From Methanoculleus formosensis (GTDB taxonomy: Archaea > Halobacteriota > Methanomicrobia > Methanomicrobiales > Methanoculleaceae): a stretch of 50,772 nt of DNA. Of this stretch, positions 1-50,772 are shown piece by piece. Every line of letters starts with the position of its first letter. The stretch's first letter is position 1. The position numbers and the translations under genes are program-made. The notes under the pieces were generated by a model. That model ran no database searches. It worked only from the letters and a program-made list of their open reading frames with translations, and was not told the origin of the DNA. The DNA is taken from positions 1 to 50,772 of the forward strand of contig NZ_VHLL01000012.1 in NCBI RefSeq assembly GCF_025384765.1. The letters run 5' to 3'.

Positions 1-139
1 CTTCCCTAGTTTCTTCCCTAGTTTCTTCCCTAGTTTCTTCCCTAGTTTCTTCCCTAGTTTCTTCCCTAGTTTCTTCCCTAGTTTCTTCCCTAGTTTCTTC
101 CCTAGTTTCTTCCCTAGTTTCTTCCCTAGTTTCTTCCCT
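1..139 (-). repeat. 12-bp tandem repeat encoding (Glu-Glu-Thr-Arg)n
   Basis: Eleven perfect copies of the 12-mer cttccctagttt fill positions 1-132 and a partial copy follows. On the minus strand the unit reads in frame as EETR inside the DUF4062/RecG-like gene, giving eleven full EETR units before the window ends. The unit is a multiple of three, so copy-number changes would keep the frame. The left edge of the window lies inside the repeat, so the true copy number is unknown. Confidence 0.95.
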
Positions 140-1420
140 GGATGGTTGCGACTCTGGCGGCCCTGCCTGTGGCCTTAGCTGTGGCCCTGGATATAGCCAG
201 GGTCCGGGAACCAGAATCCGCCGGATGATCGTCTGGAACCCGTCGCTGACCGCGAACTCCGGCTCGGGCAGACCTGCCTCGGTGCAACGCCGAATCATGT
301 CTCGCGTTCCTGTACCCATCCGCTCGATGTAGCCGGCGAGATACATCGGTTCGGCGAGGAGCGGGTTCGCCGGCACCGAGCCGTGGGCCTGCCGGAGTTT
401 TTCCAGGGTCAGGGATGGCGGGAGCGTGCCCGGGTTCCAGACCTCCAGGCGGTCTGAAAAGAGCATCACCTGGACGCTGCCGTTGCTCGTGTAGTCGCGG
501 TGAGCGACGGCGTTTACAACCGCCTCCGCCACCACCTCCTTCGGGATCTCGTAGCGCAGCGGCGCCTGCGGGCCGGCCTCACGGGTGCCTACCGAGAGGG
601 CAATCTTGCTGAGGATGAAATCCACCGCCGCATCCACGAGATCGAAGACCGTTCCCTTGTAGACCTGATAGGACGGGATCGGTTTGGCCACCTCGGTGCC
701 GTGGAAGTGGGCGCACTTAATCTCTGAGGAGATCAGGAACCGTTGCGGTTGTTTTGCAAAGAGGAGGACTGCCGCGTTCGTCAGCTGCCCATCATCGAGC
801 AGGTTCAGGTGCTCCAGCAGTTCATGAGGAGATGCGCCCTCGGCGAGGGGGAACCGGCGGGTCTTTCTGGCTGTGCGGATGAACCACGCCATGCGTTCAG
901 GGTCCAGGTCCTCGATCGTCGCCTTCGCGCACGGAGCCGCGTCGAAGGGGCCGGAGCGGATGAGCTGCTTCTCTGCAAGGTAATCGACCAGCGCCGCATA
1001 GAGCCCGGTGACCAATTCAGCGGAGGTATTGAACCGCTTCCGGATCAGCCCGGCCTGCGCCCTGCTCACAAGCGCACGCATCTTCGGATGACGGGCATCG
1101 TCGTCCGTGCCCCTGACGTAGATGAGCCGGTACTTCCCTTCGGCGGTGGCGAGGTCAAACTCCCGTTCGGTCGGCGAGAGACCTTCGGCATTTTCGGAGC
1201 CGTAATCGTTCCCGAACAGTCCGACATAGATATCGCACCGCCGGACCTCGTCGAGGTAGAGGTTGTCGGTGCGGCGGTCGGCGGCCGGGACGTCTTCGAA
1301 GAAGAAGACTTCGAAGAACCGCCGCATCAGTGCATCTCCCCGCAGGTAGTCGCGGAGAGCCACCCGCTCGTCAGCGAACTCCTTCTGCACGCTGCTAATG
1401 AAGATCCGGACGGGGGTCAT
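1..1420 (-). CDS. DUF4062 plus RecG-like ATP-binding protein (partial, runs off left edge)
   Basis: The frame is open from an ATG at 1420 to the window edge, giving 473 codons without a stop. The N-terminus (MTPVRIFISSVQKEFADER, then a CDIYVGLFGNDYG stretch) is a DUF4062 domain, common in defence and signalling proteins. After about residue 150 it resembles the RecG-like ATP-binding proteins: NAAVLLFAKQPQRF, then AVVNAVAHRDYTSNGSVQV and LEVWNPGTLPPSLT, the N and G boxes of a GHKL-type ATPase. The C-terminal tail is (EETR)n; a winged-helix domain usually follows in this family but would lie outside the window. The ATG overlaps the stop of the upstream DUF4209 gene (ATGA), so the two are probably translationally coupled. 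Its role in the RM operon is inference. Confidence 0.85.
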   Translation of the reverse strand, partial: MTPVRIFISSVQKEFADERVALRDYLRGDALMRRFFEVFFFEDVPAADRRTDNLYLDEVRRCDIYVGLFGNDYGSENAEGLSPTEREFDLATAEGKYRLIYVRGTDDDARHPKMRALVSRAQAGLIRKRFNTSAELVTGLYAALVDYLAEKQLIRSGPFDAAPCAKATIEDLDPERMAWFIRTARKTRRFPLAEGASPHELLEHLNLLDDGQLTNAAVLLFAKQPQRFLISSEIKCAHFHGTEVAKPIPSYQVYKGTVFDLVDAAVDFILSKIALSVGTREAGPQAPLRYEIPKEVVAEAVVNAVAHRDYTSNGSVQVMLFSDRLEVWNPGTLPPSLTLEKLRQAHGSVPANPLLAEPMYLAGYIERMGTGTRDMIRRCTEAGLPEPEFAVSDGFQTIIRRILVPGPWLYPGPQLRPQAGPPESQPSREETREETREETREETREETREETREETREETREETREETREETRE

Positions 1421-3261
1421 GCTGCTGCCTCCTCATCGTCTCCGTCGCTCCTACGTGCAGCGTTCCAGAACGTATTGAGCACGAGCTTGAGGCCAAGCCA
1501 CCAGGCATACACCGCATAAGCAGTTTGACAGTCTTTGTCATCGAGAAGGCCGTGTGCGAGCTCGTTACGCAAGTTCGGCCCGAAGGCATCACAGAACAGC
1601 GCTTGTATCTCGAAAGTCAGATCCTCGCCAAATATCGTTTCACACTCAGGCAGATCCATGAGTGTGCTCAGGCCGTTCTCGGTCTCAATGCCTTTGCCAT
1701 CCAGGGTTGTGGTCTTGACGCCGGCGGATTTCAGATGGAACCTGACCATATGCTCGATCTGCGGTACCAGGAGGTGGAGTGCCGTCACGAAGTCATAGTC
1801 GTAACCGTCAAACAGAGCCATTCCAAAGAGACGCTCGCGGCCTATGGGCACAATAGGTGACTCGCTGGCGAGATAAATGAAATCTGCTTCGCATATGCGG
1901 TGCTCTAATTGTAGAACTTCAAGTGCAGGTAGGATGCGGCCCTGAACAACCATTCCAACCAAGCGTTTGTGGGCACGGATCATTTCAGCATGGATGCTGA
2001 TCTCGTCATTCTCGGAAGGTGTATCGCTGAAGCCCATGCTCGACCGTCTGGCTATAACGCGACCGTCACGACTCATGATGGCTGCTGGGAATATAGCCTG
2101 TAGTGGGCACTGCTGGTTGCTCTTGATCACATTGTCGCGTAGTTCTTTGACTTTTATAAACGGCTGTAGGTTGGTGAATGCATCCAGCGCTTCAATAGCA
2201 CTCTTACCACGCACAGAATTCTTGGCGTCTTCGATGGTCTGGCTGAGGTTCACACTAGGTGAGCTTATGACTGCCATCTCGTCCAGCGCCTTCTTTCCGG
2301 ACTCACTGAGACATAAGTGAAGCTCTTTGAGTCGCTCGTCTACCCGGTGAGCAGGTCGTTCAGAATGGGGAATGGTGCGGTAGGTCTGAACAGCCTTCTC
2401 GTAAAATCTCACAGCGGCCATATGACTTGGCTGGTCAACTGTTATTCTGGCCCTGGCCTCCTTGACGAAACTTTCCGCAATGGCGACCGTCATCTCAGTA
2501 GACTTTGCGTTATCACCAGCTGCCTTAAACCGCTTTGCTGAAGCCTTAAAAAATCCTCGGGCACGGGGGTAATCATCTTCGTCATCGAACTCGCGGGCAA
2601 GGAACTCGAGTCTCTGGGCAATATGCAATTTTTTGTCCTGTGCCAATCCATGGTTGACGAGCAGCTCTGCCAACCAGAGGCCGAGAAAGCCATCTTGACA
2701 CGTAGCCGAGCCAAATGCGCTGACAATGGCTTTCTCCATATCCTTCAAGCGGTCTCCGGAACCCGCTTTGAGCATGCGAGTCAAACCTATGGCACGCCCC
2801 CAACAATCGCGGCCACCGGATACCCATGTCTTGGTATTCAACGGAACCGACCGATAACTATCGATTGCTACCAAGGCGAACCTGACATCGTGTGGTTGTT
2901 TATTGAGCCAGATCAGGTCTGCCAGACGCGCTTTCAACCAGGGATCGTCAATGGTATCGATAATCTGCGCAAAGAAATCTATTTCGGTCTCAAGCAGGTC
3001 TTTCTTTCCCATAAAGGGCCTGAAGGGTTCACTGGGGCTCTTGGGTGACAGCATCATTGAGCACGCGTCACCCAATAGCCAAAGCACCTTTCCATGGGAC
3101 TGCCGTCCCTCCTCCGTTGCCTGTTTTGCAGCCGCATAAAAGGCCAGACACATGGACAAATAACCGTCTCGCTCTGTCTTGGCCAAGACCTCTTTCCAGC
3201 CACAATCCGCGAAGTCTTGGTGCGTGATCCCAAGGCCTGCGGGGCAACGTTCGGCGCTCAT
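1417..3261 (-). CDS. DUF4209 protein with HEPN-like RNxxxHG motif
   Basis: This is a 614-aa soluble protein, largely alpha-helical by composition, with TPR-like text in its middle third (repeated helices around residues 200-330). Near the C-terminus it reads FGPNLRNELAHGLL, which matches the RNxxxHG signature of DUF4209 and also fits the RX4-6H motif of HEPN ribonucleases. HEPN RNases are frequent toxins and abortive-infection effectors, so an RNase role is plausible but inferred. It overlaps hsdS by 4 bp upstream and the DUF4062 gene by 4 bp downstream, so it is part of the RM operon. The start at 3261 (ATG) is fixed by the ATGA overlap. Confidence 0.85.
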   Translation of the reverse strand: MSAERCPAGLGITHQDFADCGWKEVLAKTERDGYLSMCLAFYAAAKQATEEGRQSHGKVLWLLGDACSMMLSPKSPSEPFRPFMGKKDLLETEIDFFAQIIDTIDDPWLKARLADLIWLNKQPHDVRFALVAIDSYRSVPLNTKTWVSGGRDCWGRAIGLTRMLKAGSGDRLKDMEKAIVSAFGSATCQDGFLGLWLAELLVNHGLAQDKKLHIAQRLEFLAREFDDEDDYPRARGFFKASAKRFKAAGDNAKSTEMTVAIAESFVKEARARITVDQPSHMAAVRFYEKAVQTYRTIPHSERPAHRVDERLKELHLCLSESGKKALDEMAVISSPSVNLSQTIEDAKNSVRGKSAIEALDAFTNLQPFIKVKELRDNVIKSNQQCPLQAIFPAAIMSRDGRVIARRSSMGFSDTPSENDEISIHAEMIRAHKRLVGMVVQGRILPALEVLQLEHRICEADFIYLASESPIVPIGRERLFGMALFDGYDYDFVTALHLLVPQIEHMVRFHLKSAGVKTTTLDGKGIETENGLSTLMDLPECETIFGEDLTFEIQALFCDAFGPNLRNELAHGLLDDKDCQTAYAVYAWWLGLKLVLNTFWNAARRSDGDDEEAAA

Positions 3262-4730
3262 TGAGCGCTCACCCTGCCTGCTGATGGCAATCGGATGCGT
3301 CCGGTGAGGAGCTGCTGCATCATGCCCTGCTTGATCTGTTTTGCCTTCTCCCGGCGGTGCTCGAGGGCGGCGATCTCGGCGTCCATGTCGGAGAGGACGG
3401 TGGCGATGGCGGTTTGTTCACTGTGCTCTGGGATCCTCAGTTTGATTGACGCCACATCACGTTTACCTATCTCAAGGAAAGTTGATCCGATAGCCCGTTC
3501 AATCATCTGCGGCTTGAGTGTCAAAAGGAGGTAGTATAGAAACTCATTAGATATCCCACTCTTGCAGACTAACGACTTGAAGCCTTGATTGGTACAGACT
3601 GGTGATGCAGCAATCTTGATCTCCCCGATGGTCGCTCGGCTGCACAGTAACAAGGCGCCAACAGGAAGCAGGCTTGCCGCGCAATTTTCCAGTCCTTCCA
3701 CGGTGATGCTGCGCTCTGTTTCGAGGAGATACTTCCCTGGGGTACCCGTGATGTCCGTTGGTGTGCACCATGGGATCTGTCCGTTCCAGTAGGCAGGAAT
3801 CTGGGTGCTTGGTGTTGCTCCATTCCTTATGTCCGCGGTTTCTCCGAGCGTTGTGGTCCTCCATTCTCCGCTGAACCCCGGCAGCCTCTTCTTCCCGGTG
3901 AGGAGCTGCTGCATGGCGGCCTGCTTGATGGCCCGCTTCTTTTCGATGAGCGCATCCAGCGCCCCGATGAGCCCGTCCGCATCGGAGAGGGCGGCGGCGA
4001 TGGTGCGTTGTTCGGGGAGGGATGGGAGAACAATACATATCTCCTTTAGGATCTGTGTATTTAGCGAGGCCATAGTCTGTCCCACGGCAACGCCACGAAC
4101 TCTCTGCTTGAAAGGCTCGGAATGAAAGTGATAACTAAGATAAGGGGAATGGACGGTGTGATCTGATACTCTCACCCTTAGCAACCGCCCGGAGAACAGC
4201 CACCCATCTTCAGCCTCACTAATGAGAGAATTTCGGTCTATGGAACCGACTCGGCTAAAAACTATGTCATTTTTCCGCAGGCTGTAACTTTTCAACCGTA
4301 ACCGGTCGGAATCAGAAACCAAAGGAAGGTTATCGTGGACAACGCCATGCTCGCTAAGGTGCTCGACGGTGATTATTGGGGTGCCCTCTTCAACGTAATC
4401 ATGTTGATGTAATGAGGATCCGAAGGGACCGGTTTTCACATTCGCAATTTTGGATATAGTCTCGACTCTCCAATTCTCTGGAACTACCCCCACCTCCGTC
4501 CGTTTATACCCCGGCGGCACTTCCTCAGCCCCGGTCTGCCGTTGTGAGGCGAGTTCCTCCTCTAAAGATCTCTTTCTGGCCTCAAGGCTCATCCGCTCGA
4601 TGATGCTCGACTCCGGCAGCTGCGCGAGCATCTTCTTGAGGGCACCGATCTCCGATTGTACCAGGCGGCGTTCCTGAGTTGTCATAGCGGGCGTTCCTTG
4701 TTTATCCCGAGAGCCGCCGGGCATTGTCAT
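3258..4730 (-). CDS. hsdS: Type I restriction-modification specificity subunit HsdS
   Basis: HsdS gives the methylase/restriction complex its DNA target. The 490-aa protein has two target-recognition domains (about residues 83-235 and 288-433), each followed by a conserved helical spacer. The spacers read PSLPEQRTIAAALSDADGLI...QLLTGKKRLPGF and HSEQTAIATVLSDMDAEI...QLLTGRIRLP, the hallmark internal repeat of HsdS. The ATG at 4730 overlaps the hsdM stop as ATGA; an internal ATG at 4685 is the alternative. Residues 16-65 form an extra charged helical N-terminal segment (TTQERRLVQSEIGALKKML) not usual in HsdS. The downstream DUF4209 gene overlaps by 4 bp. Confidence 0.93.
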   Translation of the reverse strand: MTMPGGSRDKQGTPAMTTQERRLVQSEIGALKKMLAQLPESSIIERMSLEARKRSLEEELASQRQTGAEEVPPGYKRTEVGVVPENWRVETISKIANVKTGPFGSSLHQHDYVEEGTPIITVEHLSEHGVVHDNLPLVSDSDRLRLKSYSLRKNDIVFSRVGSIDRNSLISEAEDGWLFSGRLLRVRVSDHTVHSPYLSYHFHSEPFKQRVRGVAVGQTMASLNTQILKEICIVLPSLPEQRTIAAALSDADGLIGALDALIEKKRAIKQAAMQQLLTGKKRLPGFSGEWRTTTLGETADIRNGATPSTQIPAYWNGQIPWCTPTDITGTPGKYLLETERSITVEGLENCAASLLPVGALLLCSRATIGEIKIAASPVCTNQGFKSLVCKSGISNEFLYYLLLTLKPQMIERAIGSTFLEIGKRDVASIKLRIPEHSEQTAIATVLSDMDAEIAALEHRREKAKQIKQGMMQQLLTGRIRLPSAGRVSAQ

Positions 4731-7180
4731 CCCCACTCCACCCCCATCCTCCTCAGGTGCTCCTCGACCTTCGTGCCGAACGCCTCCACCTCCCGCTCCA
4801 GTTCCGGCAACGGGCGAGCATACCGCTCGTCCAGTTCCTTCACCCGGCCGGCCAGCCGCTGCGTCAGGCGCTCGACCTCGGCCTCGACGGCAGCCTGGAT
4901 CGAGGCAAACCACTTATCCTCCACCACGAGGCTCTTGATCTCGTCTTCGGCGAGGCTCGAGTACCGGGCGAGCACCCGCTCATCGAGCGCGGCCCGGGCC
5001 TCTTTCACCGCCTTCGCCGCCCGGGCCTCCGCCTCGATCAGCGCCGTGACCCGCGTGAGCGCCTCGCGCTCCCCGGCAAACTCCGGGTCCCTCCCGATCG
5101 CCTTCACTCGCTCCTTTACCGACGCTCTGGTAACTTTGCCGTTGTCGTTTGTCGCGTCCTCGAGCAGCCCCTCCTCCCCGGTATGCTCCTCGACGAACTC
5201 CTCGAGGTCGCGGGCGGCGCTCTCCTGCAACGCCGCGAGTTCCTCGACGGCGGCCTGCTCCGCGGCGAAGTACCGGTTGACGATCAGATCCGGCGGGACC
5301 AGGTCCATCTTATACTTCCGCCGGCCGATGACGAGATCCGGAGTCTCCTTGATCTTCTTCTCCTTGTCCTCGACGATCCCGCGGGGTTTTGCCCCCTCGA
5401 CCCACCCCTCCGCAGCGATCAGGTCGACGTCGTCCTGCATCGTCCCGGCCCAGTAGTCCATCAGGCACTGGTAGACGTCGTACCGCTCCAGCAGCGGCAC
5501 GCCGGCGAACCGCACGAGCAGGTCTTCCGAGAGCGCATGGATGACGGCCCGGGGGCTGTCGCCGGCACCGAGACCCAGAAGGCGCGGCTCGTGCGCCGCC
5601 CGCCACCCATCAAAGACAGTGGCGACGCGGCCCGAATACGCCGAAAATTCCGGGTGAGCGAGGATCGTGGCCTTCACCTCGCCGGGCGCGACCTCCGGCT
5701 CCAGGTACCCGGCGCGACCGTTCGACCGGAACAGCGCACCCCGGAGCGTCGGGAAGACAGCCCAGTAGGGCTCCAGCGCGTCGGCGTCCCGCACCGGGAT
5801 GCCGCCGTTGAGGTGGGCGTCGAGGTCGTGGATATCCTCAGGCTCGCTCGAATCGATGTAGCGCGGGATGTTCAGATTGTAGTCGTTCGCGGGGCTTGCA
5901 ATCTCCGCGACGGGAACCATGCGGGAGTAGCGGGGCACCTCGACCTGGTTGTTGAAGACGTCCACGATCTTGCGGATATCCTGCGACCGGAGCCGGTTCT
6001 TGTTCCCGTCCTTCTCGAACCCTTTCGAGGCGTCGATCATAAAGATCCCGGTGCGGGCGTGTGCATGCTCCTTATCGACGACGATGATACAGGCCGGGAT
6101 GCCCGTCCCGTAAAAGAGGTTCGGGGGCAGGCCGATGATCCCCTTGATGAGCCCGTGCTTCATGAGATTGCGGCGGATGTCGGCCTCCTTATTCCCACGG
6201 AAGAGCACCCCGTGGGGGAGGATGATCGCACCCTTCCCGGTGCTCTTGAGCGACGTGATCAGGTGGAGGAGAAACGCATAATCCCCGTTTTTCGCCGGCG
6301 GGATACCGTACTCGAAGCGCTTGAACTCGTCGTTCTCCGGACTGAGGCCGTTCGTCCAGGCCTTGGAGGAGAAGGGGGGATTCGCGACCGCGAAGTCGAA
6401 CTTCTTCAGGCTCCCGTCGGGATTCTTGAAGTACGGGTCGGCAAGCGTATTGCCGCGCCAGATCTCCGCGCCCGGGTGGCCGTGGAGGATCATGTTCATC
6501 CGCGAGAGTGCCCAGGTGGCGTTGTCCATCTCCTGACCGTAGATCGTGATCCCGCGCGGAGCCTCATCGCTCGCCTTGAGGAGGAGGGACCCGGACCCGG
6601 AGGTGGGGTCGTAGATGGTCTGATCCTGGCGGGTACCGGGACCGATACCGACCACCCTGGCAATGACCCGCGAGACCTCGGCAGGGGTATAGAACTGTCC
6701 CTTGCTCTTGCCCGACTCCGTAGCAAAATGCCGCATCAGGTACTCGTAAGCGTCGCCGAGCAGATCGTCGCCCTCGGCACGGTTCGCCCGAAGGTCAAGG
6801 CCGTCGAAGATCGCTACCAGCTTGGAGAGCCGGTCCTGCATCTCCTTGCCCCGGCCGAGTTTATCCTCGTCGTTGAAGTCGGCCTGGTCGATGACCCCCT
6901 CGAGACCGTTCGCCTTTGCGAGATTGCCGATGATCTTGTTGATCTTATCGCCGATCTCCTTATCGCCCTTCAGCCTCACCATGTCGGCGAAGCTCCCTCC
7001 TTCGGGCACCTCGATGATCGCATCCGGCTTTCCCGCGTACTTATCGGAGACGTATTTCATGAACAGCAGCGTGAGGACGTAATCCTTGTACTGTGAGGCA
7101 TCCATGCCCCCGCGGAGTTCGTCGCAACTGCTCCAGAGCGAGCTGTAGAGTTCGGATTTTTTGATTGCCAAGTTTCTCAT
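4727..7180 (-). CDS. hsdM: Type I restriction-modification DNA methyltransferase HsdM
   Basis: This is an N6-adenine methyltransferase acting with HsdS. The 817-aa product has an HsdM N-terminal helical domain (about 8-140), the SAM-binding motif DPTSGSGSLL (191-200) and the catalytic NPPF (267-270). At 817 aa it is much longer than the typical 500-aa HsdM. Residues from about 570 on form a charged region rich in Glu, Ala and Arg, likely coiled coil, ending LERLTQRLAGRVKELDERYARPLPELEREVEAFG. It is the first gene of a four-gene minus-strand operon. A candidate TATA-like stretch (cttaattca) lies about 40 bp upstream. No hsdR is visible in the window. Confidence 0.95.
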   Translation of the reverse strand: MRNLAIKKSELYSSLWSSCDELRGGMDASQYKDYVLTLLFMKYVSDKYAGKPDAIIEVPEGGSFADMVRLKGDKEIGDKINKIIGNLAKANGLEGVIDQADFNDEDKLGRGKEMQDRLSKLVAIFDGLDLRANRAEGDDLLGDAYEYLMRHFATESGKSKGQFYTPAEVSRVIARVVGIGPGTRQDQTIYDPTSGSGSLLLKASDEAPRGITIYGQEMDNATWALSRMNMILHGHPGAEIWRGNTLADPYFKNPDGSLKKFDFAVANPPFSSKAWTNGLSPENDEFKRFEYGIPPAKNGDYAFLLHLITSLKSTGKGAIILPHGVLFRGNKEADIRRNLMKHGLIKGIIGLPPNLFYGTGIPACIIVVDKEHAHARTGIFMIDASKGFEKDGNKNRLRSQDIRKIVDVFNNQVEVPRYSRMVPVAEIASPANDYNLNIPRYIDSSEPEDIHDLDAHLNGGIPVRDADALEPYWAVFPTLRGALFRSNGRAGYLEPEVAPGEVKATILAHPEFSAYSGRVATVFDGWRAAHEPRLLGLGAGDSPRAVIHALSEDLLVRFAGVPLLERYDVYQCLMDYWAGTMQDDVDLIAAEGWVEGAKPRGIVEDKEKKIKETPDLVIGRRKYKMDLVPPDLIVNRYFAAEQAAVEELAALQESAARDLEEFVEEHTGEEGLLEDATNDNGKVTRASVKERVKAIGRDPEFAGEREALTRVTALIEAEARAAKAVKEARAALDERVLARYSSLAEDEIKSLVVEDKWFASIQAAVEAEVERLTQRLAGRVKELDERYARPLPELEREVEAFGTKVEEHLRRMGVEWG

Positions 7181-7253
7181 CCCTTATGTATCTGGTTTCC
7201 TTCCGGTCGTTTTCCCGTGAATTAAGAGTAATGTGACGCCAAGTTATGCGGAT

Positions 7254-7697
7254 CTATCGAATATTCCCGTAACCGGAGTTAGATTCAATTCGGACTGCAT
7301 GAATGTTAACAGTTTTGCACCGGGCGGGGCCGGTCCCACCGCGAGCGCGATTCACACTCTGGATTCCAGCAGGATCTTCCCGCACCCGCCGGAGGAACTC
7401 CTCCGGAAGCTCCTCCGGCAGCGGGGGAAGATCGGTCTCCACCGACCACCCGGGGTGCAGCAGCGCCTCGGTATAGGCGCAGTCGGCAATCCAGTAGAGG
7501 TCGCGCTCATCCTTCATCCGGTCAGCCTGAAACGACCACGGGCCGGGTTTGATCCTGTCCAGCAACGCCCGGTACACCCGGCCGGGGTTGCCGCGAATCT
7601 CGTAGTCGATCCAGTCAGGAGCGTGAGGGTCGTCGCCCTCGCCCCGGACGACGATCGCGGCTCCCTCTCGCGCGAGAGTTATCGTCCAGTGCGCCAT
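7254..7697 (-). CDS. Hypothetical protein, 147 aa
   Basis: I do not recognise the family. The frame from ATG 7697 gives a soluble, acidic protein (MAHWTITLAREGAAIVVRGE) with tryptophan-rich text in its middle (PDWIDYEIRGNPGRVYRALLDRIKPGPWSF). There is no signal peptide or membrane segment. The open frame continues upstream into the preceding fragment, but that part is antisense-like in composition and the ATG at 7697 is the better start. It lies 31 bp downstream of the RecG-like C-terminal fragment and on the same strand, in a degraded accessory region, so function cannot be read from context. Confidence 0.5.
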   Translation of the reverse strand: MAHWTITLAREGAAIVVRGEGDDPHAPDWIDYEIRGNPGRVYRALLDRIKPGPWSFQADRMKDERDLYWIADCAYTEALLHPGWSVETDLPPLPEELPEEFLRRVREDPAGIQSVNRARGGTGPARCKTVNIHAVRIESNSGYGNIR

Positions 7698-7728
7698 GGA
7701 GGATCCTGGTGCTGCCAGCAGGTACCCA

Positions 7729-8175
7729 TCACTCCTCACCCTCAATCCCGGCCACCGTCCGGTACCCCTGGCGGGGATGGTTGCGGATATTCTTGTATCT
7801 CGCCTCAATCCTGCCATCTTCCAGCATGGGATTGATGTAGTGGTTCCGGAGCGAGTCCTTTCTGCTGTCCAGCAGTTCCGCCAGTTCATCGAGGGTCAGG
7901 AATCCTTCCTCACAGAGGCGGAGGATCGTCGCTTCGACACATTCTCTGGGCGCTTTCCTCAGAGATCGGATAGGTTCCGCAATTTTACGTAATATATCCA
8001 AATGTTCGAAGCTTGCGACCAAATGTTCGGAGATCTCCGGCAAATGTTCGGAGCTCGACTTTGAGCAGATCGTCCCGGCTTCGAATAGCCATCCCCCCTC
8101 AGGTGGCGGCCGGGCCGTTAGGAGAAGGCGTTTCTCCTGACGGATATGAACGAGGAATGCATCATGAACCGCCAT
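7729..8175 (-). pseudogene. C-terminal remnant of a RecG-like/AlbA_2 ATP-binding protein
   Basis: From ATG 8175 the frame gives 148 aa. The last 100 residues are typical of the C-terminal winged-helix end of RecG-like ATP-binding regulators: a short SEHL-type repeat (SSSEHLPEISEHLVASFEHL), then FLTLDELAELLDSRKDSLRNHYINPMLEDGRIEARY and NHPRQGYRT. The catalytic and ATP-binding parts are missing, and further upstream the frame runs antisense through the RhuM-like fragment. I read it as a decayed gene; a short stand-alone DNA-binding protein is the alternative. The repeated DNA word caaatgttcg at 7998-8052 codes for the SEHL repeat. Confidence 0.6.
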
Positions 8176-8254
8176 AGAAGATCCGGGGATCACAGAAGAG
8201 AAAGCCCGGCGTTCGGCAGGGTCGTCACAATATCGTACGAGCAGGGGTGGAACT

Positions 8255-8635
8255 ATGAGCGGAGATGAGAAGAAACTGATACGGAACAGCACGGTTGAAT
8301 TTTTGCTATTTACCTCGGCCGCCGGTGAAGACTCAATCGAGGTCAGGTACGAGGACGAAACCATCTGGTTAAGCCAGAAGATGATGGCGGCGCTCTTCGA
8401 TGTGACGGTTCCGACAATAAACGTACACCTGAAAAACATCTACGAATGTGGCGAGTTGACCCGTGATGCAACTATTAGAAAATATCTAACAGTTCAAATC
8501 GAGGGTGATCGTGAAGATTCACGGACTCTTGACTACTACAACCTTGATGCCATAATCTCGGTTGGATATCGCGTCAATTCCCGAAGAGCCACCCAGTTCC
8601 GTCAGTGGGCGGCACCAGACGGGAGGAATGCTTGA
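8255..8635 (+). pseudogene. Truncated RhuM-family protein
   Basis: The 126-aa frame matches the N-terminal half of RhuM-family proteins, which are widespread in accessory regions and usually over 300 aa. Diagnostic text is YEDETIWLSQKMMAALFDVTVPTINVHLKNIYECGEL (helix-turn-helix-like) and YYNLDAIISVGYRVNSRRATQFRQWA. After RQWA the match stops and the frame ends nine residues later, so the C-terminal half is lost. It lies divergently from the RecG-like fragment with a start-to-start gap of 79 bp. The upstream agcaggggtgg is a weak ribosome-binding candidate. Confidence 0.8.
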
Positions 8636-8936
8636 TGGGTTGTATTCGGAGTACCCGCTTCCTGATATCAATGTCGGAAATATTGCCGACGATCTGCATA
8701 TATCCAGATATCTGCCGGCTTTTCCGTACTTGATGGGTACTTGATCCCGGTCCATGAAATCACCCGCATTCTGTTTCCGGTAAACGTTGCCGGGTGATAG
8801 AACAAGGGCATCGATGTTCTCCTCAGCCGGATGGTGAAGTCGTATGCCTCGTGTCTCCCGACGTTACGCAGATCCGGATGTCAAATCTTATCTATCACTC
8901 ACATGTTTCCCCTTCGGGGTGCCCTGGATGGGCTTT
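8636..8936. other. Gene-free stretch after the RhuM fragment
   Basis: These 300 bp carry short open frames on both strands (for example one ending at 8744 on the plus strand and one starting at 8755 on the minus strand). None has a recognisable motif, start context or composition of a gene. The stretch is probably decayed sequence from the lost 3' part of the RhuM-like gene and its neighbour. Confidence 0.4.
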
Positions 8937-9566
8937 CTACTCTTCAACAGCGAGGATGCTCACTGTTTCTTCAGGCCTTATTTCCCGGAGATATGAAAAA
9001 CCGCCGACGGTTCCTTCACGCCGTCGGCCGTCCGCCCATCCGGTCGCCCAGGTACCGGACATCGTGGAGGCTGGTTTCCGAAAGAATGAGCTCCCGTTGA
9101 CAATGATGTGACGGTAGTCCCCGGTGTAGAGCACCGTGCCGTCGATCGCCGTGGCGACATGGTGGGCGTCGAGGAGCACCTCGCAGTCGTCGTAGTCATC
9201 GATGGCCGCACTGAACCGGTCCCAGATATCGCGGTAGGGCTCCGTTCGTGCGTGGAGCGCCAGCACCTTCCGATCCTCAAGAACCAAACGCCGCCGCCGG
9301 CAGAGTTCTTCATACCGCTCTTTCACCGCGAGGAGCGTCTTGTGGGCCGCTGCCGGCTGCTCGCGACAGAGTTCGGCAACATGCCGGAGAAGCGGGACGG
9401 TCTTCCACCCCCGGCTCTCGGCATCGGCGAGGAGGGTATCTGCCGAACCGTTCCGCTTCAGGTGCGCAACCGCCCTCCGGAACTCGCGGACGAGATTCTG
9501 CTGGATGGTGTGGCACCGTCCTCCCGTCCCGTCCCCGAAACACTCGGCCCGGCGCTCATCACTCAC
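8937..9566 (-). CDS. Hypothetical protein with possible C-terminal PIN-like domain, 209 aa
   Basis: The frame starts at GTG 9566. The N-terminal half is helical and rich in Arg, Glu and Ala. The C-terminal half contains CEVLLDAHHVATAIDGTVLYTGDYRHIIVN, which resembles the end of PIN ribonuclease domains, where acidic residues follow a hydrophobic strand and a T-x-D-like step. The first PIN aspartate is not obvious, so the domain call is tentative. It sits 155 bp downstream of the intact RecG-like regulator, on the same strand, in an accessory region. If PIN, it could be a toxin, but no paired antitoxin is visible. Confidence 0.55.
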   Translation of the reverse strand: MSDERRAECFGDGTGGRCHTIQQNLVREFRRAVAHLKRNGSADTLLADAESRGWKTVPLLRHVAELCREQPAAAHKTLLAVKERYEELCRRRRLVLEDRKVLALHARTEPYRDIWDRFSAAIDDYDDCEVLLDAHHVATAIDGTVLYTGDYRHIIVNGSSFFRKPASTMSGTWATGWADGRRREGTVGGFSYLREIRPEETVSILAVEE

Positions 9567-9721
9567 CTTCGATCAGTTCTTCTTATTCCATCGTATCTCT
9601 CATCCATCTTTCACTCATCTCTCATTCATCCATCATCTATCCCTGCCAGGTGGGGAATCCACCTGGTTTCCGGCCCGGATCAGTTCGTATTCCGCAGGAA
9701 CGCTCTGGAAATACCCACACA

Positions 9722-11110
9722 TCATGATGGCCTCTCCCGCAGGACGTATCGTGTATTCCTCCTCGACGGGCTCACCTGCTCCAGGATACCACGGTCAACC
9801 AGGGCCTTGAGATCCCTGAAAGCCGTCGCTGCCGAGACGCCAGTGAGTGATTGATAGGCACCGCTGGTGATGCTCCCCTCGACCTTGACCCGTTCCACCG
9901 CAAGGATCTGCCGTTCATTCAGTTCCATCTTCCGAAGGGAACTCTCGTTCAGCATATCCATCCGCATCGTCAGGGTGAACCCAAGCGGGCTGCTGACGAA
10001 GGCGGGAACCGGCATCCCGGCGCTGCGGAAGGCCGTGATGATCCGCTCGATACCTGATCCGTAGCGTTCGACGAGCCCGGCACGGTAGAAAATCTCGGCA
10101 ACCTTCGGGTTGCGGTGGTAAGAGTAGTGCTCTTTTAGGATCATATCGATGGTAACGCCTGCGGGAAGATTGCCGGGATTGTGGAAGCGGATATGGTCGT
10201 CAAAGATCTTGACCTGCGTCTGGACCGTGTTGTTGAAGTAATCTCGGTGGATGAGCGCGTTGAGAAGCGCCTCCCGGATCGCCGGAAGCGGGTAGTCCCA
10301 GACCTCTCTCCTCTGAAACGACTCCTGCATCGCCTCCTCCGAGATATCGTACCTGACGCCGAGATACTGCTTGATGATCCGCTCGCCCTCCTCAAACTGG
10401 CGAAAGAGATTGCCTCCGATCTCGTGGTCGCCGACGATGATATCTGCCCGCTTGAACCGCCCGATCCGGAGGATGCAGTTCTGGAAGTACCGCTGCGGCT
10501 CTCTGCCGAAGAGGACGATGGCTCCGTTGCTGATCCCTCCGTCCCCGGCAAGTCCGAGGCGACGAAGGACGGCCTCGACCGGTTCGGCCGGATCGACGGC
10601 AGCGAGGCGACCTGCCGCCTTCGCACCGGCAAGGAAACGCCGCACCGTCTCCTCGTCGATCTCGTCGAACGAGTACGGCCCCGCGACGCTGTCCCACTCA
10701 ATGCTTTGCTGGAAGAACCCGCGAAGCTCGTCCGGGAGCATCTCGCGTGTCGTGTCGCCGATGCGGGTGTAGTACCGGCCGTCACAGGCGACCGGCACGC
10801 GGCTCCGTTCGACGGCAACGGTGACGACGGACTTCCTCTCGATCTCGCGGATCTCAATGGCCGGATGAATGCCAAGCCGGGTGGTTATGCTATCTGCGAG
10901 TTTTTTGACAGCATTATTTCTGAGGTCGACGCCGACGACGGCATGATCATGGTCGCGGACCCCGATGACGGCTATCCCGCCGGCAGTGTTGGCAAACGCG
11001 GACAGAAGCCTGTAGAGGTTCGCACTCACTTCTTCCTTGAAATCGATCCGCCGTCCTTCAAAGCGGGCGAGCAGGGAGTATAGGTCATTCACGTGCTTCA
11101 CACCTAGCAC
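9722..11110 (-). CDS. AlbA_2 (Schlafen-type) / RecG-like ATP-binding transcriptional regulator
   Basis: This intact 462-aa protein has the three usual parts. The AlbA_2 domain (about 15-125) reads RIDFKEEVSANLYRLLSAFANTAGGIAVIGVRD and YYTRIGDTTREML. The GHKL-like ATP-binding region (about 270-375) reads AIREALLNALIHRDYFNN and HIRFHNPGNLPAGVTIDMI...GSGIERII. A C-terminal winged helix (about 395-455) reads LTGVSAATAFRDLKALVDRGIL. Family members are thought to be DNA-binding regulators. The first codon at 11110 is GTG, and in-frame GTGs at 11101 and 11092 are alternatives. It is the complete counterpart of the fragments at 7729-8175 and of the DUF4062 fusion at the left edge. Confidence 0.9.
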   Translation of the reverse strand: MLGVKHVNDLYSLLARFEGRRIDFKEEVSANLYRLLSAFANTAGGIAVIGVRDHDHAVVGVDLRNNAVKKLADSITTRLGIHPAIEIREIERKSVVTVAVERSRVPVACDGRYYTRIGDTTREMLPDELRGFFQQSIEWDSVAGPYSFDEIDEETVRRFLAGAKAAGRLAAVDPAEPVEAVLRRLGLAGDGGISNGAIVLFGREPQRYFQNCILRIGRFKRADIIVGDHEIGGNLFRQFEEGERIIKQYLGVRYDISEEAMQESFQRREVWDYPLPAIREALLNALIHRDYFNNTVQTQVKIFDDHIRFHNPGNLPAGVTIDMILKEHYSYHRNPKVAEIFYRAGLVERYGSGIERIITAFRSAGMPVPAFVSSPLGFTLTMRMDMLNESSLRKMELNERQILAVERVKVEGSITSGAYQSLTGVSAATAFRDLKALVDRGILEQVSPSRRNTRYVLRERPS

Positions 11111-11582
11111 CGTACCCGAGCAAAAACATCATGTGCTTCTCTCATGTATGACGCCCCATCACTTCACCGTCGGTCGGCAGGCCTGGTGTAGCCCGGCAGC
11201 GCGTTCACAGTGATGCGCACGAACCGGCCGAGCGCATCTCTCCCGATATCTTCCCTTTGCAGCATGGCGAAACATCTCTCCGGTTGCACGTTCTTCTGCA
11301 CGTCTGATCGGATAAAGGGCGAAACTACCGTGTCTTCTCCAGGATAAACGGCAGAACAACGGTAATGCTATTCTTCTGCTGAAGGTTCCTTTGTTTGCGG
11401 GATGGGATTATGATTTCGGTTCTTACAGCCCTGCTAAACGAGGAGGATCAGGAAATAGAAAGATATGCCTCAAAAGTCCCTGCGGTGATGCACGCCATCT
11501 AGTGGCGCTCAGACTCCCTCCCCATTGGGGAAGTCGTTGCTCGCACCTTCGGTGCTCGAACTCCGGTTCTACGAACCGTCCC
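11111..11582. other. Intergenic region with clustered hairpins
   Basis: About 470 bp without a convincing gene. A 66-codon minus frame at 11159-11359 has no family features. Between 11519 and 11578 three short hairpins sit in a row: tcccc/gggga around att, gcacc/ggtgc around ttc, and cggttc/gaaccg around tac. They lie directly downstream of the primase-helicase stop codon on its transcribed strand. Confidence 0.6.
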
Positions 11583-14381
11583 TCACCGCACCCCCTCCCT
11601 CGCGTTCCCCTCCCGCACCAGCCTGGCGTAACACCCCTCGCAGAGGTTCGTCTGCGCCTCCCGCGAGCGGTAGACCGCCTTCCCCGTCCTGCAGACATCG
11701 CACCGGCCGAGCTCGACCTTCACCCGGAGAAACTCCCGGTGATCGAGGACCCCCGATAGGGGCTCTTGCGGCATGGGCCCTCGTCTTGCATCTCTTTTCA
11801 GCGTAGTACAACCGGCGATGCCAGCAGAAGGGCGACTAAAAGGCGCCGGATTGAGGCTTCCGCCCCGTAGTGACGGTATCCCGGGACCGGTTCCGGCATT
11901 GTGGGTTTCACACGCACCCGCAGACGCACTCACCACGGAGCCGGTACCGGGGACTGTGGGTACGTTCTGCTGTACTTCAGTACCGAGAGGGAGACGCCTC
12001 TCTCTACGTGTACAAAGATCGGCCAATTCAACGTCGTTTCGAGCCGCTGGATTGTTGCACCCGGTGCTGGAATCTTGCGGTAAACCTGCTGCAATGTCGC
12101 AACCTTCGGTCCGCACGGATCGGTCCGGTGGCCGCCCCGGATTATCGGGACCACCATCCCGGTCCCCGTCCAGCCAGACCCCGCCGCCATGGGCCCAGCG
12201 CCGGTAGACCACAAGGTCAAAGGAGAAGAGGTGCTCCCGCCGCCGCATCGCGTATCCTTCCCCATCCTCGGTGACCATCGTATCGAAGAAACTGACCGCC
12301 GGGCATTTCTCCAGCAGCCCCGAGTAGGCCGTCCCCCGGCTCGTATAGCCGTGGAGGATACGATAGGTCTGGTGGTACGAGAGCCCGAGCGCCTCCTGGA
12401 GCATCCTGATCGTGAACTGCTCCCAGCCCATCGTCGCCACCGTCGCGAGCGCTGCGGCCTCGTTCTTCGTCGTCTTCGTCTCCTGCCCCCCGGTCTCGCC
12501 GTTGATCGCTGCATAGACCCGGGCCGCCGCGGTGAAGTCGTCCAGGTTTGCCCTGATGCCTCCCTCATACGCCTCTCTCTGGAAGCGGTGGATGAGGGCG
12601 GAGGCCTTGATCAGGTCAAAGAGGATACCCGGGTTGCGACGGTTCGTCGTCGCGGAGAACTGCACGCTCCGGGCATACGGGATAGAGACGTGCGGGCGAA
12701 CCGCCTTGAGGATCTGCCAGATCTCCCGGCAGATCACGAGATCGGGGTCCTCGCCGTCGCCGCCGTCCTCCCTCACCTCCCGCTCCTTCATGTACCGGAG
12801 CACCCGCTCGTCCTGTTCGAGGGAATCATCGATCCAGACCGTGAGCATCCGGTTCGCCACCTGGTCGTCCCCGGCGTCCTCGACCTTCGCGAGCCACCAG
12901 ACGCACCGCTCCGGGATGCGGCAGATCTGGAGTTTCCGGTCGGTGGTCACCGTCTGGTGCTCGATGCTCACCCGGAAGTTCGCGGTTGCGGCCTTGAGAA
13001 CTTCCTGCAGGTCGTCGGAGAGGGAGACATCATCAAAGAGGAAGACGGTGCCGGGTTGCAGGCTGCCGTTGTAGTAGAGGGCTTTGTCCGAGACCGTGCC
13101 GGCGAGGCGGTACTCCTCCGGAACCTGCTGGAGCATGGTGGTGCAGGCGTGGCTCTTCCCCTTCCCGGAGTTGCCGGAGATGGCGACATGAAGGCCGTTC
13201 GTGTTCTCGACCGATTGGGACGCAAGAGACATCACGAGACACTCCGCGACCGTCCGATCGCCGACATGGCTCTTGTTGAAGGTGTCGAGGAGGAACGCGA
13301 GCGGGTCGCCGGTCTTGAGGATCTCTCCTGCCCGGCGGCGGTGCTCATCATCCACCGGTGCCGGGGGAGGGGCTTCCTCCTTCTTCTCCGGCCTTTTCCT
13401 CTCGTGCATCCCCCGGAGTTCCGGCCAGCGCTGCGTCCCTCCGCCGCAACTTGCGTGGTGGCAGCCGGCGAAGATGGCGCCGTTCGCAAACTGGATGGCA
13501 AACGCCCCGTCCTTGTGGGCCGAGGAGAACGGACACTCCGCGAGGACGTAGAGGGTGCCGCCCTGCCAGGGGCGTGTCGACCGGACGGCGATGCCGTGCT
13601 CCGCGAGCCAGGCGGCAAGGTCGATCCTCCGGGAACCCTTCTTCGGCTGGGATGGTTCTTCCCGGGGGAGGAGCCCGGCGAGGCGGTCTAGCCGCTCTAG
13701 CGGAACCACACCGATCTCCTCTGGAGCGTTGAGGATCTTCGCCCGGCGGTGGGGGCGCTCGGGAGTGTTGTCGCCCTTCCGCGATGCGGTCCCGTAGAGT
13801 TTCCAGATCCGGGCGGCGTTGTGGTTCGCGGTATCGACGGTGACGGCCTCGTTCGAGAAGAGGGCGTCGAGGGTCGCAAGTGCTCCCTTCACGAGCGCGG
13901 TTGCCGCCTCATTGTTTGGAAGGTCCACCCGGTAGAGGAGGTGGGCGCCGTTGCCCGAATCTGCCCGGAGGGGTTCCGGGAACCCCTGCTCGGCGAGATA
14001 CGCCGCGATCCGCTCCGCGACAGCGAGCGCCGCGTTATGCTCCGCATCGGTCGACGAGACCCCGCTCGGCCGCACCGGGTCGATGTCGACCGGGAGCCAG
14101 CGCCGGCGGATGATGTCGGCGTCGGCGGTCGTCGCATCCTTCCGCGAGAGCCGCATCTTGATCCGGTTCGCCCGCCGGGCGAGGAGGGCGGGGTTGACGG
14201 CATTCAAGGTGACGTAGATCCCGGCGACCGAAGGGTCGGCATCGAGGGCCTCGACGGCCCGGGCGAGGCACTCGTAATCGTCGAAGTAGCCGGAGTGGGT
14301 GACGCCGTCGGCGAGCGCCCGGACCTCGATTACGCCTTCAGTGGGGGCGAGGAGCGTTGCTGCCTGCAGGATCTCGTTCAT
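11583..14381 (-). CDS. PrimPol-helicase replication protein of a mobile element
   Basis: This 932-aa protein combines DNA primase and helicase modules, as in plasmid and virus replication proteins. The N-terminal archaeo-eukaryotic primase module shows the DxD motif VDIDP (D99, D101), a G-N-G-x-H motif (143-147) and TVD (D183). A zinc-binding stretch follows (C283, H289, C307, C312). The AAA+ helicase has Walker A GNSGKGKS (403-410) and Walker B VFLFDD (446-451). The C-terminus has a CDVC...CEGC zinc ribbon after a low-complexity linker (about 740-880). ATG 14381 overlaps the upstream gene by 4 bp. No integrase is visible nearby, so the element may be decayed or the primase may be all that is left. 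Confidence 0.88.
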   Translation of the reverse strand: MNEILQAATLLAPTEGVIEVRALADGVTHSGYFDDYECLARAVEALDADPSVAGIYVTLNAVNPALLARRANRIKMRLSRKDATTADADIIRRRWLPVDIDPVRPSGVSSTDAEHNAALAVAERIAAYLAEQGFPEPLRADSGNGAHLLYRVDLPNNEAATALVKGALATLDALFSNEAVTVDTANHNAARIWKLYGTASRKGDNTPERPHRRAKILNAPEEIGVVPLERLDRLAGLLPREEPSQPKKGSRRIDLAAWLAEHGIAVRSTRPWQGGTLYVLAECPFSSAHKDGAFAIQFANGAIFAGCHHASCGGGTQRWPELRGMHERKRPEKKEEAPPPAPVDDEHRRRAGEILKTGDPLAFLLDTFNKSHVGDRTVAECLVMSLASQSVENTNGLHVAISGNSGKGKSHACTTMLQQVPEEYRLAGTVSDKALYYNGSLQPGTVFLFDDVSLSDDLQEVLKAATANFRVSIEHQTVTTDRKLQICRIPERCVWWLAKVEDAGDDQVANRMLTVWIDDSLEQDERVLRYMKEREVREDGGDGEDPDLVICREIWQILKAVRPHVSIPYARSVQFSATTNRRNPGILFDLIKASALIHRFQREAYEGGIRANLDDFTAAARVYAAINGETGGQETKTTKNEAAALATVATMGWEQFTIRMLQEALGLSYHQTYRILHGYTSRGTAYSGLLEKCPAVSFFDTMVTEDGEGYAMRRREHLFSFDLVVYRRWAHGGGVWLDGDRDGGPDNPGRPPDRSVRTEGCDIAAGLPQDSSTGCNNPAARNDVELADLCTRRERRLPLGTEVQQNVPTVPGTGSVVSASAGACETHNAGTGPGIPSLRGGSLNPAPFSRPSAGIAGCTTLKRDARRGPMPQEPLSGVLDHREFLRVKVELGRCDVCRTGKAVYRSREAQTNLCEGCYARLVREGNAREGVR

Positions 14382-14710
14382 ACCTGCACCTCTGAGAAGA
14401 GGGGGGCGCTTGTCGCCTCTCCGCAGGCGACCCGCCGGAGGGAGACGAGGGGGACGATCCAGGTGCCTTCCCGGGTCCGGATCACCACCGCTTTCCCCGC
14501 GGCGTTCAGCGCCGCATATCCCTCAATCGTTACCTCCCCCATGACGGTGCCGCTTGCCCGCCGCACCCGCTCCCGGACGACCGGGGCCGGCCGGCCAGAG
14601 AATATGAGCGCCCGGACATCTGCGGGCGATATCCGGCAGCGTTCCCCCTCGACATGGACGATGAGCCCGCCGGCCGATGTGCCGGAAAGGATACCTAACT
14701 CAGGCATCAT
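14378..14710 (-). CDS. Hypothetical protein of primase operon, 110 aa
   Basis: I do not recognise the family. The text suggests a small beta-rich protein (GGLIVHVEGERCRISPADVRALIFSGRPAPVV, then YAALNAAGKAVVIRTREGTWIVPLVSLRRV). It overlaps the primase-helicase by 4 bp at its end and the upstream small gene by 4 bp at its start (ATGA at both), so it is part of one translationally coupled operon. An accessory role in element replication is inference from position alone. Confidence 0.75.
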   Translation of the reverse strand: MMPELGILSGTSAGGLIVHVEGERCRISPADVRALIFSGRPAPVVRERVRRASGTVMGEVTIEGYAALNAAGKAVVIRTREGTWIVPLVSLRRVACGEATSAPLFSEVQV

Positions 14711-14970
14711 GGACGCCCCCGTTCGATTTCGACGGTGTAGTGGTGGTTCCTGGTCCTCCGTACATGGATCTCCCGCACCGCCCTTCCATACCGCCGGATG
14801 ACATCCGCCACCGCCCGCGGGACGAGGAAGAGCGGGACAGTACTGACACGGTCTTCCTCAGATGGTCTTATCACTCCGGGCGGAGAAGAGCTGGTGGCAG
14901 TCCCGTGTGAATCGATGTTGGCGCACGCTTCATCCCGTGGGCTGCCGTCTTTATGGTCTATGCTTTGCAT
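14707..14970 (-). CDS. Hypothetical protein, first gene of primase operon, 87 aa
   Basis: I do not recognise the family. The C-terminal half is basic (LVPRAVADVIRRYGRAVREIHVRRTRNHHYTVEIERGRP) and could bind nucleic acid; the N-terminal 40 residues look disordered. It starts at ATG 14970 and overlaps the next gene by 4 bp. Being the first gene of the primase operon, it could be a copy-control or origin-binding protein, but the sequence does not prove this. Confidence 0.6.
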   Translation of the reverse strand: MQSIDHKDGSPRDEACANIDSHGTATSSSPPGVIRPSEEDRVSTVPLFLVPRAVADVIRRYGRAVREIHVRRTRNHHYTVEIERGRP

Positions 14971-15383
14971 TCTGTTTCCTCATCGCGTGGTGCTATCAAT
15001 CTGACTTTATCCTCAACACCTTCTCCCGGACGAGTTTTGCTACTCGGGTCCGGGAGATGGGTCAGGTAGTTCCCGGGCGGTCTCTTGCCGCTTTCCTCTG
15101 CTGAGATGCCGTGGTTTTGACATTGGTCGCCGGCACCTCTCGCATAAAAATAGATGGATATGAGATGATATGAGCAAGAACCGCGCGAAGTGTGAGTGAG
15201 AATCCCTTCAGTACCCGCGGTCCCCGGCCCGTGTCCACAGACCCGCGCTACATCCCTTATGGAGCACCGGTTAATTGGCAGATCACCTGCTGAGCCCGGG
15301 CTTATCGGATACTACGGTAGCGCTATACCAATACGGGTTCCCATCCGCAGGGCACCGGGGGAAGACCCGACGCCCTCCCCCCC
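14971..15383. other. Gene-free stretch left of the nth scar
   Basis: About 410 bp with several short open frames but no recognisable motif. It lies upstream of the primase operon and should hold that operon's promoter. No clear tRNA, integrase site or repeat is visible apart from the nth fragment that follows. Confidence 0.5.
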
Positions 15384-15444
15384 TCACTCCTCCCCGCCCG
15401 AGAGCTCCCGGTAATACCGGCAGAGGTCCGCGACGACGCACCGG
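15384..15444 (-). pseudogene. 3'-end fragment of a second nth (endonuclease III) copy
   Basis: Read on the minus strand, this piece codes for RCVVADLCRYYREL followed by SGGEE and a stop, the very end of an endonuclease III gene. Its first 39 bp (15406-15444) are identical to 36094-36132 in the intact nth. The last 19 bp before the stop differ (10 of 19 match) but keep the same length and frame. Everything upstream of the last 20 codons is missing; at 15440-15444 it is joined to a PiT transporter fragment. Confidence 0.9.
15406..15444 (+). repeat. 39-bp direct repeat, left copy (nth 3' end)
   Basis: This stretch is identical over 39 bp to 36094-36132 and in the same orientation. The two copies bracket 20.6 kb holding the whole csa3-cas-CRISPR locus. 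The layout resembles an attachment-site or recombination duplication at the 3' end of a conserved gene. No integrase is found between the copies, so the mechanism is open. Confidence 0.9.
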
Positions 15445-15580
15445 CGCGATCATGGGCGTCGGGGCGACACGCGGCTACTCGGCGGTCAAGTGGGGCGTGG
15501 TCCGCGAGATCGTCACGGCATGGATCCTGACCATCCCGGCGGCGGCGATCGTGGCCGGGCTCTGTTGTCTCGTCGACTAA
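15440..15580 (+). pseudogene. C-terminal fragment of a PiT-family phosphate transporter
   Basis: Forty-six codons ending in TAA read TGAIMGVGATRGYSAVKWGVVREIVTAW followed by ILTIPAAAIVAGL. This is the last part of inorganic phosphate transporters (PiT), including the final membrane helix. The remaining 280 or more residues are absent. The join to the nth fragment falls in accgg, a 5-bp stretch that both genes could have shared, which suggests illegitimate recombination at short homology. Confidence 0.75.
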
Positions 15581-15778
15581 GCGGTGTTCGGCGGGGTCTT
15601 CTGACAGGGGCGTGAGTTCTCCACGCGCAGGGGGATACGCAGGATGGCCGCCTGCCATCACGGAACTCTTCGTCTACCCGGATATTTCGCGGCAGGTCTA
15701 ATTAGAATTATCAGGGATCTGGCAGAGAGCAGGTTGAGCATCCCGGCACAAAGAGGGGATTCCTTTAACGCTAAATAA

Positions 15779-16483
15779 TCATCGGGCCTGAAGGTTGTTG
15801 CTCTCCAGAGTTCCCGGGAGGCGTCTCTTCCCTGTTTTGAGTATTATTTTCCCGCTGAACTGTAGCGTTACAACCCTGCTCTGTTTCTCCTGCTGTATAT
15901 GAACCAGTTCTTTGGATGCAAGTTTTGCACAAACACGTGACGCTGTGCTCTCGGATATCTGCACTCTCCGGGCAATTTCTGAAATAGAGGTTGGATTGTG
16001 TGCGGCGACGTCAGCCAGTATCTGGAGCGCTCTCTCATCGATCGAAAATGGGAGGCGCGGAGGATTGTATATTTCAGTTTCTCGTTCTATATCCGAGAAG
16101 ATTGCACATTGATGAATATGTGGAGCGAGTATGAGTGTGGCGGTGGTGAGAGCAACGAGAACCTCTCGTGGGCCGCCGGAGAGGTTGACTATTAGGCTCC
16201 CATCCGGATGAAATGGAGGTGTTGATGCACGAATTTCATCAAGAAGCGCAAGAATCATGGATTCAATATTACGGTTATCAACTCGCAGAACGTCTACACT
16301 AATATCGCCGCTGATCTTCTGGCTCATCTCCCTGACGGCGTCGATGGCTCGGTCTGCCCTGGCATCTTTCCCAAACTCCGGTCTGATCAGGCATATCCGG
16401 TCTCCCCGCTCAATCCCGCACCTGACAATCAGGGAGATGATATGAGAGGTGTCGAACCCGAGTGGCGAGAGATACGTTTTCAT
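15779..16483 (-). CDS. csa3: CRISPR-associated CARF-wHTH regulator Csa3
   Basis: Csa3 proteins sense cyclic oligonucleotides or related ligands through a CARF domain and control cas or adaptation genes. The 234-aa frame from ATG 16483 begins MKTYLSPLGFDTSHI, has a Rossmann-like CARF half with the ligand-loop motif NLSGGPRE (100-107), and ends in a winged helix (about 150-215: ALQILADVAAHNPTSISEIARRVQISESTASRVCAKL). It diverges from the cas operon across 132 bp. A minus-strand TATA box (16509-16515) lies about 29 bp from the ATG, so the transcript is probably leaderless. Csa3 is best known from type I-A loci; here it sits with a type I-D set. Confidence 0.88.
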   Translation of the reverse strand: MKTYLSPLGFDTSHIISLIVRCGIERGDRICLIRPEFGKDARADRAIDAVREMSQKISGDISVDVLRVDNRNIESMILALLDEIRASTPPFHPDGSLIVNLSGGPREVLVALTTATLILAPHIHQCAIFSDIERETEIYNPPRLPFSIDERALQILADVAAHNPTSISEIARRVQISESTASRVCAKLASKELVHIQQEKQSRVVTLQFSGKIILKTGKRRLPGTLESNNLQAR

Positions 16484-16615
16484 CAACTGAGTAATACTTC
16501 CCTGCCGGTATATATGCACTTTGACACAAATTGACCGCATGAATTGCACTTTTCTGCAAAAACCGGTCCTAAAAAAAGCCAAAAGGTTTATCAGAACCCG
16601 CACACATGCTAAATT
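16484..16615. promoter_or_regulatory. Divergent csa3 / cas6 promoter region
   Basis: This 132-bp spacer separates csa3 and cas6. Minus-strand TATA: tatatat at 16509-16515, about 29 bp before the csa3 ATG. Plus-strand: aaaaggttta at 16581-16590, about 27 bp before the cas6 ATG at 16616. Both spacings fit leaderless archaeal transcripts. The octamer tgcacttt occurs at 16515-16522, touching the csa3 TATA box, and again at 16545-16552, a 30-bp step or about three helical turns. It is a candidate operator, perhaps for Csa3. Confidence 0.6.
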
Positions 16616-17467
16616 ATGCGCCAGATATTCATCAAGGTGCGACCGAAGGATGCGTTCGAGGTTCCACATAGCGATGGGTATCAGGTATACTCCGCCCTGC
16701 TTGCACTCATTAAATCTGTAAATCCAGAGGTCAGCGAGAGATTACATGGCTCTTCGGTGCGCACAATGTCGGTCGGAGGTCTCAATGGAAATTTTGAGAG
16801 AAGTAACAAGAACGGCTTCAAACGCCTTGCGCCGGATAAGTTATACACGATACGGATCGGAGTCATCGATTCGCATGAGGAGGAATTTTTCCAGAATCTT
16901 GTATACCCCATACTCCTCGAAAGGCGGAATATTGTACTTGATAGAGGGGAGTTATGTGTCGAACATGTAGAAGACAGGCAAGTGTCGTATACAGACCTGT
17001 TTCGTAAGGTTGCCGGATACGCCGGCTCAACTCTGGAGATCAATTTTCTAACTCCGACATGTATCCAGTACAAGAACAGTAAAGTCACTGAAATGTTCCC
17101 GCAGCGAATTGCAGTATTCCATTCCATACTCTCAAAGTGGAATCTGGTGTGCCCTGACGGTTATAGGATGGATATAAATCGCGACGAATTTGGTCGGTAC
17201 TTGATAGAGAAACCGGATGTTCGATCATATACCACATACAGCGTTCTTGTGAATACGGTTTTTGACAGAGTGAATGGCCATGCCCGCCCTATCTTCAAAC
17301 AGGGTTTTGTTGGACGCTGTGGGTATGCATTCACCCCGGATGCACCAAAATCTTTCCGGAATGCTGTCACGATCCTTGCACTTTTTGCGGAGTTCAGTGG
17401 GGTTGGATCAAGCGTCACCCGGGGATGCGGCCAGGTGAGCGTAAGTTTAGAGGAGAAGGAAACATGA
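16616..17467 (+). CDS. cas6: CRISPR RNA endonuclease Cas6
   Basis: Cas6 cuts the CRISPR precursor RNA in each repeat. The 283-aa protein has the two-ferredoxin-fold layout, with the C-terminal glycine-rich loop EFSGVGSSVTRGCGQVSVSL characteristic of Cas6. His18 in the N-terminal VPHSDGYQVYSALL segment is a possible catalytic base, but that is not proven. The ATG at 16616 follows a TATA box by about 27 bp with no Shine-Dalgarno, so the mRNA is likely leaderless. It overlaps cas10d by 4 bp (ATGA) and is the first gene of the cas operon. Confidence 0.9.
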   Translation: MRQIFIKVRPKDAFEVPHSDGYQVYSALLALIKSVNPEVSERLHGSSVRTMSVGGLNGNFERSNKNGFKRLAPDKLYTIRIGVIDSHEEEFFQNLVYPILLERRNIVLDRGELCVEHVEDRQVSYTDLFRKVAGYAGSTLEINFLTPTCIQYKNSKVTEMFPQRIAVFHSILSKWNLVCPDGYRMDINRDEFGRYLIEKPDVRSYTTYSVLVNTVFDRVNGHARPIFKQGFVGRCGYAFTPDAPKSFRNAVTILALFAEFSGVGSSVTRGCGQVSVSLEEKET

Positions 17468-20400
17468 TGGTAAAGTCGCCAGAGAGCATTATCCCACCAG
17501 ATGTATTACGCGAATATCTCCGCCCGGAGACAGGGGACGCAATCCATGATCCATATCAGGTTCTTATCGATTATTATGAGATTATTGACCCGTCCCTCCG
17601 GGGCTCCAGCGTTGCATACCTCCCTGCAAAGAGTACGGAGATGGGGAAAGTTGACCAGACGATGCTCAACCATATCCGAAATGGTGTCTGGGCTCTCATT
17701 GAACTCAATGTCGGGCTAATCGCCCTCGGCTCTGCTAATGCTCTCTCTGAGCGGGAACTGCGAGAAGTGATTGCCCTCTTTTCGGTTCATGATCTCCACA
17801 AAATTCATGGAAAAGATTGGAAAGAGCAGTTTGATATTTCGCAGGAAGAAGTCCTCGAGTACGCTGAGGCGTTCGGAGCAACAAAATTCGCCCCCGACCT
17901 CACCGGACATGACTTCCAGTCAGTCGCCGTCGCACTGCACAAATCGATCGGATTCCATGCGAATCTCTCAGTAAAGTTTAACCTCTATCGCCCCTGGCTG
18001 ACGATCGCCGATACGCTTGCAAGTATAGAGCAGCCACAGGCAACGCCATCGATGCAGCAACAACTGGACCGGATCGACCCCTCGGTCGACTTCTACTATC
18101 ATACATTTCAGGAGGCAACCGGTATCCTCACCAATCTCGTCCATACCGGGATTGCCGGGTGGGCTTCAGAAAAAGGGCTCCACCCCCTCCTCATATTTGA
18201 GAAAGGAGTTCTTTACCTTGGGGAGGCGGACAAACAGTTTGAGTTGAACGGGGAGGAGGATATCAAAGAGATCTACCGGGCGTTCAGGGAGGCGCTTAAC
18301 TCCTCCCATCCTACATTCTCTGATACGCTTGAGTTGCAGAAGAGTATCGATGCATCACAAGCAAGCAAAGGATTTTACAGAATTGAAAATGTCTTCTTCT
18401 TCTATTCGGGAGTAGAGAAGGTTGCGAAAGCCTTCGCAGCTGCGGCTGTATTGAGAGAGAGTGAGAATACCGCAACCATCGAGGTAGACTGCACCGGTGG
18501 CGTGCTCAAGGTTGGAAACACAGAACCAGATATGCAGTACCCTCCGGCGCAGACGGTAAGTATTCCCCGGAAGTGTATCACCGGCATCACCGTCGACGGG
18601 CGGACGGTGGATACGGGCGATGTCTTGATCCGCTGTCGCTCAGAAGAGCGGAAACGAAAGAAATTCACACTGATCCCGGAATCCGTAGAGATCGATGGGC
18701 AGAGAGTTTCCGGGAAGGTTGCCATTAACGGGACCGGCCTGATGACCAGCCAGATCGGGTACCGGGCGCACATTATGGAGGATTTCGGGAGCGACATCGG
18801 CTGGGATTCAAAGATCATATCCTACTCCCGTGCAATCTCGGGGCTCCGGATGCAACTCATTGAACCTCTTATCAAGATCGGTGCGCTGGACTCGGCTGAC
18901 CCTGTACTTGAGACCTGCAGAATGTTCGGCGTCGATGCAGCCCTCTCCGAGCGCCTATCCGGATATGCTCAGGCTCATCGTACAGATGACCACCACCGCG
19001 TTGGCGGGTTCTGGAACTACTCATATGTTATTGCCCGGGATCTTCTCGATCGGGATATTGATGGGATTTGGTTTGCTGACATTCGAACATCCAACGAGAA
19101 GATCCAGTATCTTGAGGATTGCATCACGCGCTACCTCCAGAGAGTTCCTCATGAAAAGATCCAGGAACTCGAATCCGAGTTACTCTATCCTTACCAGGAA
19201 AAGATGCTCGTCTGGATATCCGAGAACCTCGAGTTCAACGGTTCGATGTTCTACGGCACATTTGAAAACAAGGCCGATAAGTTCCAGGCATATTGTAATG
19301 GTGGAGGTATCTGCCGCCTCTCCAACGATACGCCCTATGACAAGGAGAGGATCCCGTTATCCATTGGGGTGGGTATGCTTGGTCTTTCCTTTTCCAACCG
19401 TTTGCCGGTAGGTGCAAGCGAGCCTGCTCTGTATGTATCAGTCCCTATCGCGATCGAGATGGGATTAAGATATATCGGTCATGGAATTAAAGGAGGAGCC
19501 AACCGGATATACTTCCGGCTTATTCCCGACCACTTCTATACGCCGGTTCTATCCCGCCTGTTCTCACAGTTTTTAAGCGTATTTAATGGAGACTGCCAGA
19601 CAAACGTCCGGGCGCTTGCTCTTGATATCCTTTCCCGGGATACTCCACAGTACGAACTACTGGTTCGTGACCTTGTCTCGGAGTCCGGTCGGAAGAATGT
19701 CCTGCGGTATGCTGGCTATGGTTACAAGAGTCTCCACACAACCTATGACGTCGTCTTTAACAAGGTGAGGGATAACGACACTGAATACTGGTTTTTCGGA
19801 TCATATCTCGGGCTAATCCTCGCTGCTGCGACCGGATGCAGGGTGGTCGTCGGCGAGAACCCGATCTGCATGAGTCCTGGTGATGAGTTCTCAGCGATGG
19901 TGAAACTCGATGCACCGCATGCCGCTGTGAAGCGGATCTCCGGCGACGTCATCCCGCTTACAGAATTGAGCAGTGTGATCGATCTCGCATCGCTCGTAAT
20001 TGTACTCGGTTACGAGAATGTGATGGAGGATAAGAGGTTCCCGAAACATCTGCAGACGCTTAAAAACAAGATGTTTCCCGGGAGTTCTCTCTTAAAAGAT
20101 ATCTGGAGAAAGTATGAGAATGAATCAAGAAAAGGGGCATTCGTCAACCGTGCCCGCGGGTACCGCAATGAGAATGAAGAGATTATTTATGACGACAATC
20201 CAGGGCTCGTCTTCCTGGCGTTACGGCTTGACCGTATTGGAGGTGATGTAATGGCAGTTGAGACTATTCATGAACTTGCTGAACTCGGCCTGACGGTTGC
20301 TATCCCGAAGGGATATGAACCGCACCGGGTCGAGAAACTCTTCCGTGAGTCGGTGAAAGCAGTCCTCGCGAAGCGTGACGGTTCGTTTGCACGAGAAGAC

Positions 20401-20694
20401 TACGTTGATGCAGTATCTGGACGGTTGCTCAAGATGATGCGCCGCGCTGGTACTGATCAGTTCAGCCTTATCCCGGGACTCTATGAGTTTGACCGAACCC
20501 ACCGGTTTGCAGGGGCATTTGTAGATCACGTCTTCTATGGGCTCTTCGATGGTAATCCCGGGAAGTTGAAGCGTGCTGCAAACGATATCAGCGACGGTTA
20601 TTACTCCGCCACCCTTGAAATTAGGAATGACGCGTATCAGCGGGAGAGGGCGGCGATTGAGGCTAAGAAGCAAGAGAAGAAAGAGAAAATTTGA
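17464..20694 (+). CDS. cas10d: Type I-D large subunit Cas10d (Csc3) with HD nuclease domain
   Basis: Cas10d is the signature large subunit of the type I-D effector complex and carries the HD nuclease that in other type I systems sits on Cas3. The 1076-aa product shows HD-type residues H70 (MLNHIRNGV), H109-D110 (FSVHDLHKIHGKDW) and D183 (LTIADTLASIEQ). Family assignment rests on the HD start, length and its neighbours Csc2 and Csc1. The ATG at 17464 overlaps the cas6 stop (ATGA) behind a good GGAG site. The C-terminus is basic and helical. An older name for the family is Csc3. Confidence 0.88.
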   Translation: MMVKSPESIIPPDVLREYLRPETGDAIHDPYQVLIDYYEIIDPSLRGSSVAYLPAKSTEMGKVDQTMLNHIRNGVWALIELNVGLIALGSANALSERELREVIALFSVHDLHKIHGKDWKEQFDISQEEVLEYAEAFGATKFAPDLTGHDFQSVAVALHKSIGFHANLSVKFNLYRPWLTIADTLASIEQPQATPSMQQQLDRIDPSVDFYYHTFQEATGILTNLVHTGIAGWASEKGLHPLLIFEKGVLYLGEADKQFELNGEEDIKEIYRAFREALNSSHPTFSDTLELQKSIDASQASKGFYRIENVFFFYSGVEKVAKAFAAAAVLRESENTATIEVDCTGGVLKVGNTEPDMQYPPAQTVSIPRKCITGITVDGRTVDTGDVLIRCRSEERKRKKFTLIPESVEIDGQRVSGKVAINGTGLMTSQIGYRAHIMEDFGSDIGWDSKIISYSRAISGLRMQLIEPLIKIGALDSADPVLETCRMFGVDAALSERLSGYAQAHRTDDHHRVGGFWNYSYVIARDLLDRDIDGIWFADIRTSNEKIQYLEDCITRYLQRVPHEKIQELESELLYPYQEKMLVWISENLEFNGSMFYGTFENKADKFQAYCNGGGICRLSNDTPYDKERIPLSIGVGMLGLSFSNRLPVGASEPALYVSVPIAIEMGLRYIGHGIKGGANRIYFRLIPDHFYTPVLSRLFSQFLSVFNGDCQTNVRALALDILSRDTPQYELLVRDLVSESGRKNVLRYAGYGYKSLHTTYDVVFNKVRDNDTEYWFFGSYLGLILAAATGCRVVVGENPICMSPGDEFSAMVKLDAPHAAVKRISGDVIPLTELSSVIDLASLVIVLGYENVMEDKRFPKHLQTLKNKMFPGSSLLKDIWRKYENESRKGAFVNRARGYRNENEEIIYDDNPGLVFLALRLDRIGGDVMAVETIHELAELGLTVAIPKGYEPHRVEKLFRESVKAVLAKRDGSFAREDYVDAVSGRLLKMMRRAGTDQFSLIPGLYEFDRTHRFAGAFVDHVFYGLFDGNPGKLKRAANDISDGYYSATLEIRNDAYQRERAAIEAKKQEKKEKI

Positions 20695-20708
20695 GGAGGT
20701 TGGACATT

Positions 20709-21725
20709 ATGGCTGAGAAAATAGATTCATTTAAGGAAAAGATTGCTGGCTACACACTGGAGAAACCGGAGAGAAAACCAAAACAGAATTACGTAAGCAT
20801 CCTGATCTTACGTGAGTTACAGAGCGCTGCCAGGTTCACCACTGATGGAACCGAAGCCAACTCGGCTATTATCAGGGTCGGGGAGATCGAGGAGACCGTC
20901 GGCAAGCTTTTTGGACGGAAACAGGTTGCTAGCGATCGGAGAGTTGCGAAAGCGCTTCAGAGAACCCTCATCCAGGACAAGATGAACGCGGCAGTTAAGA
21001 AAGGCACGTGGGATGGCTGCTCGATGGTGGTCAACAGCATGTGTCAGCGGTGCCCGGAATGCGCCCTTTTTGGCAGTGCAGCATCAGATGAGGGGATCAG
21101 CATTACGTCACGTGTGATGTATGATGAAGCGTATACAATCCGCTCTATCGGCACGATCGTAGAGGAGTACTTCCAGAACGCACCCGGGGACGATTATGCG
21201 AAAGGAGCCACATCCGCTATCAGGGAGCCGGACTTCTTCAAGGAAGGCACGCTCTTCCCCTGTGTGGTGACCCTCAAAGACGTCACGCCTGAAGAGGTTC
21301 TCTTCTTCCTCAACATTACCGATCGGAACGTCCGGTACGGTGCGACCGGAACACGGTTTGGCAAAACCAGAAACCACATCCTCGGCGTGTATGCTAGCCA
21401 CCGCGAAGGCCCGTCGAGCCTTGAGGTCACCCGTGGGATTGCAGTTGCCCTTGCAAACGCGGCAGTTGCAAGCGATGAGAATTCATCAGATCCAGCAGAG
21501 CACCTCAAGAAAGTCATGACTGCAGACACCCTCCCCGTCGAATCGGTAACCAGAGCCGCTGTCCAGATCTACGAAGACCTTGCTGATAGGCAGCGGATTG
21601 CATACGTAAAATCTGACGCGGACGAGGTAAGTGCCATTCTCGATGAGATGAAGGACGATGCAGTTGTTAAAGCCATCCTTGAGGCGCAGGTAGATAAGAT
21701 TGCAGATTATGTTTCGGCGGATTGA
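20709..21725 (+). CDS. csc2: Type I-D backbone protein Csc2 (Cas7)
   Basis: Csc2 forms the crRNA-binding backbone of the I-D complex. The 338-aa frame from ATG 20709 reads MAEKIDSFKEKIAGY and has the family's CQRCPECALFG cysteine cluster and the RNVRYGATGTRFGKTRNHILG stretch. A strong GAGGAGGT site at 20693-20700 lies 8 bp before the ATG, so I prefer it to an upstream TTG at 20691. It starts 14 bp after cas10d and ends 11 bp before csc1. Confidence 0.92.
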   Translation: MAEKIDSFKEKIAGYTLEKPERKPKQNYVSILILRELQSAARFTTDGTEANSAIIRVGEIEETVGKLFGRKQVASDRRVAKALQRTLIQDKMNAAVKKGTWDGCSMVVNSMCQRCPECALFGSAASDEGISITSRVMYDEAYTIRSIGTIVEEYFQNAPGDDYAKGATSAIREPDFFKEGTLFPCVVTLKDVTPEEVLFFLNITDRNVRYGATGTRFGKTRNHILGVYASHREGPSSLEVTRGIAVALANAAVASDENSSDPAEHLKKVMTADTLPVESVTRAAVQIYEDLADRQRIAYVKSDADEVSAILDEMKDDAVVKAILEAQVDKIADYVSAD

Positions 21726-21736
21726 TGGAGGTATTG

Positions 21737-22486
21737 ATGTCTCAGGTATCGAGTTCTCCGAATAATGGCGCAGGTACTCGTGCCTTTGAGGGCGTCCTCG
21801 AACTCATGAGCGAGTTATTCTTTGCTTCGCTCGAACCAGGCAACAACTACGTAACGCGGCCGATCATCCTGAATACTGCCCTTTACTACGCACTGGGGTA
21901 CGCACAGGGTAACTATGTCAACAAGCCGGTAAACAAGCGATCAAAAAAGCAGCAACCGGCTTACATCGAGGAGACCAACGGTATCGTCGACACCATATAC
22001 GTGAGCCCTGCCCGCCCGATAGGAGACATACACTACACAAGCGAAAACTCAAACGCTCGCAGCGATGAGTATATCCAGTATAACCGGCTGAAAGAACAGA
22101 AAAACTCCCCAACGGGGAAGATTGGAACTAGGAAGCAGATCCAGCCAGGAGCCCGGTTCCGATTCTTCGTTCTCACGTTCGATGGAAGTGAACCTGATAT
22201 GCCCCCATATATCCGCGTTGGGAAGAAACGGTCAAAGGCACTTGTCACATGGAGGGAAGTCCCGGTCAGCATGACCGATGGAGAGTTCTTGATGAACCAC
22301 CCTGTTCTTGTCGATGACCTTGCAGAGATGCCTCTCGGAGATCTCTCTTTTCAGCGCATGCAACCGTTCGATGTTATTGAACGCGGGAGGTTTATCGAAC
22401 CGCACCTGGTGCTTGACTGCGGAGCTCCCGCAGGCAGGTTTGCGCTCCCGGCAAGCATCCGGTTCCTTCGGAGGTACCGGGCGTGA
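21737..22486 (+). CDS. csc1: Type I-D Csc1 (Cas5)
   Basis: Csc1 caps the 5' handle end of the crRNA in the I-D complex. The 249-aa product (MSQVSSSPNNGAG) has Csc1-like text in NYVTRPIILNTALYYALGYAQG and ends SIRFLRRYRA. Start choice: ATG 21737 follows GGAGGT by 4 bp; ATG 21725 is the alternative but overlaps that site. The stop overlaps the GTG of cas3 (GTGA). The identification rests partly on its fixed place between csc2 and cas3'. Confidence 0.85.
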   Translation: MSQVSSSPNNGAGTRAFEGVLELMSELFFASLEPGNNYVTRPIILNTALYYALGYAQGNYVNKPVNKRSKKQQPAYIEETNGIVDTIYVSPARPIGDIHYTSENSNARSDEYIQYNRLKEQKNSPTGKIGTRKQIQPGARFRFFVLTFDGSEPDMPPYIRVGKKRSKALVTWREVPVSMTDGEFLMNHPVLVDDLAEMPLGDLSFQRMQPFDVIERGRFIEPHLVLDCGAPAGRFALPASIRFLRRYRA

Positions 22487-24549
22487 TAGTAGAGGGGCTC
22501 TCGATACCTCGCTATGATGCTGAACCGCTCCTCGACTCTTTTCTTCCTTACGGCCACCAGGTCGTTGTTCGCGAGACAATTCGGAACCATGATGAGTTCT
22601 TCCTGTTTGTAACAGCTCCAACGGGGTCTGGAAAGACCGACTCGTGGGCAATACCGGCACTTTCCGGCAACCTGGGCGTTGTTATGGCGCTCTACCCGAC
22701 AAACGCGCTCGCAGAAGATCAGTTCAGAACGCTTTCCTCCCTCCGCAACCACCTGGGGTCTCAGACACCGGTCGAGTTTGTAACCTCAAAGACCCTCGGC
22801 ATCATGCGTGATAAGGCCGGTATGAGGATGACCAGGGGGGATATCCTGGAAGATCTGCTCCGCTCGATGTACCGGGCAGGCAGCGGCATCGTCGTGACTA
22901 ATCCTGATATCTTCATCTATGCCATCAAGAACTACTACTACAACAAATACCTCTCTTCTGCGCTGAAGAGTTTTGTTACTACCGTAGTTTTTGACGAGTT
23001 CCACCTCTACGATCTTCGACAGAGAGACCTGATACTCTTTATCCTGCATGATCTATTGTCATCAGGTTCTGCCGGCATGCGGAAGTTCATCTTCCTGTCT
23101 GCAACGCCTGAACCCTCTCTGTTGGAGAAGGTCAGAGATGTGATCGGGGTCCAACCTATTGTGGCAGACGTTTTCTGTGGTCAGCCTGTGGTCGATGAGC
23201 GACTCATTTTACCAGAAGTTGATATTGATTTCCGGCACGGTAAGAGGTTCCGGGCCGGAGAATCTATTGTAGCACACCTGGGCGACTTCCTTGAGTTTCG
23301 AGAAGGATTCCGGACCGCCGTCATTCTGGATAGCGCTATCGAAGTGGAGTTGGTCAGCGAAACCCTGCGGAACCAGACAGATCTTGAGATCTGTGAGGTG
23401 AGCGGATTCCGAAAAGATCCGATCGACGAGCCATTCGATATCCTTGTCGGGAACAAGGCAGTGGAGGTCGGAATTGACTTTAAAGGGGATACTGCCATCC
23501 AGCGCCTGGTTTTTTCAAGTAATACCGTGAGCGAGTTCCTGCAACGTTTCGGAAGACTCCGAAACCCTCAACCTGATGTCAGGTACAAGGCGCTCTGTTA
23601 TGCTCCTGCCGGGGTGGTACAACACTTCTCCGGCTATGAGCGGATGTCAAGGCAGGAACTGGAAAATGATCTGCGAAGGACCATGCAGGATCCCCGCGTC
23701 TTTGAGAACTTCAGGTGGCGATACGGCTACCTTGAGGCATGGGAGTATATATATCGGAACGCAACGGGCATCGGTGCCCGTGAGGCACGAGTTATAAAAC
23801 ATCTGCGCGCTTTCCCACCATCGCAGGGAGGGGTACCACAGGATATACGATCAGGGTATATAGACCGAGGATTAAGTCTGATTTATCTCCATTACTTGAA
23901 GGATGGAGGTATAAATCCACGAGAGGCCTGGAAACTTCTCCCGAAGCTCGAAAAAATGAGCGATGCATGCCTCGATATCATTGAAGAATTGGGAAATTTC
24001 CGCGGCAGCGAGTTATCACTTGCCTATTATCAGGTCCAAACGGGTACTATCGGGACATATAACCTCTTCTTCCTTCTCCGGTGGGCGGATCTGGAACTTG
24101 TTGACCGGCGGACATTTCTGCGGCGGATCCCCGGTGAGAAGGTAAGGGAGGCAAAAGAGGTCCTTGATAGGGCGCTTGGGTGTGCGATCATCCATCGAAT
24201 GAACGATCGCCCACGAAGAGTCTCGCTTGATGGAGCACGGCTCCCCCAGATGGATGAGACAGAGGCGTCACGAAAACCCGCGAAGGCGCTTGGGATCCGT
24301 CCAGTCGTAAGAAGCCAAGATCAAGATGAACGCCCCCTTAACCTCGTGGATGTTTCAAGGGAGATTGGAAAACAGGGTCTCTTCTGCAGATACCTATCTC
24401 ATTCAGGTTTTATTTCAAAGCGTCTCTATGATCTCGACGATTACACGTTTTTGATGAATTTCAAGGACGGAAGCCTCGCTCTTGGTATTGATGCCCTGTA
24501 CGTGGACTGTGCCGTGCATGATCTTTATCAACGGAGAGAGGGACCATGA
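22483..24549 (+). CDS. cas3: Type I-D helicase Cas3' (no HD domain)
   Basis: This superfamily-2 DNA helicase unwinds target DNA after recognition by the I-D complex. The 688-aa protein has Walker A TAPTGSGKT (44-52), motif II DEFH (171-174), motif III SAT (206-208), motif V GNKAVEVGIDFKGD and motif VI LQRFGRLRN. There is no HD nuclease segment, matching the I-D split where HD is on Cas10d. It starts at GTG 22483, which overlaps csc1, with GGAGGT upstream, and ends in an ATGA overlap with cas4. Confidence 0.92.
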   Translation: MIVEGLSIPRYDAEPLLDSFLPYGHQVVVRETIRNHDEFFLFVTAPTGSGKTDSWAIPALSGNLGVVMALYPTNALAEDQFRTLSSLRNHLGSQTPVEFVTSKTLGIMRDKAGMRMTRGDILEDLLRSMYRAGSGIVVTNPDIFIYAIKNYYYNKYLSSALKSFVTTVVFDEFHLYDLRQRDLILFILHDLLSSGSAGMRKFIFLSATPEPSLLEKVRDVIGVQPIVADVFCGQPVVDERLILPEVDIDFRHGKRFRAGESIVAHLGDFLEFREGFRTAVILDSAIEVELVSETLRNQTDLEICEVSGFRKDPIDEPFDILVGNKAVEVGIDFKGDTAIQRLVFSSNTVSEFLQRFGRLRNPQPDVRYKALCYAPAGVVQHFSGYERMSRQELENDLRRTMQDPRVFENFRWRYGYLEAWEYIYRNATGIGAREARVIKHLRAFPPSQGGVPQDIRSGYIDRGLSLIYLHYLKDGGINPREAWKLLPKLEKMSDACLDIIEELGNFRGSELSLAYYQVQTGTIGTYNLFFLLRWADLELVDRRTFLRRIPGEKVREAKEVLDRALGCAIIHRMNDRPRRVSLDGARLPQMDETEASRKPAKALGIRPVVRSQDQDERPLNLVDVSREIGKQGLFCRYLSHSGFISKRLYDLDDYTFLMNFKDGSLALGIDALYVDCAVHDLYQRREGP

Positions 24550-25097
24550 TTGCAGATCTCGTCAATATCTCCGATCTCAACCAGTACCTCTACTGCCCCC
24601 GGCGGCTCTATTACCTCATGTTTTTCAAAACGCAGGAGATCAATGTTCACCTCGCGGACGGCAGGGGGATGCACGCCCGTCAGGGGCGTCGTGGGGGATG
24701 GTATAGGGAAGTTTACCTGAGATCTGAGCGCCTCCGACTGCACGGCAGGATTGACCTGATCGACATGCAGGATAAGGCGGCGCCGGTCGAGCGCAAACGG
24801 GGGAACGCATACTTTGAAAATGACCTCGTCCAGCTTGCGGCATACGCAATGCTCTTGGAGGAGCACCTTGGCGAACCGGTACCTCTTGGATACCTGTATC
24901 TCTATGGAACAAATGAGCGCCATCCAATCGAGATCACAGGACAGCTCCGTCAAAAAGTTACGGATACAGTTGCGGATGTCAGTGCAATGCAGATTGATAA
25001 AATCCCGACGTTTTGCGAAAATCCACGCAAGTGTGGGAAGTGTAGTGTGGTCGGATATTGTATGCCCTATGAGACGAGAGTTCTGGAGGAGGTCTGA
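24546..25097 (+). CDS. cas4: CRISPR adaptation exonuclease Cas4
   Basis: Cas4 trims new spacers and helps choose them by PAM. The 183-aa protein has all the expected residues: C17 (YCPRR), H43, D70, E82 and K84 (VERKRG) of the RecB-like nuclease core, and the C-terminal cluster C157, C163, C166 and C172 which with C17 can hold an iron-sulfur cluster. It overlaps cas3' by 4 bp and is followed directly by cas1. Confidence 0.95.
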   Translation: MIADLVNISDLNQYLYCPRRLYYLMFFKTQEINVHLADGRGMHARQGRRGGWYREVYLRSERLRLHGRIDLIDMQDKAAPVERKRGNAYFENDLVQLAAYAMLLEEHLGEPVPLGYLYLYGTNERHPIEITGQLRQKVTDTVADVSAMQIDKIPTFCENPRKCGKCSVVGYCMPYETRVLEEV

Positions 25098-26132
25098 TTG
25101 GAGGCGATAGCAAGCGATGGTGCAGAGAAGTTCCGCGAAGTAAAGGCAGCAGAGGGACTGTTCGATGATGAAGTGATCTATGTGTCGGCGCAGGGCAACC
25201 GCATCGGGCTTGATGGAGGGCGGATTGTCGTTACCACAGCGGATAAGCAGGAAACGGTGAGTTCTTTTCCAGTGGAGAAGGTGCGCACAGTCAATGTGTT
25301 TGGAAACATATCTGTATCCACTCCATTCCTTGCGAGTTGTGGGAAGACAGGAATGTCGGTGAACTACTTCACGTGGTACGGGAAGTATGTGGGGAGCTTC
25401 GTCCCGGAACAGAATACGATTGCCGAGATCAGGCGTTGCCAGGCGTCACTTGGTTGTGAGGAGGCATTGGGGATTGTACGGGCGATCATCGGTGCCAAAA
25501 TCCGAAACTCGCGTACGCTGCTTTCCCGGAAAAAGGTGCGTCCCCCTGAACGACTGAAGGTCCTCGAAGCGAATGTACATTCCGTCAACGATATGAACCA
25601 GATCCGCGGAATAGAGGGCGAGGCAGCTGCTCTGTATTTTGGATGTCTTGATGAATGCCTCATTGAGGGGTGGACGTTTGAGAAGAGAACGCGAAGGCCT
25701 CCTCAGGACCACATTAACTCGCTCCTATCTCTAACATATGCCATGATGCAGAACGAGGTGATGAGCGCTCTCCGACAGTACAATCTGGACCCGTTCATCG
25801 GCGTAATGCACACCGATCGGCATGGCAGGCCGGCGCTGGCCCTCGATCTCATAGAGGAGTTCCGACCGATCTTCTGCGACGCTTTTGCTATCCGGTTGGT
25901 TAACCAGCGCATCCTTGACCATGACGACTTTACAGCTGAAAATCGCCTGAAAGAACACGCACTCAAGAAGTACCTCTCTCACTTCGACAGTTACATGAAA
26001 GAGACGTTTATGCACCCAAAGTTCAGGTACACCGTAACGCGGCGGCGTGCGGTGGTCATGCAGGCGATCCTGCTCCGGAAAGCAATTGTTGGAGAGATGA
26101 AACGGTATCATCCATTCGTATTTCTAAGGTGA
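25098..26132 (+). CDS. cas1: CRISPR integrase Cas1
   Basis: Cas1 inserts new spacers at the leader end. The 344-aa protein has the metal-site motifs RGIEGEAAALYF (E173) and VMHTDRHGRPALALDLIEEFRP (H238 and the acidic residues about 250-254). No ATG is available near the start. TTG 25098 lies directly after the cas4 stop and 5 bp after a strong GGAGGAGGT (25084-25092), so I choose it; GTG 25173 would match the conserved N-terminus but lacks a ribosome-binding site. Confidence 0.94.
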   Translation: MEAIASDGAEKFREVKAAEGLFDDEVIYVSAQGNRIGLDGGRIVVTTADKQETVSSFPVEKVRTVNVFGNISVSTPFLASCGKTGMSVNYFTWYGKYVGSFVPEQNTIAEIRRCQASLGCEEALGIVRAIIGAKIRNSRTLLSRKKVRPPERLKVLEANVHSVNDMNQIRGIEGEAAALYFGCLDECLIEGWTFEKRTRRPPQDHINSLLSLTYAMMQNEVMSALRQYNLDPFIGVMHTDRHGRPALALDLIEEFRPIFCDAFAIRLVNQRILDHDDFTAENRLKEHALKKYLSHFDSYMKETFMHPKFRYTVTRRRAVVMQAILLRKAIVGEMKRYHPFVFLR

Positions 26133-26137
26133 CTGCG

Positions 26138-26404
26138 ATGAGGATCGTTGTGACTTACGATATCGCAAAGGATAAGGTGCGAAGAAAAGTGTTCAGGATC
26201 CTTGAGAGTTATGGGGCCTGGAAACAGTACAGTGTGTTCGAACTAGAAATCTCTGACGTTCAGCATGTCCAGATGCGAGAAAAGATACGGAGTGTGATTG
26301 GGGAGCAGGATCGTGTTCGATTCTATGAGTTATGTGAGCGGTGTATGAAAAAAATTACTGAGATAGGGGAACCGTCCCCGGAGGCTATGTCGAACGTAGT
26401 ATGA
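26138..26404 (+). CDS. cas2: CRISPR adaptation protein Cas2
   Basis: Cas2 bridges Cas1 dimers in the integration complex. The 88-aa protein begins MRIVVTYDIAKDKVRRKVFRILESYGAWKQYSVFEL, the ferredoxin-fold pattern of Cas2. ATG 26138 follows aaggtg by about 6 bp; a GTG at 26129 overlapping cas1 is the alternative. It is the last gene of the cas operon, and the CRISPR leader starts right after it. Confidence 0.94.
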   Translation: MRIVVTYDIAKDKVRRKVFRILESYGAWKQYSVFELEISDVQHVQMREKIRSVIGEQDRVRFYELCERCMKKITEIGEPSPEAMSNVV

Positions 26405-26570
26405 TGCACCCGGGGCAAAAAGACATACAAGGGAAACACGCATTTTTAGTTGGTGGGTGCCGATCGTGGAGGTTGATAAACCATGGGTACGGGAAGGGGT
26501 CATGAACCCGTCGCTCCGATCCAAGCCAGAGATGCCGGTACTACGCCGAATAACCCAAAAATGGGGGGCT
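26405..26570 (+). promoter_or_regulatory. CRISPR leader
   Basis: These 166 bp separate cas2 from the first repeat. They hold AT-rich stretches (catttttagt at 26441-26450, gttgataaac at 26472-26481) that could serve as promoter elements for the CRISPR precursor RNA, and a G-run just before the first repeat. The opposite array end carries the altered repeat, which supports this side as the leader and insertion end. The open frame running from here into the array is an artefact of the repeats. Confidence 0.75.
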
Positions 26571-29500
26571 GTCACAGCTCATCAGAAAACCCGATAGGGA
26601 TTGAAACCCGGGCGCAGAGGTGCATGCCAGCGCCCGATATCCAGAGTCACAGCTCATCAGAAAACCCGATAGGGATTGAAACTCAGCGATCGCGTCCACG
26701 GCGTCGGCGAACTTCGTCACAGCTCATCAGAAAACCCGATAGGGATTGAAACGAGGGCTTCCCCGCCCCGGACGCACCGGTAAAGGCTAGTCACAGCTCA
26801 TCAGAAAACCCGATAGGGATTGAAACTGCTTGGTGGCCGTTCTGGTTGTGCCGGGTTCGGCGCTGGTCACAGCTCATCAGAAAACCCGATAGGGATTGAA
26901 ACGATGGACGGCCGTTAACCCGTTAGCCTCTGAGCGGTCACAGCTCATCAGAAAACCCGATAGGGATTGAAACAACTCGTAGACGCTGATGTAGGGGAGC
27001 CGGAACCCGTCACAGCTCATCAGAAAACCCGATAGGGATTGAAACATATAAAAATCAACCGAAAGGAGCCCGCGGGCCATGTCACAGCTCATCAGAAAAC
27101 CCGATAGGGATTGAAACTCAACTGACTCATGCAGGCGTCGAGCGGGGTCGCTCTGTCACAGCTCATCAGAAAACCCGATAGGGATTGAAACAATGTGTCA
27201 GACAGGATTTGAACCTGTGATACCCTGTCACAGCTCATCAGAAAACCCGATAGGGATTGAAACATCGACCGCGAACTGCACGACGCATTGATGAAAGAGT
27301 CACAGCTCATCAGAAAACCCGATAGGGATTGAAACCCGGCTTTACGGGCTCCGCTGGGGGCTTGAGGGACGTCACAGCTCATCAGAAAACCCGATAGGGA
27401 TTGAAACAACGACCTGGCAAAGGCACTCAGTGGCGATGACCCGGTCACAGCTCATCAGAAAACCCGATAGGGATTGAAACGACTCCTGGCCTGCGGTGGC
27501 GTCCCGGACCAGGTCGGTCACAGCTCATCAGAAAACCCGATAGGGATTGAAACGTGGGCGACGATGGTCTCCTGCGAGATGATCCCCAGTCACAGCTCAT
27601 CAGAAAACCCGATAGGGATTGAAACGACGGCAAGGACCGCGAGGGCCGTTGTCGTGCCGAAGTCACAGCTCATCAGAAAACCCGATAGGGATTGAAACTT
27701 CGTCGACCCGGGGCGGCTCCACACCTACATAGTAGGTCACAGCTCATCAGAAAACCCGATAGGGATTGAAACCCAGGGTGACATTCTGCCGGACCTCTGC
27801 ATCGAGGTTGTCACAGCTCATCAGAAAACCCGATAGGGATTGAAACTGCAACGGCGGCGGCTGCCTGCTCCTTGGCAGTCGGGTCACAGCTCATCAGAAA
27901 ACCCGATAGGGATTGAAACCCGAGCGTGACCTCGCCGACCTCCGAGAAGAGATCAGTCACAGCTCATCAGAAAACCCGATAGGGATTGAAACATCTTGTT
28001 CTGCCGGCTGACGGTGATCCCGCGGCAGGGTCACAGCTCATCAGAAAACCCGATAGGGATTGAAACCCGCCCCGCAATCCGGACGCGCTAACCCCCAAGA
28101 TGGCGTCACAGCTCATCAGAAAACCCGATAGGGATTGAAACCTCCCGCGCGCCGCACCGCTCGCCGAGACGTATCAGACTGTCTGGGAGGAGTCACAGCT
28201 CATCAGAAAACCCGATAGGGATTGAAACGGCGCGAGGTAAGCGACGACAACGCCGTCCTTTTCGTCACAGCTCATCAGAAAACCCGATAGGGATTGAAAC
28301 AGCGACTCCGATCCGCAGTAGGGGCACCTCATACCAGGTCACAGCTCATCAGAAAACCCGATAGGGATTGAAACAAATAAGGAGTTTCTAACACATGCCG
28401 AAAACCACAGTCACAGCTCATCAGAAAACCCGATAGGGATTGAAACTCCCCGTACCTCATCCGGGCCGCGAGAGCGTCGCGGGTCACAGCTCATCAGAAA
28501 ACCCGATAGGGATTGAAACCCCCCGGCGACGGCCACCGTAGCCCCTCCGATCTGTCACAGCTCATCAGAAAACCCGATAGGGATTGAAACAGAGCGTTAT
28601 AAAACTACAGTCCTGGGGGAATCTCAGTCACAGCTCATCAGAAAACCCGATAGGGATTGAAACAGTCGTATCGATGCACGGGCGGCCGATACCTCGGGTC
28701 ACAGCTCATCAGAAAACCCGATAGGGATTGAAACTCTTCGGGGTGTGCTGTGCCCGGGGCCGTGCCGCAGGGGTCACAGCTCATCAGAAAACCCGATAGG
28801 GATTGAAACGAGGAGGTACCCGGCCAGGTCGTCCTGGTGCCATCGTCACAGCTCATCAGAAAACCCGATAGGGATTGAAACGATATCGAGATCCAGTATA
28901 CGCTTCGTCGGTCGCGGTCACAGCTCATCAGAAAACCCGATAGGGATTGAAACCACCTACCCCTACGTGGACGGGTGCCCGCACCTCGAGTCACAGCTCA
29001 TCAGAAAACCCGATAGGGATTGAAACGAGTGAGTGGGCTGCCGAGCAGGGCAAGATCGCCCGGTCACAGCTCATCAGAAAACCCGATAGGGATTGAAACC
29101 TGGAGGTTGTAGCCGACCGGGCCCTTGAGGGACGGTCACAGCTCATCAGAAAACCCGATAGGGATTGAAACCTGGAGGTTGTAGCCGACCGGGCCCTTGA
29201 GGGACGGTCACAGCTCATCAGAAAACCCGATAGGGATTGAAACTTCGTGTTCGGTGCTTTGAGGTAGAAGGTCTTGTTCGTCACAGCTCATCAGAAAACC
29301 CGATAGGGATTGAAACACCGGGACGGTATCGCCGGCGAAATCCGGGGCGGGAGTGTCACAGCTCATCAGAAAACCCGATAGGGATTGAAACACTGCCCCG
29401 GCCGCTGCGGCACCCCCGGCGGCGATTGTCACAGCTCATCAGAAAACCCGATAGGGATTGAAACTTGGAGAGGGAGAACCCCTCCACCGCACAGGCGATA

Positions 29501-32500
29501 TGTCACAGCTCATCAGAAAACCCGATAGGGATTGAAACTTATGATTGTTGTGGCGATCATGACAAAAAATTGATGTCACAGCTCATCAGAAAACCCGATA
29601 GGGATTGAAACCAGAGCGCTACCCGGCGATCAGAGATGCTCGCATCGTCACAGCTCATCAGAAAACCCGATAGGGATTGAAACCCGGAGGAGATCCGCGA
29701 GAAGACCAAGCCGCACACCGTCACAGCTCATCAGAAAACCCGATAGGGATTGAAACCCAGTCATGCGAGACGCGCTGGTTCGTGGCCTCGGTATGTCACA
29801 GCTCATCAGAAAACCCGATAGGGATTGAAACACATCGAGAAGGAACTGCAAGCGGCCGCAGAGGGGTCACAGCTCATCAGAAAACCCGATAGGGATTGAA
29901 ACAACGGCATCCAGCCCTTCCGCGCCGCAGCCTCTGCGGTCACAGCTCATCAGAAAACCCGATAGGGATTGAAACATTGGGAGGGGCGCTGCCCCCCCAT
30001 TGCACCGGCAGTGTCACAGCTCATCAGAAAACCCGATAGGGATTGAAACAGCGTGAGCATGTTGAAGCGGGTGCTCCTATGTAGTCACAGCTCATCAGAA
30101 AACCCGATAGGGATTGAAACTGGGCGGCGTCCATGTCGAATACAACCGTGAACTCGGTCACAGCTCATCAGAAAACCCGATAGGGATTGAAACTAAGATG
30201 TGGTTCCGGTGCCGCTCCCTCCAGTAAATGTCACAGCTCATCAGAAAACCCGATAGGGATTGAAACTTTCTGCCTGACTCGTCAGAACCGCCGACATGGT
30301 GAAGTCACAGCTCATCAGAAAACCCGATAGGGATTGAAACTTTCTTGTCATGTTCTTTTCACCTCTCTTATTACGTCACAGCTCATCAGAAAACCCGATA
30401 GGGATTGAAACGCGGTATTCTCTCTCGCACCCCTGATCGGGTCCAGTCACAGCTCATCAGAAAACCCGATAGGGATTGAAACAGTGAGAATGGAGACGGT
30501 GCAAACAACTTTTGAGAACTCGTCACAGCTCATCAGAAAACCCGATAGGGATTGAAACCATCCTGCCTCGAGCCGCACCCCGTCACCTATGAGTCACAGC
30601 TCATCAGAAAACCCGATAGGGATTGAAACTTTGTGGTTTTGCCGGTTCAAAGCGATAGATTTTAACGTCACAGCTCATCAGAAAACCCGATAGGGATTGA
30701 AACTTGGTATTGAAATCCTCCGAGACTGAGGCGCCGGTGACCGTCACAGCTCATCAGAAAACCCGATAGGGATTGAAACGAAGACAGTCAGGAACTCCCG
30801 GGCAATGTGGCGATCGCCCGTCACAGCTCATCAGAAAACCCGATAGGGATTGAAACCAGCAGCCGGCTGTGCGACTCGTTGACCGCGGCGATCGTCGTCA
30901 CAGCTCATCAGAAAACCCGATAGGGATTGAAACAGGGAACCCCCCGGTTTCCCCTGGCTCTATGACGGGTCACAGCTCATCAGAAAACCCGATAGGGATT
31001 GAAACAGAAGAAAGGTTACTTGATTGTTGATCCTGTATTTGGTCACAGCTCATCAGAAAACCCGATAGGGATTGAAACTTACGCTTTGACTCTCCGGGAT
31101 CGTCGAGACCCCTGTCACAGCTCATCAGAAAACCCGATAGGGATTGAAACATAGGCTAATGGGCCGGGGAACCGGCCGCTATTGTTTGTCACAGCTCATC
31201 AGAAAACCCGATAGGGATTGAAACTCGTTCATTCCGGCATTTTCAGTTCTCCCCTCCGCAGTCACAGCTCATCAGAAAACCCGATAGGGATTGAAACAGG
31301 ACGTTGAACTCTCGCCTCTGCTGGCTTCGTTAGCGTCACAGCTCATCAGAAAACCCGATAGGGATTGAAACACTACCTCCCGGTTCGCTGGCTCCGCTCC
31401 TGGTGGCTGTCACAGCTCATCAGAAAACCCGATAGGGATTGAAACAGAAACCGCATATCCCCGGCAGCGTTCCAGAGCAGCGTCACAGCTCATCAGAAAA
31501 CCCGATAGGGATTGAAACCCTCGTTATCGTGTTCATGGTACTACTTCTGTTTCGGTCACAGCTCATCAGAAAACCCGATAGGGATTGAAACATTCATCCT
31601 TCGCTCGACCCTGCCGGGTTTCGGATGCAGTCACAGCTCATCAGAAAACCCGATAGGGATTGAAACTTTCTTACGCCATCGGGCGGCGTCTCGATGCAGC
31701 GTCACAGCTCATCAGAAAACCCGATAGGGATTGAAACCGGGACATTCGGCAAACCGGGGCATACATAGCGAAGTATGTCACAGCTCATCAGAAAACCCGA
31801 TAGGGATTGAAACCCGGCCTCGATCTGCTTCATCCGGTCGTAGACCCGGGTCACAGCTCATCAGAAAACCCGATAGGGATTGAAACCAAGGGTGACGACC
31901 CGGGTTCAAATCCCGGCCGGGGGTCACAGCTCATCAGAAAACCCGATAGGGATTGAAACATAGTTGCAGTTTCCGGGGGGTTTTGGTAGGTTGCGTCACA
32001 GCTCATCAGAAAACCCGATAGGGATTGAAACAGCGAGGGCAACGGGAGTACGATCGCGGAGGGAGGTCACAGCTCATCAGAAAACCCGATAGGGATTGAA
32101 ACCGGGCGGGCGTCGAGAAGCACATCACGCCACATCTGGTCACAGCTCATCAGAAAACCCGATAGGGATTGAAACTTCGCGATCAAGTCGTCCGGAACCC
32201 CGGGGCCGTCGCGTCACAGCTCATCAGAAAACCCGATAGGGATTGAAACTTGACCTGCCGGAGGTTGAGCGCCTTTCTGCTTCGTCACAGCTCATCAGAA
32301 AACCCGATAGGGATTGAAACCGGCACCCGAGCAGGCACACTTACCCCGCTGCAGCGTCACAGCTCATCAGAAAACCCGATAGGGATTGAAACGCGAGGTC
32401 CTCCGAGGAGTACCCCTCTGTGTTGTCGTCACAGCTCATCAGAAAACCCGATAGGGATTGAAACCCGCCGCGCTGCACGAAGGCGGGGTGGAGGTCGAAG

Positions 32501-35500
32501 TCACAGCTCATCAGAAAACCCGATAGGGATTGAAACATGTCGTATTATGGCTGGCTGCAGCACTGCGACTCCTGTCACAGCTCATCAGAAAACCCGATAG
32601 GGATTGAAACGGGCTGCCTACGCTTCTTGTTCGCATGTATCTCCTCGTCACAGCTCATCAGAAAACCCGATAGGGATTGAAACAGCACCGGAGGGGGGAG
32701 GCGCTAACATGTCCCTCGCCGTCACAGCTCATCAGAAAACCCGATAGGGATTGAAACTGGAATCACCTGGTTCCGGGCCGTATCAATGTCATCGTCACAG
32801 CTCATCAGAAAACCCGATAGGGATTGAAACCCGGACGGGCTGCACCCCAGGGTGGTCCCGGTGGCGTCACAGCTCATCAGAAAACCCGATAGGGATTGAA
32901 ACTCGACTCGGATACCCTCACCACGGACGACCAGACCCTGTCACAGCTCATCAGAAAACCCGATAGGGATTGAAACAACCGGGACGCGACCACGCAGTCC
33001 ACCCCGACCGTCACAGCTCATCAGAAAACCCGATAGGGATTGAAACCGGATGGCGGCGGCGTCAGAAGTCGATGAGGGCGCAGTCACAGCTCATCAGAAA
33101 ACCCGATAGGGATTGAAACGGTACTGCCGAAGCCGACGTGATCCGGGCCCAGAAGGTCACAGCTCATCAGAAAACCCGATAGGGATTGAAACGTGCGATA
33201 GGTGTGGGTTCTGGTGCAGCCCCCGCCGGGTCACAGCTCATCAGAAAACCCGATAGGGATTGAAACTCGAGCACCAGGCAGCCTGCGGACCAGTGAGCCG
33301 GTTCGTCACAGCTCATCAGAAAACCCGATAGGGATTGAAACGCGTCGGCGAGGTTCCAGATCCCGATCTCGGCCCGGTGTCACAGCTCATCAGAAAACCC
33401 GATAGGGATTGAAACAGTCAGTGTGATGTCCATGGTTAGTCCTCCATGTTGTCACAGCTCATCAGAAAACCCGATAGGGATTGAAACACGTTGGCGTCGT
33501 TCGCTACGGTGTGCGAGGCGATGGTCACAGCTCATCAGAAAACCCGATAGGGATTGAAACTCTGAGGAGCGGCCGGACTACGTCGCCGACATCACCGTCA
33601 CAGCTCATCAGAAAACCCGATAGGGATTGAAACGGCCTCGGATGGGACGGGGTCACGGTCGCAACCGTAGTCACAGCTCATCAGAAAACCCGATAGGGAT
33701 TGAAACGCGAGCTTCTCGGTGGTGCGCTTGGCAGCGACACCAGTCACAGCTCATCAGAAAACCCGATAGGGATTGAAACTGAGATCATCAAGGCGGGCGC
33801 GCCCAATGCCCCGCGTCACAGCTCATCAGAAAACCCGATAGGGATTGAAACTGTACATTGCCGGTCGTCTGCGCAATCCGACGCAGCGTCACAGCTCATC
33901 AGAAAACCCGATAGGGATTGAAACTCGCCCAGGCCGAGCGCGTCGGCGTGGACATGTTCCCGTCACAGCTCATCAGAAAACCCGATAGGGATTGAAACCC
34001 GACCAGGGAAAACAGAATCTCTACAAGCGTGCTCATGTCACAGCTCATCAGAAAACCCGATAGGGATTGAAACACCTCTCTCCTCGGTGATATGGTGGCG
34101 GGGGTTTTTGTCACAGCTCATCAGAAAACCCGATAGGGATTGAAACCTCGTGAGCGACCCGCCGCCCCGAGTGACACTTTCTCGGTCACAGCTCATCAGA
34201 AAACCCGATAGGGATTGAAACGACTACACGGGAGATTGCACCAGCGCCGACGTTCCCGTCACAGCTCATCAGAAAACCCGATAGGGATTGAAACAAAACC
34301 GGCGGGATCCAGTGCTGGGGAGAAGATGTGGTGTCACAGCTCATCAGAAAACCCGATAGGGATTGAAACACCCCCGCTGCGGACAGGACCGGGCGCCCCC
34401 CGGTGGTCACAGCTCATCAGAAAACCCGATAGGGATTGAAACTGCGCAAGGTCGGCGGATACCTCAAGCCCGAATTGTCACAGCTCATCAGAAAACCCGA
34501 TAGGGATTGAAACGTGAGCGTGACAGCTGCATCCTGCCAGGCAACTCCGGTCACAGCTCATCAGAAAACCCGATAGGGATTGAAACTGGCCCGCGGGCTG
34601 GCGGGTCTGTGAGTGCGGGGAGAGTCACAGCTCATCAGAAAACCCGATAGGGATTGAAACAACGGGAACCACCCCGCCTTGACCGCCGCCACCGCATAGT
34701 CACAGCTCATCAGAAAACCCGATAGGGATTGAAACGACGTGTATCACCTCCTCGTGGTGATGGAGCACGACGGTCACAGCTCATCAGAAAACCCGATAGG
34801 GATTGAAACACCGGGGAACTAAAGGGTGACGGCCCGACCATCAACATCGTCACAGCTCATCAGAAAACCCGATAGGGATTGAAACAAGGTTACGCCTGCC
34901 GGCCGCTCGTATTTCCGGCTGCAGTCACAGCTCATCAGAAAACCCGATAGGGATTGAAACTCTTCCTTGGGGTAGATCTCAAGGGTTTGGTTGACGGTCA
35001 CAGCTCATCAGAAAACCCGATAGGGATTGAAACGCCGTGCAGCACGTTGGCTACTGACCCCCCCACCGTCACAGCTCATCAGAAAACCCGATAGGGATTG
35101 AAACGGTAATCGTAGTCCCGTCAGGGTTGACGATCACGAGTCTGTCACAGCTCATCAGAAAACCCGATAGGGATTGAAACTGACGCTGCGCAGAAGTATG
35201 AGAGAGGCTGGGCCGAGGTCACAGCTCATCAGAAAACCCGATAGGGATTGAAACAGGAACGGGTAAGACTTGGTAGAGAGGTGAAAGACGTCACAGCTCA
35301 TCAGAAAACCCGATAGGGATTGAAACTTCAAGCGCGCCGGGGAGCGGCCTGAGAACCTGAGTCACAGCTCATCAGAAAACCCGATAGGGATTGAAACGCG
35401 ACCCGCTGACCCCTACGGCGGCAGACTACCTGTAGTCACAGCTCATCAGAAAACCCGATAGGGATTGAAACCTGATCATCGGACGGCTGCAGCGACGCGA

Positions 35501-35987
35501 ACTGCCGGGGTCACAGCTCATCAGAAAACCCGATAGGGATTGAAACGACCTCACCATCACCGTCACCGCGCTCGACGACGAGTCACAGCTCATCAGAAAA
35601 CCCGATAGGGATTGAAACCAGGCGCGGATGCAGTACACCTGCATGGCGGAATCGGTCACAGCTCATCAGAAAACCCGATAGGGATTGAAACCAATATCTG
35701 ACGGAGACTGTCGATGCCGACGGGCAGGGTCACAGCTCATCAGAAAACCCGATAGGGATTGAAACTACGCATAAAGAGTGCTATCGAAGAGGAAGAAGAT
35801 GCTAGTCACAGCTCATCAGAAAACCCGATAGGGATTGAAACGTCCCGGTGACGGCCGGCCCGCTCACCGGAGGGGGTAGTCACAGCTCATCAGAAAACCC
35901 GATAGGGATTGAAACCCTCTTGCGCCGTCCCGCCTGATCTTCCGGGGAGAGTCACAGCTCATCAGAAAACCCGATAGGGATTGAAAA
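26571..35987 (+). CRISPR. CRISPR array, 129 repeats of 37 bp, 128 spacers
   Basis: The repeat starts GTCACAGCTC, contains the short palindrome CCCGATAGGG and ends GGGATTGAAAC. I counted 129 copies starting at 26571 and ending with the one at 35951. The spacing between copies is 70-77 bp throughout, except one of 87. Spacers are 33-40 nt apart from one of 50 nt. All internal repeats look identical; the last differs only in its final base (A for C at 35987). One spacer is present twice in a row. The repeat end fits the type I-D genes upstream, so this is the crRNA source for that system. Confidence 0.98.
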
Positions 35988-36071
35988 ATGGCTACTACCC
36001 GGCGCATGGGAAAATCCATCCCCAACCAAAAGCAGCGGGAGGTACCCGGCGACCATCCCCCCGACGCCCCC

Positions 36072-36728
36072 TCACTTCCCCTCGTCTCGCAGTTCCCGGT
36101 AATACCGGCAGAGGTCCGCGACGACGCACCGGTCGTGCTTTGGGTTCTGTGCCGTGCAGACGGCGCGCCCGTGGCGGATCAGGAGGTAGTTGATGTCCCC
36201 CCAGACCTCCTCGGGGAAGAGGGCGACGAGGTCGCGCTCGATGATATCGGGGTTCTTGCTCCCGGTGAACCCGAGCCTTTTTGAGAGCCGGGCGACGTGG
36301 GTATCGACGGCGATCCCGACGTTGATATCGAACGCCTGGGAGAGGACGATGTTCGCGGTCTTCCTCCCGACCCCGGGGAGCTGCAGGAGTTCCTCCATCG
36401 TCCGCGGGACCTCGCCGCCGAACTCGTCGACGACCTTCCTCGCCGCCCCGACGATGTGGCGGGCCTTCGTGCGGTGAAACCCGATCGTCCTGATGAGCGG
36501 CTCCACCTCTTCGGGCTCCGCGCGGGCAAGCGCCTCCGGCGTCGGGTAGCGGGCGAAGAGAGCGTCGCGGACGGCGTTGACGGCGCGATCGGTCGTCTGC
36601 GCGGAGAGGATCGTGAGGATGAGCGTCTCGTAGGGGTTATAAAATTCGAGAAAATGGCGCTGGCCGTCGACGATCGGATACTCCTCAAGAAGACGGCGAT
36701 GGACCTCGCAGGCGGTCGTGCGGTTCAT
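36072..36728 (-). CDS. nth: Endonuclease III (base-excision DNA glycosylase)
   Basis: Nth removes oxidised pyrimidines and nicks the DNA. The 218-aa protein has the helix-hairpin-helix LPGVGRKTANIVL with the catalytic Lys and the VDTHVARLSKRLG loop with the catalytic Asp. The C-terminal iron-sulfur motif reads C-TAQNPK-H-DR-C-VVADL-C, so the second of the four cysteines is His (codon CAC). ATG 36728 (MNRTTACEVHRR) is preferred; the frame runs further upstream into the tRNA gene. It lies 6 bp after the tRNA-Pro gene. Its last 13 codons fall in the 39-bp repeat that is copied at 15406-15444. Confidence 0.95.
   Translation of the reverse strand: MNRTTACEVHRRLLEEYPIVDGQRHFLEFYNPYETLILTILSAQTTDRAVNAVRDALFARYPTPEALARAEPEEVEPLIRTIGFHRTKARHIVGAARKVVDEFGGEVPRTMEELLQLPGVGRKTANIVLSQAFDINVGIAVDTHVARLSKRLGFTGSKNPDIIERDLVALFPEEVWGDINYLLIRHGRAVCTAQNPKHDRCVVADLCRYYRELRDEGK
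36094..36132 (+). repeat. 39-bp direct repeat, right copy (inside nth 3' end)
   Basis: This is the intact-gene copy of the 39-bp sequence found again at 15406-15444. It covers codons for RCVVADLCRYYRE in nth. Its position just beyond the CRISPR array makes it the right border of the bracketed island. Confidence 0.9.
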
Positions 36729-36734
36729 GACTGA

Positions 36735-36809
36735 TGGGGCAGGGCAGATTCGAACTGCCGTCAAAGCGTCCCAAACGCTCTAGGATGGACCAGGCTACCC
36801 TACTGCCCC
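36735..36809 (-). tRNA. tRNA-Pro (UGG anticodon)
   Basis: On the minus strand, the 7-bp acceptor stem GGGGCAG/CTGCCCC, a D-arm, the anticodon arm GAGCG-TTTGGGA-CGCTT with anticodon TGG, and the T-arm GGCAG-TTCGAAT-CTGCC all fold as expected. The discriminator base is A and CCA is not encoded. A TATA-like stretch (aactattttt) lies about 30 bp upstream. The gene sits between pyrH and nth, all on the same strand. Confidence 0.95.
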
Positions 36810-36865
36810 TGTACCTCCATACGTTAGAGAGCCAGACAAAAATAGTTGCCGATGAAGGAGGGGGT

Positions 36866-37570
36866 TCAGGAGAGCAGGGGGTTCGACCCCTCTTCGCAGA
36901 CGACGGTGCCGACGAACGCGCCCTCCACGACCGCCCGGCAGAGGTTCTCCGGGTCGCGGCCGTCGAGCACCAGGAGCGGGATGCCGGACCGCTCGATCAC
37001 CTTTCCCGCCACGATATCGAGCACGATGTTCGCGCCCGCATCCATCCGGCTCCCCGTGATGATATCAAGGAGTTCCTGCGGCGTAAGGCGCTCGTACCTC
37101 ACCGCCCCGGGATCCTTCTTCGGGTCGGCGCTGTAGATCCCGTCGACCGACGTCGCGTTGATCAGGAGATCGGCGCCGACGCTCTCGGCGAGAACCGCGG
37201 AGACCGCGTCGGTCGTCTGCGCGGGGGTGATCCCGCCCATGACGACGATCTTGCCGGTCTCTGCGAACTCCCGCGCCTCCGTGTAATTCTCCGCAACGCG
37301 CGGATAGGCGGCATCCCCGAGTCCGGTGATGAGAAGACGCGCGTTCAGCCGGGTCACCAGGATGCCGAGCTCGTCTGCTACCGCCTCCCCGGCGCCGAGA
37401 TCGCGGGCGACACCGATGTACCGGCGCGCCTCTCCGCCGCCGCCGACGACGATGAAAACGCGGCACACCTCGGCCATATTTTTCAAAACAGACACATATC
37501 GACCGATATTGTTCGATTCAAGCGAAGGAACCAGAACCGAGCCACCCAGAGATACTACGATCTTCTTCAT
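36866..37570 (-). CDS. pyrH: Archaeal uridylate kinase (UMP kinase)
   Basis: It phosphorylates UMP to UDP in pyrimidine synthesis. The 234-aa protein is of the amino-acid-kinase fold: MKKIVVSLGGSVLVP (phosphate loop), FIVVGGGGEARRYIGVAR, and the nucleotide-binding INATSVDGIYSADPKKDP. The length fits the archaeal branch of the family. It is transcribed divergently from the zinc-ribbon gene at 37611, and tRNA-Pro and nth follow on the same strand. Confidence 0.96.
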   Translation of the reverse strand: MKKIVVSLGGSVLVPSLESNNIGRYVSVLKNMAEVCRVFIVVGGGGEARRYIGVARDLGAGEAVADELGILVTRLNARLLITGLGDAAYPRVAENYTEAREFAETGKIVVMGGITPAQTTDAVSAVLAESVGADLLINATSVDGIYSADPKKDPGAVRYERLTPQELLDIITGSRMDAGANIVLDIVAGKVIERSGIPLLVLDGRDPENLCRAVVEGAFVGTVVCEEGSNPLLS

Positions 37571-37610
37571 CCTACCTTATTATTATCCCTGATTTACTCA
37601 TATACCTGTT

Positions 37611-37760
37611 GTGAAGAGGCTCTACTGTCCCGTATGCAACTCTACGGACATCTGGCCGGTCACCGGCGGTTATACGGGCTGTATCTATCGCTGCAAGCGT
37701 TGCGGCTACTCCGGAGCGCTGGTCGTCGAGTATGATGACAGAGAGCCGGACGACCGGTAG
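37611..37760 (+). CDS. Small zinc-ribbon protein, 49 aa
   Basis: A 49-aa frame starting at GTG 37611 reads VKRLYCPVCNSTDIWPVTGG, then YTGCIYRCKRCGYSGALVVEY. Two CxxC knuckles make a compact zinc ribbon that may bind nucleic acid or protein. An AT-rich TATA-like stretch (ttattattat, 37577-37586) lies about 28 bp upstream, so the mRNA is probably leaderless with GTG as first codon. It is divergent from pyrH and 40 bp before the radical SAM gene. Its function is unknown. Confidence 0.8.
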   Translation: MKRLYCPVCNSTDIWPVTGGYTGCIYRCKRCGYSGALVVEYDDREPDDR

Positions 37761-37800
37761 CCCGCAATAACTATCATGGTTCCCCACACGCGGTGATCAT

Positions 37801-38814
37801 ATGCACGAGGCGCGACTCTACCGGAAACTGGAGGAGGGCACTGTCCACTGCTCCCTCTGCGCACACCGGTGCACCATCAAGGAGGGCAGACACGGAGTCT
37901 GCGGCGTCCGCATCAACCGCGGCGGCACGCTCTATGCCGCCACCTTTGGCAAGGTCATCGCCGAGGCGGTCGACCCCATCGAGAAGAAGCCGCTCTACCA
38001 CTTCCTGCCCGGAACCCTCTCCTACTCCCTCGGCAGCATCGGGTGCAACTTCCGTTGCGAGCACTGCCAGAACTGGCACATATCCCAGCAGACGCTGGAT
38101 ATGGAGGGGCTCAGGGAGATCAGCCCGGAGCAGGGCGTGGAACGGGCAGGCCGGTCGGGCTGTGCAAGCATCGCATGGACCTACAACGAGCCCACCATCT
38201 GGCACGAGTACCCCCTCGCGATGGGGACGCTTGCACGGCGGAAGGGGATCGGGACGGTCTACGTCACGAACGGCTACATCACCGAAGAAGGGCTCCGCGA
38301 GCTCGCAGGGACGCTCAACGCGTTTCGCGTCGACATCAAATCGTTCTCCGATACCTTCTACCGGAAGGTCTGCGGGGGGCGGCTACAACCGGTCCTCGAC
38401 GCGACGGCACTTGCAAAGGAGCTCGGGATGCACATCGAGACGGTCACCCTGGTCATCCCGGGGCAGAACGACTCGATGGACGAGATGGAGACCCTCATCC
38501 GGTGGGTGCTCGAAAACCTCGGCCCCGAGACCCCGATGCACTTCACCCGGTTCCATCCCGACTACAGGATGCTCGACGCACGGCCGACCGATGTCAGGGT
38601 CCTTGAGAAGATCTACGAGCGGGCAAAAGAACTCGGGCTCCACTACCCGTATCTCGGCAACGTCGGCGGCCACCCCTACGAGAACACCTACTGCCCCGCC
38701 TGCGGCAGCGTTGTCATCGAGCGGTCGGGCTACGCCGTCCGGATAACGGGGCTTGACGACCATACCTGCACCGAATGCGGCGGGCGGATCGAGTATGTCT
38801 CAGAGATCCGGTGA
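37801..38814 (+). CDS. amrS: AmmeMemoRadiSam system radical SAM enzyme
   Basis: This 337-aa protein belongs to the radical SAM member of the AmmeMemoRadiSam set (AmrS), whose exact substrate is not settled. The SAM/iron-sulfur motif CNFRCEHC (C82, C86, C89) is complete. An N-terminal cysteine group (CSLCAHRC...CGV, C17-C34) and a C-terminal zinc ribbon (YCPACGS...TCTECGGR) frame the core. The other AmmeMemoRadiSam genes are not in the window. The stop overlaps the next gene by 20 bp. Confidence 0.93.
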   Translation: MHEARLYRKLEEGTVHCSLCAHRCTIKEGRHGVCGVRINRGGTLYAATFGKVIAEAVDPIEKKPLYHFLPGTLSYSLGSIGCNFRCEHCQNWHISQQTLDMEGLREISPEQGVERAGRSGCASIAWTYNEPTIWHEYPLAMGTLARRKGIGTVYVTNGYITEEGLRELAGTLNAFRVDIKSFSDTFYRKVCGGRLQPVLDATALAKELGMHIETVTLVIPGQNDSMDEMETLIRWVLENLGPETPMHFTRFHPDYRMLDARPTDVRVLEKIYERAKELGLHYPYLGNVGGHPYENTYCPACGSVVIERSGYAVRITGLDDHTCTECGGRIEYVSEIR

Positions 38815-39286
38815 ACGCCGGAGGTTCCTGACCGACCGGATGCTCGGAACCCTCACCCGTTACCTCCGGTTCATGGGTTACGACACCATGAGCGCAAACA
38901 CCCTCTCTCCCGGGAGCACCCGGGAAGACACCCTCCTCCTTGAGATCGCCCTCCAGGACGGCCGGATCCTCCTCACCCGCGACCGCGAACTCGCACGGCG
39001 GGGCGCCGAGCAGGCGGTCTACATCGAGTCCGAAGCGATCATGGCCCAGATCCGGCAGGTTGCCTGCCTCGGGCTGATCGAGCCCGAGATCCGGCTGAGC
39101 CGCTGTTCGCTCTGCAACACGCGCCTCCGTCCGGCAACCCTGCGTGAGATCCGGGAGGCACGCTACGCACCGCGGTCGACCCGGGGAAAGGAGTTCTCGT
39201 GGTGCCCCACATGCCGGAAACTCTACTGGATGGGCTCGCACGGTCACCGGCTCGAGCAGCGCCTGAAAGAGTCCTTCTCTCCCTGA
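38795..39286 (+). CDS. Mut7-C RNase domain protein
   Basis: This 163-aa protein from ATG 38795 (MSQRSGERRRFLTDRMLGTLTRYLRFMGYD) has the Mut7-C layout: a PIN-like nuclease core (RFLTDRMLG...DGRILLTRDRELARR) and a C-terminal zinc ribbon (RCSLCNTRL...WCPTCRKLYW). Members are predicted RNases of unknown target. It overlaps amrS by 20 bp, so the two are probably co-transcribed. A later ATG at 38840 is less likely because it would drop the first conserved Asp. Confidence 0.88.
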   Translation: MSQRSGERRRFLTDRMLGTLTRYLRFMGYDTMSANTLSPGSTREDTLLLEIALQDGRILLTRDRELARRGAEQAVYIESEAIMAQIRQVACLGLIEPEIRLSRCSLCNTRLRPATLREIREARYAPRSTRGKEFSWCPTCRKLYWMGSHGHRLEQRLKESFSP

Positions 39287-39459
39287 CCGGGCGCCTGCAG
39301 CACCCCCGGCAGGGTTACGGAACCCTCGCCTTTCAGGCCATTTCTTGAGAATCCAAAGATATATCAACGTTCAGGGAGTATGAGGCGCGACGGCGCAAGA
39401 TCGATCATCCATCGGCCGGAACGCCTGCAACGGGGCGGGAATAGTATTTGGAGACGACA

Positions 39460-40614
39460 ATGGAGAGTCAAAAGATAGCATTCTTCTGCTGGGAGTCGCT
39501 GTATGCGGAGCGGGTCGGCGGGCTCGCAAACGCGGCGACAAACCTCGCCGAGACGCTGGCGCGGAACCATGAGGTCCATTTCTTCACCCGGGGAGAGGAG
39601 AAGGACGCCGAGATCAACGGGGTGCACTACCACTACTGCCGGCCCTCAGGAGAGAACATCGTCCGGTACTGTGCCGACATGAGCCGGAAGATGCTCGACC
39701 GATTCGGCGAGTTCGACACGCAGCCGTTCGACCTCCTGCACTTCCACGACTGGCACGTGGTCGACGCGCTCCAGCGGCTCCGGAACAGGGAGACGATCTT
39801 CACCTACCACTCGACCGAGTTTGGAAGAAACGGGAACAATTTCAGCAACGAGTGGCCGTTTACGGAGATATCCAGGATCGAGCGCTACGGTGCATCGATT
39901 GCAAAGCACATAACCGCGGTCTCCACGGCCCTCCGGCGGGAGGCCATGACCCTCTACGAGATCCCGGACTGGAAGATCGATGTCGTCCATAACGGCATCG
40001 TGCCCGACCACTACCAGGCAGACGTCGATCCGGAAGCGGTAAAGCGGCGCCACGGCCTTGATCCCGACTCCCCGCTGATACTCTTCATCGGGCGACTTGC
40101 GTGGCAGAAAGGGCCCGACATGCTGGTGGACGCAGCTCCCGGCCACCTCCGGGAGCACGCCGACGGCCAGTTCGTCTTCGTCGGCGACGGGCAGATGCGC
40201 CGGGGGCTCGAGACCCGGGCCCGGTCGCTCCCCGTCCGGTTCCTCGGGCGGCTCTCCGACGCGGAGTACGTCTCGCTCCTCAACGCAAGCGACATCGTCG
40301 CCATCCCGAGCAGAAACGAGCCGTTCGGGCTTGTGCTCCTCGAAGCATGGAGCGCCGGCCGGTGCGTCGTCGCCTCCGATGTCGGCGGGCTCTCGGAGAA
40401 CATCGAGCACGGGACCGACGGGGTCAAGGTGCGCCCGCACCCCGACTCGATCGCCCGGGGGCTCTCCCGGGTGGCCGATTCGCCTGAGAAAGCGCTCGCC
40501 ATGGGCCGGGAAGGGCTCGACAAAGTGAAGAAAGAGTTCCTGTGGGGCCGTGTCGGCGAGCGGATCGAAGGCGTCTACAGGAAACTCGAAAAGCACGACA
40601 CTATTCCCTGCTGA
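39460..40614 (+). CDS. Glycosyltransferase family 4 protein
   Basis: A 384-aa GT-B fold sugar transferase starting MESQKIAFFCWESLYAERVGGLANAATNLAETLARNHEV, which holds the glycine loop of starch- and glycogen-synthase-like GT4 enzymes. The donor-site half has LFIGRLAWQKGPDML, FVGDGQMRRGLE and IPSRNEPFGLVLLEAWSAGRCVVASDVGGLSENI with the E-x7-E motif. ATG 39460 follows ggag by 6 bp; TTG 39448 is an alternative. The GalT-like gene downstream is convergent, so both may serve sugar-nucleotide or polysaccharide metabolism. Confidence 0.92.
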   Translation: MESQKIAFFCWESLYAERVGGLANAATNLAETLARNHEVHFFTRGEEKDAEINGVHYHYCRPSGENIVRYCADMSRKMLDRFGEFDTQPFDLLHFHDWHVVDALQRLRNRETIFTYHSTEFGRNGNNFSNEWPFTEISRIERYGASIAKHITAVSTALRREAMTLYEIPDWKIDVVHNGIVPDHYQADVDPEAVKRRHGLDPDSPLILFIGRLAWQKGPDMLVDAAPGHLREHADGQFVFVGDGQMRRGLETRARSLPVRFLGRLSDAEYVSLLNASDIVAIPSRNEPFGLVLLEAWSAGRCVVASDVGGLSENIEHGTDGVKVRPHPDSIARGLSRVADSPEKALAMGREGLDKVKKEFLWGRVGERIEGVYRKLEKHDTIPC

Positions 40615-40616
40615 CG

Positions 40617-41669
40617 TCACGGCAGCATGGCAGCCATAAGGTGCTCCATCAGGCGGAACGGGTCGGACGCGACGATCGGCGTCCCGGCATAGAACTCCAT
40701 CCCCCCGATATCCGACGTCCGGGAATGGAGGTCGCCCCGGTCGACCACCCACGTGACATAATACCCCTCTTCCCCGAGCGGGGGCATGTAGATCGCCGCG
40801 TTGTAACTCTGCACCCCGATGTTGCGGTAACACTCGAGCACCTTCGCGAGAGCCGGGGCGATATCGTGCGGCGACTCCGTGACGATCGCGACCTCGTGCT
40901 CCTTTCTCGGGGTGAGGTGCGCCATGACCCGGGCGCCTCTGTAGACGAGACCGAGGCCGACGGCGGTATGGGCGGCGAAGAGGTCGTCGTAGTACTCGCT
41001 CCCGTAACGGCACCGGTACTCATCGCGAACCCGCTCAAGCCGTGCCGGAGCGGTGTAGGGGAGGTGCGTGAGCAGCACCTGGGCATGGTTGTGCACGATG
41101 CTCGCCCCCGCACGCCAGAGAAAGTTCCAGACGACGAAGGGGTAGACCGCCCGGGGGTCGGTGCGGTTCGCGTCCTGGCACCACCGGATAGCCACGCTGA
41201 TCATATCGGCGACCTGCGTTTCGCTGGTGACGAAAGGATCGGTCCCCTTTGCGATGATGACGGCGTGGAGGTAATCGTACTTGGCGATGTTGCTCGCCGT
41301 GACCCAGTGGTCGCCGTCGATCCGCCCGAACGTATCGGCCGGCGTCTCTTCGAGAGGGTCTGCGAACGGCCCCTCCGCCGAGAGTGCCGAGAGATCCCGC
41401 GTCTCCTCGGCGCGGGGCGTCAGAACCGGCCGGCGCGCCCGAACGGAATTAAATAGCGTGCTCTCGCCGGTCTGGTTGTTGGTCACCCTCACGATCTGTT
41501 GCGTCTCGATATCGCCGTACTTCTCCCGCACCCATTCAAGCATCGCGTCGGTGAGGACCAGGCGTCCGGGTTCGACGTACCAGGAGTAGATCCGCGAAAC
41601 GAGTTCTTCCGTCTCCGGCGCGAGTTCCTTCACGATCCCCGGCAGCCGGGTGATATCAAGCCGTACCAT
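40617..41669 (-). CDS. GalT-like nucleotidylyltransferase (HIT superfamily)
   Basis: The 350-aa product resembles galactose-1-phosphate uridylyltransferases: DGDHWVTASNIAKYDYLHAVIIAKGTDPF in the first half and the catalytic H-x-H-x-Q as ASIVHNHAQVLL. The substrate is not certain, as the family also includes ADP-sugar and Ap4A enzymes. I choose ATG 41669 (MVRLDITRLPGIVKEL) because a TATA-like ctttatcgg lies about 30 bp upstream; ATG 41711 would add 14 residues. It ends 2 bp from the convergent glycosyltransferase stop. Confidence 0.8.
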   Translation of the reverse strand: MVRLDITRLPGIVKELAPETEELVSRIYSWYVEPGRLVLTDAMLEWVREKYGDIETQQIVRVTNNQTGESTLFNSVRARRPVLTPRAEETRDLSALSAEGPFADPLEETPADTFGRIDGDHWVTASNIAKYDYLHAVIIAKGTDPFVTSETQVADMISVAIRWCQDANRTDPRAVYPFVVWNFLWRAGASIVHNHAQVLLTHLPYTAPARLERVRDEYRCRYGSEYYDDLFAAHTAVGLGLVYRGARVMAHLTPRKEHEVAIVTESPHDIAPALAKVLECYRNIGVQSYNAAIYMPPLGEEGYYVTWVVDRGDLHSRTSDIGGMEFYAGTPIVASDPFRLMEHLMAAMLP

Positions 41670-41832
41670 GGAGTCCCGGTATACCGGCCATCCACCGATA
41701 AAGATTCGCATCGGCCGGGCTGGCCCGGCCACGGCCCCGGTGCACCGCGAGACGCAAAATGGAAGATTTATTGTAACGGATACCGAATATAATCTAAATA
41801 AACGGGATTTTAGACGACACCTCCGATAACAT

Positions 41833-44800
41833 ATGTTACCGGCAGCAGAAATGGCATTCTTTGATAAGTTCCGGACGAAGATCGACGGGTTACAGCAGGC
41901 GAAGGACTACCCCGGCCTGGTTGCGGTTTTGAACGGCGAAGATCCCGGCAACCGTGCCGATGCAGCCCGGGCTCTCGCCGTCCTCGGGGTTCCCGCCATC
42001 CCGGATATACTCAGGGCGCTCGAGCGTGCCCGTCCCGCGTCGCGAACCCGGATGACCGAGTCGCTCGTCTCAGTCGGCGCACCGTCTATCCCGCTGCTCC
42101 TCGCCCTGATCCTCCGAGCCAGCCCCGACCTGCAGGCATCCATCGCCCACACCATCGCGGAGGCGGATAACTCGATGGTTGAGATGCTGATGCCCGCACT
42201 GCACCACGAACAGCCGGCAATCCGGCGCGCTACAGTGATCGCACTACAGGGGGCGGGCAGGAAGATGGTTCCGCCCCTCACGAAAGCGCTTGGTGACGCC
42301 AACCTCTCGGTGCGGAGGGAGGCCGCAAACGTGCTTGCCTCAATGCAATGGTCGCCCGAAGACGTCCAGGAGCAGGTGCGGTTTTGCTACCTCCGGGAAG
42401 ACTGGAAGGAACTCGCCAAATTCCAGGGAGCGGCCGTCCCGATTCTCCTCAAGGCCCTGGAGAGCGAGAACCCCCGAATACGGGTCGAGTCGGCACGAAC
42501 CCTCGGAAAGATCCGCGACTCCCGGGTGGTCACGCCGCTCATCAAGGCGCTGAAAGACCCCCAGCCCGAAGTCCGCATACGGGTCATCGAGGCGCTCGGC
42601 GAGGTCGGCGACGACCGGGCGAAACCCCCGCTGGCCGATGCCCTGAGCGACCCCCACCACCAGGTGCGGATGGAAGCGGCATGGGCCCTCGACAAACTGG
42701 GCTGGGTGCCGCAGAGCGACCTGCAGAGAGCGGAGTACCTGATCGCAGGCGAACGGTGGAAAGACCTGATCCGGATGGGAAGACCGGCCATCCCGCCGCT
42801 CATCCGTGCGCTGGGGATCGGGTACTCGGGCGTTCGCACCGGTGCGAGCGAAGCGTTGCGGCAACTGGGGCAGCCTGCACTCAACGCCCTGAATATGGAA
42901 GCCTCGTCGAAAGACCCCGCACGGAAACGGCAGGCCCTGGCCGCCCTCGACTACATCCGGCAGCGCCAGAAAGAAGCGACCCTGACCCAGCCCGCACTGG
43001 AGGATAAGTCCCGGTACAGTGAGGAACTCAAAGAAGGACTTGCTATCCAGAAACGGTTCGAGAAGCAGTTCGGGCGTCCGAACTACGCCCCGAACGAACC
43101 GGCCAAAAAACCCCCGGCGCCGGCCCGGGAAGAGACGCCGGAGATACCCGTAGAGCAGACGCAGGAAGAACCCAAGGCGCCCGTGAGCCTCAGCGACCTC
43201 ATCCAGGAGAGCCGGGAGGCGGAGGCGGCGTGGGCACGGGTCAAGGCACGCTGGAAGGCCGATCTCGAGGCAACTCCCGAGGTTGCGATCTCGCTCGACC
43301 AGCTCATCCCAACCGAGTTTGAGCAGGAGATCGCCGGGATCGGCGAGGCCGAAGAGGAGGACCTCTTCACCTACCAGCCCGAGGAGGAAGACACCGAGCC
43401 GCAGGAACTGGTGATCCCGGAGATCGCGAAGGAGCCGGTCGAACCGCCCGAACCCCCCGAGCCGGTCCCCGAGAAGACGCCGCTTGAGATCTGCCTTGAA
43501 GCGTTCAGGAGCAGCGACCCCAGCATCCGGACCGCGGCGGTCGCCGCGCTCCAGGGCATGGGGGAGGAAGCGCTTGGATACCTCATCGAAGCACTCTCCG
43601 ACCCCCACTACAGCGTCCGGATCGCCGCCGCGGAGGCGCTCGGCGAGATGGAGGACCCCGACGGTGTCGAGGCGCTGGTCAAGGCGCTCGGCGACGCGAG
43701 AGAAGACGTCCGGATCGCCGTCATCCTGGCGCTCGGCCGTATCGGCGACCGCCGTGCGGTTGACCCGCTCATTCACCTCTTCCGCGACAGGTACCACGGC
43801 GTCCGGGTCGCTGCGGCGGATGCCGTCGCGGAATTCGGCCGTGACGCACTCAGGGAACTCGAAGAGGCACTGGACGACCCCTTACCGGTCGTCCGGGTGA
43901 CCGCGGCGAAAGCGATAGGGCTCATCGGCGCAACCGAGTCGGTCCCCGTCCTCATCACACATCTCGGGGACAGTGCGCCGGACGTCCGGTGGAGTGTTGC
44001 CCGGGCCCTGAGCACCTTCGGCGCCATGGCGGTCGATCCGCTCTTCCTTGTGCTGAGAACAGGCACTAAGGAGGTGAGGCTTGCAGCGATCGATGCCCTC
44101 TGGGAGATTCCGGACAAGGGTGCAGCCGACGTTCTGCGCTACGCTCTCGACGATGAAGACGAGGAAGTGAGGACAAGGGCCGCGGCCGCCCTCAGAAAAC
44201 GGCAGGTGATCGACGTATGGCGGAGGACGCTCGGCAGCCAGGTCGAGGAAGAGGAACGCGCCCCGAAGAAGACGAGGAAGGTCCGGGTGGAGGATAAGAA
44301 GGCGTTCGAGCAGTCGGGCCGGCAGGATATCGACACCCTGATCGGCGCGCTCAAGGACAAGGACTGGAACACGCAGCTCGGTGCCGCTACACGCCTCATC
44401 ATGATGGGGCGTCCTGCCGTGGACGGCCTCATCCGTGCGCTCAAGGACGAAGACCCGGATATCCAGTCGGCTGCGGCCAGTATCCTCGGTGACATGCGCG
44501 AGACCGCGGTCACGCCGCTCATGGAGGCCCTGAACGACAGCGACCGGTATGTCAGGATGGTTGCCGCCCGCAACCTGGGCCGGATCGGGAACAAACGGGC
44601 TATCGAAGTCCTGATCGGCTCGCTGCACCAGGAGCCAGACCCCGAGGTCCGGACGACCGTGGCGGAGGCTCTCGGGTACATGGGGAGCAAAGAGGCGATC
44701 GAGCCGCTGGCCCTGGCGCTGCAGGACAGGGATGAAGCGGTCAAGATCGCCGCCGCACGGTCACTCGGCTACATCGGCGACCTGAACGCCTTAGAACCGC

Positions 44801-45333
44801 TGGTTCTGGCGCTCCACGACGTGGATGATCGGGTCAGGTACGCCGCACTCGAGGCCCTGAAAAATCCCGGCGAGACGATGCGCCGGCACCTGATCGACGC
44901 TCTCCGCATGGGGGACGAGACATTCCGGGCGGGGGTCGCCGAGGCGCTGGAAGCGGGCGGCTGGAGACCGGAGACCGGCGAAGAACGGACGCTCCACCTC
45001 ATGGCACAGGGAAGGTGGGCCGAGGTGGAGTGGATCGGCGCCGACGCGCTGCCGGTGCTTGCGGAAGCGCTCTCCGATCCGCTGATCGAGGTGCGGACGA
45101 ACGCTGTCCGGGCTATCGACCGGATCGGGGGAGAAGGCGCCGTCGTCCCGCTCATTCAGGCGCTCAAGGACGATGCGCTCGCGGTCAGAAAGCGGGCCGA
45201 ATGGGCCCTGATCCAGATGGGCGGGGTGGCGCTCCCGGCCCTCGACCAGGCGGAGAGCGAGGAGGAGCAGCCGGGGATCCGGGAGAGGCTGCAGCGGATC
45301 GCGAGAGAGATCCGCGCAAAGGAGGAGAGTTAG
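41833..45333 (+). CDS. Large HEAT-repeat protein, 1166 aa
   Basis: The protein is built of HEAT/PBS-lyase-type repeats (units like DPHYSVRIAAAEALGEMEDPDGVEALVKAL), about 1-400 and 560-1166. Between them is an acidic, Pro- and Glu-rich linker (about 415-560: KPPAPAREETPEIPVEQ...EPPEPPEPVPEKT). Such proteins are scaffolds; no enzymatic motif is visible and no signal peptide. ATG 41833 follows an AT-rich TATA-like stretch (atctaaataaac) by about 30-40 bp; ATG 41851 is the alternative. Its stop overlaps the convergent flavoprotein stop by 4 bp. Confidence 0.9.
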   Translation: MLPAAEMAFFDKFRTKIDGLQQAKDYPGLVAVLNGEDPGNRADAARALAVLGVPAIPDILRALERARPASRTRMTESLVSVGAPSIPLLLALILRASPDLQASIAHTIAEADNSMVEMLMPALHHEQPAIRRATVIALQGAGRKMVPPLTKALGDANLSVRREAANVLASMQWSPEDVQEQVRFCYLREDWKELAKFQGAAVPILLKALESENPRIRVESARTLGKIRDSRVVTPLIKALKDPQPEVRIRVIEALGEVGDDRAKPPLADALSDPHHQVRMEAAWALDKLGWVPQSDLQRAEYLIAGERWKDLIRMGRPAIPPLIRALGIGYSGVRTGASEALRQLGQPALNALNMEASSKDPARKRQALAALDYIRQRQKEATLTQPALEDKSRYSEELKEGLAIQKRFEKQFGRPNYAPNEPAKKPPAPAREETPEIPVEQTQEEPKAPVSLSDLIQESREAEAAWARVKARWKADLEATPEVAISLDQLIPTEFEQEIAGIGEAEEEDLFTYQPEEEDTEPQELVIPEIAKEPVEPPEPPEPVPEKTPLEICLEAFRSSDPSIRTAAVAALQGMGEEALGYLIEALSDPHYSVRIAAAEALGEMEDPDGVEALVKALGDAREDVRIAVILALGRIGDRRAVDPLIHLFRDRYHGVRVAAADAVAEFGRDALRELEEALDDPLPVVRVTAAKAIGLIGATESVPVLITHLGDSAPDVRWSVARALSTFGAMAVDPLFLVLRTGTKEVRLAAIDALWEIPDKGAADVLRYALDDEDEEVRTRAAAALRKRQVIDVWRRTLGSQVEEEERAPKKTRKVRVEDKKAFEQSGRQDIDTLIGALKDKDWNTQLGAATRLIMMGRPAVDGLIRALKDEDPDIQSAAASILGDMRETAVTPLMEALNDSDRYVRMVAARNLGRIGNKRAIEVLIGSLHQEPDPEVRTTVAEALGYMGSKEAIEPLALALQDRDEAVKIAAARSLGYIGDLNALEPLVLALHDVDDRVRYAALEALKNPGETMRRHLIDALRMGDETFRAGVAEALEAGGWRPETGEERTLHLMAQGRWAEVEWIGADALPVLAEALSDPLIEVRTNAVRAIDRIGGEGAVVPLIQALKDDALAVRKRAEWALIQMGGVALPALDQAESEEEQPGIRERLQRIAREIRAKEES

Positions 45334-45998
45334 GGTATCCGCCCGGCCTCTCTCCAGTAGTCGTACTCGTGGTGCCAGCGATCCCTGTTTGCCGTGATCA
45401 GCGCCCGCATCCGGTCCAGCATCTCGGCGTGGAACTCCTCCTGGTCGGGGTAGATCTCCTTCTTCTCGATGGCCCGGGCAAGCTTCCTGCCGAGTTCGTA
45501 GGCCCGCCCCTCCGCAGGCACGATCGTCTCCGGGTCGCCGCCGAGAACCACGCCGACGCCGCCCACGGTGTTCGCACCCAGGGTCTGCATGACCCCGTTC
45601 AGGTACTCCACAACCTCGTCCGCCCCGGAACCGCCCGCCGTGGAGACGGCGCACCCGTACTTCCCGATGAACGTCTGGCAGTGAATGGCGTCCGCCATCC
45701 GGTCGAGCATCGTCTTCATCTGGCCAGTGACCGAATTGATGTAGTTGGGCGACCCGAGAACAATCCCGTCGCTATCGAGCATCTTCCGGTAGAGTTCGGC
45801 AAAATCGTCTTTTCTGACGCATTCCCCCCGCTCGTAGCAGATCGTGCACCCGATACAGTACTCGATCCGGAGCTTCGCGACATCCACGAGTTCCACCTCC
45901 GCTCCGGCGCTCTTTGCCCCGTCGAGGACGGCCTGAACGAGCCGGAGCGTCTGGCTCCTTGAAGCGCGGGGACTTCCATTGATTCCAAGTATCTTCAT
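45330..45998 (-). CDS. Iron-sulfur flavoprotein (Isf family)
   Basis: A 222-aa NADPH-dependent FMN reductase-type flavodoxin fold (MKILGINGSPRASRSQTLRLVQAVL, then GIVLGSPNYINSVTGQMKTMLDRM). The cysteine motif C48-IG-C51-TI-C54-YERGE-C60 is the CX2CX2CX5C that holds a 4Fe-4S cluster in methanogen iron-sulfur flavoproteins. These proteins move electrons and may detoxify O2 or peroxide. It is preceded by a short gap to the lipoprotein gene on the same strand. Confidence 0.92.
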   Translation of the reverse strand: MKILGINGSPRASRSQTLRLVQAVLDGAKSAGAEVELVDVAKLRIEYCIGCTICYERGECVRKDDFAELYRKMLDSDGIVLGSPNYINSVTGQMKTMLDRMADAIHCQTFIGKYGCAVSTAGGSGADEVVEYLNGVMQTLGANTVGGVGVVLGGDPETIVPAEGRAYELGRKLARAIEKKEIYPDQEEFHAEMLDRMRALITANRDRWHHEYDYWREAGRIP

Positions 45999-46051
45999 CT
46001 CATCTCCTCCGGTCTGTAAACCCGTATCCCGGATAACCCTTACCCGCAGCC

Positions 46052-46519
46052 TTACGGGATGTCGTACGTGACGTCGATCTCGGCGTGATACTGCCGGTCA
46101 CAGTCGCCGGGGAGCGGGTTGGTGGTGAATATCTTCATCTCGCCCGCCTGGAACCGGGGAGCGAGAACGGTCTCGGTCGCCCGGATCATATTGCTCTCAG
46201 CGTCGATGAGCATGAACCGGACGACGACGTTTCTTGCGGGCGCATCACCGTCGTTGGTCACCCTCCCCGTCACGGTCCAGTAACAGGATCCGTCGGTGCG
46301 CATACGCTTCTCGGGCGTGGTGACGTCGGCTGAGAACGACGGTTTCAGCCCGGCGGGCGAGTAGGTGGTATAAGCACCCGGCGTCGCCTCCGGGGTAAGG
46401 TCCTGTGGTTCCGGCTCTGCGGGGGTCCCCATGCAGCCTGCCGTCACGGCAGTGCCGAGGAGGCAGCAGAGAAGGATAAGCGTTGCGAGGCCCATTCCCG
46501 GGAGGAGGTCTTTCTCCAT
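46052..46519 (-). CDS. Predicted lipoprotein with FxLYD-like domain, 155 aa
   Basis: The N-terminus has a membrane segment (LATLILLCCLLGTAVTAGCMGT) ending in a lipobox-like TAGC, so it is probably anchored to the outside of the membrane. The rest is a beta-sandwich-type domain (WTVTGRVTNDGDAPARNVVVRFMLIDAESNMI) seen in FxLYD/DUF3426-like surface proteins. No binding partner can be read from the context. Upstream is the divergent msrB. Confidence 0.8.
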   Translation of the reverse strand: MEKDLLPGMGLATLILLCCLLGTAVTAGCMGTPAEPEPQDLTPEATPGAYTTYSPAGLKPSFSADVTTPEKRMRTDGSCYWTVTGRVTNDGDAPARNVVVRFMLIDAESNMIRATETVLAPRFQAGEMKIFTTNPLPGDCDRQYHAEIDVTYDIP

Positions 46520-46649
46520 GATGGTTCATCGACCGGCGGGTATATAACGAATACGAAAATGTATCCCGGGATCTGCCCGCCGGTTACAGCCCGTCACCCG
46601 GATAGGGATGGGGAACGATTTATCTCATCTCCGGACAAGAGCAGGGACG

Positions 46650-47129
46650 ATGAGCAGGGAGGCAATAGAGACCACCGGGAAGGTGACGGTCTGCAACGCC
46701 GTGACCGGGGAGATGGAGGAGGTCGAGAGGGTCGTCAGGTCCGACGAGGAGTGGCGGCGGCAGCTGACGCCGGAAGAGTTCTCCATTGCCCGGAAGGCGG
46801 GCACGGAACCGGCCTTCACCGGGAGGTACCACGACTGCAAGGAGGACGGCCTCTACGTCTGCGTCTGCTGCGGCAACCACCTCTTCTCCTCGAAGACGAA
46901 GTTTGAGTCAGGGACGGGCTGGCCGAGTTTCACAAAACCGGTCTGTGACCGGAACATCAGGACGGATCTCGACACCCGGTTCTTCATGAACCGGACGGAG
47001 GTGCTCTGTCGGCGATGCGACGCCCACCTCGGCCACGTCTTCGACGACGGGCCGCCGCCGACATTCCAGCGCTACTGCATGAACTCGGCGTCGCTCCGGT
47101 TCGTGCGGGAGAAGGGGTTGCAACGATGA
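46650..47129 (+). CDS. msrB: Peptide-methionine (R)-S-oxide reductase MsrB
   Basis: MsrB repairs oxidised methionine (R-sulfoxide) in proteins. The 159-aa product has CVCCGNHLFSSKTKFESGTGWPSF, the zinc-type CxxC pairs (C71/C74 and C120/C123), and the catalytic Cys in RYCMNSASLRF (C143). ATG 46650 (MSREAIETTG) is chosen over an upstream in-frame ATG at 46608 because the conserved region begins shortly after it and a TATA-like tttatctc lies about 30 bp before it. Confidence 0.95.
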   Translation: MSREAIETTGKVTVCNAVTGEMEEVERVVRSDEEWRRQLTPEEFSIARKAGTEPAFTGRYHDCKEDGLYVCVCCGNHLFSSKTKFESGTGWPSFTKPVCDRNIRTDLDTRFFMNRTEVLCRRCDAHLGHVFDDGPPPTFQRYCMNSASLRFVREKGLQR

Positions 47130-47152
47130 GAAGAGGCACCGCCGTGAGGCGG

Positions 47153-48229
47153 TCATGATCTCTCGCCGAGGACCCAGGCCGGGCTCTCCCCGCCAATGTT
47201 GGCCCGAAGGTGTGCAAAGGCGGGGTCAAGGTCATCCGGCACCTCGAAGAAGAGGTATCCAGCCGTGGACTCATGCCTGTTGAGACGGACCTTTGAGTAC
47301 GGCTCTCCCCGGGTGGTCGGCCCGGGCACCTTCAATGGACGAGAGGTCTCGCCGGCATAGTGAAGCAGAAACGCGCTCTCCTCCGGGGTCTGGAGGACAG
47401 TATTCGCGCCCTCCCCTTTATGACCGAGGTGCGTAACCCGAACAGTGACCAGAAGATATGCCTTCCCCAGTTCAGCAGCATACCGCACCTGCTTCGTCCC
47501 CGTGGTCTGGAACGCGTTCGACCAGGTTATCGGGCCGACGATCAACGAGGCCGAGTTCTCTTTACGCTCATCTTCGTAGACGAATCGCTCACCGATCTGC
47601 AGAGAGTCGGGGAACAGAGCAACAGTATCTTCGACAAGGCTCGCCAGAACGGCGGGGGTGTCCGGACTTTCGGTATGAGAGAGGTTGCAGTCCAGCAGGG
47701 CTCCGGATAGGTGTTCGATCCCGAGAGCAAGGTGGTGCAGCCCATCATCCGTCACACTCTGGTTCAGGTGTGTGCTCCCGTTAAACAGGGCGGCAGTTGC
47801 AGCAAACTCGTCGAGCGCAACGAAAAATTGCTCGTATGCGGGCGCCATACCGGGAGAGAACTCAAGGGCTTCAGCCTCTGCACGGTAGTCTTCCACAAGT
47901 GAAGACATATCGGCTGCGTGCCCCCAGAGTGCCGTGTAGTCGCATTTATATAGAGAATAGATCTGCGCGTTGGAGATCTCCAGGAGGGATATACTGGCCC
48001 CGGCGATCAACGACTCCAACCTCTCATCGCCGCTCACCGGTTCAAAGAGAAGGGTCGTATTGGTCTCCAACTGCTCCCCGAGAGGGGATGCGTTCCCGGA
48101 ACCATCGTCCCCTCCATCCGGCAGAAAGGGGAAGAGCGTAGCGGCTGCTCCAGAGAATAGGAGAAGAGCGGAAAAGAGCACCCCGATGAAGCCGACTGAA
48201 AGCAGTAATATTCTGTGAGAACCCCTCAT
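47153..48229 (-). CDS. Membrane-anchored exported protein, paralog A, 358 aa
   Basis: One N-terminal membrane segment (ILLLSVGFIGVLFSALLLFSGAAATLF) anchors a large outside domain. The middle is helical and asparagine-containing (possible glycosylation sites). The C-terminal 150 residues (ELGKAYLLVTVRVTHLGHKGEG, then GEPYSKVRLNRHESTAGYLFFEVP and SPAWVLG) resemble DUF4352-type domains. The same layout occurs in the next gene, so the pair arose by duplication. Function unknown. Confidence 0.8.
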   Translation of the reverse strand: MRGSHRILLLSVGFIGVLFSALLLFSGAAATLFPFLPDGGDDGSGNASPLGEQLETNTTLLFEPVSGDERLESLIAGASISLLEISNAQIYSLYKCDYTALWGHAADMSSLVEDYRAEAEALEFSPGMAPAYEQFFVALDEFAATAALFNGSTHLNQSVTDDGLHHLALGIEHLSGALLDCNLSHTESPDTPAVLASLVEDTVALFPDSLQIGERFVYEDERKENSASLIVGPITWSNAFQTTGTKQVRYAAELGKAYLLVTVRVTHLGHKGEGANTVLQTPEESAFLLHYAGETSRPLKVPGPTTRGEPYSKVRLNRHESTAGYLFFEVPDDLDPAFAHLRANIGGESPAWVLGERS

Positions 48230-48355
48230 TGTTACAGGTAAACGTTTCGCGTACGGAATGGATATTCATTGTGATAGACTACACACCGGCACAGCGCAGC
48301 CCCATGGGATGCCGGGACCAGAGGAAGCGCGCCGGCGAGGGACCCGGAATGCAGG

Positions 48356-49525
48356 TCATGGCGTCTTGCCGAGCGCCCAGACCGGAGAAGCACCGTCAAG
48401 TTTCACCTGGACAGAGGATTCATCAAGCGTGAGCGCCATAGGGACATCAAAGACGACATACCCTTTCTTCACCTCATACCGGTTCAGGGTCGCCGCGGCG
48501 TACGGCTCACCGAGCGACGTCCCGGGTGCCAGTGTCATCGGGGCATAGGTTGTCCCGCGATACCGGAGAGTAAAATCCTTCAGGGCCGGAGTCCGTATCG
48601 TGTACACCCTGTTATCCCCTTTATGGCCCAGGTTCGTGACCTTCACCTCGACGAGCAGGAACATCCTTCCGGGTTCTGCCGCAACCATGTTGCCCTGTCC
48701 ATCTAACATGTGGAATACTCTGATGAACCGCGCCGACTCCAACATCAGCGAGATATCGTTCGCACGGTAACGGTCTTCGTAGACGTAGCGTTGCATGAGC
48801 GCCAGTTCTTCCCAGGATGCGGATCCTGCGGAGACCGGGGGCAGAGAGAGAGTGACCGCCACGATCTCCTCCGGGGCATCCAGCACCGGGTGTTGCAGGT
48901 ATCCGAACGCCTCACGGAGATGGTTCGACCCCTGCCGGTTCGCTTCAAATGCCCCATCCACTATCGTGCTGTTGAGGGGAGTGTCACCCTGCAGCATCCG
49001 GCCGGCAGCCTCATATAACTCAAGAGCAGCGGTGAAGGAGGCTTTCAGGGATTCTCCGTCGTCTGAAAGATCCAGACCTGCCGACTCCCCGAGGAGGATT
49101 GCTGCAAACTTCTGGAGCTCTGCACCACTTTCTTGTGCCAGTTTCTCGTCCCAGGCATAGAGGGCATACATGTTCTGCAAGGAGAGCAGCATGAGCGACA
49201 CGCTGTTATCTTCAACCAGTCGAACAAGCTCATCGTCGTCGTATTCAATGACGTCTGGTGTGCTGTTCTCAACCTGCGGTTCGGTCTCGTTCTCATCGAG
49301 GATGGTGGGTGAACCGGACGTGAAGTTCAGAAGATGACCGTCCTGAAGCCGCTCCTGAACCCCGACGAGAACAGAGGAGAGGTTTTGAGCGGCGACCGGC
49401 TGCGGTTGGACGGGATCAGGCGTACCGGGACCAGTGGCGTCCAACGGTGTCGGGGGGGGGAGGAAGAACGTGGCCGTAACGAAGAGGAGGGCCAGTATCG
49501 TTGTAACGGCGTCCGGGAGATCCAC
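48356..49525 (-). CDS. Membrane-anchored exported protein, paralog B, 389 aa
   Basis: This protein starts with a short membrane segment (TTILALLFVTATFFL) and a Pro/Thr-rich linker, then shares the plan of paralog A: a helical middle (VSLMLLSLQNMYALYAWDEKLAQ) and the C-terminal EPGRMFLLVEVKVTNLGHKGDN, GEPYAAATLNRYEVKKGYVVFDVP and SPVWALG. The gap to paralog A is 126 bp on the same strand. Function unknown; a surface role is likely. Confidence 0.8.
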   Translation of the reverse strand: MDLPDAVTTILALLFVTATFFLPPPTPLDATGPGTPDPVQPQPVAAQNLSSVLVGVQERLQDGHLLNFTSGSPTILDENETEPQVENSTPDVIEYDDDELVRLVEDNSVSLMLLSLQNMYALYAWDEKLAQESGAELQKFAAILLGESAGLDLSDDGESLKASFTAALELYEAAGRMLQGDTPLNSTIVDGAFEANRQGSNHLREAFGYLQHPVLDAPEEIVAVTLSLPPVSAGSASWEELALMQRYVYEDRYRANDISLMLESARFIRVFHMLDGQGNMVAAEPGRMFLLVEVKVTNLGHKGDNRVYTIRTPALKDFTLRYRGTTYAPMTLAPGTSLGEPYAAATLNRYEVKKGYVVFDVPMALTLDESSVQVKLDGASPVWALGKTP

Positions 49526-49655
49526 AGCAACATAAGTCTCACCTACCCAGAGAAGAATCTTCTCCGGAACCGATATTCGAGATTTTGGTTCATTCCGAGG
49601 AGAGGAACTGCGCCTGCACGAACTATTATCCGGGAGCGGCGCCGACCTCTGATCA

Positions 49656-50279
49656 GTGACCGCCCAACCATCCCCCTGGGACGAGGACTACCGGAGGCGG
49701 GGCAACCTCTGGGGAGGAGCACCGGCGCCGCTCCCGGAGATCCCCGCCGATGCCGCCGTCCTTGAGATCGGCTGCGGAAACGGCAAGACCCTCGAAGCCC
49801 TCGCCCGGCGATCCTCGCGCGTGACCGCGGTCGATATATCTCCCGAGGCCGTCGCCCTCGCCCGGCGCCGCCCCGGGACGGCAGAGGCCGACCTCGCCGT
49901 CGCGGACGCCCGGCACCTGCCGTTCCGGGACGAGGCGTTCGACGCGGTCTTCCTGGTCCACATCGCCGGCCACCTGCCCCTGCGGGGCAGAACGGCCATA
50001 GCCTCCGAGGCCGTCCGGGTGCTCAGGCCCAGCGGAACGCTCTTCTTCAGGAGTTTCTCCGTCGAGGATATGCGCGCCGGGAAGGGGACGGAGACGGAGC
50101 CGTGGACGTTCCGGCGGGGCGGGGGCATCATCACCCACTACTTCACCGAGGCCGAGACGGCGGAACTCTTCGCGCCGCTCGCAGCGGTCTCGGTTCGGAC
50201 GCACCGCTGGCGGATGCGGATCAGGGGGCAGGATCTCCCCCGGGCCGAGGTGGAGGGGGTTTTTCGCCGGGAGGGGTAG
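49656..50279 (+). CDS. Class I SAM-dependent methyltransferase, 207 aa
   Basis: The SAM-binding glycine loop is VLEIGCGNGKTLEALA, followed by VTAVDISPEAVALAR, ADARHLPFRDEAFDAVFLVHIAGHL and LRPSGTLFF, the full class I (methyltransf_11/25) pattern. The substrate cannot be told. It starts at GTG 49656, and a TATA-like aactattatc lies about 30 bp upstream, so the mRNA is likely leaderless. Confidence 0.92.
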   Translation: MTAQPSPWDEDYRRRGNLWGGAPAPLPEIPADAAVLEIGCGNGKTLEALARRSSRVTAVDISPEAVALARRRPGTAEADLAVADARHLPFRDEAFDAVFLVHIAGHLPLRGRTAIASEAVRVLRPSGTLFFRSFSVEDMRAGKGTETEPWTFRRGGGIITHYFTEAETAELFAPLAAVSVRTHRWRMRIRGQDLPRAEVEGVFRREG

Positions 50280-50772
50280 AGAGGGTTCTGCACTCAGGGC
50301 GGCCGGGTCCCGGTCTGAAAGGTACGTATACTTGAGGTTGACAAGAACCACTTTCTCCCTCCATTCTCCGTTCCGTTGGAACGTCGCACTCTCCGGGCCA
50401 TCGCATCCTGCAGACTGTCGTTCCCATCGGAATATCGCATAACCCCATGCACGGATTTCCATCGCCTATCGCCACGCACTGCCCGCCCCCTTGGGGGCGG
50501 GAGGAGCGCGAAGCGCGGGTGGTGGGGGTTAAAGAGATCCATTACAATGTGGAGACAGGGGAGGGGGGCACGCCCCCTCCCCGTCGGCCCCTCCCCCAAT
50601 GGCGATACTCAATGGAAAGCCGTTTCACCCTCAACGCCTAGGATAGGCCTCATATGGCAGATTTCTAGGGATTATGCTCTCCGATTAGAGTATGCCGAAA
50701 GTTTGGATGAGAAGTTGTCCCAAAACACCGTTACCGGGAGGGGGACACCCCCTCACGGACCCTCCCCCGAGT
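50280..50772. other. Gene-free right end with GC-rich hairpin
   Basis: No recognisable gene is seen in these 490 bp. A perfect 9-bp inverted repeat (cccgccccc at 50482-50490 and gggggcggg at 50493-50501) could form a tight hairpin. Short minus-strand frames exist (for example 50294-50599) but overlap this hairpin and C-rich text and have no family features. Confidence 0.5.

Follow-up and report, generated by a model that had tools for sequence, protein, structure and literature searches.

The operon at 11583..14970 of the window, the whole 50,772-nucleotide stretch of Methanoculleus formosensis DNA that was analysed, is quite likely a stripped copy of the module by which a small integrative replicon of Methanomicrobiales replicates, and in intact members of this family the large protein would bind iterons located inside its own gene. 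The operon and its upstream region are as follows:

11583..14381, minus strand: P0001, a 932-aa replication protein with a primase-like region, a zinc site, an MCM-like AAA+ domain, a winged helix-turn-helix (wHTH), a linker, and a zinc ribbon
14378..14710, minus strand: P0002, a 110-aa partner
14707..14970, minus strand: P0003, an 87-aa partner
14971..15227, minus strand: upstream region, a probable promoter; similarity to the copy in genome G017 ends at 15227

The initial annotation had described a 932-aa gene with two small partners, all joined by 4-bp overlaps, and the three ORFs exist in this form. They are real genes and not chance frames, because the same gene order recurs in relatives and P0001 is under purifying selection, with dN/dS values of 0.15-0.28 against nine relatives (first 737 codons; only 247 codons for L160). 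The identity of P0002 among copies is out of step with that of the primase. P0001 was divided into the following parts:

13662..14381, minus strand: AEP primase-polymerase-like region, aa 1-240; D99, D101, and H147 are invariant in 27 sequences
13437..13544, minus strand: internal zinc-binding-like stretch, aa 280-315; C283, H289, C307, H309, and C312 are invariant
12462..13355, minus strand: MCM-like AAA+ domain, aa about 343-640, from the structure model and structural match
12192..12467, minus strand: wHTH, aa about 639-730, from model secondary structure and weak HTH matches in Pfam
12351..12377, minus strand: predicted recognition helix, aa 669-677 (YHQTYRILH), in which positions 670-671 (HQ) differ among relatives in step with the iteron word
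11787..12170, minus strand: linker between the wHTH and the zinc ribbon, the place of the iteron array in relatives
11583..11786, minus strand: C-terminal zinc ribbon, aa 866-932, where the conserved block ends in most copies

P0001 had been called a primase-helicase, and the helicase half of this name stood. An MCM-like AAA+ helicase part is supported by the structure model, which matched MCM-like structures with Z scores of about 20-22 overall (8w0f_E: Z 21.9, rmsd 3.6, 274 residues aligned); all 50 structural matches listed were MCM or replisome entries, and the SF3 fold was absent among them. The primase half is suggested by aa 1-323, which are homologous (39.6% identity) to a phage gene whose annotation is DNA polymerase, and by D99, D101, and H147, which we take to be an AEP primase-polymerase-like motif. 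The Pfam scan of P0001 gave nothing above the curated cut-off, and LigD_Prim-Pol was hit in 3 of 27 members with a best E value of 0.11. In PHROGs, P0001 matched phrog_12057, of unknown function, over aa 395-529 (E 2e-5) and the DnaB-like helicase phrog_19 over aa 7-123 (E 6e-4), and its C-terminus carries a CxxC...CxxC pattern read from the sequence.

Close matches to P0001 (E ≤ 1e-100) were present in 123 of 232 genomes of Methanomicrobiales, often several per genome and in varied locations. Within Methanoculleus, 28 of 35 genomes had any match and 17 had a copy covering at least 700 residues, in differing contexts, leaving 18 genomes without such a copy. Gene content was surveyed in 20 fetched regions, 19 of which contained PrimPol (L128, without PrimPol, was left out). 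Eight of the 19 had a coiled-coil/TM gene, a gene for a 168-aa unknown protein, and Cdc6; one lacked only Cdc6, two had Cdc6 only, five had a tyrosine recombinase, and three had none of these intact. The parts found in many relatives are a tyrosine recombinase (located upstream in those five Methanoculleus regions and at several other Methanomicrobiales loci), an Orc1/Cdc6-like initiator, an Hjc-like nuclease, and the 168-aa protein. The last gave a fair structure model (pLDDT 84.8), for which neither PDB nor viral models offered a structural match at E ≤ 0.001 (best Z 6.3), and no relative of it was confirmed in viral contigs.

Most copies examined resemble each other up to roughly the stop codon of the primase gene and differ in the DNA that follows. 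The stop codon was set aside as the right end of the element on account of a fourth overlapping ORF beyond it, of about 85 aa and with no Pfam match, in L122, L125, L129, L016, L020, L014, and partly L009; only a conserved block is therefore claimed. The short derivatives L061, L062, and L059 were considered as non-autonomous elements and dropped, as several of them are orthologous decayed remnants. A search for direct or inverted repeats between both conserved edges of 10 copies gave nothing convincing, and no tRNA lay beside the copies, the only one in 29 loci being away from the edges. One flank each of L116 and L113 was searched in the genus and yielded no clean empty site, the flanks being full of repeated or other mobile sequence. 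Neither an excision site, a target duplication, nor a circular form was found in these edge and flank searches, and none of the 128 spacers of the window CRISPR array matches a PrimPol element among the loci compared.

None of the genes for the tyrosine recombinase, Orc1/Cdc6, Hjc-like, and 168-aa proteins was found in the window copy when non-overlapping window ORFs were compared with the protein clusters, and a Pfam scan of 19 window ORFs detected no integrase, partition, or Orc1/Cdc6 gene. The surroundings of the operon contain two gene fragments:

15379..15444, no strand assigned: duplicated 3' end of nth (endonuclease III), adjoining the operon; 38 bp identical to 36095-36132
15445..15612, plus strand: 3' fragment of a PHO4 phosphate-transporter (pit-like) gene, the right flank of a foreign block; 85% identity with the terminal part of an intact gene on contig C13

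The operon sits where a foreign block interrupted the phosphate-transporter gene. Because all four parts are missing and the operon is positioned in this broken gene, the most suitable reading of the window copy is a stripped remnant, still under selection and without integration genes, which has presumably lost its mobility and autonomous replication.

These results bear on the initial annotation, which had rightly remarked that no integrase or partition gene is next to the operon. It had offered three options, and the set was upheld in part. A remnant is the best supported of them, as the window copy has replication genes only and many relatives also have an integrase or Orc1/Cdc6, Hjc, and 168-aa genes. 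Integration by another route is unneeded for the family as a whole, since a tyrosine recombinase lies upstream in some Methanoculleus regions as mentioned above, and the window copy is better seen as a stripped remnant than as a new integration route. A larger element including the defence genes to the left gained no support, because most copies examined lose similarity near the stop codon of the primase gene, although some have a fourth overlapping ORF there; the defence genes seem to be apart from the element. The case named there against an element, the three genes at core positions in all relatives, did not appear, given the 17 of 35 genus genomes with differently placed long copies. GC skew at 14.97-15.4 kb, suggested as a check for an origin, showed no clear turn and was uninformative as an origin marker. 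Plasmids and viruses, where a search was suggested, gave part-length matches to P0001: similarity in viral contigs was restricted to aa 1-353 (22 loci; a single-sequence query gave none), two phage records matched over aa 1-323, and 11 plasmid records matched, of which one, from Methanomethylovorans, covered aa 4-323 and ten, from Leptospira, aligned weakly with the ATPase.

The linker DNA of relatives is rich in repeats with element-specific words. Repeats exceeded those of shuffled sequences (p < 0.01) in 99 of 123 copies, namely 41 of 48 in the discovery set, 46 of 58 in the hold-out set, and 12 of 17 in a later set, and the remaining 7, 12, and 5 linkers had no significant repeats. Two of 50 discovery linkers containing N, 2 duplicates of 60 hold-out linkers, and 3 of 20 in the later set had been left out of scoring. 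Among the 41 significant discovery linkers, 37 scored higher than all windows of equal length that the upstream part of the gene could supply. An element's word occurred 95 times in 13 loci, with 90 of these occurrences inside the linker, and repeat counts upstream of the operon were low in most of 21 copies. Several Cdc6-type copies have palindromes at fixed linker offsets, both arms of which change together, L126 carries a 153-bp tandem repeat, and some top words of the hold-out set were simple (GAGAGAGA, ACACACAC). The window linker (11787..12170) showed no enrichment of exact repeats (p = 0.34) and contains the following:

12065..12102, minus strand: degenerate iteron-like units TTGCGACA, TTGCAGCA, TTACCGCA, and TTCCAGCA, spaced 8-11 bp, with the motif chosen after viewing the stretch
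11986..12005, no strand assigned: imperfect palindrome common to the subfamily (AGAGAGA..TCTCTCT type)

The iteron array of the window copy is degenerate. In relatives, the initiator gene appears from its sequence to contain its own origin in the manner of phage lambda O, which to our knowledge is neither a primase nor a helicase. What would be new here is that the linker DNA itself is the iteron array, and among the titles and abstract openings listed from the open-access literature we found no description of an internal iteron array in archaea.

The words follow the recognition helix of the wHTH, with exceptions. Nine of ten elements with SYQKT or PYQKT helices had TGACAGCA, the exception being L087 (SYQKT) with TTTTCACC; TGACAGCA is also the word of L057, a complete relative on contig C10 of the same genome as the window. 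The partial Mantel correlation was 0.37 (p = 0.0005) after correction for the N-terminal part, in 28 of 33 elements with a hand-assigned word. T[TG]GCA outnumbered T[TG][AT]CA in copies with [HYS]Q helices (22 of 25 discovery, 32 of 35 hold-out), and the reverse was seen with Q[KRQP] helices (12 of 12 and 11 of 11), under a two-residue rule that was sharpened after the hold-out set had been viewed and that left 13 discovery and 12 hold-out helices unclassed. Strict words set in advance were only partly recovered in the hold-out set. In the later set, the rule held in 4 of 7 [HY]Q copies, the three exceptions being nearly identical to one another, and in 1 of 2 Q copies, both of the latter with a cut-short linker; L010 and L011, of the window's own subfamily, are contrary to it. 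Along the tree, the words underwent at least 13 changes, and independent tree pairs gave two for and none against, too few for a test. Adjacent sequence recombining together could alone yield some helix-word correlation.

For the intact family, we propose binding of the large protein to the intragenic iterons through the wHTH encoded just upstream of them. Its MCM-like ring would then open the DNA and unwind it, and primers would come from its primase-polymerase domain. The Orc1/Cdc6-like proteins of many relatives may help loading, the tyrosine recombinase of other relatives would carry out integration, and P0002 and P0003 probably regulate copy number, like orf56 in pRN1.

Retention of the operon by the host for repair, defence, or CRISPR adaptation, no longer as a replicon, would account for intact ORFs with low dN/dS despite lost integration genes and for the recurrent CRISPR-Cas neighbourhood (type I-D here, type I-C in G017, a CRISPR remnant at nth in G027, and cas genes beside L026). 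However, position is not conserved, 18 of 35 genus genomes lack a copy covering 700 residues, the neighbour copy in G017 is disrupted near its C-terminus, and recent mobile ancestry predicts the same purifying selection, so we regard a host function as unlikely. It is scarcely probable that the operon serves to replicate a larger island that takes in the restriction-modification (RM) and other defence genes to the left. Such genes adjoin the operon here and related RM genes also lie near the G017 copy, but the G017 neighbours are differently arranged, with no match there to the AlbA-gene stretch, and most other copies have unrelated DNA from about the stop codon.

The linker repeats could also serve autoregulation of the operon, incompatibility, or partition and not be an origin. 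Plasmid iterons often serve several such roles, and the replication role assigned to them here is itself read from sequence; nevertheless, repeats located towards the 3' end of the last long gene, with low counts upstream, fit a promoter operator poorly, and we give this possibility a minor though real weight. Neutral expansion of low-complexity coding DNA by slippage is a very unlikely explanation of the repeats: linker length varies, some top words are simple, and L126 has its long tandem repeat, but most words are not simple, palindromes recur at fixed offsets in several copies, and the words are almost restricted to the linker and follow the recognition helix.

Beyond the stripped replication module in the window, we lean on balance towards a wider reading, in which this is a widespread archaeal mobile replicon family with the origin inside the initiator gene, helix and words having switched together many times, so that the pair acts as an incompatibility tag and the family as a library of paired helices and sites. 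If this is true, the helix-word pair as a tag would let several related elements share one genome, and the family would supply roughly a hundred DNA-binding helices, each with its target site, as a natural library for learning how winged helices read DNA and why related elements coexist in a cell. Should the origin indeed lie within the initiator gene, one gene cassette could serve as a minimal self-replicating vector for Methanomicrobiales. An unnamed gene block thereby becomes a testable replicon.

Among known systems, the nearest is found in Methanosphaerula, a methanogen of the same order. By the description given in the paper, our operon very probably belongs to the arCOG07809/Mpal_2033 group of small integrated elements (Makarova et al., 2014; PMC4158269). 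Its passages on this group describe a Methanosphaerula host and a single protein with primase, helicase, HTH, and Zn finger, a layout shared by P0001 with its primase-like region, with integrases and an HJR-type endonuclease as neighbours, as in relatives here; several, not all, of the islands described carry integrases. The window copy has a helicase/AAA domain after the primase-like region and an HTH and Zn finger after the helicase, and the integrase and HJR-type endonuclease, missing from it, are found in some relatives. The helicase is assigned to superfamily I in the passages of text and to DnaA-like AAA in the table, whereas our model is MCM-like. The terms "iteron" and "origin of replication" are missing from the main text, and these passages mention no 168-aa gene, coiled-coil/TM gene, or helix-word match. 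In the open literature, PrimPol and Methanoculleus were not found together, and arCOG07809 and Mpal_2033 each turned up only in PMC4158269.

The orf56/orf904 pair of pRN1, as outlined in PMC4234260, likewise combines a small regulator gene and a large prim/pol-helicase-winged-helix protein in one operon, within a minimal replicon of about 3.1 kb. That account gives pRN1 an SF3 helicase and a required stem-loop downstream of the gene, whereas here the helicase is MCM-like and the repeats are inside the gene. The DNA after the stop codon varies from copy to copy, against a conserved downstream stem-loop. The PrimQH family of the PrimPol-PV1 supergroup has, in the relevant passages of PMC5862659, a primase, a Zn-binding domain, a P-loop ATPase (some of the MCM family), and a C-terminal winged helix thought to recognise the origin, traits in common with P0001; the likeness is by description, and iterons, unlike here, are unmentioned in the main text (0 occurrences). 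SaPI Rep and SCCmec Cch2/CCPol belong to integrated elements with a helicase and a primase in which a DNA-binding domain recognises iterons, which by the passages concerned lie downstream of the helicase gene and not inside the gene as here (PMC7581432). Phage lambda O is a different protein from a bacterial phage, as its description in PMC7466680 indicates, and iterons in coding sequence occur in the relatives (99 of 123 linkers), with exact repeats not significant in the window copy. According to the same source, the iterons of ori-lambda are inverted repeats midway along the gene for the initiator, which itself binds them, and this is the arrangement proposed here for the relatives.

As the initial annotation had proposed, three minus-strand ORFs with 4-bp overlaps exist in the window, which is the start of contig C12 (genome 2.65 Mb, 19 contigs):

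11583-14381, minus strand: P0001, a 932-aa primase/helicase-like protein
14378-14710, minus strand: P0002, 110 aa
14707-14970, minus strand: P0003, 87 aa

P0001 gave nothing above the curated cut-offs in Pfam or NCBIfam, and in PHROGs we found one match of unknown function (E 2e-5) and one weak DnaB-like match (E 6e-4). We modeled aa 1-745 on 27 family members (pLDDT 76.8, pTM 0.46); aa ~343-640 of the model resemble MCM replicative helicases (Foldseek E 1e-7; VIA-align against 8w0f_E, Z 21.9, rmsd 3.6, 274 residues), and all 50 among the VIA-align matches listed are MCM or replisome entries. This domain is followed by a wHTH (modeled helices 639-651, 658-665, and 669-677, strands 696-721), a linker that varies, and, at the C-terminus, a CxxC...CxxC ribbon. 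In the N-terminal 240 residues, D99, D101, and H147 are invariant across 27 sequences, in a setting that we take to be that of AEP primase motifs, and aa 1-323 are 39.6% identical to a Bacteroides phage gene annotated as DNA polymerase. The reading of the N-terminus as an AEP primase-like domain is thus based on homology and motifs, with no Pfam primase profile above its cut-off.

P0001 matches occur in 28 of 35 genomes of the genus, and 17 of the 35 hold one that spans 700 residues or more (26 copies of this length in all, at most four per chromosome). Across the order, matches at E ≤ 1e-100 were found in 123/232 genomes and 27/40 genera, and a pattern-based scan of a collection of named genomes gave 48 loci, each either bearing a Methanomicrobiales name or coming from a Euryarchaeota bin. 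Similarity in viral contigs is confined to the first 353 residues. The window's own genome has a complete-looking Cdc6-type copy on C10 (locus L057) and pieces on C1, C2, C4, C5, and C15.

We fetched 20 Methanoculleus regions and counted architectures in the 19 with a primase (L128 has none). In eight of the 19, the primase comes with P0002, P0003, an Orc1/Cdc6-like gene, a 168-aa gene, and a coiled-coil/TM gene that faces outward; L110 has this full set minus Cdc6 only, and Cdc6 is present in L117 and L126. A tyrosine recombinase (29-30% identity to the query used) is found instead in L114, L120, L121, L122, and L125, while L111, L112, and L127 have no such gene intact, L112 holding a Cdc6 fragment. 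Many loci of other genera have a Hjc-like nuclease before the primase, several also with a recombinase, and the 168-aa gene follows in four of them (L025, L026, L038, L043). In a Pfam check of one member per cluster, the Cdc6 member, from L063 and not beside a PrimPol gene, matched Cdc6_lid (2.6e-17), the recombinase member matched integrase (3.3e-25), and the Hjc-like member was slightly over the Mrr_cat/Hjc cut-offs.

L012 7421-7924, L025 9616-10119, and others: 168-aa gene, linked to elements in several genera

The 168-aa protein gave no clear fold match in structural comparison and is a candidate structural or accessory protein. A Pfam scan and cluster comparison of window ORFs found no Cdc6, integrase, Hjc-like, or 168-aa gene. 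A fourth, hydrophobic ORF of ~85 aa (VIPVDPLQGP...), without a match in a Pfam scan, overlaps the PrimPol stop codon in L122, L125, L129, L016, L020, L014, and, in part, L009. Downstream of the window operon (9722-11110) lies a SLFN_AlbA_2 + HATPase_c_4 gene, whose family also neighbors PrimPol genes at several other loci and has more than one member in this genome.

The linker varies strongly among copies. In the first of three successive samples (discovery set), its DNA is repeat-rich (p < 0.01 against dinucleotide shuffles) in 41 of 48 copies, and 37 of these 41 beat every available same-length upstream window in the same gene, a few linkers having fewer than 10 such windows. Repeat-rich linkers were again frequent in the hold-out (46/58; 60 copies, other genera) and later sets (12/17; 20 copies, 3 duplicates). 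Most discovery-set arrays are built on a word of their own, 8 bases long and usually present 3-17 times; these words include TGACAGCA, TGGCAGCA, TTGCAGCA, TTGCAACA, TTTTCACC, CTTCCGCA, CTTCAGCA, and TGCAGGCA. Of 95 word occurrences counted across 13 loci, 90 lie inside the linker; the words were picked for repetition there, and the informative part is the low count outside. Six of eleven Cdc6-type copies (L113, L115, L116, L123, L126, L057) have palindromes at two similar offsets (near 47-64 and 293-316) with covarying arms (TGAC..GTCA, TGGC..GCCA, TTGC..GCAA); the pair is shifted in L117 and absent in L118, L119, L124, and L010. In L260, L298, L299, and L300, the PrimPol frame is ~800 aa, the linker is 84 nt long and carries no iteron array, and the origin, if any, must be elsewhere.

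The words follow the predicted recognition helix of the wHTH (window aa 669-677). In the discovery set, SYQKT/PYQKT helices occur with TGACAGCA in 9/10, the exception, L087, whose helix the first pattern missed, carrying TTTTCACC; SYYQT helices go with repeats of TGGCAGCA, TTGCAGCA, or GTACAGCA in 7/8, the exception being L009. With the other parts of the protein partialled out, word distance tracks wHTH distance (partial r 0.37, p 0.0005); once the wHTH is accounted for, those other parts contribute nothing (0.00). A quickly built tree of 42 rows from the primase and ATPase part, one branch of which is very long, requires at least 13 word changes, and QK and YQ types are intermixed on it; independent tree pairs stand 2 for and 0 against the match, too few to test.

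Word predictions were fixed before the hold-out copies were fetched, and the exact words were recovered in part. The YHQV word was found in L263, L265, L266, and L246, nearly so in L264, and not in L286 or L288; the YYQT word in L268, nearly (TTTGCAGC) in L270 and L278, and not in L271, L257, L274, or L267; and the N/S-type word in L289, nearly in L284 and L287, and not in L282, L283, L291, or L292. A new helix class, YQQT, had TTTCAGCA in 5/5. A two-residue rule, stated only after seeing the hold-out and leaving 25 copies with other helices unclassed, pairs [HYS]Q helices with T[TG]GCA over T[TG][AT]CA (22/25 discovery, 32/35 hold-out) and Q[KRQP] helices with the reverse (12/12 and 11/11). 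In the later set, it fits L301, L302, L303, and L307 and fails in the near-identical L304-L306; two Q copies whose linkers are cut short split, L299 fitting and L300 failing. The match is thus strong, if imperfect, with its counts inflated by shared ancestry. We lean modestly toward a family that keeps its origin inside the initiator gene and has switched helix and words together many times.

In the window linker, exact repeats are not enriched (p 0.34), nor are they in the same-subfamily linkers L010, L011, and L092, and the two-residue counts are near even (3 against 2).

12065-12102: four degenerate units, TTGCGACA, TTGCAGCA, TTACCGCA, and TTCCAGCA, by a pattern chosen after looking

We read this linker as a putative worn iteron array. 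To the right of the operon, similarity to the copy in genome G017 stops at 15227, and further on are two gene ends, whose matches share ~11 bp:

15379-15444: copy of the nth 3' end, 66 bp, 38 bp identical to 36095-36132
15445-15612: phosphate-transporter gene end, 85% identical to the end of the intact 394-aa PHO4 gene on C13

The window nth was confirmed by scan as endonuclease III. The transporter end is nearby in 11 of 20 nth-flanking regions fetched from other Methanoculleus genomes, in 10 of the 11 in the same orientation and 105-891 bp from nth; thus, DNA left of 15445 has replaced the body of the transporter gene. On the left, sequence past the primase stop codon is unlike among the 25 copies compared (22 distinct), some sharing the fourth overlapping ORF. 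The G027 operon is also near nth, with three CRISPR-like repeat copies in between:

L160 (G027) 1993-2138: CRISPR-like repeat of 24 nt in three copies at 61-bp intervals, resembling type I-E by eye, with the PrimPol operon on one side and nth on the other

We read the window copy as a probable remnant within imported DNA. Its coding sequence still evolves under purifying selection: dN/dS is 0.15-0.28 in the primase gene against nine relatives, and 0.37-0.72 in P0002 and 0.19-0.54 in P0003 (eight relatives). P0002 identity is uncoupled from that of the primase, being 90% to G027 and 50% to G017, which has the nearest primase. In that nearest copy, a short insert resembling a repeat interrupts the gene near the end that encodes the zinc ribbon (L127 ~17890-17990), and inserts of this kind also follow other copies. 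A 12-bp-period stretch at the contig start (window 1-141) is common to L011 near 22297-22378.

The nth 3' end also forms a direct repeat (15379-15444 / 36067-36132; 86% identity over 66 bp, with 38 bp identical) on either side of the type I-D CRISPR-Cas region of 20.7 kb, in the manner of attachment sites around an integrated element. The nth-3'/phosphate-transporter junction of window 15403-15612 recurs next to the PrimPol operon of G017 (L011 / L127), but with type I-C CRISPR-Cas behind it in place of I-D, and CRISPR types seem to have been exchanged at one site. The 128 spacers of the type I-D array (26571-35986) gave no match to PrimPol elements among the loci collected. Spacers at 34960 and 35841 matched 30-31 bases in L127/L011, in an own-array-like stretch, and a 30-base match to the one at 29756 falls in L148, close to nth in G028. 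In L026, from another methanogen, a PrimPol gene (54% identical) adjoins a CRISPR-like array and cas genes that cluster with those of the window, which may be chance or a shared preference.

We consider it probable that the operon is the replication module of a small integrative replicon, here a stripped copy, with iterons inside the initiator gene in intact relatives. The MCM-like ring of such a protein would unwind DNA, and its primase domain would prime.

The operon is very probably of the arCOG07809/Mpal_2033 kind, described as small integrated elements of Methanosphaerula and other archaea that encode a primase-helicase-HTH-Zn-finger protein, with an integrase in several and an HJR endonuclease in some (PMC4158269, 2014); "iteron" and "origin of replication" are absent from its main text. 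The operon logic is like that of pRN1, in which a small copy-control gene and a prim/pol-helicase-winged-helix protein form an operon (PMC4234260). There the origin stem-loop lies after the gene, whereas the repeats of Methanomicrobiales copies are inside it. In SaPI, and putatively also in SCCmec, iterons are located after the helicase gene (PMC7581432). As far as our searches of the open literature show, the MCM-like model, the Methanoculleus architectures, the in-gene array, and the helix match are new.

Follow-up and report, generated by a model that had tools for sequence, protein, structure and literature searches.

A CRISPR array beside type I-D cas genes

We analysed a stretch of 50,772 nucleotides from Methanoculleus formosensis (contig NZ_VHLL01000012.1 of assembly GCF_025384765.1; hereafter the window), in which a long CRISPR array with the repeat GTCACAGCTCATCAGAAAACCCGATAGGGATTGAAAC adjoins the type I-D signature genes cas10d, csc1, csc2 and cas3d (Table 1). 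The last repeat (35951–35987) is the only degenerate one, ending in GAAAA where the others end in GAAAC, and we therefore infer that the leader end of the array is on the left, adjoining the cas genes. Spacer lengths were between 33 and 40 nt, except for spacer 22 (28142–28191), which is 50 nt long, and spacers 35 and 36 (29100–29206) were identical, representing a duplicated repeat-spacer unit.

Table 1 Positions of the cas genes, the CRISPR array and selected spacers matching virus A within the window.
Feature	Position	Strand	Description
CARF-domain regulator (Csa3-like)	15779–16669	−	Divergent from the cas operon
Type I-D cas operon	16616–26132	+	PADLOC profiles
cas6	16616–17467	+	PADLOC profiles
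cas10d	17425–20694	+	PADLOC profiles
csc2/cas7d	20691–21725	+	PADLOC profiles
csc1/cas5d	21722–22486	+	PADLOC profiles
cas3d	22483–24549	+	PADLOC profiles
cas4	24546–25097	+	PADLOC profiles
cas1	25098–26132	+	PADLOC profiles
CRISPR array	26571–35987	+	128 spacers between 129 repeats of 37 nt; 9.4 kb
Spacers 31 and 34	28810–29062	+	Virus A, 32/35 in the terminase gene and 33/36 in the portal gene; PAM GTG
Spacers 58 and 59	30780–30896	+	Virus A, 35/40 in the terminase gene, flank CTG; 39/40 in the avd gene, PAM GTG
Spacer 72 (adjoins spacer 73)	31814–31849	+	31/36 to the virus A reverse transcriptase gene, PAM GTG
Spacer 73	31887–31922	+	PAM-proximal 10 nt CAAGGGTGAC, virus-specific; other ~26 nt GACCCGGGTTCAAATCCCGGCCGGGG, tRNA-Arg 3′ end (T-arm and acceptor 3′ strand)

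Spacer 73 of the 128 (CAAGGGTGACGACCCGGGTTCAAATCCCGGCCGGGG) occupies exactly the interval in which the original prediction had seen a spacer resembling the 3′ end of a tRNA. It is flanked on both sides by perfect 37-nt repeats, and its length of 36 nt is the modal length in the array. The perfect T-arm with a TTCAAAT loop that had been described is present (CCGGG-TTCAAAT-CCCGG) and is followed by the acceptor 3′ strand CCGGGG. Two details needed correction: the final g of the acceptor-like end read as ccggggg already belongs to the next repeat, as its first base, and the string cccgggttcaaatcccgg, which does contain the T-arm, reaches one base beyond the 5-bp arm. Only ~1 × 10−5 copies of the 17-mer of the T-arm are expected from the base composition of the window, and the tRNA-Arg genes of the same genome end in 25–28 nt that are nearly identical to the tRNA-like part of the spacer, indicating that the likeness is not due to chance. 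Spacer 73 did not stand out as an unusually structured crRNA, ranking only 45th among the 128 spacers.

Viral source of spacer 73 and the question of self-targeting

When the central 25 bases of spacer 73 were searched against IMG/VR for exact matches, a single contig was returned, IMGVR_UViG_3300000032_000052 (hereafter virus A; L061, L095 and L096; 21,276 bases). It matched the spacer at 36 of 36 bases (L061:2146–2181) with a 5′-GTG flank. A relative of virus A, IMGVR_UViG_3300002446_000920 (virus B; L097), was recovered in a second, relaxed scan and matched at 33 of 36 bases with a 5′-GTA flank. Including spacer 73, ten spacers of the array matched virus A at ≥75% identity, the nine others being spacers 18, 31, 34, 37, 58, 59, 72, 94 and 100 (75–97.5%), and this threshold was reached in 0 of 256 tests with shuffled spacers. 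The genes of virus A for a terminase, a Mu-like portal and a Mu-F-like protein identify it as a tailed virus, which also encodes a diversity-generating retroelement (bAvd, E = 1.7 × 10−12; reverse transcriptase, E = 5 × 10−21), with the protospacer of spacer 73 located ~400 bp downstream of the reverse transcriptase gene. The array thereby connects an uncultivated tailed virus that has a diversity-generating retroelement with a Methanoculleus-type host. The retroelement occupies L061:1–1744 with avd, the reverse transcriptase gene and a template-like repeat; avd is targeted by spacer 59, the reverse transcriptase gene by spacer 72, and the tRNA-like site immediately beyond that gene by spacer 73. 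The occurrence of virus A spacers as adjacent pairs (58/59 and 72/73) was not significant (p = 0.15).

Among the nine matches of ≥86% identity to virus A or to Methanoculleus virus Blf4, seven had GT at PAM positions −3/−2 (P = 4 × 10−8). The published type I-D PAM in Synechocystis is 5′-GTN (PMC10212523), with which both the GTG at the spacer 73 protospacer and the GT in these seven matches agree, and the PAM thus fits a type I-D system. The type I-D system of Synechocystis 6803 has the same signature cas genes as the one described here together with a PAM of the GTN kind, whereas the Microcystis type I-D PAM, GTH, would not accept the GTG that is dominant at the protospacers of this array. 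The suggestion that the spacer records a foreign element was therefore borne out by the search against viruses, in that a complete match with a flank fitting the PAM was found, and a viral origin of spacer 73 is nearly certain.

The original prediction had also considered a self-targeting spacer against a host tRNA. We regard it as highly improbable that the spacer derives from, or regulates, a host tRNA gene. The PAM-distal 26 nt of spacer 73 differ from the genome’s own tRNA-Arg(GCG) at one position only, but over the whole spacer the best host match was 28 of 36 bases to this gene (78%, below the 90% bar of the original prediction), followed by 27 of 36 to tRNA-Arg(CCG), and the matching bases were concentrated in the PAM-distal part. 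Within the first 10 positions, which form the seed, 3 and 4 bases matched tRNA-Arg(GCG) and tRNA-Arg(CCG), respectively, and the bases at the PAM position were CTG and CTC, neither of which is GTN. Virus A fits the spacer better on both counts. Moreover, the crRNA has the same sense as the tRNA, such that pairing with the tRNA molecule is impossible. Since the host tRNA-Arg genes have neither the PAM nor a seed match, spacer 73 is probably safe for the cell under type I-D recognition rules, judging from the PAM and seed behavior of type I systems. A spacer that contains most of a tRNA 3′ end can be safe when PAM and seed decide between self and non-self.

A tRNA-Arg 3′ end in viruses A and B

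The site in virus A, CGACCCGGGTTCAAATCCCGGCCGGGGCGT, corresponds to the terminal part of a tRNA-Arg gene, starting with the T-arm and ending with the discriminator base, and lies beside the viral flank CCGGGGCGTCNCCACAATTTTCTCC. In both viruses, the Methanoculleus-type tRNA-Arg gene is represented only by its final ~30 nt, through the discriminator G, and ARAGORN detected no full tRNA in either of them. The virus A 29-mer CGACC...GGCG has exact copies in tRNA-Arg(CCG) of several congeneric genomes. In virus B, the tRNA end is at the same place as in virus A, between conserved viral flanks (77–87% identity around it). The two viruses differ at the left edge of the tRNA piece, where CGACC in virus A corresponds to the CCG isoacceptor and TTTTGACC in virus B to the GCG isoacceptor; the virus B edge reads TTTTGACCC... 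and has TTT instead of GAC at spacer 73 positions 8–10. This cluster of differences could result from exchange of an att core and not from drift, which two sequences cannot prove. That the virus A contig is chimeric, or gained a host tRNA fragment through metagenome assembly, is barely credible. Its sequence does include Ns and a break in the reading frame near 2870, but contig B is independent and has the same piece in the same place between conserved flanks, and in spacer 73 the viral junction has been copied independently by a biological process.

We consider, with a probability of about 0.7, that spacer 73 is a normal antiviral spacer lying across a probable viral attP and that it spares the host’s own tRNA gene. 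Given the viral origin, the chance that the tRNA-Arg piece is an attP or a relic attP is roughly three in four, which suggests tRNA-Arg as the integration site of virus A. The predicted record of an element with a tRNA end as its attachment site is largely supported. The 36/36 match with its PAM, the presence of the tRNA-Arg 3′ end alone and its conservation in a relative speak for it, while neither an integrase nor an integrated copy was found. Specifically, the tyrosine integrase domain PF00589 had no match on contigs A and B, which are both partial (21 and 11 kb), and no integrated relatives of the viruses were detected in 40 genomes of the family by terminase or by the protein encoded downstream of the tRNA piece. 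A search of the genome contig collection for proviruses, including an att-junction-like DNA pattern, was likewise negative, and among 35 genomes of the genus there was no extra copy of the tRNA-Arg 3′ end within 2 mismatches, aside from spacer 73.

In this reading, the type I-D system acquired spacer 73 from a tailed virus that infects Methanoculleus-like methanogens, and the protospacer spans the left edge of the ~30-nt viral tRNA-Arg 3′ end, most likely an attP core or its relic. The crRNA seed falls in virus-specific sequence beside the GTG PAM, with only the PAM-distal ~26 nt in common with the host tRNA-Arg genes. The effector would be expected to cleave the DNA of free virus as well as the junction on the viral side of any integrated copy, but to spare the intact chromosomal tRNA gene. 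Should the virus integrate by this core, the targetable viral-left junction would keep GTG-CAAGGGTGAC beside the core. Both interference by spacer 73 and tolerance of the cell’s own tRNA are predicted here from sequence. We found no report in the open-access literature of a natural spacer across a tRNA-derived attP, which does not prove that none exists.

With its seed positioned at the edge of the tRNA-derived core, spacer 73 could be evaded by a virus that switches isoacceptors. The GAC to TTT change in virus B would both extend the match to tRNA-Arg(GCG) and introduce three mismatches within or adjacent to the crRNA seed. That integration-site switching doubles as CRISPR evasion in this way is an unlikely, speculative extension of the attachment-site reading.

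Two other functions could be assigned to the viral tRNA end. It may act at the RNA level as a tRNA-like element, such as a T-arm/acceptor minihelix marking a point of mRNA processing, which we consider very unlikely. A weak mascRNA-like Rfam match (E = 0.56, under the gathering score) and an upstream 5′ strand that pairs at 6 of 7 positions are compatible with such an element. However, a 6/7 complement also occurred in 28–44% of shuffled upstream sequences, folding was no better than that of shuffles (z = 0.2 in viruses A and B), and the primary-sequence match to Methanoculleus tRNA-Arg, which extends to different isoacceptors, exceeds what structure alone would need.

The tRNA piece may instead be coding and contribute to the N-terminus of the protein encoded downstream. 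The att core would then lie within a gene, as in SSV-type elements with suicidal integrases, where attP lies inside int, but the gene here would encode a recombinase that escaped recognition. We judge this unlikely. In viruses A and B, the piece does lie in an open frame that runs from an ATG into the downstream gene free of indels (82% amino-acid identity), but the downstream protein had no Pfam match and its PHROGs matches were insignificant (E ≥ 0.28). Of the substituted codons within codons 1–48, 12 were nonsynonymous and 6 synonymous, and third-position bias was slight, such that coding selection on these codons is unsupported; further downstream the ratio was 38:38 with strong third-position bias. 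The gene in question (L061:2265–3466; L097:4734–5936) encodes a protein of ~400 amino acids, in which an N-terminus resembling DNA-binding domains and a motif of the PD-(D/E)XK kind (IFDMVAY...FEFKY) were noted by eye. Its structure model was too poor for use (pLDDT 32).

Comparison with known archaeal viruses and further spacers

The closest precedent for the site in virus A is found in the fuselloviruses (SSVs), which likewise carry the 3′ end of an archaeal tRNA gene, with T-arm and acceptor strand, but no full tRNA. Fuselloviruses integrate at tRNA genes, and integration at tRNA-Arg genes (GCG, TCG) has been documented for SSVs (PMC6452263). The T-arm region of spacer 73 occurs in SSVs at 25 of 26 bases, and in two records that we checked it was inside the annotated integrase gene. 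In SSV-type elements the recombination site (attP) lies inside the tyrosine integrase gene (PMC8371274), whereas no such gene was found on viruses A and B. Unlike fuselloviruses, virus A is a head-tail virus, with a terminase and a Mu-like portal. The segment common to virus A and tRNA-Arg is ~30 nt, below the 40–50 bp that are usual for the shared segment of suicidal integrases (PMC8371274). An SSV-type (suicidal) integrase was considered for the protein downstream of the tRNA end, as the core is in an open frame, but was not supported, since the protein has no Pfam match and no PF00589 match was found in the partial contig.

Eight spacers of the array resembled Methanoculleus virus Blf4 (Pungoviridae; 75–92% identity), indicating that the organism with this array is one that such viruses infect, probably a Methanoculleus species; Blf4 itself has been described as lytic. 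Spacer 73 did not match Blf4 at ≥75% identity. The Blf4-like spacers tended to be adjacent (18/19, 111/112 and 124/125/126, at 27847–27955 and 34661–35804), and the resulting four pairs were more than expected by permutation (p = 0.0002). Such adjacency is what primed or burst acquisition would give, and priming in type I-D systems has been described as untested (PMC10212523).

A second tRNA-like spacer was observed near the left end of the array. Spacer 9 (27192–27226) is the antisense of a tRNA 3′ end, reading ACAGG-TTCAAAT-CCTGT-CTGACACA as its reverse complement. Apart from the spacer itself, no match within three mismatches was present in the 40 genomes of the family, and the sole IMG/VR match to its pattern fell within a tRNA-Tyr gene on a contig that has 14 tRNA genes, which makes a virus-encoded tRNA gene the likely source of spacer 9.
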